A stretch of DNA of 64,000 nt, taken from Argopecten irradians (Eukaryota > Mollusca > Bivalvia > Pectinida > Pectinidae). The notes beneath the pieces are model-generated. The model was not told the origin of the DNA and searched no databases. It worked only from the letters and a program-made list of their open reading frames with translations. Numbering within the stretch: the stretch's first letter is position 1; each line of letters starts with the position of its first letter. This document shows positions 1 to 64,000 of this stretch, piece after piece. The position numbers and the translations under genes were made by a program. The stretch lies in NCBI RefSeq assembly GCF_041381155.1, contig NC_091135.1, positions 51,969,997 to 52,033,996 of the forward strand, given 5' to 3'.

Positions 1-209
1 TGCAGCTACAGTACTTCATATTCTTTCGTCATTCATCTTAGGTCATCAGCCATCCTGTTTGTCGACACAATTTTTCACCTTTCACTAGGTAAATTGATCT
101 GAAGCTTTCCATTCTTTAAAACACATTAATTTTCCAATGTTTCCAAGTTTTACTGGTATGATTGAGCTGGTAAGTGTTAGGGATGTAAAAGAAGGACAAC
201 CAAAAGAAG

Positions 210-392
210 AATTTGTAACAGAGCACATGATAAAATTACAAATATAATCACTGCCTCTGCCAGGATTCGAACTCGGGACCTCTGGGTTACTAGTCTGATG
301 CTTAACCGATCGAGCTAAAGAGAAGTTCTCTCTAGCGGAGCAAATATATTGCGGCAAGTATTCACCAGGGTTACATACTCCCCCCTCAAGGA
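210..392 (-). repeat. tRNA-derived SINE, copy 1
   Basis: Read on the minus strand, this has a tRNA-like head: an A-box-like TAGCTCGATCGG, then a B-box-like GAGTTCGAATCC about 35 bases later, then a short AT-rich tail near 210-245. The related copy at 517-812 shares the head, the tail phrase CAGAGCACATGAT and the leader TATTGCGGCAAGTATTCAC. The head cannot be a working tRNA because no complete acceptor stem is visible. The SINE family is not named with confidence. Confidence 0.65.
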
Positions 393-397
393 CAGAA

Positions 398-472
398 AAA
401 AAAAAAATCGTCTCTGAAAAAAAAAGAAAAAAAAAAAAAAAAAAAAAAACTCAAAAAAACACACACACACAC

Positions 473-520
<48 letters not shown>
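398..520. repeat. Poly(A)/(CA)n low-complexity tract
   Basis: Almost pure A with a short CACACACACAC stretch near 461-472. It sits between two SINE copies, and the phrase TATTGCGGCAAGTATTCAC occurs on both sides of it, so it is probably an expanded retroposon tail or linker. The exact length is likely unreliable in any assembly. Confidence 0.8.
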
Positions 521-522
<2 letters not shown>

Positions 523-812
523 TTGCGGCAAGTATTCACAGGGGTCCCCCCTCAAGGACCAAGAACCGTCCGATACCATAAAACGCGATACCTATCGGCC
601 ATGGCTGATTATTTCCGCCGAGTCCCTGGTTAACAGAGCACATGATTTGATACAACTCCATACTTCACTGCCCTCTGCCAGGAATTCAAAACTCGGGACC
701 TCTGGGCTTACTAGTTTGACGCTCAACCGATCGACCCCAGCTACCCCAATCCTAAAGAGAAGTTCTCTCTAGCCCAGCTGTATATTGTGGCTAGTATTCA
801 CTAGGGTTACAG
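517..812 (-). repeat. tRNA-derived SINE, copy 2
   Basis: Second, longer copy of the SINE at 210-392, same orientation. On the minus strand it begins near 812 with GTAACCCTAGTGAATACTAG, passes a diverged A box and a damaged B box (GAGTTTTGAATTCC), and ends in the shared CAGAGCACATGAT tail segment near 632-645. It has about 15 extra bases before the A box relative to copy 1. Confidence 0.6.
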
Positions 813-1396
813 TAATATCATTAAAAAAAAATTCACATGGCAGCTTTAATAGTGGTCATTTTGTAACATGCATGATTGCACAATCAGTTTCCAAATACAA
901 GACCAATTTCAAGCTTCTCAAGTTACACCAGTACCACAAATCTTGTACGAACAACTCCTAAACTTATACATGACCAATTTCAATGAAACTTAACAGGAAT
1001 GTCGTGGACCTATTGAAGATGTTCAAGAAAGCTTTAATTTGTTGAAAAATTTGGTGTCATTGTAACCAGGTCACTATACACAAGTTTTGTAAAATGGCTA
1101 CTAACTTGTTAGTCTTTGTGTAGTTTATGTTTAAAACTTGGTCAAATGATGTAATATAGAGATGTCTAATATTTCACACAGCACATGTGTTTTGATATCA
1201 GTTCCCATGGAAACTTAACTGATTGTTTAAATATGGATAATGTCTTAGTAAGCTGAAAATTGTGCTACAGAGGGATTTTAAAGGACGACAAATACAATCC
1301 ATATTTTGGTTACAGGTTTCAAGGCATCATGTACATGTATTTGGTTCTCATGGTTACAAAGGAAGCATCAGAATGAATATAGACACAATTTTAAAA
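813..1396. other. Intergenic, no gene seen
   Basis: AT-rich sequence without a convincing exon, RNA gene or repeat structure on either strand. Confidence 0.6.
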
Positions 1397-1888
1397 ACAA
1401 GAGGCCCAGAGGGCCTGTATCGCTCACCTGGTTTGTAATGCCAAGTAATGTTCTGAATGCAGATTCACTGATTCTTTTGTGACAGAATTTGAATATTAAC
1501 CTCTAATTCCCCGTATTGGACCCCACCCCTCCTGCCCCCCAGGGGGTCAGAGCCAAAATTTATACAAGTTGTGTTCCCCTTCTCCCAAGGATGTTTGTGG
1601 CCAAATTTGGTCACAATCCATGCAGAACTCTTGGACAAGTAGCGATTTATAGGATTTACATGTACCACTAATTCCCCTATTGGGCCCCCGCCCCTCCTGC
1701 CCCTGGGGGGTCAGAGCAAAAATTTATACAAGTTCTGTTCCCCTTCCCCTTTCCCCAAAGATGTTTGTGGTCAAATTTGGTTACAATCCATGCAGAACCC
1801 TAGGACAAGTAGCGATTTATAGGATTTACCTCTATCTCCCCTATTGGGCCCTGCCCCTCCTGCCCCTGACGAGGCCAGGTGAGATAAT
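1397..1888 (+). mobile_element. Short Helitron-like element with 157-bp units
   Basis: The left end is ACAAGAGGCCCAGAGGGCCT, a GGCCC/GGGCC hairpin, followed by GCTCACCTGG. The body holds about two and a half diverged copies of the 157-bp unit that fills 55.5-61.7 kb (TATTGGGCCC, CCAAAATTTATACAAGTT and GGATGTTTGTGG segments). The right end is degraded to GCCAGGTGAGATAATAA and lacks the usual hairpin. No protein is encoded. Helitron/HINE or mollusc 'pearl'-type affiliation is inferred from the structure. Confidence 0.7.
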
Positions 1889-2322
1889 AATGTCATTTGG
1901 TTGCCATAGTCTGAAATGAGGGGTGGCTGTGGTATTAATTAGCCACTGCCTTAAAGTTTCAGTAACTAGACTCAAAAAACAATGGGTAAAAAGCCAGCAA
2001 TGTATGACATTTGACATTTAGACACAAAACAGAAATACTGTTGGTGCATAATATTTATTGAATTTCTCCCTCAAATAATGAAGAGGATTTACCATTCACT
2101 AACACAGGAGAAATATATACTGGTAAACCTTTCACAAGTTTCAAGAATATTCTTTATTTTATGTATGAACTATTTTATATAAATATCCAGTTCAATTTTC
2201 TAAATTAGCGGAAGGAAATAGAAACAATTAGGTTAATTAAATAATAATATTGTTGGTCAAATATGCCAGAATGGCTCACCTTCTACCTGGAAATCCTGGT
2301 ACATGCCACTTGTTCAATATCT
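1889..2322. other. Intergenic, no gene seen
   Basis: AT-rich spacer between the Helitron-like element and the palindromic MITE. No exon or RNA gene is supported. Confidence 0.55.
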
Positions 2323-2448
2323 GGCCCTGACTTCTCGAAACAAAAGTGCAGACTTAAGTCAGAACTTAAGTTTTTCTCCTTTATGTAACTTATGTAAAAT
2401 ATTTTGACTTAAGTCAATGACTTAAGTTTGTTTCGAGAAATCGGGGCC
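2323..2448. mobile_element. Palindromic MITE, about 126 bp
   Basis: The left arm reads GGCCCTGACTTCTCGAAACA and the right arm, reversed, reads GGCCCCGATTTCTCGAAACA. Inside each arm are further ACTTAAGTC repeats that pair with one another, so nearly the whole element can fold as one hairpin. No target duplication could be fixed. The superfamily is not assigned. Confidence 0.7.
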
Positions 2449-5400
2449 TGATCCCCAGGTATCTTGGTTTCAGATTTAATCATACTTGAATAAACATCCA
2501 TATCATTCATTCCTTTACCAATAAATAAGCTCTGTAGTGTTCAATCCATAAATACCTTGGATCAGAATTCAAAGTTTATGAGTTGCTAAGTATTAAAGTC
2601 TTTTTCACTACAGTTTAACAGAAGGTCTAGGTCATGCATGTGCAAAAACTTCAGTCAAGCATGCTCCAGGACCAATATTAGGTCTCCAGAATCATTAGGT
2701 TATATAAGAAATTAAAGTTGTTTAAAAAACAATTGTACAATGTGAATGAAGACATTCAATTATCCTGTTTATATAACAGCAAATACATACCCCATAATGA
2801 AACTTTAAACTTATATCAAGGCCTTGCATGCATATAAAAAAACACATACAAATGTTGGATGAACAACAATTTTCATTTGTGTACAAATGAGTTTTAAAAA
2901 ATGAAAAATATCCACACCTTGATCATGATGCCAAAATGTTTTTTTATTTTTATTCCCCCCCCCCCTTCAATTTTTTATCCAAATTTCAAGATTTGTTCAG
3001 AATATGCAACTTAAATATCATTTGTTCAAATATACAAAATAACCATTGATATAGGACAGTATTAAGGTAAATATTCTTTACGCTTAAATAAATTATTTTT
3101 ATAGTGGGATTTCTTTCGGCGACCTTTCTACATACTTTTTTTATACTGAATATCTTATCAAATAAATTTCAAGTGGAACCTGATTAATGTAAACTGCCAT
3201 TTAAGGTGTTATTTATATAAGTTGTTAGGTTATAATGAAATATTAATGTTATTATTGAGCAAGTCCCCCTTATAACTACACGGTTTTGTGTCATGAAGGT
3301 GTAAGAAACACACTGATCAAAAACAAGTGTGTTCTCACTTCCTACAGTCTGTCAAATCAAGGTCCTACAACACTAAATGGGTGGAACTAAGGGAAATAAC
3401 TCAAATAGATCAGAAGGTATGAAATCTTACCCAAACAATGCATCACCAGGCTAAGATACTTCTGATGTATCTCATATCTAAACCAAATCATGCTCAAATC
3501 AATTCTCAAATGAAATCTAGTATTCCTTATAAATACTGTAAATGATATCTTTATAGCTATTTGTGCTATGAAATTAAACGATACACCAGCTTTTATTTAG
3601 CAATTATTTCTCATGAAAACTTTTATGCATAACAGTCAATATATGATAACCTATTACCAGTAAGCATGGTCAAAAGACACAACAAATAGCACAACACAAA
3701 ATTCTCTTTTTTATCTGGTGACTTGCATCCACATACTTTCTTCAATCTTGTGTAATGTAAACATACATAATTTAGTGCTGTTCGCACCAGAATATCCATG
3801 CAAATCATATTTTCACTATCTCGATTATGAAGCCATTATGGTGATTGAATTTATCATTGTGTTAATTGTTAGGCAATCAGCACACAGATAAGTTTGTTTA
3901 CAGTAGAAGGTTGCTGTCACTATGACCACTAAAACATGATGGAACACCAACCTATACTTTCATCAAAAGCCAAAACAACAGACTGGCTGTCAGTTCTTCT
4001 ATCCTCCCACTGCTTCTATTGCCAGCAGAAACACAACCCTATGGAAAGACTGTTGATGAGTTGTAATCCCTATCAAAAAGGCTATGGATAAATATCCATA
4101 CATTTTTATTCTGCTACAACTATTAAAAGCAAATATAAATCTTTCAACTTCTACTAAAACTTAATCAAATAAAATAAAAGAATCCAAAATGGTTTCAAAT
4201 AAAAAGCTGTTTATTAATCATCAAAAAAAAAAAAAAAAAAAAATCACAAATATTCTGGTTTTATAAAGACAAAAAAACGCTCGCAATGGTTTGACATACC
4301 AATTTTGTATGTCCAACAGTACATTATTACTCACTTTTTACAGATTGTTTCACCAGTAGAAAAATTATTTCGTCAGATTTCCTGGATTACTAGTAAATAT
4401 CAAAATGACTTGTAAATACCTTTTAAACACTTAAGTGATTTATAAATAGTAACTTCAAACTTTGAAAGACTTTTTTCTTTTATACATTTTTCATTACAAT
4501 TTCTCAGTTGAACTATAAAATTATAAGAAGTTGGTAGTATAAAAAGATCTTTTTCAAAGTGTTCAATATTTTGCTTTCTTCATTCCCAATTAGCAATCTT
4601 TAAATATGAGATTTCAATGATTACATAAACATATATGGAATTACAATGCATGATTACTCTTTTTAACATATTAAATATTGTTAAGGATGTATTCTTCTGA
4701 GGTTTTAGTCCCGTTGAAGTCTTGTTTCGACAAAGATCAAAGAAGTTATGAGATTTTCGAATACAATTGATCAACATCTATAGCAAGCTGCCAGTTGCAA
4801 ATTTTGTCAATAAAATACATTTCTATATTTAGTAAAAAATATTGTACGGTGATTTTAAGAAATGGCCCATTTGGCAGCCATTTTGAAATTGTGTCTTTTT
4901 TTTGCTTTGAAATTGAGTAGAGCCACAGTTTTATCATTTTTTACTTAAATTACTTTTACTTAAATCATCACTGTGCCAGTATTTTTAGCTGTATCAAGCT
5001 AATTTTTGCTGTAAACCTTTACTAGGTTTGTTAATTAAGATATTGAGTATCAATGTGTGAAATGATACACTTTTGTCACTTTATTTTTACATTAAATGGT
5101 AATTTGAGTACTTTTATTTATTACTTCCGAAAAAATCGGAAAATAAACAAAATTTACAGTTGTAATTATTCTGCGGCAAACAAGTAAACACAGAGAACCC
5201 CCCATTTCTTCTGCCAGAGAAAACAACCATTTCACTATTGATATGCAAATTATTAACTAAAGTCTTAATTTCAGAAACTTTTTATGAAAGAGGGTTAGAA
5301 TTGGGGCAAAAATTGCTGAAACTTGGTGCATGTTTTTAGTCTCGGGAATTCGTAAGGGTAAGGGATGCCTTGATGTTGTTTAGTCTGAAAAAAATATACT

Positions 5401-7710
5401 TAGTCTTCTAAATCATAATTTGTATATTTTTTAAAACAAGGACTACTGAAAATAAATTCTTCAATCACCCTCGTTGGAATTATGAGGACTTTAATTCTCG
5501 TGTGTTAATATTTTAAAAGTTTCAAAACTTCCCAAAAGACATTCTTTTGTCAACTATGCTATCTTTGAATGACAAGAGCTAAATAAACCTACCACACAAT
5601 CTGATTTTTTTTCTTCATTTTCTTATTATGGTATGATAGCTGGCTTTTTTCCCACAAATTTCTGATGAAAATAAAGTTTGAATACAGAAAAATTTAAATT
5701 TCATATGTTGCAATGTCTTTCACAGATCCAGCCCAATAGACAAATATTTGTAAGAAGCCACAAGTTTCACAAAAACATTTGCATTGTTGAATTTCTGAAA
5801 CAACACTTCTCCATTTAAGAGACTGAAAAGTTAATGATTTGATCTTGTGAACACGGATTTTCATGATTGGGTTAAACAAACAATGTTCACCCATTGGACA
5901 TTTGTTAAGTTGATATTCGGCTTTTGATATAATTCGGACCTAAATATACGTCATTGCGAGGATAAGAGAGAATATAATATATTGAAATGGCAATGCAGAA
6001 TAACTACTTGAAAATCGCAGTTGTTCCTGTAGTTCCAAAGGATCATCCATTAAATGTCCAATAATATATCAATGACATATTATTACTTTAACAAGTAATA
6101 CTTCATACATTCTATTTTAAAAAAAAAAGTATGTTGCACTACAATAAAAATGGACTTCCACATTTAGTATGACTTTCGAACGCACCCCATATCCATTTCA
6201 TTCCGTAAAAAATGGCGCCGATGTCAAATTTGCTCAATACGGAATGTTCCTCCAGGATTAATGTATTTCAACTGGTTTTCTTGGATATAGTGAATTTGAG
6301 ATTTTTAAAAGCTGTTCTTAAAGACTGAGTAAGGAAATTACATTTTCTAACACAAAGTTTTCATTGATTTTCATTGTCCGTCAAGTGAGAAAAAAATAAA
6401 ATGTTGATCTGCCGCATTTGTTTTCAAGAGAAATAAAAAATATTCCCGCCGCCCTGCACTGACTTTTTAAAAAAGTGGACATGGCCTTAGAGAAACTATC
6501 AATTATTTTTTTTTGGCCTTACAGGTCAGAAAATGGTTGATTTTCTCTGTCGGAAATACGCAAAATATTGCCGATTTTTATAACTTTATTAAAAAAAATT
6601 TGCACAAATTACTTGAAATATCGTAAACAAACTAATATATATCTGAATCAATTGGCTCAGTCAATATAATTTGCTCTGGAAAAACACTGTTATTTTTCTT
6701 CTTTGTTCCTGCCGTTCACACCCCATTCACCGCTACTTTCACTTTCTATCGTTCTGAGTTTTGTGTTTGTTGTTGTGGGATGTTTGTACATTATTTAGCC
6801 GGGTTGAAAAAATGCAAGAAAATAATCTATCAACTTTACTTTGACAGTATATTAAAAGGTTTTATTGAAGTTTTGACAACAAGTTTCTAACAAAATTTAT
6901 CAACACATCACGGCTGTAAACTTGCCAGTCCATTCCAACCACGGCGTCAAGTAATGGCAATAGTACGGGGACCTCATCGTTCTTCATGACCGTCAGATTT
7001 TCGATTGGTCAAATTTTGATTAATAAAACATCGTCTAAAGCATTGTCAGATTATATGCCTCTTTTAGGCTGTGAATTATATCTTAAACTATCATGACATT
7101 CGTACTATATAATTACAAAATATCTACTGTAATATCAACAACAGAAGCCATCGATGGCGTCCGTGGTAACATGAGTGAAAGCAGTGAACACCACGTGTGA
7201 TTTTCTCGTTAATTTATTCAGAGTTTTATATAGTAACACTGTGCCGACTGTTTTTTTATTGGGTAGAAAAATTTGGTCACGTCTATAATTTATATTGTTA
7301 AAGGCTGAACATGGGTGGCGCTTTTTTATCACGTGATTCCGAAGCTAGCAAAACATTGATAGTCAAAGAAATGGCGTCCAGAGTCGCTTGCATCGAGATC
7401 GTGTGAAGGGCGTCCAGAGGCGTTACATGTGGCAGGGGTAAGGGTCCAAAGGCGCTTACATTATGGGTTAAAGGGTTACTGAGTATCGTGAAGGCTATAG
7501 CAAAACAGTTTTTCAAATGAAGATACAACATCTGAGATTTTTTTTGCTAAATCCCCCCCCCCCCCCCCCCCCCTCCGCCCCCACCCCAAATAAAAATAAA
7601 ACTGAAAAACACAATCTGCGCAATATACGCAGGTGCACACTTTTTTGCGCAAAAATATGGGTATTGCATTTGATAAAATGAAATCATACTGAAACAAAAA
7701 TGATTCCTAC
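2449..7710. other. About 5 kb gene-free, AT-rich
   Basis: No exon with homology or coherent splice borders was found on either strand. It lies downstream of the DNAJA2-like locus and would be the natural place for that gene's missing last coding exon, but none was recognised. Homopolymer tracts occur at about 2956-2967 (C), 4224-4243 (A) and 7554-7573 (C). Short open frames here look random. Confidence 0.6.
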
Positions 7711-8385
7711 CTATGTAACTTGTGTTTTGGGCGAAGTTTTGTGGTGGGAAGGTGATATCAAACTTGACTAAAAGGTCTCCTTTGTCAAATGGGATCTTGT
7801 ACTAAAGGCTTTCCTTCTCCTTTTATTACATTTTACAGCTCCTACAACAGGGCTATCATGTTGTTGTATTGGGTTAGTTTAATGAATTAATACAGCAAAA
7901 ATGATGATATCTTTCCAATGTTTTAAAGAATTTCAGTTTGTCAGACTAATGTAATCAAATGTTAATATGAATTTCTTCTAATGAGTAGGAAGAAACACAA
8001 ACTTTCCAAGAAGTCATTTTCAACTGGTGAAAGTTGTTGTGAAAAAAATGTAGACCCCCACCTCTCCAGTAAACTGACCTATTGTATAGCCCAGTAGTTA
8101 AAAGGATTACCTGGATGTATGACATCACCAGGGGGACTTTTGACGAGTAAATCTCTACATCTAAATGTTTGAGTGTAAACTGGAAACCACAGAGAGCTTC
8201 TGTGAGGCTAAGGTTGTAAGTACAGAAGAGGTTTTCTCCATCACGTGTAGGTATAGCTCGTGTTCCTGTTGCTTCAGCACTATTATAACATCACCAGGCT
8301 CCATATCGGGCTGTAACAAACAAAACATTGACTGAGAATATCATAGCCAAAGAAAGAAATTTAATGAGTAACTTATAAAACGAAA

Positions 8386-10250
8386 ACAAGAGGCCCAGAG
8401 GGCCTGTATCGCTCCACCTGGTTTTTTTGTTAGTAATTATCACAAGACTCAGACAATTTGAAAAATAAGCAAAATTGACTCCCAAAGTTTAATTTTGAAT
8501 CACAACCATACAATGATGCTAGTGATACCATACAAATATGCTATCCAATACATAGGTTCAGAGACAAAGTAATTAATATGAAAATAGTAGCCTAATTGAC
8601 CTTTTGACCTCGCATCTATTGCCGTCTAAGGCCCCGGGGGTCAGCCCTATCATTTGTACAATTTCAAATCCCAACCCTATAAGGATGCTACCATTGCATT
8701 ATAAGTGCTCTTCCATTCTTAGTTGCAGAGAAGAAGTCGTTTATATGGAAATAGCTAAATTTTGAATCCAAACCCTATAAGGATGTTACCATTGCATTAT
8801 GAGCGTAATCCCATGTTTAGTTGCAGACAAAAAGTCAATTTATATGGAAATTGACCACTTTTGACCCTGCCCCTCAGGCCCCCGGGGGGTCAGCCCTATC
8901 ATGTGCACAATTTTGAATTCCCACACTATAAGGATACTACCATTGTATTATGGGTGCTATACCGTGCTTAGTTTCAGAGAAGAAGTCGTTTATATGGAAA
9001 TAGCCAAATTGGCCCCTTTTGACCCCCCCCTCAGGCCCCCTGGGGGTCAGCCCCATCATTTGTACAATTTTGAATCTCCATCCTATAAGGATGCTACCAT
9101 TGCATTATGGGTGCTATCCCATGCTGGTTTCAGAGAAGAAGTCGTTTATATGGAAATAGCCAAATTGAACCCTCTTGACCCCGCCCTCAGGCCCCCGGCG
9201 GTCAGCCACATCATTTGTACAATTTTGAATCCCCAACCTATAAAGATACTACCATTGCATTATGAGTGCTATCTCATGCTTAGTTTCAGAGAAGAAGTTG
9301 TTTATATGGAAATAGCCAAATTGACCCCATTTGACCCCGCCCCTCAGGCCCCGGGGGTCAGCCCCATCATTTGTACAATTTTGAATCCCCACCCTATAAG
9401 GATGCTACTATTGCATTATGGGTGCTATCCCATGCTTGGTTTCAGAGAAGAGAAGTCGTTTTATATGGAAATAGCCAAATTGACCCCCTTTTGACCCCAC
9501 CCCTCAGGCCCCTGGGGGGTCAGCCACATCATTTGTACAATTTTTAATCCCTACCCTATAACGATACTACCATTGCATTATGAGTGCTATTTCATGCTTA
9601 GTTTCAGAGAAGAAGTCGTTTATATGGAAATAGCCAAATTGACCCCATTTGACCCCCGCCCCTCAGGCCCCGGGGGGTCAGCCCCATCATTTGTACAATT
9701 TTGAATCCCCACCCATAAGGATGCTACCATTGCATTATGGGTGCTATCCCATGCTTGGTTTCAGAGAATCAGTCGGTTCATATGGAACTAGCACCTAATG
9801 TACCCATTTGACCCGCCCCTCAGGCCCCAGGTGGGACATCCCCAACATTATTTACAATATTGAATCCCCACCACTATTTGGATGCTACCATTGCATTATG
9901 TTTGCGTATTCCATGCTAGGTTTCATACTAATTCTTAACTCGTTAAAATAAAATTACCAATATTGTTCCAATTCCATTTTGGCCCTGATAATATTAACAT
10001 TAACTTAATATAAGCTCATTTCATACATACAACAATATTCAATCATTTAAAATTATAGAATACTATTTAATACTTGACTTCTTTATTCCTTTACGTTTTT
10101 TTTTTCATTTTACACTTTCATTATATTCTTTCTTGACGGACGGACCTAAAATTAAAGTCCTTTTTCCTTTATTAAATCGGACGTTCTTTGTTTCGACGCC
10201 ACGGTATGGCATAAGCTCACCTTGGTCCTTCGGACCAGGTGAGCTAAAAA
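8386..10250 (+). mobile_element. Helitron-like element with ~165-bp units
   Basis: The left end is ACAAGAGGCCCAGAGGGCCT plus CGCTCCACCTGG. The body contains about eight units of roughly 165 bp marked by CAGCCCCATCATTTGTACAA, GGATGCTACCATTGCATTA and AGAGAAGAAGTCGTTTATAT. The right end has hairpin TGGTCC-TTC-GGACCA followed by AGGTGAGCTAAAAA. A 197-codon open frame across the units is a by-product of the repeat. The unit differs from the 157-bp unit of the sister elements though the ends are the same, so the ends have captured or grown different satellites. It lies in or just inside the DNAJA2-like locus, overlapping the intron upstream of exon 8310-8111. Confidence 0.75.
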
Positions 10251-10356
10251 TAAAACTAAAACGAAATCATAAATCATTAGTGCTAATAAAGTGAATGTTT
10301 GCACATGTAGCCCTGTTGACAGTTTGAAACTTGAGATTAATCAGATCAGAACATAA

Positions 10357-11559
10357 TACAGTCAAACCTGTGTATAAAGGACACCAAGGGGAAAAGGCTT
10401 AAGTGTCCTTTATAGACAGGTGTCAGTGTTTTGACAAGTTATGCCCCATGACTATTACAACATCAAACACACAAAAATCATTTTGATTCCTTTAACCACT
10501 CAAATTCTATGAAGAAGAAGAAACAAATATAAAATTCAATTAAATGCATTACAAAAAATATTTATCACATATTAATTTGGGCTGATTAGCCTCATGATTA
10601 ATATAGATATTCTTATAAAACAGAGAACATCAATTTCCTTTTTATTTATTTAGTGAATTGGCCAATTATTTTTAACTGTCTACACGTTGATCAAGGGACA
10701 GAGCCTTTCGTGAAGGTTTTGAACAAGCCATAATATCGTCTGTGTTTGTAAAATCCCAAATAAAAAGTGGCACAAAATGAGAAAACCGATGTTTGGGCTT
10801 GTTCAAAAAATTTCCATTTGGGGTTGACAATATCTTGGAAGATTCCATCTTTTCGCCACTCATTGGTCCGTACATGTAATTGTTCTAAAACACATTGTTA
10901 ATGAGCTGAGTAAAGTGTCCACGCTGTCTTGAATCTCTGTTATTTCAGACAAAACAAATGTAAAACACATGTAGTCATGAACTGGCTGACATCAAAAAGT
11001 CGCTTTACAAACAATGGTTCACACCCAACGAGTCCGATGGTGTATTCCAACACAAATATAATGCAAACCCAAGAGTGTTACAAAAGGTGACGTAAGGGAA
11101 ATAACCCTAATTGACTAACGCAGAAGAACATTACCAATATGGCTTCCTTTGTTGTTTTACCGATGCACAGGTTCAGATAAGATGTTCGCTGTTTGTATTA
11201 TAGGGTTAATTTTAAGTGTCCGCTTTCTTCATAGAAAGTGTCTGCTATACACATTCAATTCATACAGTGATTTTCATTCAAACACAATGTCTTTTTTTGT
11301 GTCCACTATACTGTATATCTATGTAGTCTAACTTCTACTGAAAGCTTATGTTTTTTCGAGTGAAAGTACCGACGTTCGAAAAATTTATTTTGTGTCCCTT
11401 ATATGGAAATTTTTACGGACTTACGGACTAAATTTAGTGTCCGCTGTCCGCTATATACATGACATTTATATAGTGATTTTTGTTGGGGATTCCTAGCACA
11501 GTCCGTTATGGACAGGTGTCTGCTATATAGAAGTGTCCGCTATTGCAGGTTTGACTGTA
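10357..11559. mobile_element. Non-autonomous pogo/Tc1-like TIR element
   Basis: The ends are TACAGTCAAACCTG at 10357 and CAGGTTTGACTGTA at 11546-11559. The TA on each side fits the TA target duplication of Tc1/mariner/pogo elements. The interior repeats variants of GTGTCCGCTATAT. No DDE transposase is readable, so the 1.2-kb element depends on a transposase encoded elsewhere. It lies in a DNAJA2-like intron. Confidence 0.75.
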
Positions 11560-12085
11560 TGATGTGTTGTATATTAAATTACATACCAGCTGGTCACCTT
11601 CCCATCGAAAGGTAATTTTCTGGTTATCCTTCATGCCTTTGTCCACATTGACCTCAAGGATCTTTGTTTGATTGACCACTTTCTTTCCTTTACAGTCTTT
11701 ACACTTGTCCTTCTCATTAATAGTCTCACCTGTAAACAATTATAGTTCTTTACGGACTGCAAAAATGATTTTTCAAAACAAATTTTGCCAATTTGGGGTC
11801 ATGTGTATAGACTATTTAAGAAAATAAAGACTATCAGGGCTTTTTTTGGGCCGATAATGGGGCCTTGATCCTAAGTTATTTTCTGTTTTCCATTTCACCC
11901 GTTTTATTCTCAAAATAAGGTTAAAATGTTCATTCCTAATTCAGCCAGAAAAACCCCTCTAAGTTCAGTGCAGCTTATCAGGATATTTAGTTATACTCAG
12001 TCATTTTAGGCTAGAAATATTGTGTTATGGTATTGTTAGCCTTAAACCAGAAATTGAATATGTCTAAATTACCTGGTATGTTCAT

Positions 12086-12768
12086 ACAAGAGATCCCCGA
12101 GGGATCTTGACGCCCACCGAAGAATGATCTATGTCTGACAATGGGAAGAGGGATCTTTTCCTGCTTTTCAAACTTTTTCCAACATACTACATATAAAATT
12201 TAAGACAGATCGCTTCATTACTTTCTGAGAAACAGCGTTAAAATCCAAGATGGTGGTCGTTTGGCTATCTTGTTGACCAATCAGTCCCGAAGGTACTATG
12301 CACAACTAGGGCCCAAGGGGAACCTACACATGGAATTTGAGAGATATCCCTTCAGTAATTTCTGACAAAAAGCGATAACTATCAAAATCCAAGATGGCTG
12401 CCAGTCGGCCATCTTGTTGACCAATCGGTCCAAAAATGCAATATGCGCAACTAGGATCCTAGGGGAACCTACATATGAAATTTGAGAAAGATCCCTTCGG
12501 TGCTTTCTGAGAAATTGCAGTAACAAACTTTAACTATCAAAATCTAAGATGACCGCCAGTCGGCCATCTTGTTTACTGATCGGTCCCAAAATGAAATATG
12601 CACAACTAGGGCCAAAGGGGAACCTGCAGATGAAATTTGAAAAGGTCCCTTTAGCACTTTCTGAGAAATAGCGGTAACAAGAATTGTTAACAGACAGACT
12701 GACTGATGACGGACCACTGACAAAAGGAGATTTGAATAGCTTACCATCTGATGATGGTGGGCTTAAAA
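12086..12768 (+). mobile_element. Helitron-like element, AGATCCC family
   Basis: The left end is ACAAG followed by hairpin AGATCCC-CGA-GGGATCT and then GCCCACC. The right end is hairpin CCATC-TGAT-GATGG running into GGTGGGC and TTAAAA. The body holds about three ~170-bp units with CAAGATGGC, GGCCATCTTGTTGACC and GCACAACTAGGGCC segments. The layout matches the ACAAGAGGCCC family, but the hairpin and the inverted motif have different sequences. No coding capacity. It sits in a DNAJA2-like intron between exons 13049-12916 and 11731-11587. Confidence 0.6.
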
Positions 12769-14357
12769 TCATAAAAGATTATGTTGAGTCATTTCACTAA
12801 ATAATTGGCAGTGTATATATATATCAGTGGCATCACCCTATGTGACTTATAAATTACAAGTAATTTATGGTGAACACTATGTACCACTACTGATGATGAT
12901 GAGTTAAATATTTACCTTCTCCATGACAGTCTGGACACACAGATTGCATTTGTTGGACCATACCAGGGCCAAGTTGTCGGAGTGTTACCTTTACACCACG
13001 GCCATTACATGTCCTACATCTGTGCATGGCACCTTCTTTTCCACCAGATCTAGAAAGAAAAGAGACACATCTTCAATTTTCAAAAAACACTAGTAATTCT
13101 TAACAAATGTAAAAAGAATCTTTGTAATGCTAGCATATTTCAATGTATAGAAAATAAAAAGAACCAATTTGTTTTTCCTAGTTTCTTAATTAGCCTAGGC
13201 TGTAATTATGGCTGCCCAAATTATTGACACTAAGTCTTACTAACAATACTTACCCATTGCATTTTGTGCAAATTACTGTTTTGCTGAGTTGCAACTTGGA
13301 TGTTTTCCCATTATATAGGTCTTCAAGTGTTACTCTGAAAATGAAAGTTATAAATGATGCATACTTATTACAGATGTTTATTGTTGTCAAAATCCTAATT
13401 AAGGATACAGTGGATAAATAACATGAAAAATTTTACCTTGAAAATGGAATTGAAATTAATATTCATAAGTTACTTTCAAAATACACATTCCATCAAAAAT
13501 TCTAACAAAATCCAGGACTTCAGTTCATGATAAACATCTACACATAATTGGAGACTCCAATTTATAATTCCTTCCACTTTTTACTGGTAATAATAATATT
13601 AGCAATTTTCCTGAAAAATCACAGAAGATACAAAATCTATGTTTCAGGGAATAACAGTAAATATATTTATTAAACGGTTAAATACCTGAGAGGGTGAAGT
13701 GTGTCCTCGCCCTTCCTTCTACCACGTCGTCCTCCCATTCCACCCATTCCCATTCCTCCCATACCAAATGGACCACCACCAAACATTCCCCAAAACAAAT
13801 CTCCAAACATGTCTGAGAAACCTGTAATATACAAAACATTATTTCTAAAAACCAGCTTAGGGTTGGACAAACAAAGACAAACTTGATATGATAGAGTCTA
13901 CTGAAAACAGGAAATATCTTCTAATTTGTGTCCAGGAACAACATAAAATTCTGACACTACACATTATCTGCTACAAGAACGGAATTATCAGAATAATGCT
14001 TAACATAATATTTATCAACTACTAAGGTATTATTTCTGATCATTCCAAAATATTCTTATCATTAAGTTGAACAGAAACCGATGGCAGTTATGATATTCAT
14101 TTTACCTCCAGCACCGCCACCTCCACCTCCTTCTTTAAGTCCTTGAAGCCCAAACCTGTCATAGGTTTCCCTTTTCTCAGGATTAGAAAGAACTTCATAG
14201 GCAAAACTTATTTCTTTAAACTAGAAAAAAAAATATAATAACTAAACATCAACAACTAAGTAATGTAACAGACTTGTAATGATATAATGCATGCAATGCC
14301 TACAAATTTAGGTTATTACTCGAAAATGTGTAACGTACATTACTTTTCTAGCAATTA

Positions 14358-16092
14358 ACAAGAGGCCCAGAGGGCCTGTATCGCTCTCCTGGTTTGTAAT
14401 GCCAAGTAATGTTCTGAATACAGGTTCATTGTTTATTTTCTGAAGGAATTTTAATATTAACCTCTAAATCCCCTATTGGGCCCCACCCCTCCTGCCCCCA
14501 GGGGGTCAGAGCCAAAATTTATACAAGTTCTGTTCCCATTCCCCCAAGGATGTTTATGGTCAAATTTGGTCACAATCCAAGTAAAACTCTAGGACAAGTA
14601 GTGATTTATAGGATTTACCTCTATTTCCCCTATTGGGCCCCACCCGTCCTGCCCTCCGGGGGCCAGAGCCAAAATTTATACAAGTTCTGTTCCCCTTCCC
14701 CCAAGGATGTTTGTGGCCAAATTTGGTTACAATCCATGCAGAACTCTATGACTAGTAGCGATTTAAAGGATTTACCTCTATTTCCCCTATTGGGCCCCGC
14801 CCCTCCTGCCCCCGGGGGACCAGATCCAAAATTTTATACAAGTTCTGTTCCCCTTCTCCCAAGGATGTTTGTGGCCAAATTTGGTTACAATCCATGCAGA
14901 ACTCTATGACTAGTAGCGATTTAAAGGATTTACCTCTCTTTTCCCCTATTGGGCCCCGCCCCTCCTGCCCCCGGGGGACCAGAGCCAAAATTTATACAAG
15001 TTCTGTTCCCCTTCACCCAAGGATGTTTGTGGCCAAATTTGGTTACATTCCATTCAGAACTCTATGACTAGTAGCGATTTAAAGGATTTACCTCTATTAC
15101 CCCTATTGGGCCCCGCCCCTCCTGCCCCCGCGGGACCAGAGCCAAAATCTATACAAGTTCTGTTTCCCTTCCCCCAAGAATGTTTGTGGCCAAATTTGGT
15201 TACATTCCATTCAGAACTCTATGACTAGTAGCGATTTAAAGGATTTACCTCTATTTCCCCTATTGGGCCCCGCCCCTCCTGCCCCCGCGGGACCAGAGCC
15301 AAAATTTATACAAGTTCTGTTCCCCTTCCCCCAAGGATGTTTGTGGCCAAATTTGGTTACATTCCATTAAGAACTCTATGACTAGTAGCGATTTAAAGGA
15401 TTTACCTCTATTTCCCCTATTGGGCCCCGCCCCTCCTGCCCCTGGGGGATCAGAGCCAAAATTTATACAAGTTCTGATCCCCTTCCCCCAAGGATGTTTG
15501 TGGCCAAATTTGGTTACAATTCATGTAGAACTCTATGACTAGTAGCGATTTAAAGGATTTATCTCTATTACCCTATTGGGCCCCGCCCCTCCTGCCCCCG
15601 GGGACCAGAACCAAAATTTAAACAAGTTCTGTTCCCCTTCCCCCAAGGATGTTTGTGGCCAAATTTAGTTACATTCCATTCAGAACTCTATGACTAGTAG
15701 CAATTTAAAGGATTTACCTCTGTTTCCCCTATTGGGCCCCGCCCCTCCTGCCCCTGGGGGATCAGAGCCAAAATTTATACAAGTTCTGTTCCCCCTCCCC
15801 CAAGGATGTTTGTGGTCAAATTTGGTTACAATCCATGCAGAACTCTATGACAAGTAGCGATTTATAGGATTTACCTCTATTTCCCCTATTGGGCCCCGCC
15901 CCTCCTGCCCCCGGGGGGTCAGAGCCAAAATTTATACAAGTTCTGTTCCCCTTCCCCCAAGGATGTTTGTGGCCAAATTTGGTTACAATCCATGCAGAAC
16001 TCTATGACTAGTAGTAATTTAAAGGAAATGTTGAAGGACTGACGACGGACGCCGCGCCACGACATAAGCTCACCGGCCCGGTGAGCTAAAAA
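14358..16092 (+). mobile_element. Helitron-like element with ~10 157-bp units
   Basis: The left end is ACAAGAGGCCCAGAGGGCCT with GCTCTCCTGG, a one-base change from the family GCTCACCT. About ten 157-bp units follow. Several middle units share TATGACTAGTAGCGATTTAA where the 55-61 kb array has AGGACAAGTAGCGATTTAT. The right end is GACGACGGACGCC, then a compact palindrome CTCACCGGCCCGGTGAG and CTAAAA. It lies in the intron between DNAJA2-like exons 16246-16187 and 14220-14106. Confidence 0.8.
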
Positions 16093-16246
16093 AACTGTAA
16101 GAAAACTTGAAAATTAAAAGGTGACAGAAACTAAACCTTGCCATAAAATGAAGAAATTCAGAACATTAGAAAAGTAGAATTCTCACCTTATCTTCAGCTG
16201 CTGGATTCTTATCGGGATGGAATTCTTTTGCCAACTTATAGTACGA

Positions 16247-16762
16247 CTGCAAAAAGAAACATTTTAATATATTATTTTAATAACTTGACTGGGTTTTTTT
16301 TTAAATTGCAACTCAACAAATTTAGTGATAAAATTACCTACAAATCATTCTTAAAAATGATGTGCTTATGCCATTGCCCAAATTAAAAAGATATGAGCTC
16401 CCAGTACAGTATTCTCCTTCATACTAACTGCAGGTAAATTATAGCTTATCATTACTTTGTGGATTTAAAAATACATTGGCAATATTAATATTCACAACCA
16501 ATGCAAAAACATACACCTTACTATTCACTTCCTAAGTGGATATTAAACACTTTACACATTGGAAACTTGTATAGTTATGAAATGGGACTGAATTTTTCAG
16601 ATAGATCCCGGTTCTAACTGGTCAGGTAGTCACTACATTATCCCTTATTACAGGACTGGAGTCCACAGTGAAATTCAAAGTCTTTTGAGATTTGTCTTGG
16701 AGGGTGTCTTTGAGGGCAGAGACTTTGAGAACAGGTGACTGCATGGTCATGTCATCACGAGG
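16247..16762. other. Gene-free spacer upstream of the DNAJA2-like exons
   Basis: Searched on the minus strand for a first DNAJA2 exon (M-x-N-V-A-D-T-K-L-Y-D-x-L-G-V). None is present, and nothing else is supported. Confidence 0.5.
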
Positions 16763-18174
16763 GGAAAACCACTAACTTGCGTATTATACGCAAACTGGAG
16801 TATAATACCCCAATCATTGGAGTATGGTTTTGTTACTAAAAATAACTAAAAAAGCTTTAAAATGCACTTTTCCCAAATATTTTCACAGATTACATTTATT
16901 TAACTATGAAACAGTACACACATGCAAAAATTTGATTCATTTGCATGTCAGAAAGTATTGAAAATAAATGCAATACTTTGAGAAAACTCAGAAAAGTTGC
17001 ATCAAGTTCATAAGTAACAAACGATACTATTGCACATATTTTAGTAATTGCACTTTATCTTCTACTTCTACTTTATAATGAAACCTTCAACAGGATGAAG
17101 ATTATGTCATATGGTGGTGTGCTAAATACCAAGGATTGAGTAGAAAAAAAAATTGTGAATTTTTTGGTAGTTTTGTGAGGGCTGTTTTGAAAGCTTCGAG
17201 TTTCGTGATTTTACAAATATCTTGATGTAAACTGTTCCAATCTGATATGGCTCGTGGGAAAAATGATTGTTTTCTGACTTGGGTTTTACATGAAGGGACC
17301 TGGATGGTGTGAGCTTGGGAGTGCCTGGTGAGACAAATAGGAGCTACAAGTGCGTCCTTCGATATGTCGATTTGATCATGCACAACTTAGTATCTTGAAG
17401 AAAGTGCAGAGGCGCGTATCCTTGCATTGCTTCTCTAAGGCTGGCTAACCCAGACTGCTCAGCATTGAGCTGACACTGGACATGTTCCTGTGTCTGTTGG
17501 TGACAAAGCGGGCTGCCCTACATGTTGTACCATCTCTATCTGATGTATGTCAGTCTTTGTGTATGGGTCCCAAGCACTATAGGCATATTCTAAAGATGGT
17601 CTTACTAAAAACATATTGGCATGTATTAATGTGATTTTTTGAAAAGTATAACAAAAGCTGAGATTTCAGCAATTTAGGTTTTTTTTAGTAACAAATCCCA
17701 AGGATTTATAAGTGAGAAGGATTCGTGACTGTCTCTTTACACAACTGAACACCACGCGAGACGCCTATGAACCGGGAATAAAAACTGCTTTTCTCAACAA
17801 ATACTTGTCTTATCGAGTCAAACGAAGCACCAATGTAAAGTTTATTAAATTTCACAACCTTTATCACTTGCTTTAAAAACGGAAGATTTAGGAGACATGT
17901 CTTAAATCTTCGTTAAAAAATAAGACAGCTCATGAAATGACGGCTCCGCATCAGAAAGAAAGACAGTAACCCTCGGACCCGCAAGCTACATCAAAGGCTA
18001 CGCCGGCGGATATCAAAGGAAAATCACGGTCAGTGCACAAACACAAAAGCTCCTTCATTGTACTCCCCCAAAACCCAGTGTGACTTATCCTTCTCATATA
18101 TGTCCTTGCAAATCCATACTGCAATGGGTTATAATACTCTAGTTTGCGTATAATACGCAAGTTAGTGGTTTTCC
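16763..18174. mobile_element. TIR element, 1.4 kb, with self-palindromic ends
   Basis: The left end starts GGAAAACCACTAACTTGCG at 16763. The right end is its near-perfect inverse, ending at 18174. The arms match for about 47 bases with three or four differences. Each arm contains TTGCGTATTATACGCAA, which is itself almost palindromic. ACGA lies close to both outer borders (offset by two bases on the left), so the target duplication is uncertain. Inside are a LINE 3' fragment and an 87-codon minus-strand open frame (17951-18214) without recognisable domains. Confidence 0.65.
17102..17640 (-). mobile_element. LINE reverse-transcriptase 3' fragment
   Basis: On the minus strand the segments VRPSLEYAYSAWDPYTK, ARFVTNRHRN and SFFPRAISDWNSLHQDI appear in order. 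This is the typical C-terminal region after the RT domain of CR1/Jockey-like non-LTR retrotransposons (the ...RTIxxWNxLPxxI... tail). The frame breaks at least twice: between the first two segments, and again before the last, plus stop codons. The stop of the final open segment is at 17102. Only the 3' end is present, as expected for 5'-truncated insertion, and it lies inside the 16763-18174 TIR element. Confidence 0.75.
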
Positions 18175-19665
18175 ACGACTTGATCATAGGACAAGGACTC
18201 ACTTGATCATTCATTGCTCAATGACCAGTAAGTTTAATTGATTTAGCATTTCATCTATGCAGAAGACATTGAAACATGATGAGATTTTCTGCTTCAATGT
18301 CTTCTGTTTTAAGCTATTGTAATTGTGTACTTTCATATTAAAACAATCCCACTTAGTCAAATAGTAATCAATAATTCAATGGAAGTAGGAGAGATTTAAT
18401 AGCTATAGAACCAAGCTCGATAAAACACACCAATAGCACTAAAAGGATTTGAAGGAATTGCAAGTTAAGTCTTTATTTAGGCGCAGAAGGTGACGTAATT
18501 TTTGTGAAACTAGAATATTCTCCTTGCTCGCCATTTTGTCGAACAATGAATTGATAATATATTTACATCGACATTTTATATATAGTTCTGCCGTGATTTG
18601 CCCGCATTAAACGATAGAGACATTTAATACGAATAACAGTAAACCCTAATCATGCAAAAAATAATCTGACTTGATTTTTGAACAGTCAGAAAAAAACACA
18701 ACATTTGAATACGCGTAACGCTGCAGAATATAAATTATGTATAAAATACATATGATATGCTCAACTGTATGCCTAACATAACTTTGTGCACATTTGAAAG
18801 ACCAGAAGATTGGCCAATCTGGAAATTTATTAGAATAGTCTATATATTTCCGGTTACCAAGTTGTTAAATATGTTTGAATTTTGTCGTAGACAATATTAG
18901 ACTAAACTAAAGAAGAAGACTTCTTCACCAAAATCCCTCAAGCAATTACTGGATGGATTTTGAATCGGGAAACACTTACGAATACCAAAATAAACAACAT
19001 CGCATGAAATTAAAGTTAGAAATATTATAAAAACATATAATTATCTTAAAAATGATAGCAAAACAACTTAAAGCAATTGCAACATGTTCTTGGCCTTAGT
19101 AACGAAAAAGTGAATTGATCAATTTTGGTTCGCTTTCCGCCCCGTTAAAACGCGTGTTAATCCGTGATTTCCGGTGTCACGAATATGAACAGATTTTTTA
19201 TTTAGAAAAGAATTTTTGTTGTTGTAATTGTTAGAAATAGAACAGAATAAGTTGAAAAATAGGTCATTAATACAATATTTATTTTTTCTTATTGAGGTGG
19301 TGGAGGACTGGTCCCTTCTTACGCAATTTCTACAATTTTGACAGTGGTCTTTGACTCGCTGTCATAAACAAACCAACACGTAAACTTAAAAATTTAAAAT
19401 ATGTTTTATATGTTTAAAATATTCTCCATAAGTTTTTCATCAGTTAAAATAACACAAAGTTCTCCCATTACTTACTAATTTAATATTTACAGCCAAAATC
19501 CGTGTTTTTTGTTCGAGCACTTGTCACGGGAGTCTAGTATGTATACAATGTATATAGTTTTGCATGGTTATCACCTAAATATCGTGACCTCCATTTAACT
19601 ATTGGTATATACGTTAAAAGTTACCAAAGAAGTAAAATGGTTACTACATTGTAACAATTTCCCGT
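18175..19665. other. Gene-free AT-rich stretch
   Basis: No exon, RNA gene or clear repeat was recognised on either strand. A minus-strand ATGGCGAGC near 18540 lacks J-domain sequence and a plausible donor. Confidence 0.5.
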
Positions 19666-19745
19666 CAGCTTCTGGGGGGCTTCGCCCCCATACCCCCTAC
19701 CGGGGCTTCGCCCCTGGACACCCCCAGGCATGCAGGCCTATCCAG
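19666..19745. repeat. GC-rich hairpin-forming repeat remnant
   Basis: GGGGGGCTTCGCCCCC and CGGGGCTTCGCCCC are two adjacent CTTCG-loop hairpins in a strongly AT-rich neighbourhood. They resemble decayed repeat sequence. No family is assigned. Confidence 0.5.
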
Positions 19746-20359
19746 ACCTAGCTACGCCGTTGCATGTTTGGTATTGTAACCTCATCTTAGACCATCGTTA
19801 TATATTTTCTGAGTGTTATTAATATTTTGAGAAACCTTTATGTAAAGAGGTAGTGTGCCTTTAAACTGTATGGACACATTAATTCAGGTCCAAATTAATT
19901 TACTAGTATTTGAATTATACCATGTTTCTGAGGTTATAGTAACTAATAACCGTATTTTTTTAAAAGTGTGTCAATATCGAGTGGAGATTAAGTAAAGTTA
20001 AAATTTAAGTCATATTATTTTTGGGGGTTTTTGCTTTCTTTGCAATGAGGTGCATACATTGACAGAAACATATAATGCTATTACAGCACTAAAGTTGACA
20101 AAATATTCGTTAAACAAATTTTGATGTAACTTGTCTGCTACAAAATGACCGTAGTCGTAGCCTTACTTGTCTAAAACATCATTTTATGATATCATATACG
20201 TTTATAACTTATGTCATTAAAATATTAAATATAGCTATCAGATGTATGCGTTTTGGATTCATTTGCATAAAACTCCAATCTGATTAAAATGACGACACTC
20301 ACAATTATCATTTCTAAATGCAGGTAACTTTAAATCGAAAATTTACCGTGTTAAAAACG

Positions 20360-20660
20360 CTTTAAAATCATCAAAATACATTATAAAACTAATCTCAGCC
20401 ATTCAAAATCGTAACATTTTTCTCGGGGGAGATCCAAGGCCCACCAAACAGCAAAAAATTGCGTCTTCAGCGCTTGCAAATTCAACCAAATGCATTGTAA
20501 AACTCATCTCTCTCATTCAAAATTGTACAATTTTTTTCCGGGGGTAAACCCCCACACCCTTCAAACACCAAAATCTCCGCAAAATCATCAAAATTCTAAA
20601 TCGTAATATTTTTCCAGGGGATACCGCGGACCCCCCCAAAATCCCACGCTAATTTGCGTA
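20360..20660. repeat. Three imperfect ~100-bp repeats
   Basis: Three successive segments share CTCATTCAAAAT-like, CGTAACATTTTT-like and CCGGGGG-like blocks (near 20398, 20514 and 20600). Each ends in a C-rich run. They may be remnants of an older tandem or transposon interior. No open frame crosses them. Confidence 0.5.
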
Positions 20661-20869
20661 TTCATTGATTTCCTGTTAGCGACGCCACTTTCTATATAGA
20701 ACTGATGTGTACAAGGATTATATGTAATGATATATGAAAAAAATCAAGTATCTCCTGTGGCGCGCGAGGTGGGAGGGGGGGTTGGGTTACGAAATATTGA
20801 GGACCTTTGCCTCCCCATTACGTTTCATCTTCCTTCTCCACTGTCATACCATTATGCAACTGAACATAA

Positions 20870-23170
20870 ATGAAGGTCAAGGTCATTCATTTGAACAAGC
20901 TTTGTAGCCCTTCATTCCATCATGTTACAGGCCGAATATCAGGTCTCTAGACTGTTTGGGTATAAAGAAGAAGTCGTTTAAAGATTTTAGCCTATTTGAC
21001 CCCTGTGACCTTGAATGGAAGTCAAGGTCATTCATTTGAACAAACTTTGTAGCGCTTCATCCCAACATGTCCCATGCTCAATATCAGGTCTCTAGCCTTC
21101 TTGGTTATTAAAAAGAAGTCGTTTAAAGATTTTAGTCTATTTGAAACCTGTGACCTTGAATGACGATCAAGGTCATTCATTTGAACAAACTTGGTAGCGC
21201 TTCATCCCAGCATGCCACAGGCCCAATATCAGGTCCCTAGGCTGTTTGGTTATCAAGAAGAAGTCGTTTAAAGATTTTAGCCTTTTTGACCCCTGTGACC
21301 TTGAATGAAGGTCAAGGTCATTCATTTAAACAAACTTGGTAGCGCTTCATCCCAGCATGCCACAGGCCCAATATCAGGTCCCTAGGCTGTTTGGTTATTA
21401 AGAAGAAGTCGTTTAAAGATTTTAGCCTTTTTGACCCCTGTGACCTTGAATGAAGGTCAAGGTCATTCATTTGAACAAACTTGGTAGCCCTCTATCCCAG
21501 TATGTCACAGACCTAATATCAGGTCTCTAGGCCTCTTGGTTATATAAAAGAAGTCTGTTGTAGATTTTCACCTATTTGACCCCTGTGACCTTGAATGAAG
21601 GTCAAGGTCATTCAGTTGAACAAACCTGGTAGTGCTTCATCCCAACATGTCCCATGCCCAATATCAGGTCTCTAGCCTTCTTGGTTATTAAAAAGAAGTC
21701 GTTTAAAGATTTTAGTCTATTTGAAACCTGTGACCTTGAATGACGATCAAGGTCATTCATTTGAACAAACTTGGTAGCCCTTCATCCCAGCATGCCACAG
21801 GCCCAATATCAGGTCCCTAGGCTGTTTGGTTATCAAGAAGAAGTCGTTTAAAGATTTTAGCCTTTTTGACCCCTGTGACCTTGAATGAAGGTCAAGGTCA
21901 TTCATTTAAACAAACTTGGTAGCGCTTCATCCCAGCATGCCACAGGCCCAATATCAGGTCCCTAGGCTGTTTGGTTATTAAGAAGAAGTCGTTTAAAGAT
22001 TTTAGCCTTTTTGACCCCTGTGACCTTGAATGAAGGTCAAGGTCATTCATTTGAACAAACTTGGTAGCCCTCTATCCCAGTATGTCACAGACCTAATATC
22101 AGGTCTCTAGGCCTCTTGGTTATATAAAAGAAGTCTGTTGTAGATTTTCACCTATTTGACCCCTGTGACCTTGAATGAAGGTCAAGGTCATTCAGTTGAA
22201 CAAACCTGGTAGCCTTTCATCACAGCATGCTATAACTCAAATTTCAGGACTCTAGTAGTTCTAGATAAAGAATTCTTTACTAGGTAACTTATTGGAACAA
22301 ACTTGGTAGCCTTTCACATCAGCAGGTTACATACATCTAGGCCTTTTAGTTATTGTCAATAAGGAGTTTAAAGGGACAATTCAATGAGGCTAATTCTGTT
22401 ACATCTGCACGAAGCAAACTATGACATAAATGTATTGTTCTACATTCCTTATGAAACATATGACAAGAAATATTGACAAATTTCACAACATTGTTTAGTG
22501 TTTTGATTGATACCATTGAAATTCCAAATCGTTGATCAATACTATTAAGCAGGTACAACATGTACGCTGTACCCATACCCTTGCCAAAGTCATGCATGTT
22601 AAACAAATGCAGTACATAACCACTGAGGAGTTGATGAAATTATTAAGGTAAACACACTACTGTAAGACCGATTTGAGTAGTTCTAGATAAAGAATTCTTT
22701 ACTACACTTTACTACACTGGCAAGGTCCAGGATTCAGCATACATGGCATCCGACCACTCTGTGTAATAGCGGACAGTAAGCGATTTTGAACATTTCACAT
22801 ACATTTCACTACAGTGGGCTTTTCTGGCATACCACGGCAAAACCAACTAACCTAATTTCTATAAGAAATGGTTTGATTCCGAAATATGTGCAAATTTTAA
22901 TGTACTCTTAGACTGAATTGTCCCTTTAAAGACTTTCAACTTATTACGCCCCCCTGACCTTGGATGAAGGTCAAAGTAATTAATTCTAACAACTTGGTAG
23001 CCCTTCATCCCAGCATGCAACAGGTCAAATATCAGGTCTCTAGGTCTTTTAGTTTTTGAGAAAAGTCATAAGAAATGTTAGAGAAGTTTACAAACTGTGG
23101 ACAAAGCACCATGACCTCAAAAATTATGACCTGTTATCGTAAAGGAGGTCAAGGCCATTCAAATAGACGT
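20870..23170 (+). repeat. 145-bp tandem array with 580-bp higher-order copies
   Basis: About 12-14 units of roughly 145 bp, marked by TGACCTTGAATGAAGGTCAA, GTCATTCATTTGAACAAACT, CAGCATGCCACAGGCCCAAT and AAGAAGAAGTCGTTTAAAGA. The block starting at about 21150 (unit variant TGACGATCAAGG) recurs at about 21730, and four successive units are nearly identical between the two, giving a higher-order period near 580 bp. The edges are diverged. A TTAA-flanked MITE interrupts the array at 22372. Diverged single units occur at 34.75-35.2 kb and, inverted, at 46.68-46.98 kb. Confidence 0.8.
22372..22925. mobile_element. TTAA-flanked (piggyBac-like) MITE, 554 bp
   Basis: The termini are AGGGACAATTCAATGAG and, inverted, AGGGACAATTCAGTCT, each preceded by TTAA. 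Units of the surrounding array without the insertion read GTTTAAAGATTTTAG, and the interrupted unit reads GTTTAA...TTAAAGACTTTCA, so the array itself supplies the empty site and supports TTAA as the target. An 86-codon minus-strand open frame at 22346-22606 has no recognised domain. TTAA specificity is known for piggyBac, so the affiliation is inferred. Confidence 0.75.
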
Positions 23171-25322
23171 AAGTCTCAAACTGAGGCTAGTTAGTACCCA
23201 AGACTGTCCAATATTTAACAAGATAGGCTTATATCTTACTTAAAACTTTGTTTATGTGTGATCGTTTCACTGTCTAATGATAGGATATAAGAGGACTTCT
23301 ACTTACATGCTGTCAGTTGCATATTTGTGCGATGTATGAAAATATCAACAGTGTCTATTTGATTATGAATACTGTATACATATTACATTTTTGTGTAAAA
23401 TATGACCTAATTAATGAAGTATTCATCATAACATGTTATCTAATGGTGATGACTTGTGTAACAAGAATCCCTACATATACTATTATAGCCACGTGAACAT
23501 ACACAAATCCTATCATAATCTACATACACACTTGCTTTTAATGCTAAACAAACAATGAAGCATGTGAACAGAAGAGCACAAAGTGAAAGTAAAATTTCAG
23601 AATGCATTTTATTAAACAGAACATATACAATGTATAACTAAACATCAATAAATTAAAACAAATATGATAAATTTAAGGCAACTGTTTTATATGTACTATT
23701 TCATGACCATCCTCAGTTAAATACTACAAAAATGCACTGAATATTAAGCTGCGATATAATGAAATGTGCAAGATTTAAATCACAAATTCAAAATAATATA
23801 ATGTAATCAACCATGCACCAAGTCACTAGTAACTTCAACGACAACACTTATATCTGCCTTCAGTATTTGTCACCAACAGAAACATGTATTTGACCATCTG
23901 ATCATACTGGGTAACATCTTGTAAACATCTTGTCAATGAAATTTGTAAGCATGGGAAACATATATTAAGCCTACTGAGTTGGTATTCCTGTTATAATTAA
24001 ATCATTTATATATAATTAATAGAAAATTATGTGTAATTTTAAGTTCAAGATAACCAAATTCACATTTGCTTGATCATTCTAACAGAGTTCAACAGTCAGA
24101 GTACCAAGATATAGAGGAAATTAATGAAACCAACATATATGTTCAGTACATGTACAGGTACATGACACTTCTTAAAAATTCAAACTTTGATCAATTTCTA
24201 TCAACTATTCTTACATTTTTCATGAAGCTCATAGACTGATATTCAAATTCAATTTCGTAATTTCATCATGCTGTAAATATATTCCAATTCATATTATAAT
24301 ATTCTGGACAGGCTACCAGTCTTAAGAAAATCAAAATTATCAATACATTTAAATTTGGCTTAGGAATTTAAATCTGAAGAATATCAAAACTCATATCTGG
24401 TGCACGTAGCCAGTAAGTCCAGAAATGAAATTTTGAATCATGCAAATTATGCACTGTACAACACTTCTGTGTAATAAACTTTTAGTAGATCAAGTTCCAC
24501 GGATGCTCCACAGAAGCACACAATAAAGTGTATATATAAATTGTATATTAGTTTTCATTTCATTAAAATGTATAACATAAATGAACAAAAATTGGACACT
24601 AACAATATCTATACAGGAATTTCCTAAAGTAACAGACTCTGAACACTTGTGTCAATTTATGTCATCAATTAAATCAGTGTCAAATTGATAGGGTAACAAT
24701 TTAGAAATCAAAATAGGAACAGTTTGAATCTTATTTTCAATCAGATTGAAAATGGGTTTGGTACATAAAAGCTGTCATTGCATTGAGAATAAGAAATACA
24801 TACTTGGATACCTTTGTTAAAACAACACAATCTTAAATTTCAACTTCATTATAAATTACCTGGGTATACATTCAGATCTAGTAGTCTCAAGACTTGTAGT
24901 CTCAGATTTGTTAGTGACAGCGCATCTTTAGGCCAATACTTTTCTATAGTAAATCACATGCACAATAAAGTTGGACATATTTATGAATCATAATAACCTT
25001 GCACACCTTTCAAAAAGCATTTTAATTAAATTTAATCAACATTTTTTATTAAATTTAATCAACATTATATTTCATTCTATTTCACCAGAATTTGAGCATG
25101 AACTTGATATCAATATTGTAAAATAATATAATCGGAAATTGTTGCAAAGATCCTAATTGAGCAAAATTGAAAAAATGCAAGAAATGTTATTTAACTAGAT
25201 AATAATTATGTAGTATGATATTCAAATGAAACATGATATGAGTAATCAATACTGATGTTAGTTTTGTACCAAGAGAATCTTGATAAGGCCAAAGGGTGTG
25301 ATTGAATGACACTAAGCAGATA
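23171..25322. other. Downstream flank / likely 3' UTR side of ZNF341
   Basis: AT-rich, with no exon visible. It adjoins the ZNF341 stop codon at 25323-25325, so its high-coordinate part may be 3' UTR. A short direct duplication of ATTAAATTTAATCAACAT lies at about 25022-25065. Confidence 0.5.
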
Positions 25323-28300
25323 CTACTGTGGAGCAGATTGATACATGTCAGCATGGGCTTTTAGAAAGTTATCAGTTCCCTGTAACACAAGATCCCCGTC
25401 CGACGGCCCATAGTCATCTAAGTGTGTGGGACAGGTGATGTAACCATGGTCACTCGCCCCATTGGAGGTCACAACTACCTGGGTGGCCACTATGGAGTCT
25501 GGATTGTCCTGCATGGCAACCGCCACAGGAATAAGTTCACTGACAACGCCACCTACGGCTGCCACACTCTGTGCTAGAGATTCTGCACCACTAACCGTCG
25601 CCATTTGCATTGTGATGGGCTCTACTGTGTTGTTATCTAGTCCCGCCATCATGGGAAGGTGCATGGGAACATGCTGGGCCTCTATGATGGTGATAGGCTG
25701 CATGTTAGAGTTGGTCCCAGTCTGGTGAGACACTAGTTGCTGTGAGGGATGTGGCATCAGATGTGTCTGTATATCCTGTCCCGTTGCTGTGCTACTGTTC
25801 TGTATGTGTACAGTAACATACCGTGGAGCCACCGGAGGAGGTACAGGAGGTGGAACGCTCACTTTTACACAAAATTCTGGCTTTTTACCTGATGAATTTA
25901 CATTACTGTTCCGTGAAATACGCTTATCAGCACCAGTGGAGATATCTGCCCCTTGATCTTGTTCAGTAATGCCCACCAGTTGTTCATTCATGTATACACT
26001 ACCAGTTTCATTCCTGCCTTTTTCCTTCTGTACTATCACATTGTGTGCATCTCCTGTAGCATCTGGAGTTGCTGAGGATTTTTCTTCTTTATTATCTTGG
26101 GTTGTGGTATTTTCCGCTTGAACACTGTCAGTTTCAGATGGAACTCTTTTCTTAGGCCGACCAACTTTCCTTTTGTTTCGTGGTTTAAAAACATGAGCCT
26201 GACCTGGTTTTAAGGGATGACATTTATGATCATTAAAAAGTTTAGGCCGGAAAAATCCTTTTCCACATGCTTCACACTTAAACTTGAAGTCTGCTCTATG
26301 TCCACGTTCATGCTCGCGTAAATGTGGTTTACGGCCAAATGAACGACCACACTCACGACATTTGTACGGCTTTATTCCACTGTGCGTAAGAATGTGAGAT
26401 TTCAACTTGTCTGGACGATTGAACTCTTTCTGACATCCTGAAAATAAAAAAAAAGAACATCAAGTTAATAACAGATATATTAATCTGCATATAAGTGTCT
26501 TTAATATACAGGTACAGAAATTATTACACATGCAAAAGTCACACTAATAGTTGTATATATCACCATGCAGGCTTACCCTGGCTTGTACTGAATTGTAATA
26601 AATGGAAGATGGAATTAATACATAGTTTAGACATGTTTGTTTCCATTTATGTGCTTCACTAATCATACAAAAATTTTTATGAACAGTGTGACTACCGCTT
26701 GTGTAATAATTCCTCTACCTGTATATTACAGACATATAAATATATATACAGATTTTGATATATAATTGATCCAATATGAGCCAAGGATATTCAGTACTGA
26801 ACAGTATTGAATACTCTGGCTACAGAATAATTAAATGAGTTAGGATTAATTTCAACTGTATGTTTTAGTTCATTCTTTTTCAGCTTGAATGTAGCCAAAA
26901 TAAGACTAAATAAAAATATTTACAGAAAGGAATAAATACAAAAATAATACATAATGATAAAATAGCGTACCTGTAAGAGCTTTGAATGGACACCTGTAAC
27001 GTTTATTAGAGTCATGTATCAGCATGTGTCGTTTCAGTTTGTCTTTCCGGTTAAAAGAAGCAGAACAGACTTCACACTGGAATGGTTTCTCCCCACTGTG
27101 TATTAACATGTGCATTTTAAGGTAGTGCTCTCCCTTGAATCTCTTGCTACATGTCGGACACTGAAACTGACCTGCACGGAAAAATTTTTTGGGTGACATG
27201 ATGTAGATAAAATAAATTCTTAATTAGTTAGAGTAATAAAACAGGTATATTTATTCTTTGGCCGAAGATACATGTATTTCAATTTAACCTCAAATATGAT
27301 TAAGGGGTAGAATGAAAATGGACTTTTAATTTAGTTCCTATATAATGTTGTGATAATGATTTGCAGTTGTTTCTAAATTAATAAATGAATTGCTGATTTT
27401 AACATGATTTTTTTCAGAAGTTGCCTAAAAGGTAGCTATGTAGGAGTTATTACTGTGTGGGACTCGTGGTGTCAATTTTCAGATCACATACTGGAAACAA
27501 AATGTATACCATGGAGAGTGGATCATTTCTGCCTTTTTCATCAGTTCTATAAGTGGAGCAATTGTATAGATCTGATTACAATACTGCTGGTTTTCAAAGG
27601 GCCTTTAGACGGTACATTATCACAGGTTTGTTCCTATGAATTCCTGTAAAAAATATTATTTAGCGACCTACCCTCAGATCCATGGGAGGGAAGATGGCGT
27701 CTAAGATATCTCTCGCATGTGAATGTTTTCTCACAGTGTGGACAGGAGTGGTTGTGGGTCGAGGTTGCTAAGTGGTGCTCCAGGGCCTCTGGAGTAGAGT
27801 ACTTGTTCATACATTTAGTGCACTGAAAATGTCTGAAAGTAACAAAATGTACAAAAATTTATTATACAGTTGTCCCATACTTGTCATAGTTTGATGTTTT
27901 GTCCCAGGTAATTCAGCTTTCCTACACCAACTAAACATAGCATATTGATATCCTTTAAATGTTTTGGCTATTATTTATAGAACAAAATCCAACCAAACTT
28001 CAATGGCATGAAGCTGGCAAGAAGTTCCAATCACTAAATCAGTGCTTTACACTCACCTTGGGCCAGGCTTAATCCCCTGATTAGGGTAAAGACTATGTGT
28101 GTACTGATGGACCCCAAGGTCATACAAGGTAGAGAAGAACTTGTTACACATATGACATCTGTAGGTCATGTCTTCTTCATGTGATTTAATATGCTCCAGG
28201 AAAGAGTCGAGATCTTTAAAGGTATCATGGCATTCCTTTACCACACACTTGTATACCTACACATAAAATTCACATATTGTACATGTCTTCCTAGCTAGTT

Positions 28301-31300
28301 GCTATGTGGCCATGAGGTGATACCTACAATCTAAAATTAGATCTCTATCGCTCCTTGTTAACTGTCCACTCATAGAAGACGGTTGATGGTCTAACAAAGT
28401 CCACCAGTGGACCATCTATAAGGAGCGATATAAATATCTTATTTTAGATTGTAGGTGTCACCTAATTAGCTTGTTTCACCTTGTGTGCTTTTAATTTTAA
28501 TGCTATTGTTGAAAGTAAAATACAATATTTGTTTAAACATATTGGCTTTTTTGGAAGTCAAAATTTCAATCTCTATATGATTGACAGGATATGTTCGTAT
28601 TAATGTTTAGCATAATTAGGCCACTTATCTACTGGTCGATACAAATAATATCATATCAATCCCCATTTATTTTAAAAGTTCAACTTTAGTCATCTCCATG
28701 GGGACAATGATCCTTTCAGAAGCTACAGAATGCACCATTACATGGTCTATCCTACCTGCTGGTCCTTGTGATGGACCATGTGTGTCTTGAGCTGGAAATA
28801 TGTCCTAAACTTTGCATTACAGTACTGACACAGGTACGAGTTGTCTACAACGACCTTCACCTTCGTGTTCTCTGCATCATCTGGTGGCTAAAAATACAAC
28901 AAAACTAAATATGTGAAATATGGTTTTGTCTGATTATTTGTTTTATAGGTCTGCCTGGTCATTTGTCTGAAGAAGGCAACAATGTACACATTGTACTAGT
29001 TATCGAAAAATGTCACACTTGCTGTGTAACAAATATCATTTTTGAATTTTCCTATCAATAAGGCTATCTTGTAAGTAACTGGAATCGGCTGAATCAAATT
29101 AAGCTACGTTAAAAATTAACAAATAAGACAAGTGCGATGTACATTTGTATAGTATGCAAAGAAGTTTTCATGGTACAGAAAATTCCATTCCTACTGTCCA
29201 TGCTCTATAAGAATAGATCTAAATATAACTTTTAACAATGAAGATACTATTGATACTTGCTATTGAAATGTTTTAGCAAATGTAACACTGTATCTAGCAA
29301 ACCTACGATGACCGTTCTGTAGGACGAATCCTCTGGAGTCCAGAACGGAAGGTGACAAGTAGTCGTAGCCATTTTTACCAGACTCTGAAAGGTCTTGGAA
29401 GGTCATATTCATTGAAGTAACATCTATATATGGTATGTATATATATATATACATGTATGTATATGACTTATAGTTATTTAAGGAATTCTTTGCCGGGGTT
29501 ACATAATTTACACATGCTCCATTATCATTATACCCTCATAACCTCAACAAAATAAAAATATATTCCTTATATTTACAGTTTTTCAAGTAAATGAATATTA
29601 TTTATTCTTGCAGCAGTTGTATATTTTTTTTTAAAATACCAATATCTTTTTCTCTCCCGTCTAGTCAAAGAATTCGATTGAACAGCTGATTGGAATCGAG
29701 TCATTCATATGTTCCCACCAAAAGTGGGGTCATGACCCTGCGTTGCTACACCATCAACTATTCCCGTAACAACAGAATCGCAGCGCGTGTTTTGTTATCA
29801 TTATACACTGATAATGATAAAACTAGAAAGCATGGTTATTGAGTCCATGTCAGTGCAAACTGTAAATATATGACGGTTTGACAGTTTTGTTCGTTTGACA
29901 TATACCAAATACTTGTAAGCTACATACATGTATGTATACATATCATTGTTCTCATACAGGCCATTATATTTTTCAAGGGTTTTTGTGTCGTCCATCTCCA
30001 CGTCTGCGTCATCTGGTTAATAAACATGTAAAACAAACCAACAAGTAAATTGTTTGTGGTTTTTCTCATGTGACATGTATATAAATATTTCATGAAGTAC
30101 TGTACGTTAATGATGCTACTGGTTACCTTTTCCTCCAACATCTGCCCCCCAGGTTCCTGTAATCCACACGGATCAACAACGGTCGGATCCACCATAGGAT
30201 TATTATCCATGACAACCACTTGTGGGACATCAGTAACATGAGCTAGAGAATCTTCATGAGCCAGCAGTTGGTTATGGTTCAGATCCTGAGATGGAGGAGG
30301 ATCCAGGGTGGAGTCCAAAGGAGGCTCATCTTCCTCAATCAAAAGGGGTGAGGGCTGACTTGGTAAGGTTGACCCCGCACCCGCAGGCCATACCTAAAAC
30401 AGCAAAAGAATTTGATGAATACAATGTAATTAACTTAATAAAATAAAAAAGAAGCAAAAAGAACACAACTTGATATTAAGGTAAATTAAGTTAAGAACTT
30501 ACAGATAATTATCACAGAAGTGAAAACCGACATCTTTTCCTTTGAATCAAATACATGTACATTGTATTCTTATGCTCATACTGCCCAACTGATCTTTCTT
30601 TAAAGCTTCTTTCAAAAGGTGGATGAATTATATAAAATATAACACATTAACCAGACTTGAATGTGGCTGGTTTATCAATAGAGTAATAGAAATTCTAGTA
30701 TTTTACAATATTGTATTTACCTTGTGTGTTGCCATATGTTTTTTGACATTAGATTTCTGTGCAAATGCTCGTCCACAAACAATGCACTGAAAAGGTTTTT
30801 CTCCTGTGTGTGCCCGTATATGCTGGTTAAGGTCAAAGTTTTTAGAAAATGTTTTATCACAGTAGTTACAGCGAAGTTTTTTCTTCTCGTCCAATACCAT
30901 GTTACCATTTTTACTACGTTTTAGCTTCACTAGAGAGTCTGCTGACACAACTGTGACCAGACTAGCTTGGGCAGATTTTCTTCCTGTAAGAGTGAAATGT
31001 ATGCTATGTATTTTCAACAAAATCTTATGTACAGTGGAACCTCCCAAAACCGAACCTTCTCAAAACCGATCACCTCTAGAAACCGAACATTGATGTCATG
31101 TACGGAATGAATTCCTCTTTATTAATAGTATATAAAACTTCCCAAAACCGATCCCTCCCAATTCTGAATACCGGACCGATTTTGAGATCGGAATAGTCAA
31201 ATGTAACTAAAATACACTTCTGAAAACCGGCCTACCCTGAGCGACACCGATAGATTGCATTGAGGTCTGATCAACCGACCGTGAAATACACACATACCTG

Positions 31301-34215
31301 TACCATAGTTAATGCATGTCATGTCCTTGGGCATGTATACCGATTGGAAGGCTATAGGTACACAGTAATTATACCTGAGATGGTGGTGTAATTATTTAAT
31401 CATGCCTATTGTTTAGATATCTAACGAAGGTCTACCATGTGCACGCGGTTTGTTTAATGTAGGAAAACAAGCAGAGCTAGTAATAAAGAGAAAGTTTCGT
31501 ATTCAAATCACACTTTGTTTTATTTACATATGTAGTTGTCGGATAACGTAAATTATCTGTATGAAGAAGCCGAAGCCATGTATTGTTTTAGAAAATGACT
31601 ATGTCATATAATGATCGTGTAATTAGACCATATAATTTGATTCTTGACGTAACCGGAATCGATCGGTCGTATGTAGGTTGCAGACGAGAACATCCCCAAG
31701 AACATTCACGCAACTAACTAACTAAACTACGTTTATAAGCGGTAACAAAGTCAAGTTTGCTGTAATCCATTCCTTTTAAACGTATGATTCTCTCTTTTGT
31801 GATAACATTCACATTAACAATCAATATTGGTCGGTTTTAACGAACACTAGGCATACATGCTGTGCACTAATGTAAAAAAACGACTTCTGATCGATTAAAT
31901 CCGGATCGTGATGATCGGTATTCGGTTCACTTCTCCAAACCTAACCCTCTCTAAACCGGCCGAAATTATATGCACCGACCATGATCGGTTTCGGGAGGTT
32001 CCACTGTATATTCAGAAGATATAAGTTTAGGATACATTTAATCAGTAAAACTAGATTTCAGTAGACATATTCAAAAGAGGATATGTATATAGTGAACTGG
32101 AATACACGTAGTCATATTTGAACAAAATTCTTCTTATGAATAGTTAATCAAATCAAATAGTGACACCATACAAGCATTTGGTCGACTCACCTGCCTTTGT
32201 TGGACTAGGTTTGGCTATGTTGCCCATATTAGGAGCTATAGGTTTCTCAGGAAGTGTTGTCAAGGTAATTTGTTGTTGTACAGGCTGTAGGTGAATTTGA
32301 TTGGTCGAATGAACGGTGCTGGTGAATGCAGAGCCACTGGAAGGCAGTGATGTTGTCACAGGGCTTAGGATGGTGACATTGTTTGGTGACCTTGAAGTAA
32401 AATTTGCCACTTGAGACAGGAATGGACCAGCTGACTGTAAAGTTGAGGCTTGCTATAAAAACAAAAGATGAGCATAGCATGAAATCTGTTCTGATTGATG
32501 ATTTATGATCAAAGCATAAAATTAACAAGAAAGAATACTACAAGAATTGAAAGAATACCAAGTGTACAGAGCTTGTTGTTTCTTAATGTTGGGACTTTAT
32601 AGAACATCAAGGTAGGTAATTCTTTGTAAAAACTGTGTCATTAAACATAGGTCTTTGGCTGACAGTTTCTCCCTGAATGTAAGAAGCAGTGTACTACCAG
32701 TATTTTCTTGATGTTGTACAGAGACGGTCACCTGGTCCCAATATCATCAATGTTGTAAGGAAATTCTTTTCATTAATGTTCCTAAATGATAATTCTTTAA
32801 TTTAAAATTCTCTAAAGGAGGCTAAGGAATGAAGATAATGCAATAATTTCAAGCATCATCAAAGTAAGCTTTCAACATCTTCTCTACTGACAATTTTTAT
32901 CATTTTGCTTTCGGTGGGCATGAGGACCACTTGATCCACAACAGCTCCGAGATTAACGCCATCCTGGATGCCACTGACGAAAACCACTAAATTTATGGCT
33001 TTTGCGGAGAAGATGTTGCTGATAGTATCTATGACCCCTTCAAAGATTGTGAAGACAAATCTGTTCCGTCTTCAAATATACAAACGGTCCTTTTTAGGGC
33101 CACCAATAGCCACAAAAAATTGCTTAAGTATGACTATACTTGGACGTTTTACATCTAACTAAACATCTTGAAGACATAATGAAGTCTTACCAGTTGAATA
33201 GCTGATGTGTCCACATTAGCAAAAGACATGAGATCATCAGTAAGGACCATGTTCTGTGGCAGCTGGGTGATGGAGGTCTGAGGTGTATAGGAGGTCTACA
33301 ACACATGGTAACAGCATTGAGTCAAACCATAATAGAAATGAAAATTGATATCTTCTTGTGATGCATCTAAAATCATATGCTTAATTGTCATTAATAATAC
33401 CATGTTAAGTACATAATTGATATGTTGAATCAATAATATAGCAAATAAAAATTTCTAATAAAATTTGGCTTAATGATTTTTAAGTTTGAAACTAAGGATA
33501 GATATTAAGATTTAGATTTCAATCTGATCAAAGCCCCAGGGAGGCAGAGCCTACAATTAGGTATAAAGATATCAATTGAAATTTGTTATTAATAATTATA
33601 CCAGGCATTATAGTCTACATTAAGGTGTAGAGGAATCAATTAATATCCTTTATTAATAAGTATACCAGGCTTTAAAAAGATTAAGTGAATCAAGATTTGC
33701 CTCTATACCTGTATGAGTTGTGGCCCTTTATTGACATTTTGAATTAAGTTTGATGATACTGGTACGGTATTGACAGCACTTCCTATAGCGTTTGTCATCT
33801 GTTGTAGAGTTTTCTGAGCTATACATCGGCTCTGCTTGTGGTTTACAAAGGCACCAAGAGAAGTGAACTGCTTTTTACACTTCCCACATTGAAAGACATC
33901 ATCTTCATCAACTACAAATGTAAACAAATTAAATAAAAGATGAACAATCAAAAGTATAAAATGGATAATGTAAACATGTAGTCCAAGGCTGTGATTATAA
34001 CTAAACAAAATACAAACACTACAAATATACAAATTTATACTGGTTGATTCTCATTTATCTTTCTACCTTATCATTTACATGTAATATATTACCATACTAT
34101 ACCCTAGAATCAATTATTACAATGTATAAATGTCCCCAGGCCACTTACTTGGTGAAGCTTCAGTAACTGTAGACTCCAACAGAGACTGGACTGCCACCGC
34201 GGTCTGACAATCCAT
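25323..34215 (-). CDS. ZNF341: ZNF341 orthologue, 13-finger C2H2 transcription factor
   Basis: Nuclear DNA-binding factor; the human protein activates STAT3 and STAT1. Exons: 34223-34149 (ATG at 34215; [14 protein letters not shown] matches human MDNQTVLAVQSLLD), 33911-33709 ([15 protein letters not shown] finger), 33295-33191, 32452-32191, 30983-30721 (two fingers, ...[18 protein letters not shown]), 30393-30127 (acidic, Pro-rich), 28887-28756, 28256-28057, 27832-27672, 27171-26971, 26437-25323. All phases match, giving about 991 residues (human 854). Thirteen finger-like units are visible; the first ends in Cys instead of His, and one is split across the last intron ([13 protein letters not shown]). 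The C-terminal exon adds a basic [13 protein letters not shown] stretch and a long Gln/Thr/Val-rich tail. The first exon opens in-frame with SGM and has an acceptor before it, so a further upstream exon, not found, may supply the true start. No disruptions seen. Confidence 0.93.
28315..28463. mobile_element. Palindromic MITE in a ZNF341 intron
   Basis: The left arm is AGGTGATACCTACAATCTAA and the right arm, inverted, is AGGTGACACCTACAATCTAA. Further paired blocks ATCGCTCCTT and TGTCCAC/GTGGAC bring almost the whole 149 bp into one imperfect hairpin. No coding capacity. It lies between exons 28887-28756 and 28256-28057. Confidence 0.7.
29283..29427 (-). other. Possible extra ZNF341 exon (unsupported)
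   Basis: A minus-strand open stretch reads [18 protein letters not shown] and continues to LQNGHRR. It lies between ATATATAG, a possible acceptor, and a GTTTGC donor. Vertebrate ZNF341 has no matching segment, and the flanking exons (30393-30127 and 28887-28756) already join in phase 0 without it. It may be chance. Confidence 0.2.
29977..30013 (-). other. Possible acidic micro-exon of ZNF341 (unsupported)
   Basis: After a plausible acceptor (TTAACCAG) the minus strand reads [18 protein letters not shown] in one frame. That frame needs a one-base overhang from the previous exon, which ends in phase 0, so direct inclusion would not keep frame. Recorded because the acidic sequence resembles the neighbouring linker. 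Confidence 0.15.
31030..32008. mobile_element. Non-autonomous pogo-like TIR element, 979 bp
   Basis: The left end is TACAGTGGAACCTCCCAAAA and the right end is its inverse, GGGAGGTTCCACTGTA, at 31993-32008. CAGTGGAACCTCC resembles Tigger/pogo termini, and TA borders fit the target rule. Sub-terminal copies of AAACCGA recur inside both ends. No transposase frame survives. It sits in a ZNF341 intron. Confidence 0.8.
32859..33155 (-). pseudogene. Unidentified fossil coding segment in a ZNF341 intron
   Basis: The minus strand is open for 70 codons down to a TGA at 32861-32859, including [20 protein letters not shown] and [20 protein letters not shown]. The same frame continues upstream past one TGA (near 33072-33074) as [20 protein letters not shown] to a TAG near 33160. 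The plus strand also has a long frame here with one stop ([20 protein letters not shown]...), so the coding strand is not settled. No family was recognised. It is not part of ZNF341, whose exons splice around it. Confidence 0.35.
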
Positions 34216-34576
34216 CCCAGACACTGTAAAATACAACATAGCAATTAAAACATTCTGCTCAACAATCTTTAAAATCTTTTTCTCTTTTCAGTATATTTCT
34301 TGAAATAGTTTAATTTACAGGTATTCTCTAAAACATTAAACTGATTTCCTATTTTAGTATCATTTTAGCAGGAATAGGTAATTAATATTTTTCTTGAATT
34401 AATTGAATTAATAGGTGGAAATACCTTAGCTACTCATGAACCACAACCCCATTGAAATGATGATATTTTCATCATAGCTTATTAAAAGCTCCACTTAGCT
34501 ATTTCTCTTTTTCCTTTTATAAATGAATGTTTTGTTTTATTCCCTCTGCAAGTTGTAACCAAAAAGGATTTAATAA

Positions 34577-35260
34577 ACAAGAGGCCTTAAGAATGATCTT
34601 CCTATTGATACAATTCAATATATAGTAGAAGTACACAGTAATAGAAAAATATGGATAGAATACAAAACACTAAATGGGTTAAAAAGTCTTTCCTTTTCTT
34701 CGACAATATTCTAAAGATGAAATTTATCTGTTAATGATGATACATTGTATTTTACCATGTGAGGTCATGATCATTCTTAAGTGAACAAATTTGAAGTGCT
34801 TCGTCCACCACACCATAAAGGTCTAAAGGTCCAGTTTCTGAATACTGAAGGTCTTTATAACTTACTGACAACTTATTCAAAGATTTCATCTACATGCATT
34901 TGACCTCTGGGACCTCGAAAGTATGAAAGTCCTTTATTCCAGCATTGTTACAGGAACAATAACAGTGAGGTCTCTTTCGGGTCTCCGAGTAAATACTGAC
35001 AAGAAGTGTTTTAATATTTTAGACCAATATTGACCCATGACTTTGAATGAAGGTCAAGGTCATTCATTTCAACAAGCAATTGTTAGTCCTTCATCCCTGA
35101 GCATGCCCAGTAACATCTAGCTGGTCTCATATCAGTACTCTGGCCTATTGGTTATTTAGAAGAAGCAATTTGAATGAAAAAGTTCACTGACAACAGGTAT
35201 AGTGCATGAAGCACAATGACATTAAGTCATCTGCAAATCATTTGATGACCTAAAATCTAT
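34577..35260 (+). mobile_element. Decayed ACAAGAG-headed element with 145-bp-type units
   Basis: Begins ACAAGAGGCCTTAAG, like the heads of the other Helitron-like elements. The middle has diverged units of the 20.9-23.2 kb array (TGAATGAAGGTCAAGGTCAT at about 35045). It ends near ATTTGATGACCTAAAAT. The hairpins are no longer clear, so the borders are approximate. It lies just upstream of the first ZNF341 exon seen. Confidence 0.4.
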
Positions 35261-36475
35261 TTGGTAATGTGCAGGTTCTTTTGACCAGTTTTAAAGGCAG
35301 TACACTATGGAGTTGACCTACTGACCCACTTTGATCTCCACAAATTAACCTTTTTTAAAATGTTTACTATTGTTTTATTTTGTCAAATTTTAGCTAATTC
35401 CTCTGTAAAAGAGGTTGATTAAATTTACTTGAGCCAGCTTACACTTATCTTAGCAAATTATTGGCCAAATCAATCAACCCCTAGTATTCTTCACAGCCAG
35501 ATTCTTAATATGACAAGTTTTTTGTTATTTTTTTCTTTGACATTGAATTCTAATTCATATGTACAAGTGATCTAGGTCTATATAAGGACAAGCTGCTCAG
35601 GTTTTTTTTAGTAATAATCGACGTCATTAATGCCCCTTTTAATCAGCTGTTGTAACTAACACCTACAAAATTGTGTGTGACCCAGTGAGGTGAGGCTATT
35701 CTGTATACCGTAACCCCCCTGAAACCTAGTAAGTTGGCCATTCCAGAAATGTTATTTACACCCATTCATGACAACAAGACATTTCATAAATTTACGTTCT
35801 GGTACATCTCGAATGCGATACAAACATTCTAATCTCAATATTGATAAAATATGTAGACCATCTGTTAGGAGGAAACATTTTCAAATGACTGGAAGGATTT
35901 TTTTATTTGCCGTTTTCACTATAGCTATCTTTATATTTTTGAGAGGAAATCAAAATGGCGGAACACCGACAACATGCAAATTTCAAGATTCGTGTTTGAA
36001 CGATTGGAGTAAAGTTAAATAACGATAACAGTAAGCGAAATTAAGATAGAAACTATTTTTCGAATAGTTTGGAAATGTGAATGACCTGAGAATGGCTCCA
36101 AAAACGTTTGCGCCATAATTTCTTTAGTGTTTTCGCCTTCAGATCTGCTGTTCCATCAATAGCGCCATCTACAAACAGCGAAAGAGAGGCCCAAAAGGGT
36201 TTTCTTAAGTAATGTGCTAATATATTTTTCAGATAAAGTGAAAAGTTAAATTTGGCATATTTCTCCATTTTTATTATGTTGAAATTATGTAATAAAATGA
36301 CAAAAAATTACTTGTATTTCTTTGAAGCATTATTTCTTAAAATCCATTCAACGAAATTTGATTGTCACCCTTTACGGACCTTACTATCCGTATGATCACA
36401 TGATTAGTCATGTGATTTCAGCCATGTGATTTGTTATTTGTAGTCATCTAGGCCTGCAGTCCTGCCAGCGGTATC
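35261..36475. promoter_or_regulatory. Shared upstream region of ZNF341 and GALNS
   Basis: The two genes diverge from this interval, with start codons at 34215 (minus) and 36476 (plus). It should contain the GALNS promoter and probably the ZNF341 5' exon and promoter. No TATA-like element can be assigned. GATTAGTCATGTGATTTC and TCATGTGATTTG-like repeats lie at about 36390-36435, just before GALNS, and ATCACATGATTAGTCATGTGAT there is nearly palindromic around an E-box-like CATGTG. This assignment rests on position. Confidence 0.4.
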
Positions 36476-39400
36476 ATGGACCGGTGTATTATGTGCATCG
36501 TGTTGCTATTTGCTGCATTATCCGCGAACGGCGGTCACACAAAAGAAATACCAAATTTCATAGTCATGTTGATGGACGATGTGAGTTTCAGAATTTACAG
36601 GATATAACAAAACCACAGACAATGGTTATCATCAGAAACATCAGAAAATCACATTCTGACATTGACCATTTTGACAATACTTATATAGGCCTACAACAAA
36701 ACAAAATAAATGTCCATGTTTATATGTGCTCATTAAGATTACATATGCATTGTATGTTTCTGATATACCCTAATATGCCTATTTCCAATATCCTGATGAA
36801 ATAGAAGAGGCATCTAGCCCTCCAAAAGTTCTGTTTGCATATGTAAAAGTAAGTTGCAGACAGTTTATCTATGTGAAAACTCTAATAAGTTAGAGAAGAT
36901 AAATGATATACTGATGTCTGTATTAACAAGATTTACATTTGTCTTTACTTTATGTATATATGTAAAAATGCATGTGTAACAGAAATTTTGGAGGGCAGTG
37001 TACATTATTGAAACGGATGGTGTATGGGTTAGAAAGATGACCCAACTCGTCAAGTTCAGGAGTAGTGTTTATTATATTTATGACAGGAAAATATACCCTG
37101 CAACAACACAAACATTACTAACGTTACGATAACATTACATCAGGCGATACATCACACAAACAAGACAAACTAAAAGATCTGACATTTAAGATTATTTAAA
37201 TATGTACAATCAACAGGAAATAAGTTACACACTAAAAACATCCGGTCTAGGGATAGACGATGCGCTATACCACTATAATTTACTAAAGCTAACGATAACG
37301 TAATAATATATGGCTAAGGCAAGTACATTGTCACCATCGCAATGGACACACACAATTAGCAAATATATTAAAAACATAATAATCATCTCTGTGTGGCAGA
37401 AGGCATTCAAGAAAGTGACCCAGCCACAACGCTAACTAGTGTTTGACTAATGCGTTCACAACACCTGGAATAGTAAATGAATAAAAATACAATCAGAACG
37501 GCCGGTATAATTGCGACCACTCGGGTAACCCGCGTACACATAAACATTATTTTTATCAAAAAACGTAAACATAATAATAATTATACTGATTGTAAAAACG
37601 ACACGCCGAGGAGATACATGACATTAGAGAAATGGAGAAAATGATAGATATAAGCAGGTTAATACAAATAGATTTGACATACCTCTCTCTCTGACCACCA
37701 TTCCAAACGTCTGGTCATTGTCTGGTCAGTCAAGCGGCCAGAAAGCATACCAAATATACATAACCAATAAAAATTGGTTACACATGACATCATATTCGCA
37801 GATATACAAAACGCATATACCAAACAATATATGTTAAATTTAATAAAATACAACCCCGCTACATATATATGTGAGCAAAAGTATACATGTACTGCATGAT
37901 ATACAATGTAGCTATATATGGGCCTAGCAAGAATCAAAATGAGGTACATACATATAGGCAAATATATGTCTTATATGCATGGTAGCTACACATTTATTAT
38001 AAATTTTTATTATTTTTCTTCAGACCTCCGGACATAAAAATGTGATTTGATAATGAGTAAATAAATAATATATATACATACTGCATAATGAAAAAAGAAA
38101 AATATAGCTTATATAGTATAATGATCAATGATAAGAATTTTAGAAATTTTATAATTTATTATATCAAATTATATCTAATTTGATATAATGTATAACATGG
38201 TGACGAATGTGGTGTAATATATATAACTGTCCGTCCGTCCGTCCGTCCGTCCGTCCGTCCGTCCGTCCGTCCGTCGTCCGTCCGTCCGTCGTCCGTCCGT
38301 CCGTCCGTCCGTCCGTCCGTCCGTCCGTCCGTACGAATGGTTTCCGGAGCATAACTCTAAAACCAGTAGAGATATTTCCACGAAACTTCATACACACATT
38401 GGTCTTATGGTCTAGTAGTGCCTTTTGCTATTTTAAGGTTTTCACGTTTTGTACTTTTTTCTGTAACCATGGAAACATTGCTGAAAATAGCAGATTTTTG
38501 TACCAGGTTCGTTTCCGGAGCATAACTCTAAAACCAGAAGAGATATTTCCACGAAACTTCATAGACACATTGGTCTTATGGTCTAGTAGTGCCTTTTGCT
38601 ATTTTAAGGTTTTCACTTTTTGTACTTTTTTCTGTAACCATGGAAACATTGCTGAAAATGGCAGATTTTTGTGTAAGAATCGTTTCCGGAGCACAACTCT
38701 AAAACCAGCAGAGATATTTCCATGAAACTTCATAGACACATTGTTCTTATGGTCTAGTAGTGCCTTTTGCTATTTTTAGGTTTTCACTTTTTGTGCTTTT
38801 TTCTGTAACCATAGAAACATTGCTGAAAATATCATATTTTTGTAGCAGGTTCATTTCCGGAGCATAACTCTAAAACCAGCAGAGATATTTCCACGAAACT
38901 TCATAGACACTTTCTTTTTATGGTCTAGTAGTACCTTTTGCTATTTTCAGGTTTTCATTTTTTGCACTTTTTCCGTTACCATGGAAACATTGCTGAAAAT
39001 ATCATGGTAAATGGTAAATGTTACTTTGCAAAACTCCACCCATCTTTGTGTATATAGTCTTAATATAAATTAATGTCAAGGCTGTATACCTGATTCAACA
39101 ATTGCAGCCCCACTCTACTTGAATTATACTCCATCTTTCTTTAGCTCAACTTCCTTTTTCCTGTTTTTTTTTCATACACATAAGTCTCTACAATCAAACT
39201 TACTTCAGCTTTGATATCTCCATTGGCGGGGGATCTGAATGACTATGTCCTTGTTTATTTTATGATACATGATAAGTTCTAATGAGTAAACATGTTTCCC
39301 TATGTAATACAGCATCTACGTTGGGTCAACTGTTCCAGGTATTGGCTTTCATACCCAAATATTGACATATCCCGATGTACTGCTATATTAACTCGCCAAT

Positions 39401-42400
39401 AATCTCTGTACAGAGTTGATTCCTAAGACTCCAATAAACGTATCGTACCATCCACTGAATCTGTGTTGGAGTTCTACATCTATACACACCACAACAATTA
39501 ACCTACGAAACTACACGAAGATATAAACATCATACTATAAAATCAGTTGTGTTATATAAAATCTTGTTGTTCACAAGCCAAGCATGCTTAATACTATATT
39601 ATTAAATTTTGCTTAAATGAAATTAATTAATCCTGCCGATACAATATCTTTAAAAAAAAAATAGAAGGCCTAATATATAGGCAGATTTTGTGACCGACAG
39701 ATTGAATACTGCAAACTGTCACCTAAAACCACAATTTGCCTATTTCTGTAACATATGGATATCAAACGGATTTTGTTGACTATAGGAAGTGGTTTAATTT
39801 TAACGAACTGGTAATAGCATTCTGTTATTTGAACAGATGGGATGGGGAGACCTTGGAGTGTTTGGTGAGCCCAGCAAGGAGACACCAAACCTGGACAGGA
39901 TGGCTAGTGAAGGAATGCTGTTAACAGACTTCTATTCCGCAAATCCTCTGTGCTCACCATGTAAGTATACCTGCATAATACAAATATATGTATACATACA
40001 GAATAATTATATATCTGAACTTGTATTTGGTTCTGGTAATATCATGTAGACATTTGTAATCAAGCCAGTAAATAATATTATGTTCCACAGTTGTAAGCAT
40101 TGATGACTTATTATCCCACTAAATTTGTTATAGCTCGTGCAGCCATGATGACTTATTACCCTACTAACTTTGTTATAGCTCATGCAGCCATGATGACAGT
40201 TGTAAGCATTGATGACTTATTCCCCTGCTAATTTTGTTATAGCTCTTGCAGCCATGATGACTTATTACCCTGCTAACTTTGTTAAAAGTCGTGCAGCCAT
40301 GATGACAGTTGTAAGCATTGATGACTTATTACCCCGCTAGTTTTGTTTTAGCTCGTGCAGCCATGATGACAGTTGTAAGCATTGATGACTTATTACCCCG
40401 CTAACTTTGTTATAGCTTGTGCAGCCATGATGACTTATTACCCTACTAATTTTGTTCTAGCTCGTGACATGATGACAGTTGTAGGCATTGATGACTTATT
40501 ACCCTGCTTACTTTGTTATAGCTTGTGTAAGCATTAATGACTTATAACCCCGTTAACTTTGTTATAGCTTGTACAGCCATGATGACTTATTTCCCTGCTT
40601 ACTTTCTTAAAGGTCGTGCAGCCATGAAGACTTATCACCCCGTTAATTTTGTTATAGCTCTTACAGCCATGATGACTTATTTCCCTGCTAACTTTGTTAA
40701 AGGTCGTGCAGCCATGATGACAGTTGTAAGCATTGATGACTTATTATCCCGCTAGTTTTGTTTTAGCTCGTGCAGCCATGATGACAGTTGTAAGCATTGA
40801 TGACTTATTACCCCGCTAACTTTGTTATAGCTTGTGCAGCCATGATGACTTATTACCCTACTAATTTTGTTCTAGCTCGTGACATGATGACAGTTGTAGG
40901 CATTGATGACTTATTACCATGCTTACTTTGTTATAGCTTGTGTAAGCATTAATGACTTATAACCCCATTAACTTTGTTATAGCTTGTACAGCCATGATGA
41001 CTTATTTCCCTGCTTACTTTCTTAAAGGTCATGCAGCCATGAAGACTTATCACCCCGTTAATTTTGTTATAGCTCTTACAGCCATGATGACTTATTTTCC
41101 TGCTAACTTTGTTAAAGGTCGTGCAGCCATGATGACAGTTGTAAGCATTGATGACTTATTACCCCGTAAACTTTGTTATAGCTCTTGCAGCCATGATGTC
41201 TTATAACCCTGCTAACTTTGTTCTAGCTCTTACAGCCATGATGACTTATTTCCCTGCTAACTTTGTTAAAGGTCATGCAGCCATGATGACAGTTGTAAGC
41301 ATTGATGACTTATTACCCTGCTTACTTTGTTATAGCTTGTGTAAGCATTAATGACCTATTACCCTATTAACTTTGTTATAGCTTGTACAGCCATGATGAC
41401 TTATTTCCTTGCTAACTTTCTTAAAGGTCGTGCAGCCATGACTTGATGACTTATTACCCCGCTAACTTTGTTCTAGCTCATGCAGCCATGATGACAGTTA
41501 TAAGCATTGATGACTTATTACCCTGCTAACTTTGTTATAGCTCATGCAGCCATGATGACTTATTATCCCGCTAACTTTGTTATAGCTCGTGCAGCCATGA
41601 TGACAGTTGTAAGCATCGATGACTTATTACCCCGCTAACTTTGTAATAGCTCGTGTAGCCATGATGACAGTTGTAAGCATTGATGACTTATTTCCCTGCT
41701 AACTTTGTTAAAGGTCGTGCAGCCATGATGACAGTTGTAAGCATTGATGACTTACGCTGCGTACTTTGTTCTAGCTCGTGCAGCCATGGTGACAGTTGTA
41801 AGCATTGATGACTTATTACCCTGCTAACTTTGTTATAGCTCATGCAGCCATGATGACAGTTGTAAGCATTGATGACTTATTACTCTGTTAACTTTGTTCT
41901 AGCTCGTGCAGCCATGATGACAGTTGTAAGCATTGATGACTTATTACCCTGCTAACTTTGTTATAGCTCATGTAAGCATTGATGACTTATTACCCTGCTA
42001 ACTTTGTTATAGCTCATGCAGCCATGATGACAGGAAAACTCCCTATCTTATGTTCAACAGTTGTAAGCATTGGTGACTTATTACCCCGCTAACTTTGTTA
42101 TAGCTCGTGCAGCCATGGTGACAGTTGTAAGCATTGATGACTTATTACCCTGCTAACTTTGTTATAGCTCATGCAGCCATGATGACATTGTAAGCATTGA
42201 TGACTTATTATCCCGCTAACTTTGTTATAGCTCGTGCAGCCATGGTGACAGTTGTAAGCATTGATGACTTATTACCGCGCTAATTTTGTTCTAGCTAGTG
42301 CAGCCATGATGACAGTTGTAAGCATTGATGACTTACGCTGCGTACTTTGTTCTAGCTCGTGCAGCCATGGTGACAGTTGTAAGCATTGATGACTTATTAC

Positions 42401-45400
42401 CCTGCTAACTTTGTTATAGCTCATGTAAGCATTGATGACTTATTACCCTACTAACTTTGTTATAGGTCGTGCAGCCATGATGACAGTTGTAAGCATTGAT
42501 GACTTATTACCGCGCTAACTTTGTTCTAGCTCGTGCAGCCATGATGACAGTTGTAAGCATTGATGACTTATTACTCTGTTAACTTTGTTCTAGCTCATGC
42601 AGCCATGATGACAGTTGTAAGCATTGATGACTTATTACCCTGCGTACTTTGTTCTAGCTCATGCAGCCATGGTGACAGTTGTAAGCATTGATGACTTATT
42701 ACCCTGCGTACTTTGTTCTAGCTCGTGCAGCCATGGTGACAGTTGTAAGCATTGATGACTTATTACCCTGCTAACTTTGTTATAGCTCATGTAAGCATTG
42801 ATGACTTATTACCCTGCTAACTTTGTTATAGCTCGTGCAGCCATGATGACAGTTGTAAGCATTGATGACTTATTACCCCTCTAACTTTGTTATAGCTCGT
42901 GCAGCCATGATGATAGTTGTAAGCATTGATGACTTATTACCGCGCTAATTTTGTTCTAGCTCGTGCAGCCATGATGACAGTTGTAAGCATTGATGACTTA
43001 TTACCCTGCGTACTTTGTTCTAGCTCGTGCAGCCATGGTGACAGTTGTAAGCATTGATGACTTATTACCCTGCTAACTTTGTTATAGCTCATGTAAGCAT
43101 TGATGACTTATTACCCTACTAACTTTGTTATAGCTCGTGCAGCCATGATGACAGTTGTAAGCATTGATGACTTATTACCCTGCTAACTTTGTTCTAGCTC
43201 GTGCAGCCATGATGACAGTTGTAAGCATTGATGACTTATTACCCTGTTAACTTTGTTCTAGCTCATGCAGCCATGATGACAGTTGTAAGCATTGATGACT
43301 TATTACCCTGCGTACTTTGTTCTAGCTCGTGCAGCCATGGTGACAGTTGTAAGCATTGATGACTTATTACCCTGCTAACTTTGTTATAGCTCATGTAAGC
43401 ATTGATGACTTATTACCCTACTAACTTTGTTATAGCTCGTGCAGCCATGATGACAGTTGTAAGCATTGATGACTTATTACCCTGCTAACTTTGTTCTAGC
43501 TCGTGCAGCCATGATGACAGTTGTAAGCATTGATGACTTATTACCCTACTAACTTTGTTATAGCTCGTGCAGCCATGATGACAGTTGTAAGCATTGATGA
43601 CTTATCACCCTGATAACTTTGTTCTAGCTCGTGCAGCCATGATGACAGGAAGACTTCCTATCAGAAATGGGTTCTACTCCACTAATGCCCATGCTAGAAA
43701 TGGTAAGTCAGCAACGTAATGTTGAAGTTTTCTTGAACTTTGAGAAAGGGACTGTTTATACAGTTGTGGTTGTTGTTACTTGTTGTATACATCTTTGAAA
43801 CCCAACAGTCAATTAAACTTATTTGCACTGGATGACATATGCCTGGATCTAGGTTGAGTATTCATCTTTATTTTATGCAGAGAGTTAATGTTTAATATTT
43901 ATATTTTTATTCACTATTTCCTTTCAATTTCCAGCATACACACCCCAAGACATAATGGGAGGAATTCCTGACTCTGAGATACTTCTGCCAGAACTTCTTA
44001 AACAGTCGGGATACCACACTAAACTTGTTGGTAAATGGTAAGAAACTTCAGCTTTTGATATTGAGGTTGTCACCTAACTTAGACAAATTTCCATTTCGCT
44101 TGTCTCCCCTTCAAAGAATCTCTGTCCCAATGCTTTATATCTATGAGGCTTTATGGTCACCTCATTCTATAGTTTTTACCCTTGGAGTGGTCACTGGCAA
44201 CAAAGCTGTAGGAGAAAAAATGAAAAACTTTGGAGTTTGAACTGCACCTAAAGAAAATACCCAAAAGCAGAAGCTTCACATGTTGTTATCACAGAATCCT
44301 TGTGTGTGTGTTCAACATTTTGAACAATTGTAAAGCAAAATGGTCAATGATCACTTGTTGCCTAAGCAATCTTGAAATTTAAAAATCAGTCTTTGTCACA
44401 GACTTTTCATTAGAATTGTGAGATTGAATGTCCATGATCATTGTAAATCATGTATACCGGTAAAATGTATAGGCTTAATTTCTTTGATGCAGAGTTTTGT
44501 TTATTTTAACTCATGTTTAATTTGGAAATTTTAAATCAAAACCAATATCTGGTATCAAAAACATCAGAAGTTAATTATTTTCATTGCTTCATGGAAATAT
44601 CTTGATCTTTTTCAATAAAGCTACAATCTTTGTTCAAGGCATCTAGGTCAGCAACCTCAGTATCATCCCCTACGACATGGCTTTGATGAATGGTTTGGTT
44701 CCCCGAATTGTCACTTTGGGCCGTACAATGATGTCAATACTCCTAATATTCCAGTCTACCGGGATGCTGTCATGGCTGGCAGGTTTGTACTTAGACTGTC
44801 GGAAAACAGTCTTCAGACAACCTTCATTTTGCATGATTTATATTGTGACTTTTATTCTAAGACTGGTACCTTTGGATGATGATCTTGACATAACTAACAT
44901 GGTTAGGTAGTGTTTATGTAGTATGACTGTGCTTGACATTAAGGGAATGTGACGTTAACAAAATTATTCTGCTGAATTCTGAATTCTGGAATTCTGGTGA
45001 CCTTGACATCACCAGATTTCGTTGTGTGACCTTGATACTACTTGATTCTGTATGGTGGTCTTAGTTATTAACACTACTTGATTTGATACTTACGATGACC
45101 CTGATTATTATTTGAGGTACTTATTAACTTGGTGCATAAATATTGTAACCTCATGAGTAGTGACTCTGACATCAAAATATATGTTATGGGTACTGATATG
45201 TCACATTGTTACTAGTTACGATAACTGATACCTTATAAGAAATGAAAACCTTTACATTACAGATACTATGAAGAGTTTCAGATTGACAAAAGGACTGGAT
45301 TATCTAACCTGACCATGTTATACTTAGATGTAGGTATGACCAAGCTCTGGTACTAGGTCTCATCAGACATTTTATTGGTGTGTTAATTATTTAAAGCAAA

Positions 45401-48400
45401 TACTGATACTTCTACATTCTTCCCTCTTTTTCGGGTTCAGTTGAATATATGGGAGTTATCATTCTTCCCTCTTTTTGGGGTTCAGTTGAATATATGGGAG
45501 TTATCATGACCAGGCTTTGAGTACTGTCTTATGTATTATATTTTCCTGTTACAAGTTTAATAGGCTACCTTTGTGGTATCTAAGTAAGTATCACATATGT
45601 TATCTTTGCAGGAAGCTATTCAGTTTATTAAACAACAACATTTAAAGAAGCAGCCATTTTATTTGTACTGGACTCCCGATGCCACACATGAGCCCTTGTA
45701 TGTGTCTGAGAAGTTCTATAACACCAGCCAGCGTGGTCTGTAAGTAATGTTAAACCTGTTTAGTTCTGTTTTTTCTGTTTTTAAAGTCTAATTAAATGGT
45801 AGTTGTAGTATATGTAAAGTCGTTGTACTTGGTCTGTCGCCATCCATGATCCTTCATCAGCTGTCAACTGCACATGTGTAAATTCCATATTGTCCCTATT
45901 ATTGTCCTCTAATAAGGGTGCCCCCAGTTTTTTTGCTGAAAAAAATCAACTAATTTCATACAATTTTTTTGCCAGATTGTGACGATTTGTCTTTGTAGAC
46001 GCTAATATAATACTGTTTCACATCAATCTGATGCTTAACAGATATCCGATCAGCTATAAATTTATTGCATTGGGCAACTTAGGACATCTTTGCCAAGTGT
46101 TTACACATAGAAACAGCGAGAACGCCATGTTCAAAACAAAATGTGTCACTTGAATGCTCCACACACGTGAATGGATGAAGAATAACTGGCAACAACATTT
46201 TAGCGATGTCTATACAGGTTTTATGAATACTTACTGTATATGTATGATAAAGGTTCCAAAATAACAGGAATGTTATCATTTCTAAGCATTTTATTGTGTG
46301 CTCTTGTCGGTATTTCCCATCTGCCACAAAACGAAAGTAGCGATCGAAAGAACCGTCCGCCATTTTGTGTACGCATGTTAAACAAACAGGCTAGCATGAA
46401 ATGCCAAAATTTTATGAAACAGACTTATTTAACCAATGTTTAATACTTCTGGTGCATACATTTTGTCATAATTATGTAATTTCAATACTTACTTGACTTC
46501 AAAACGTAAGTTGGTTATAGTAAGTTTCAGAAAAATACGAAACTAAAAGCAAGAGTACTGTAGTCTGTTTCAGAAAAAAACATCTAAAAATGGTCTCAAA
46601 TAACGGCGCCCCCTTAGCCATTTACCCTGCCCCGGCGCCCTCATTAGAGAAAATACGGTATTTCATTCAAATAAGTTCATCTTCAATAACGGAAAGGCAC
46701 AGTACACTGATATAGAAACTTTAGCATGGTGGGAAAAGCTACCAAATTTGTTCAAATGGGCTAAAATCTTTAAATGATTTCTTGTCAATAACTAGAGATC
46801 TGATTTTGGGCCTGTAGCATGATTGGATGAAAGGCTATCAATTGCATGTTCGTTTAAATAGATGACCTTGACTTTCATTCAAGGCCACAAGGGTCAAATT
46901 GGCTAAAATCATTGAAGTAGTGGTACGCAATGTACTTCTTTTCAATAACTAAGAGGCCTAGAGAACTGGAAAGTCTATGATAAATATCCCACACATGAGA
47001 CATATTTGACTTAGTTAGAATGTATGTATTATGATAAAGGCCTTGAGGTATCAGAATTGTAGATTAGGATATTGGTTTGAATATGAACTGTTGTTTTCTG
47101 ACCAGATATGGCGATGCAGTTCGAGAACTTGACTATGCTGTGGGGGAAATCCTGAAAACTTTGGTTACTCTTGGGCTTGATAAGAACACATTTGTATTCT
47201 TCTCCTCTGACAATGGAGCAGCAACATATGCAAAAACATCAGGTAAATGTTAAAATTGTCAGGTAGATAAGTTGTTGTTTAGGAGATTTAAAACATTGGA
47301 TAAATTTATTGTTTATGTCATCTTCCTCTAAGATAAATGTTGTTTATGATAGTTGTATGATGTTTGACCTTGGTGATTCGTATTTCTATGGGAAGTGAAA
47401 AATGGACTAGACTATGCTGCAAGATACATTAATTAATTGTGTTGACTTACATACTACTAAATCAGAAAGAAAAATGTTCATGGCACCCTAATGGGCGCCA
47501 TTTTATTTATCTTTCTACTTTCTACTTTAAACGTATTTCCAAACAGGGGGTAGTAATGGTCCATATCTTTGTGGAAAGGAGACAACCTTCGAGGGTGGTA
47601 TGAGAGAACCTGCTATAGCATGGTGGCCGGGAAAGATCTCGTCGGGCCAGGTAAGGACCAATCACAAGCTAGATGTCCTATATCTTCATTCAGTCTGTAA
47701 GTGTTAATGCTGTAAGGCCATCTGAGATAAAGTATCAAAACTAGGGTCATATGTGTATCAAATAACAATTTTCGTTTCATTTCTTTACATGGTACTGAAA
47801 CAGTACCTCTTTATAATGAACCATTGGGATTAATCAGATTACATATTTGAAATAAAATTGTCAAAAACAATGGAGAGTTGGTAATACTAAGCATTAGAAA
47901 ATGAACAGGTGTGTCTAGGCCAGGTGGAAAAGTGATATACCTGTTGTTTATATTTTGACTTGTATGCCATCAGGTGATATATGTTGATGATAAATCTGTA
48001 GAATTTTTCATGTGTTGCTGATGATAGAATTCTTGATATGCAGATAATGCGTGTGTGGAATAAACAATAAAACTTGTACATTTGACAGGTATCTCATCAG
48101 GTAGGATCTCTAATGGACCTATTTCCTACTATACTAGACTTCCTTGGACTCAAACCTCCTTCTGACCGAATTATTGATGGAATCAGTCTCAAGGATACAC
48201 TATTCCAAAACACTGGAGTTCAAAGGTAACTTGTATCTCTAAATCCATGTATCAAGGAATATCATGTTCTTATTATTTTCTAAGACAAGCATGTTTTTTC
48301 TGATTAGCCAACAATGAAAAGAATGCTCTATACTAGAAATCTACTTTCTCGCTAAACTTCTTTTCTCATACACATGGGCAGGTTTCAAATATGACAAAGT

Positions 48401-50461
48401 GTGAGTCCTCATGTTAAAACTTCTCCTACCACGGTACTAGTGACTGAACGGATTACAGAAGTTGTGAAGTTTCCCTATGTGTATTCACCCTATTTGAAAT
48501 GAAGAGGGAAAATATACTTTTTCCATTGACTGACATAGGTTATTCTATGGAGGGCACCAAGATCCCTCTGGGATCTCTTAGGTTTAATACAGGGTATACA
48601 TACATATATGTGATGTTATATTTCAGGCCACTGTTTTATTACCGAGGAAATACATTAATGGCAGTGCGTCTGGGTCAATATAAGGCTCATCTTTGGACGT
48701 GGACAAACTCTATACAAGAATTTAACAGGGTCAGTATGTATATACATCATAAATATCAGTTTAAGTGATCTGGACACAGGTTGATACTGCTAAACGTTTC
48801 TGTTCATCACTAAAGATTTCTTTTTGCTGTCTTATACCTGGAATCATCTTAATGTCCTATTAAGTGTTGTCATTTGTTTTCATAGGGAGTGAACTTTTGT
48901 CCAGGACAGGAGATACAGAATGTCACAACACATGACCAGACTCAGCATGACCCGCCATTACTGTTTGATATCAACAGAGACCCAGGCGAGAAATACTTCA
49001 TCAAGTAATTTATTTTTTCATTTTGTATAGATTTTATCTGATGTTCTGTAATTGCATACAGTATTACAGTTAACTGCCCTTACAGATAGGTAGTGATTGT
49101 GATGCCATGTGTTTGCGAACACAACATCAGTTTTACTCACAAAATAATAATGTCATAATAGATACATGCAAGGGAAGTAACTCTATGAAATGGATTTTCA
49201 GCCATAGTAATGATCTACTGTTATGCTAGTGCTATCTGAGGAAATAAAGTTGTGTCTGTCCTTACATCCTTTCTCTCCAATACCTCATCCTCCGACAATA
49301 AACACAACACAATAATATTAATCGTATCATTTATTGTGTGTAGTGTATAGTTTTGTATAAAGCGTAAAGTTATCTGACAGTTACTAATGTACCAATCGTG
49401 CATCACATAACTTTCTCTCACTCAAACATATTCGTCTTCTATGTACCTTCACTTTTGCCATACTGTATAATTATTATAATATTCAACAAAGAAGTTCAAA
49501 CAAATTCCAAATTGAATGTTTTATATAAAAAAAAAAACCATGAAGGGGTCAAAGCAACTATCGCCGAGTGACAGTCACATGTACAGTACCCCACATCTAA
49601 CATCATGTGGGCCACACACTCATATACTGCTTTCCTATTACACTGAAGAGAAAATAGTAGTGTTGCATGATACTGGATGCGAGGGATTTACATATATGAA
49701 GTATATTAATTGTGAAATCATTTAATTGTCTTATAGAGTAACACAATTGATTTCAAAACAAAATTTTCTCATTGACACATATGTAATATTAATTCTGAGG
49801 AGAAAACTCTGAATAATAAAAGATGATAATTTGAACTTCAGACCTAATTCAGAGGAGTACCGGAGTGTGATGCCAGAGATACAGTCTGCTGTAGCAACAC
49901 ATATCAAGCATCTAGTACCAGGCACACCACAGTTAAACATGTGTGATGAAGCTGTTATGGTAAGGTCAAAGGTCATTGCTTGTATCATGTGTGTATATCA
50001 AAAATAGGTAAGTCTTTCAGAAGTTAATGAAAGTAACCATTAACGGATTTGCATTTGTTCAATGGTTTAAATTTTAATAATACATTTACCATCTTGATGG
50101 TATGTATATGCTGCAGGACCAATATAAGCTTTAGTTTTATTGAGAGTTTTTATTGAAAGTGCTAGCTTCTTAAAAACTTTTTCACTTTGATTGAATTCGG
50201 GTATCCGCCATTCAAGCATGATGCAGGCCTTATGTACATGTTCTCACCCTTGTGAATTTTAAGATTAAAGTAAGGGTTAATGACCATTGGAATGCTAGTG
50301 GATCAGTGGTAAACTCTGAAGCATGACATGAATTAAAATAATCTATTTTACTGTTATTTCTTTTATGTTTCTAGAACTGGTCACCTCCTGGTTGTGAAAG
50401 GTTAAACAAGTGTTTGACACCACCTGCCTCAAAACCTTACAAGTGTACATGGCCTCATTAG
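36476..50461 (+). CDS. GALNS: GALNS orthologue, N-acetylgalactosamine-6-sulfatase
   Basis: Lysosomal sulfatase that removes 6-sulfate from GalNAc/Gal of chondroitin and keratan sulfate. Exons: 36476-36580, 39837-39960, 43628-43702, 43935-44037, 44639-44782, 45263-45329, 45612-45739, 47106-47242, 47547-47650, 48089-48225, 48627-48729, 48886-49004, 49842-49959, 50375-50461. All junction phases agree, giving 516 residues (human 522). Residues 1-19 form a signal peptide. Metal and catalytic residues are all visible: D34-D35 (LMDDMGWGD), C74-S-P-S-R78 (Cys becomes formylglycine), K135, H137, H232, D284-N285, K305. N-glycosylation sequons at N199, N243 and N421 are visible, the first and last near human positions. 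The active-site motif is split by intron 2 between P76 and S77, and intron 2 holds the exon-derived satellite. No disruption seen. Confidence 0.96.
36815..36998. mobile_element. MITE in GALNS intron 1
   Basis: The left arm CCCTCCAAAAGTTCTGTT (36818) and right arm AACAGAAATTTTGGAGGG (to 36995) are inverted with one mismatch. Inner CATATGTAAAA/TGTAAAAATGCATG blocks extend the pairing weakly. About 180 bp, non-coding; no clear target duplication. Confidence 0.6.
37000..38228. other. GALNS intron 1 interior
   Basis: AT-rich intron sequence. Open stretches near 37659-37961 (minus) have no recognised domain and no flanking exon logic. Nothing further is supported. Confidence 0.5.
38230..38333. repeat. 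(CCGT)n microsatellite
   Basis: About 25 CCGT units with two 3-base interruptions (CGTCGTCC). Open frames on both strands (Pro-Ser-Val-Arg or Thr-Asp-Gly-Arg repeats) are produced by the 4-bp period and are not genes. It directly abuts a 171-bp tandem array. Confidence 0.95.
38334..39010. repeat. 171-bp tandem repeat, four units
   Basis: TTTCCGGAGCATAACTCTAA recurs at 38341, 38512, 38683 (one change) and 38854, an exact 171-bp spacing. Units also share AGAGATATTTCCACGAAACT and CCATGGAAACATTGCTGAAA. The array begins at the CCGT microsatellite and lies in GALNS intron 1. A 172-codon frame across it is spurious. Confidence 0.9.
40091..43627 (+). repeat. Satellite built from GALNS intron-2/exon-3 junction
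   Basis: Roughly 55-60 units. The common form is 64 bp: TTGTAAGCATTGATGACTTA, TTACCCTGCTAACTTTGTTA, a TAG acceptor, then CTCGTGCAGCCATGATGACAG. The last block equals the first 21 bases of GALNS exon 3 (43628 onward), and the preceding block equals the intron end before it. Shorter classes of about 45 bp (CATGATGACTTATT joint) and about 42 bp (CTCATGTAAGCATT joint) are interspersed. A block of about 415 bp at 40338 is repeated at 40753. The array's last unit is the genuine acceptor and exon 3. Short open frames inside are shadows. Copy number may be compressed in an assembly. Confidence 0.93.
42013..42060 (+). repeat. Unit retaining a longer exon-3 copy
   Basis: After a TTATAG acceptor this unit reads CTCATGCAGCCATGATGACAG then GAAAACTCCCTATC, matching exon 3 (GAAGACTTCCTATC) for 35 bases with three substitutions. 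It then passes to TTATGTTCAACAG, which matches the unique intron sequence just before the array (TTATGTTCCACAG, 40079-40090). It keeps both edges that ordinary units have lost. Confidence 0.85.
45415..45505. repeat. 45-bp tandem duplication in GALNS intron 6
   Basis: ATTCTTCCCTCTTTTTCGGG followed by TTCAGTTGAATATATGGGAG occurs twice in tandem with one base difference (TTCGGG/TTGGGG). This is a recent local duplication away from the splice sites. Confidence 0.9.
46680..46980 (-). repeat. Inverted, diverged copies of the 145-bp unit
   Basis: On the minus strand, CCTTGAATGAAAGTCAAGGT and GCCAATTTGACCCTTGTGGC resemble the 20.9-23.2 kb array unit. About two diverged units lie in GALNS intron 7. 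No element ends are visible. Confidence 0.6.
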
Positions 50462-51847
50462 GGAATCATCAAAGAATGCTGTGATATCACAAGATATTAC
50501 ATAGATCCTGTAGTCTGGACACAATGTAGGGGATTCTGATATTTCTTATGGAGCAGAATCTCAGTATCTAGCAGACAATAATCTCCTTCTAAAAATATTT
50601 CATTAATGCAACATAAAACTCATTTAGAATAGAAGAAACTGGATTTTACCTTTCTCCATAGTAAAGAGGAACAGGATCTGAATGAAATGATGTAGGTATT
50701 ACATTTGATGTAAACATGTTTTAGTGTATCTGAAATTTATAACTGGATTGGGCACAAGTTATCAAACTTTATTATGTATTCATTGTGTATAAAGTTTATG
50801 TTTATTTATAATAACTTTTTAAAATATGAACTGTGATAGAGACTTGTGTATGTTGCATTAAGAGATCGACATTAAAGTCTCAGGGTTTTGTTAATGTGGA
50901 ATGTCAGCATCATGGTCTTATTCTGGCCACTAAGCTTTTGTATAGAAATTTCTCAGCGGAATGCTAATAGATGTATAGGTACTAGATTATCTCCCCTTAG
51001 TTTGAAAAATTTAAAATAATGTACCGGTAGTGCGGAATTCTTGGTTGTGGTGATGAATTGTCCCTTCATTAGGTGAAAGGTGCTCTGTATGTAATGCAGT
51101 GTAACAGAGTTCTCATAAACTTTGACTTTAGGTGACATATACCCTATATGTACTACGGGTAGATATCGCAGATAAAATTGGCTTCGATAAATGCCATATA
51201 GAATTTTGTAGATGCATTGATTTTTGAGTCAGCTTACTGAATTGTGTACATGTGTTATGTTTCTATAATGATTTGTGTAAGAGAATTTCTAAATTGGTTT
51301 CAATTTTGAGAGCAAGTGATTTCCACATTTTCTTTAGAAATCTCTAAACCTTTGGTTCCATGTGTAATTTACCTCATTGTGCATATACGTGAATTTCTGG
51401 GCTGCTTCAAATTGATTCAGATTTCAACCTATCCAATATAAGAAGTTGACATGTGTAAATATATTTTCATACATTCATTTACAATAGGATTTTTTCTCCA
51501 AAATTGAATGGAACATTCCTATTTTCTTTGATATCTTCTTAAATTTATTATGGCGAACTCAACTAGTGCCATACCTTTTCATCATCAAAGGGATAGTGGC
51601 CAAGTAGTCTTCCATCTTCAAACAGGAAGTTGAGGCCTATTTCACTTACATATGAATGATAGAATGTAAAACACAAACAAATGATTTTCACAGGGACTTT
51701 CCACTCAGCAGATTATATATTAAGGTGTATCTTGGTAACTATAGCATACATGTATTAAGAATCACGGGTTGGGAAATTACCCCTATTCCTGTACTGGCAT
51801 TGGCACTGTTCTCCTGGTTGTATTATTTGTTGTCTGGACCATAATAT
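50462..51847. other. GALNS 3' flank / likely 3' UTR
   Basis: Directly follows the TAG of GALNS. No other exon was recognised. The poly(A) site cannot be placed; ATTAAA occurs near 50871 and AATAAA not until 53017. Confidence 0.5.
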
Positions 51848-51859
51848 CCACTGCTGTAT

Positions 51860-52072
51860 GGGGACCGAGTGGTTAAGATGTCTCGACATATTACCAAAAG
51901 TCCTCCACCCATGGGTCGCGAATTTGAATCCCATGTTGGGCAGCTGCCAGGTACTGACTACTGGTAAGTGGGTTTTTTTTCGGAGTACTCTGGCTATCCT
52001 CCACTAACAGAACTGGCACATTCTTACATGACCCTGGCTGTTAATAAGACATTAAACTAATAAAACCCAAAC
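51860..52072 (+). mobile_element. tRNA-derived SINE with perfect 12-bp target duplication
   Basis: The head has GACCGAGTGGTTAAGATG and a B-box-like GCGAATTTGAATCC. The body ends with CCTCCACTAACAGAACTGGC, GACCCTGGCTGTTAATAAGA and an A-rich tail AAACCCAAACCC. CCACTGCTGTAT occurs exactly on both sides (51848-51859 and 52073-52084), a clear retroposition target duplication. The tail core is common in mollusc SINEs; RUDI-type affiliation is likely but unverified. Confidence 0.88.
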
Positions 52073-52375
52073 CCACTGCTGTATAGATGTTTGTCAAGGT
52101 CAATCAGGTGCAAATTTTATAATATTTCTTGTGAAGGTGACTTCAAACATTTAAAGCAAAATAGTGATAAAATTTTTCAGAGTATTCAACCAATGAACAC
52201 AGATGAAAATGTCTTTTGGTCTGTCTAATTTTTACATGTTGTTCATGGTACAATCTCACCCACAATCAATTGATAATAGATACCATTGATTGCACTATAC
52301 TTTCTTTCTTTTTTTCTTCTTCAAATTTTAACATACTGGCCTTTTATGCCAAAACAATTGTCTTTGCACCAGATC

Positions 52376-52697
52376 CCAGCAGGCACTTGACTTTTTGGAT
52401 TTGGTCAGATACAAGTTGGATGTGAAAGTTTTTAGACGTCAGGGTTTGACATGATGTTGTAAATGTACAGGTATATTTTCTGACATAAAGACCTTCTGTG
52501 ATCAATATGAACTATATAAGTGCATTTTTTTAAATAAAATATATCAAACTTAATTGAACAGTGACTAAAATCTGACATTATGATGTCAAATTAGATGTTG
52601 CCTACACGTCAGATTTTGTCGTTGTATAAAGGTTACTGACGTCATGACCAAAATCTAACGTTGCTACGACGTTTAACAGACGTTGTGTACCTGCTGG
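52376..52697. mobile_element. MITE with CCAGCAGG termini
   Basis: CCAGCAGGCAC (52376) faces GTGTACCTGCTGG (ends 52697). The inner sequence contains several ACGT-centred blocks (GACGTCA, CTGACGTC, CTACGACGTTTAAC) typical of a widespread aquatic-animal MITE type. About 320 bp, non-coding. Superfamily (possibly ISL2EU-like) not established. Confidence 0.55.
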
Positions 52698-53313
52698 AAT
52701 AGTACAGAATTTTTTTTAAACAGAAGTTAGCCATCATCAATTTCAATGTCAAAATACTATAAACAAATGCATATATGTTTATTGTTAAAATTTTAATATT
52801 GATGAACGTGATGGTACTGAGTTTATTTATCATGACAGATGAAGTCTGGCTTTAAGTCAAGGTCATCTTTAAATCTATATGCAAGCTAAAAGTGCTTTAA
52901 CTTATGAACAAGATACTCTATTTTTACTACGATATATATGTTTTACAATTCAATTAGATATAAATTTTATTGTATTTGTATATGTTCAACACTTTTGTCT
53001 TAACGAATGTTAGGAATAAATTTGTTTTGAGGGTTTTCTCTTGCTGTTTGGTTATAATTCAATTTTGATATTATTGATAGTTTTCACAAATGGCAAAAAT
53101 ATGACCATCTTTACATTACTTATATTTGAAGCTTTAGTGTCCTAGATTATATGATAACTTATTCCTTTTAAAGTGAATAGTTGGGCGTGGGAAGGCTAAT
53201 GTCGGTAAAAATGGTGTTACATGTAATATATCCAATATCATTTCTGATGAAATAGAAAAATAGCATTTCCTGTCAAAATTGCTCTGCATGTGCGGAATTT
53301 AATTTTTATTATA

Positions 53314-53458
53314 ACAAGAGCTGTTGGAGAACAGCAAAGCTCGCCTATTAAGCTTAAACAATTAACGAAACAGAAACTTGCTCAAAAACTTTAACGTGAA
53401 ATGGGACGCCGGGGTGACAACATTAGCTCCCCCTATTCTTCGAATAGGCGAGCTAAAA
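53314..53458 (+). mobile_element. Mini Helitron-like element, GCTGTT family
   Basis: ACAAGA is followed by hairpin GCTGTT-GGAG-AACAGC and then AGCTCGCCTATT. The right end has hairpin CCTATTC-TTC-GAATAGG, and the inverse motif AATAGGCGAGCT runs into AAAAG. The 12-bp inner inverted repeat is perfect. At 145 bp it is ends only, without tandem units, so it shows the minimal architecture of this element type. Confidence 0.65.
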
Positions 53459-53830
53459 GTCCTATAATATCCTCCTTGTTTGCTATGTCCGTGTTGGCAT
53501 TTCCACGCAGCCTCACTTCAAAGAGTTATTTTTGAAATGTGTTAAATTTACATGGGACTTTTCCATCATTTCGATGATCAAAACTGGAAAACGTAAACAG
53601 AACTAGACAGTCGTTTTGATATGTAATAACTTTTGGAAGGCCAATGAACACATTTAGACTGGTTTTCTTTGCCCAGCTATTCAGTTTAACTTGTATATAA
53701 TATCATGGTGCCATATTTTATATTTGCATGTTACAGAGTTCTTTGCCCTTGCAGAAAGTTGTTGATTCTGACCTCATATTTTTCAGAGCATACATTATTT
53801 TTTTCCACCACACATCATCGGATTTATAGA

Positions 53831-54461
53831 TGATGTTTTTTTTTCTCTCACAGTAATTATGTCCTATCAATACTTCCTGTTAATGGCAGGTTATATGGAG
53901 ATTGAACAGTGTTTAGGAATGATGTTTTTTTCTCTCACAGTAATTATGTCACTATCAATACCTTCCTGTTAATGGCAGGTTATATGGAGATTGAACAGTG
54001 TTTAGGAATGATGTTTTTTTCTCTCACAGTAATTATGTCACAATCAATACCTTCCTGTTAATGGCAGGTGAACAGTGTTTAGGAATGATGTTTTTTTCTC
54101 TCACAGTAATTATGTCACTATCAATACCTTCCTGTTAATGGCAGGTTATATGGAGATTGAACAGTGTTTAGGAATGATGTTTTTTTCTCTCACAGTAATT
54201 ATGTCACAATCAATACCTTCCTGTTAATGGCAGGTTATATGGAGATTGAACAGTGTTTAGGATAGATTGAACAGTGTTTAGGAATGATGTTTTTTTCTCT
54301 CACAGTAATTATGTCACTATCAATACCTTCCTGTTAATGGCAGGTTATATGGAGATTGAACAGTGTTTAGGAATGATGTTTTTTTCTCTCACAGTAATTA
54401 TGTCACAATCAATACCTTCCTGTTAATGGCAGGTTATATGGAGATTGAACAGTGTTTTGAT
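53831..54461 (+). repeat. 89-bp tandem array, seven units
   Basis: GATGTTTTTTTCTCTCACAG recurs at about 53831, 53921, 54010, 54087, 54176, 54286 and 54374. One unit lacks about 12 bases and one has a 21-bp internal duplication. Units otherwise differ mainly at CACTATC/CACAATC. Each contains a pyrimidine tract plus CAG that would pass as a splice acceptor, but no exon lies nearby. Confidence 0.92.
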
Positions 54462-55446
54462 CATGTTAAAGGTCGTATTACTGACAGTAAACACATTTGG
54501 ATGTACAGACATATGCAATGACTGGTTTTACTATTTTAAAAAATCAACCTTTACACATATCAAGGGAATCTTTTTCTGCTTTCAATTAGGATTTGTGAAG
54601 TTTGTCAATTTTCTGAACAGTATTGAGTTACTTCCCCTGAACCATTTAAGGCTACATTAAGACCACTCAGCGGTCTGAGTAAAAGTGGTCTTAATTAATA
54701 GCGAGGTGGTCTTAATTCTGAGGTTGACCAGATTTCTCTGATGACCAAGAACAGTTTCTCTGTATCCTAGCTGACCGGTACATAATGTATATCAAATATT
54801 TGAATTCCTAAACAGCAGAGTTTTTGTTACAACATAAAAAAAATAATGAAATATATGATATAAATGTGTATCATATTTTAATGCATGTGTAGCTAATTAA
54901 AACCTATAATTTACAAATATTTCTAATTTTTCGATTTTGATAAATTAGAGACATTGACTTTACCCTTTATTTCTAGAGCATAACCATATTTTTTTATTAA
55001 ATGAATTTTATGATGTGTGCTTATTTAAATCTAAAACTAAATTCTACTGATTAAGTTATTGTTGACAATCAATTGACCTCCAAATGAAAATACTTTTATA
55101 GACATTACTTTCTGTCGTGTTATAATTCAAAATATATCAGTTTAATTATCACGTCTCATCACCTTAGATAAATGAGAAACCATGTATTTCTGAAACATTT
55201 ACTTAAATCGTGTTGACACAAAAGACTGACTGATGTACCTGCAGGCAGTTGTTCATGGGTTGTTGTGTGCTGGAAAGTGAGGCACCGCTAGGTGTGAAGT
55301 CAGAAGTAAATGTGCCTATGGTCATATTCAAGGGGTCAATTAGTGTTCATGAGTGGTCGCGGGGACAATGCAAACTGGTGATAATGCAGAATAGCGGTGT
55401 AGTCGTAATACTGTAACGACCAATACAAAGACATATAGAAGAAACT
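54462..55446. other. Gene-free spacer
   Basis: AT-rich. Repeated AGTGGTCTTAATT motifs near 54660-54720 suggest an old repeat. No exon was recognised. Confidence 0.5.
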
Positions 55447-58400
55447 ACAAGAGGCCCAGAGGGCCTGTATCGCTCACCTGGTTTGTAATGTCAAGTCATG
55501 TTCTGAATACAGGTTCATTGTTTCTTTTCTGAAGGAATTTGAATATTTACCTCTTATTTCCCTATTGGGCCCCGCCCCTCCTGCCCCCGGGGGGGGTCAG
55601 AGCCAAAATTTATACAAGTTCTGTTCCCCTTCCCCCAAGGATGTTTGTGGCCAAATTTGGTTACAATCCATGCAGAACTCTAGGACAAGTAGCGATTTAT
55701 AGGATTTACCTCTATTTCCCCTATTGGGCCCCGCCCCTCCTGCCCCAAGGGTCTGAGCCAAAATTTATACAAGTTCTGTTCCCCTTCCCCCAAGGATGTT
55801 TGTGGCCAAATTTGGTTACAATCCATGCAGAACTCTAGGACAATCAGCGATTTATAGGATTTACCTCTATTTCCCCTATTGGGCCCCGCCCCTCCTGCTC
55901 CCGGGGGTTCAGAGCCAAAATTTATACAAGTTCTTTCCCCTTCCCCCAAGGATGTTTGTGGCCAAATTTGGTTACAATCCATGCAGAACTCTAGGACAAG
56001 TAGCGTTTTATAGGATTTACCTCTATTTCCCCTATTGGGCCCCGTCCCTCCTGCCCCCAGGGGGATCAGAGCCAAATTTTATACAAGTTCTTTCCCCCTT
56101 CCCCCACGGATGTTTGTGGCCAAATTTGGTTACAATCCATGCAGAACTCTGGGACAAGTAGCGATTTATAGGATTTACCTCTATTTCCCCTATTGGGCCC
56201 CGCCCCTCCTGCCCCCGGGGGGTCAGAGCCAAAATTTATACAAGTTCTGTTCCCCTTCCCCCAAGGATGTTTGTGGCCAAATTTGGTTACAATCCATGCA
56301 GAACTCTAGGACAAGTAGCGATTTATAGGATTTACCTCTATTTCCCCTATTGGGCCCCGCCCCTCCTGCCCCCGGGGAGTCAGAGCCAAAATTTATACAA
56401 GTTCTGTTCCCCTTCCCCCAAGGATGTTTGTGGCCAAATTTGGTTACAATCCAAGCAGAACTCTAGGACAAGTAGCGATTTATAGGATTTACCTCTATTT
56501 CCCCTATTGGGCCCCGCCCCTCCTGCCCCCGGGGGGTCAGAGCCAAAATTTATACAAGTTCTTTCCCCCTTCCCTCAAGGATGTTTGTGGCCAAATTTGG
56601 TTACAATCCATGCAGAACTCTAGGACAAGTAGCGATTTATAGGATTTACCTCTATTTCCCCTATTGGGCCCCGCCCCTCCTGCCCCCGGGGGGTCAGAGC
56701 CAAAATTTATACAAGTTCTGTTCCCCTTCCCCCAAGGATGTTTGTGGCCAAATTTGGTTACAATCCATGCAGAACTCTAGGACAAGTAGCGATTTATAGG
56801 ATTTACCTCTATTTCCCCTATTGGGCCCCGCCCCTCCTGCCCCCAGGGGGTCAGAGCCAAAATTTATACAAGTTCTTTCCCCCTTCCCCCAAGGATGTTT
56901 GTGGCCAAATTTGGTTACAATCCATGCAGAACTCTAGGACAAGTAGCGATTTATAGGATTTACCTCTATTTCCCCTATTGGGCCCCGCCCCTCCTGCCCC
57001 AAGGGTCAGAGCCAAAATTTATACAAGTTCTGTTCCCCTTCCCCCAAGGCTGTTTGTGGCCAAATTTGGTTACAATCCATGCAGAACTCTAGGACAAGTA
57101 GCGATTTATAGGATTTACCTCTATTTCCCCTATTGGGCCCCGCCCCTCCTGCCCCCGGGGGGTCAGAGCCAAAATTTATACAAGTTCTGTTCCCCTTCCC
57201 CCAAGGATGTTTGTGGCCAAATTTGGTTACAATCCATGCAGAACTCTAGGACAAGTAGCGTTTTATAGGATTTACCTCTATTTCCCCTATTGGGCCCAGC
57301 CCCTCCTGCCCCCAGGGGGATCAGAGCCAAAATTTATACAAGTTCTGTTCCCCTTCCCCCAAGGATGTTTGTGGCCAAATTTGGTTACAATCCATGCAGA
57401 ACTCTAGGACAAGTAGCGATTTATAGGATTTACCTCTATTTCCCCTATTGGGCCCCGCCCCTCCTGCCCCCGGGGGGTCAGAGCCAAAATTTATACAAGT
57501 TCTGTTCCCCTTTCCCCCAAGGATGTTTGTGGCCAAATTTGGTTACAATCCATGCAGAACTCTATGACTAGTAGTGATTTAAAGGATTTACCTCTATTTC
57601 CCCTATTGGGCCCCGCCCCTCCTGCCCCGGGAGTCAGAGCCAAAATTTATACAAGTTCTGTTCCCCTTCCCCCAAGGATGTTTGTGGCCAAATTTGGTTA
57701 CAATCCATGCAGAACTCTAGGACAAGTAGCGATTTATAGGATTTACCTCTATTTCCCCTATTGGGCCCCGCCCCTCCTGCCCCCGGGGGGTCAGAGCCAA
57801 AATTTATACAAGTTCTTTTCCCCTTCCCCCAAGGATGTTTGTGGCCAAATTTGGTTACAATCCATGCAGAACTCTAGGACAAGTAGCGATTTATAGGATT
57901 TACCTCTATTTCCCCTATTGGGCCCCGCCCCTCCTGCCCCCGGGGGGTCAGAGCCAAAATTTATACAAGTTCTGTTCCCCTTCCCCCAAGGATGTTTGTG
58001 GCCAAATTTGGTTACAATCCATGCAGAACTCTAGGACAAGTAGCGATTTATAGGATTTACCTCTATTTCCCCTATTGGGCCCCGCCCCTCCTGCCCCCAG
58101 GGGGTCAGAGCCAAAATTTATACAAGTTCTTTCCCCCTTCCCCCAAGGATGTTTGTGGCCAAATTTGGTTACAATCCATGCAGAACTCTGGGACAAGTAG
58201 CGATTTATAGGATTTACCTCTATTTCCCCTATTGGGCCCCGCCCCTCCTGCCCCAAGGGTCAGAGCCAAAATTTATACAAGTTCTGTTCCCCTTCCCCCA
58301 AGGATGTTTGTGGCCAAATTTGGTTACAATCCATGCAGAACTCTAGGACAAGTAGCGATTTATAGGATTTACCTCTATTTCCCCTATTGGGCCCCGCCCC

Positions 58401-61400
58401 TCCTGCCCCCGGGGGGTCAGAGCCAAAATTTATACAAGTTCTGTTCCCCTTCCCCCAAGGATGTTTGTGGCCAAATTTGGTTACAATCCATGCAGAACTC
58501 TAGGACAAGTAGCGATTTATAGGATTTACCTCTATTTCCCCTATTGGGCCCCGCCCCTCCTGCCCCAGGGGGATCAGAGCCAAAATTTATACAAGTTCTT
58601 TCCCCCTTCCCCCAAGGATGTTTGTGGCCAAATTTGGTTACAATCCATGCAGAACTCTGGGACAAGTAGCGATTTATAGGATTTACCTCTATTTCCCCTA
58701 TTGGGCCCCGCCCCTCCTGCCCCCGGGGGGTCAGAGCCAAAATTTATACAAGTTCTGTTCCCCTTCCCCCAAGGATGTTTGTGGCCAAATTTGGTTACAA
58801 TCCATGCAGAACTCTAGGACAAGTAGCGATTTATAGGATTTACCTCTATTTCCCCTATTGGGCCCCGCCCCTCCTGCCCCCGGGGGGTCAGAGCCAAAAT
58901 TTATACAAGTTCTGTTCCCCTTCCCCCAAGGATGTTTGTGGCCAAATTTGGTTACAATCCATGCAGAACTCTAGGACAAGTAGCGATTTATAGGATTTAC
59001 CTCTATTTCCCCTATTGGGCCCCGCCCCTCCTGCCCCCAGGGGGTCAGAGCCAAAATTTATACAAGTTCTTTCCCCCTTCCCCCAAGGATGTTTGTGGCC
59101 AAATTTGGTTACAATCCATGCAGAACTCTAGGACAAGTAGCGATTTATAGGATTTACCTCTATTTCCCCTATTGGGCCCCGCCCCTCCTGCCCCCGGGGG
59201 GTCAGAGCCAAAATTTATACAAGTTCTGTTCCCCTTCCCCCAAGGCTGTTTGTGGCCAAATTTGGTTACAATCCATGCAGAACTCTAGGACAAGTAGCGA
59301 TTTATAGGATTTACCTCTATTTCCCCTATTGGGCCCCGCCCCTCCTGCCCCCAGGGGGTCAGAGCCAAAATTTATACAAGTTCTTTCCCCCTTCCCCCAA
59401 GGATGTTTGTGGCCAAATTTGGTTACAATCCATGCAGAACTCTGGGACAAGTAGCGATTTATAGGATTTACCTCTATTTCCCCTATTGGGCCCCGCCCCT
59501 CCTGCCCCCAGGGGGTCAGAGCCAAAATTTATACAAGTTCTGTTCCCCTTCCCCCAAGGATGTTTGTGGCCAAATTTGGTTACAATCCATGCAGAACTCT
59601 AGGACAAGTAGCGATTTATAGGATTTACCTCTATTTCCCCTATTGGGCCCCGCCCCTCCTGCCCCCGGGGGTTCAGAGCCAAAATTTATACAAGTTCTGT
59701 TCCCCTTCCCCCAAGGATGTTTGTGGCCAAATTTGGTTACAATCCATGCAGAACTCTAGGACAAGTAGCGATTTATAGGATTTACCTCTATTTCCCCTAT
59801 TGGGCCCCGCCCCTCCTGCCCCGGGGGGGGGGGGGGTCAGAGCCAAAATTTATACAAGTTCTGTTCCCCTTCCCCCAAGGATGTTTGTGGCCAAATTTGG
59901 TTACAATCCATGCAGAACTCTAGGACAAGTAGCGATTTATAGGATTTACCTCTGTTTCCCCTATTGGGCCCCGCCCCTCCTGCCCCCGGGGGGTCAGAGC
60001 CAAAATTTATACAAGTTCTGTTCCCCTTCCCCCAAGGATGTTTGTGGCCAAATTTGGTTACAATCCATGCAGAACTCTAGGACAAGTAGCGATTTATAGG
60101 ATTTACCTCTATTTCCCCTATTGGGGGCCCCGCCCCTCCTGCCCCCAGGGGGTCAGAGCCAAAATTTATACAAGTTCTTTCCCCCTTCCCCCAAGGATGT
60201 TTGTGGCCAAATTTGGTTACAATCCATGCAGAACTCTAGGACAAGTAGCGATTTATAGGATTTACCTCTATTTCCCCTATTGGGCCCCGCCCCTCCTGCC
60301 CCCGGGGGGTCAGAGCCAAAATTTATACAAGTTCTGTTCCCCTTCCCCCAAGGATGTTTGTGGCCAAATTTGGTTACAATCCATGCAGAACTCTAGGACA
60401 AGTAGCGATTTATAGGATTTACCTCTATTTCCCCTATTGGGCCCCGCCCCTCCTGCCCCCGGGGGGTCAGAGCCAAAATTTATACAAGTTCTGTTCCCCT
60501 TCCCCCAAGGATGTTTGTGGCCAAATTTGGTTACAATCCATGCAGAACTCAAGGACAAGTAGCGTTTTATAGGATTTACCTCTATTTCCCCTATTGGGCC
60601 CCGTCCCTCCTGCCCCCAGGGGGATCAGAGCCAAATTTTATACAAGTTCTTTCCCCCTTCCCCCAAGGATGTTTGTGGCCAAATTTGGTTACAATCCATG
60701 CAGAACTCTGGGACAAGTAGCGATTTATAGGATTTACCTCTATTTCCCCTATTGGGCCCCGCCCCTCCTGCCCCCGGGGGGTCAGAGCCAAAATTTATAC
60801 AAGTTCTGTTCCCCTTGCCCCAAGGCTGTTTGTGGCCAAATTTGGTTACAATCCATGCAGAACTCTAGGACAAGTAGCGATTTATAGGATTTACCTCTAT
60901 TTCCCCTATTGGGCCCCGCCCCTCCTGCCCCCGGGGGTCAGAGCCAAAATTTATACAAGTTCTGTTCCCCTTCCCCGAGGGATGTTTGTGGCCAAATTTG
61001 GTTACAATCCATGCAGAACTCTAGGACAAGTAGCGATTTATAGGATTTACCTCTATTTCCCCTATTGGGCCCCGCCCCTCCTGCCCCGGGGGGGTCAGAG
61101 CCAAAATTTATACAAGTTCTTTCCCCCTTCCCCCAAGGATGTTTGTGGCCAAATTTGGTTACAATCCATGCAGAACTCTAGGACAAGTAGCGATTTATAG
61201 GATTTACCTCTATTTCCCCTATTGGGCCCCGCCCCTCCTGCCCCCGGGGGGTCAGAGCCAAAATTTATACAAGTTCTGTTCCCCTTCCCCCAAGGATGTT
61301 TGTGGCCAAATTTGGTTACAATCCATGCAGAACTCTAGGACAAGTAGCGATTTATAGGATTTACCTCTATTTCCCCTATTGGGCCCCGCCCCTCCTGCCC

Positions 61401-61754
61401 CCGGGGGGTCAGAGCCAAAATTTATATATATACAAGTTCTGTTCCCCTTCCCCCGAGGATGTTTGTGGCCAAATTTGGTTACAATCCATGCAGAACTCTA
61501 GGACAAGTAGCGATTTATAGAATTTACCTTTATTTTCCCTATTGGGCTGCGCCCCTCCTGCCCCCGGGGGGTCAGAGCCAAAATTTATACAAGTTCTGTT
61601 CCCCTTCCCCCAAGGATGTTTGTGGCCAAATTTGATTACAATCCATGCAGAACTCTATGACTAGTAGCGATTTAAAGGAAATGTTGAACGGACGGACGAC
61701 GGACGCCGCGCCATGACATAAGCTCACCGGCCCTTAGGGCAAGGTGAGCTAAAA
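55447..61754 (+). mobile_element. 6.3-kb Helitron-like element, ~39 157-bp units
   Basis: The left end is ACAAGAGGCCCAGAGGGCCT plus GCTCACCTGG. About 39 head-to-tail 157-bp units follow with high identity (blocks CCCTATTGGGCCCCGCCCCT, CCAAAATTTATACAAGTTCT, CCAAATTTGGTTACAATCCA, GGACAAGTAGCGATTTATAG). The right end has GACGGACGACGGACGCCG, hairpin GGCCC-TTA-GGGC and AGGTGAGCTAAAA. Since 157 is one more than a multiple of three, the frame rotates each unit and produces dozens of overlapping 65-125-codon open frames that are not genes. Helitron/HINE ('pearl'-like) nature is inferred. Confidence 0.85.
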
Positions 61755-62700
61755 ATAAAATAGGGACTGAAAACAAGAGCCAGTAATCGCGGAGTGGTCG
61801 TAATTTTGTGGTAGTCGTAAGGTGAGGTTTTATTATATATCTTGTTTACACTAATTGATGTTCCATGAGTTACTATCACAGTTGTTATGTCCATCTTTGA
61901 ACTATGTTATAGTGAAACTGAAGGCTCCGTGTATGACAACAGATGAGGTAGGTAGTTTAGTCCTTTGTTGATCATGATAAGAATCAAATAAATCATCACA
62001 GTCTCTGTAATCTTCAAAGGTAGGACTGTGATTGGTCAGTTTTTCTCCGAAATGCCTTCAGTTTTGCTGCCATTGTCCAATGGTGTCGCGATAGTGATAA
62101 TAATCTCTGAAGTATTGAGGATGGTTAACTTGTGCCTTTTGATATGTGGCAGCCTGGCATTGTATATCAAATGGAAGGATTTATGTCATGTATTGGAATG
62201 TTTTAAGCCGATGGTCCATCTTCTGTACATTGTATAATGTCTTTCACTTCATCCCCATTTTTGAAGGAGAACAAGAAAAAAGTGATTAAAATCATAAAAT
62301 TTATTGGACAATTAATATCACAGATAGCACCATAAATACTGTCATATCAGCTATATATTCTAAAACATGAACCATGTGATACATCAGGTTAAAGTCTTAA
62401 TGATTTGAACTTTGACCTTCATTTAATGGTCTGAATGGGTTATGCTATATGGCTGATAAGACAATATACAGGTGTCGTGTAAAAAGTAGATTCAGTATGA
62501 CGAATCATTAACAGGTTAATATGAAGCACAAATCTTCAAAACAGAATTTCATATTAAGAAAAAAATATCATTGCATGTTGACTCAATATCTGGAGTTGAA
62601 AAACAGGAATGCTGTCTTGATTCTTGAAGGGTAAAGCTAGGCAAGAAGTCAAACTATTCTGATATTTGTAGCGTTTAAATTGTCAAAGTTTTGAATTTTT
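61755..62700. other. Spacer between the large element and the last gene
   Basis: No exon was recognised. A 69-codon plus-strand frame at 62028-62237 contains hydrophobic stretches but no domain. Its high-coordinate end may be 3' UTR of the minus-strand gene that stops at 62701. Confidence 0.5.
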
Positions 62701-64000
62701 TCATATACACCTCTTCTGGATCTGTGTCCTGATGATTGAAAGTGTCTTTTCCGATAATCCAAAGTTGCTGCATTCCTGGCAATAAAAAATATACATTGTA
62801 TATGCAATACATTTGTATTAAAATGAAAATGTATCGCAACATAAGAAATTTTCAAGTGCAATAATCCCATATTATTATCAGTTTTGAAAATATTATTTTT
62901 TAATTGCATCATCATCATCATCATCATCATCATTTCTTTTATTCCTCAAAACTGAGATGCAAAGATTAAATACAAGGTAATATATATACATTTGAAGCTA
63001 CAGCAATTAATACATTTACAATTGCATATCTACATTATGAGGATTATTGTACTAGTTATCAGGTTTTATCAAGATAATATTATAATTTACTGGTAATATA
63101 CATATATATGTTCTTGATGTATGGTATCAAGTTGACTACTATAGCATAGAGACTCGATCATGATGTTAATTCATAACACAAGAATAATTTCAAATAATCA
63201 TCAATAGAAAGACAGTATAACAAATATATAACATGAATAGTTAGACTTTAACTTGAATATGACATTAGTTTAAGTAGAGGCTCTAAAAATCGAGAATCTT
63301 CAACAAGAGTTAGGAAAATGTCTGTGAAATCAAACTGAATGGGTTCTATATAATTATATAGTAATATAAAAGAAAAACTTCTAAATATTTATTATTAATC
63401 TTCCCAGTCATGAGTAACATGATTTAAATAGGCAGATAGTGGGGATATAAAGCATCAAATTCATTTTTCAATAGGATACAATGGCATAGAAAGCGTGTTC
63501 TTAACACTTGGAGTTCATGTAGTTGTTCCTGCGGAATATCCAGGTGTTCATATATCTGAGGCCTCCTACCTACTTATATGTGTAACATCTGATCATCATT
63601 TAAGTTTCAGAAGTATGTAGCGAGTTTATGATAAGTTTCCTGTAAAATACTTAAGTAGGTATCTCTGAATATTTGAGTGGCTGAACATTGCATTGCAGCC
63701 ACTCAAATATTCAGAGATACCTACTTTAGTAAAGATTTCTTTTTTCCTCTTTTTGATATTTTGTCTGACTTTTGTTTTTTTTTTTAATTGGGGAGAATCT
63801 ATCAGTAACTAACTGCTGATACATGTATATGATAAATGAATTCAGTTCTTGTTAAAATAGGTATTTTGTTTGTTACAAGACACCCAATCAGATTAATTGT
63901 AAATCATTACCTGATCAAACTGCTCCATAGAACCATAGCCTCCCAGATAACCGTTGAGCCTAGCAGCCACATGAGATGTTATGATGGCTTTATCAGAAAG
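62701..64000 (-). CDS. Last two exons of an unidentified gene (partial)
   Basis: The penultimate exon enters from beyond the window and ends at 63911 with CAG|GTAATG. It reads LSDKAIITSHVAARLNGYLG then GYGSMEQFDQ. The final exon starts at 62775 after TTATTGCCAG and continues in the same phase as ECSNFGLSEKTLSIIRTQIQ then KRCI and a TGA at 62703-62701. Splice borders and phase are coherent. A longer competing frame of the last exon (NAATLDYRKRHFQ...) does not match the donor phase. I do not recognise the family; the 54 visible residues look soluble and helical. Confidence 0.5.
62910..62934. repeat. (ATC)n microsatellite
   Basis: About eight ATC repeats in the intron of the terminal gene. The poly-Met frame across it is spurious. 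Confidence 0.9.
63653..63726. repeat. Perfect 31-bp inverted repeat with 12-base loop
   Basis: Left arm 63653-63683 (AAGTAGGTATCTCTGAATAT...) and right arm 63696-63726 are exact reverse complements, separated by AACATTGCATTG. It lies in the intron of the minus-strand terminal gene. It could be a very small MITE, a fresh palindromic duplication, or a small-RNA hairpin. Confidence 0.9.

Follow-up and report, generated by a model that had tools for sequence, protein, structure and literature searches.

A mirage-type minisatellite probably derived from an intron–exon boundary of a bay scallop GALNS gene

How does a gene keep working when the end of one of its introns, together with the start of the following exon, has been copied 61 times in front of that exon, and where did the copies come from? 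A GALNS gene of the bay scallop Argopecten irradians raises this question. It lies within the window analysed here, a stretch of 64,000 nucleotides, and carries the copies as a tandem array that fills most of its second intron. We consider it likely that this array is a minisatellite of the type known in amphioxus as ‘mirages’, minisatellite-like tandem duplications of intron–exon boundaries (PMC3087553, PMC3902484), and that it was born in situ from the intron 2/exon 3 boundary and is neutral and tolerated.

Gene model and relatives

The gene model spans positions 36476–50461 of the forward strand and comprises 14 exons that encode 516 amino acids with no internal stop (Table 1); all 13 introns have GT–AG ends. 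Among 84 PDB sequences with a match, human GALNS (N-acetylgalactosamine-6-sulfatase, 4fdi) ranked first (residues 25–516, E = 4.1e-234). Among the best 120 of 7910 matches, the top three relatives are scallop proteins, with Pecten maximus at 88%. A further A. irradians protein (P0003), which is GALNS-like and 74% identical to the GALNS of the window, appears to represent a second GALNS-like gene of the bay scallop. The predicted protein of the present locus itself was absent from the best 120 matches (8000 candidates scored) and from another 23.

The C-S-P-S-R signature is invariant in an alignment of eight sequences. Its cysteine is encoded in exon 2, and the codon of its serine is split by the exon 2/3 junction, the site at which the array ends. 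The short Mizuhopecten model (P0121, 270 amino acids) is uninformative about the array; it reads SRAAMLT at exon 3 and, judged by eye, diverges only past exon 6. The window also contains a 157-bp satellite, which is present on its flank as well.

Table 1 Features of the GALNS gene and of the array in its second intron (positions in the window)
Feature	Position	Strand	Basis
GALNS exon 1	36476..36580	+	gene model
GALNS exon 2; ends with CSP and the T of the Ser codon; donor CAT/GTAAGT	39837..39960	+	gene model, alignment to human GALNS 4fdi
GALNS intron 2, 3667 bp	39961..43627	+	gene model
Left flank TTATGTTCCACAG, copied inside the 91-bp unit	40078..40090	+	12/13 identical
Minisatellite, intron 2/exon 3 junction in 61 tandem copies	40087..43627	+	tandem-repeat and unit analysis
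415-bp higher-order repeat (8 units), more diverged part	40210..41668	+	period 415, 87% matches; lag-8 minimum
91-bp unit: junction copy, 14 further exon 3 bases and left-flank copy; probable founder	42001..42091	+	unit comparison
302-bp higher-order repeat (5 units, 4 x 64 + 46 bp), more homogeneous part	42189..43648	+	period 302, 92% matches
GALNS exon 3 (real); donor ATG/GTAAGT	43628..43702	+	gene model, alignment to human GALNS
GALNS exons 4–14 (11 exons); stop 50459–50461	43935..50461	+	gene model

Structure of the array

A sequence-only reading of this DNA had placed an array of 55–60 copies in GALNS intron 2, running up to exon 3. The placement is borne out by our coordinates (Table 1), and the 3′ end of the array abuts the real exon 3 acceptor in register. 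The array itself stands, with a revised count: when it is split at the acceptor, 61 units lie upstream of the real junction. Most of these are 64 bp (32 units), 45 bp (14), 46 bp (8) or 61 bp (4) in length, and there is one unit each of 50, 63 and 91 bp. A 24-mer that spans the unit occurs 34 times in the window at up to three mismatches, compared with no occurrence in 100 dinucleotide shuffles.

The same reading held that most units carry ~21 bases from the start of exon 3. This is correct for the 37 of 61 units that lie within two mismatches of that stretch (12 with an exact copy of CTCGTGCAGCCATGATGACAG, 21 with one mismatch and 4 with two; the other 24 have at least three), and 49 of 61 have at most two mismatches over the first 19 exon nucleotides. 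The units are not uniform, however, and the eight 46-bp units retain just ~6 exon bases. Its assignment of R-A-A-M-M-T of the sulfatase signature to the exon part needs a correction: joined to the final base of exon 2, the copied part encodes S-R-A-A-M-M-T, and the signature cysteine lies in exon 2.

The units contain splice signals as well as exon sequence. All but one of the 61 units keep the acceptor AG in register, a branch-point-like CTNAY lies upstream in 43 and a GTAAG lies downstream of the junction in 42.

Splicing across the array

We scored these signals with splice matrices built from GALNS alone, using 12 acceptors (that of exon 3 left out) and 13 donors. The copied acceptors score at least as high as the real exon 3 acceptor in 42 of 61 cases. 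The real site itself scores −0.6, compared with 7.0–14.0 for the other 12 GALNS acceptors, and 29% of the 3128 other AGs in the window reach its score. Because the real acceptor is itself low-scoring, the matrix is a weak judge and separates none of these acceptors well. The consequence of a wrong choice is uniform: use of a copied acceptor, followed by read-through to exon 3, results in a premature stop in all 61 cases. The gene therefore presents a series of 62 similar 3′ splice sites, and under read-through the full protein is obtained from the final one alone.

The array could be put to use as a decoy, in which the 61 copied acceptors set the share of unproductive splicing and the number of copies tunes GALNS output as a tandem-repeat rheostat. 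The retention of AG in nearly every copy, the many copied acceptors that score as high as the real one and the stop that follows each wrong choice are all in keeping with such a role. Selection on the copied AG is not indicated, however, because many other columns of the unit are just as invariant, so that retention of the AG is no sign of it. Unit length is variable, and the branch-point-like motif is missing upstream of 18 of the copies. Nor does the 3′ part of the array (43314–43627) fold better than shuffled sequences (z −0.01), and a candidate RNA structure that would hide the copies was rejected for that region on the same result. We give the decoy a slim chance.

The donor side of the copies is generally weaker. 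There are 44 donor-like GTAAG sites in the array, of which 35 have the form GTTGTAAGC and score 4.0, whereas the 13 GALNS donors score 6.2–11.8. Five sites of the form CATGTAAGC score 6.6 and exceed the weakest real donor, which makes pseudo-exons possible.

Such sites invite the idea that the array is a step towards a new exon or intron, an intron gain through a copied junction as proposed for the amphioxus globins. Most 64-bp units have a donor-like GTAAGC 23 nucleotides past the acceptor, and a model of this kind is set out in PMC3087553, which cites Rogers’ 1989 idea that introns can be gained through internal duplication of AG/GT sites. The array resembles that scheme, as summarized there, in that splice signals have been duplicated inside a gene; it differs in that no new intron or exon has resulted, judged by the reading frame. 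The inclusion of one to six added 23-nucleotide exons introduces a stop codon every time, and we found no in-frame protein from micro-exons over this range. No insert is present at this site in the proteins predicted for Pecten maximus and Ylistrum balloti. Intron gain is thus very improbable here.

Under the favoured account of a neutral, tolerated array, the copies would have no coding role and would be tolerated since the copied acceptors have no full exon and strong donor behind them. If the exon is recognized as a unit, the last acceptor would be chosen, and stray products with stops would be degraded. The gene most likely works because no acceptor but the last has a complete exon with a strong donor after it. 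The frame of 516 amino acids is intact through this acceptor, in agreement with undisturbed regular splicing. The locus amounts to a natural experiment on acceptor choice in which the reading frame has stayed intact.

Origin of the array

The single 91-bp unit points to where the repeat came from. Past the 21 exon bases it continues with GAAAACTCCCTATC, which is identical at 12 of 14 positions to the next bases of exon 3. This segment is joined to TTATGTTCAACAG, which is identical at 12 of 13 positions to the left edge of the array at 40078–40090. Neither the left-flank piece nor the deeper exon 3 piece has a match of equal quality on either strand in the 60 kb outside positions 40001–44000. 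As the two pieces are joined in one unit and have no equal match in those 60 kb, the first duplication most likely involved a 91-bp stretch spanning the boundary. This stretch is probably the original duplication unit, a view that draws on one unit.

The lengths of the other units can be related to this one by simple deletions. Removal of 27 bp between two ACAG repeats converts 91 to 64 bp, and removal of 19 bp between two TGATGAC repeats converts 64 to 45 bp, with direct repeats at both sites; the 46-bp unit corresponds to 64 minus 18 bp, with only a 2–3-bp repeat at the deletion. We propose that the initial duplication took in 91 bp, from the left flank in the intron as far as base 35 of exon 3, that a 27-bp deletion then produced the 64-bp unit and that deletions of 19 and 18 bp gave rise to the 45-bp and 46-bp units. 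A different order is possible, in which the 64-bp unit came first and a second event followed later. The pre-array (‘empty’) form of intron 2 would contain one junction and a TTATGTTC...ACAGTTGTAAGC flank.

If the array had instead arrived as a foreign satellite or transposon-borne repeat that was inserted in intron 2 and captured the exon edge afterwards, its unit might be expected at other loci; the sequence-only reading had named the same array at many unrelated loci as the finding that would speak against its own account. A 1001-bp array probe, run against the 845.8-Mb genome with very common words skipped, matched this locus only, with six matches that all lie inside the array and its exon 3 junction. 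The core of the unit was likewise absent, at up to three mismatches, from 22 sampled 10-kb pieces (220 kb; 20 from contig C2 and 2 from contig C1). Tandem arrays abound in the sampled genome, and the 157-bp satellite is present in the window and its flank, both of which would suit a foreign source. The unit is wholly local, however, being composed of the left flank, the end of the intron and the start of the exon, and the array runs in register up to exon 3. We therefore rejected as the origin a transposon, as the earlier reading had done from direct comparison, and likewise a dispersed satellite, and give an inserted foreign repeat very little credence.

Growth and homogenization

The array is not equally uniform throughout. 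Divergence between adjacent units averages 0.168 for the first 30 units, compared with 0.089 among the rest, and the distance of a unit to the real junction sequence declines towards the exon (Spearman rho −0.51, P = 2e-5, a value that is only a guide as the units are related). Together with the two higher-order repeats, this pattern suggests that a locally born array grew and was homogenized in blocks of 415 bp and 302 bp, and that the latest of these events took place at the exon side. The least credible explanation is that misassembly has enlarged the array or created it outright: tandem repeats are difficult to assemble and the copy number may be off, yet the units are set apart by numerous substitutions and short deletions and form two different higher-order repeats, a diversity that an invented array would not show.

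Within the exon-derived part of the copies, the third codon position is invariant and positions 1 and 2 vary (0.157 and 0.260), the opposite of coding constraint. Column counts suggest that much of this pattern is due to the loss of CpG in the arginine codon. SRAAMMT is still encoded by 13 of the 61 copies.

Tandem arrays of at least 200 bp (period of at least 15) occupy 42,228 of the 220,000 sampled bases, and tandem repeats are reported to make up 21.7% of the genome of another scallop, Amusium pleuronectes (PMC10225492). In a genome this rich in tandem repeats, the chance birth of an array across the edge of an exon may be expected now and then. One further array (L025) was considered as another mirage, and no exon evidence was found for it.

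Comparison with known systems

The sequence-only reading knew of no described system of this kind. That judgement does not hold, as mirages are established in amphioxus and one of them has the same arrangement. Their reported host genes are Adh3, the globins BflGb6 and BflGb9, PGBD5 and troponin C (PMC3087553, PMC3902484). Adh3 mirage units are 10–72 bp in length, and the BflGb6 mirage consists of the 3′ end of an intron and the 5′ part of exon 2, in units of 150–160 bp that number six and three in two haplotypes (PMC3087553, PMC3902484). RT–PCR suggests that regular splicing is undisturbed by amphioxus mirages, and their length is described as unstable (PMC3087553).

The GALNS array shares with these loci tandem units that span a boundary, AG and GT splice signals in many copies, a local and gene-specific origin and concerted evolution within the cluster. 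It has the acceptor-side layout of BflGb6 and units as short as those of Adh3. Copies at unrelated loci, the mark of a dispersed repeat, were not found with the 1001-bp probe or in the 220 kb sampled. The array fits the structural definition of a mirage.

Molluscs have other intronic minisatellites. Intron 3 of the abalone TSSK1-like gene contains a polymorphic one with a 27-bp unit (PMC6905558), which resembles the GALNS array in being intronic and present in many copies. The GALNS unit is made of a splice junction; the account of the abalone unit consulted here mentions none. We found no mirage in a mollusc in our searches of open-access papers.

The GALNS array differs from the amphioxus mirages, as far as these are described in the sources cited, in several respects. 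It occurs in a mollusc rather than a cephalochordate, and so extends mirage minisatellites beyond the lancelets. It has 61 copies, compared with the six and three units of BflGb6. It also contains two higher-order repeats and still has its probable founder unit, so that the birth of a minisatellite may be traceable step by step at this locus.

Related genes and arrays

A second GALNS-like gene, which encodes the predicted protein P0003 (identity 74%), lies on contig C1 of assembly G000 and apparently belongs to the same genome as the GALNS gene of the window. Its exon 3 junction would be the natural control for the array in GALNS intron 2.

Outside that intron, two tandem arrays carry motifs that resemble splice sites. 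The 89-bp unit of an array downstream of GALNS contains the acceptor-like sequence TTTTTTTCTCTCACAG. At locus L025, elsewhere in the genome, a strong donor-like motif, AACAG|GTAAGG, occurs inside a 34-bp unit, and this array could be a donor-side mirage (a tandem repeat of an intron–exon boundary). A satellite with a unit of approximately 157 bp (ATTTACCTCTATTTCCCC...) is found at several places in the genome, in up to 39 copies.

Coordinates of tandem arrays in the window and at loci elsewhere in the genome
Array	Location	Coordinates	Tandem-repeat call
89-bp unit	window, downstream of GALNS	53838-54457	period 77 also called
34-bp unit	L025 (G000:C2 ~66.008 Mb)	7846-10000	68 bp x 32
~157-bp satellite	window	55545-61679	
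~157-bp satellite	window	14456-16026	
~157-bp satellite	window	1495-1868	
~157-bp satellite	L007	4162-6669	
~157-bp satellite	L018	1450-2928	

Gene annotation around GALNS

None of the predicted proteins among the matches listed (candidates of ~109–903 residues) corresponds to the GALNS locus (window 36476-50461), and the gene model may therefore be missing or broken in the public annotation. Upstream of GALNS, open frames on the minus strand (window 25323-34220), in which zinc-finger-like sequence was seen by eye, are apparently other genes.
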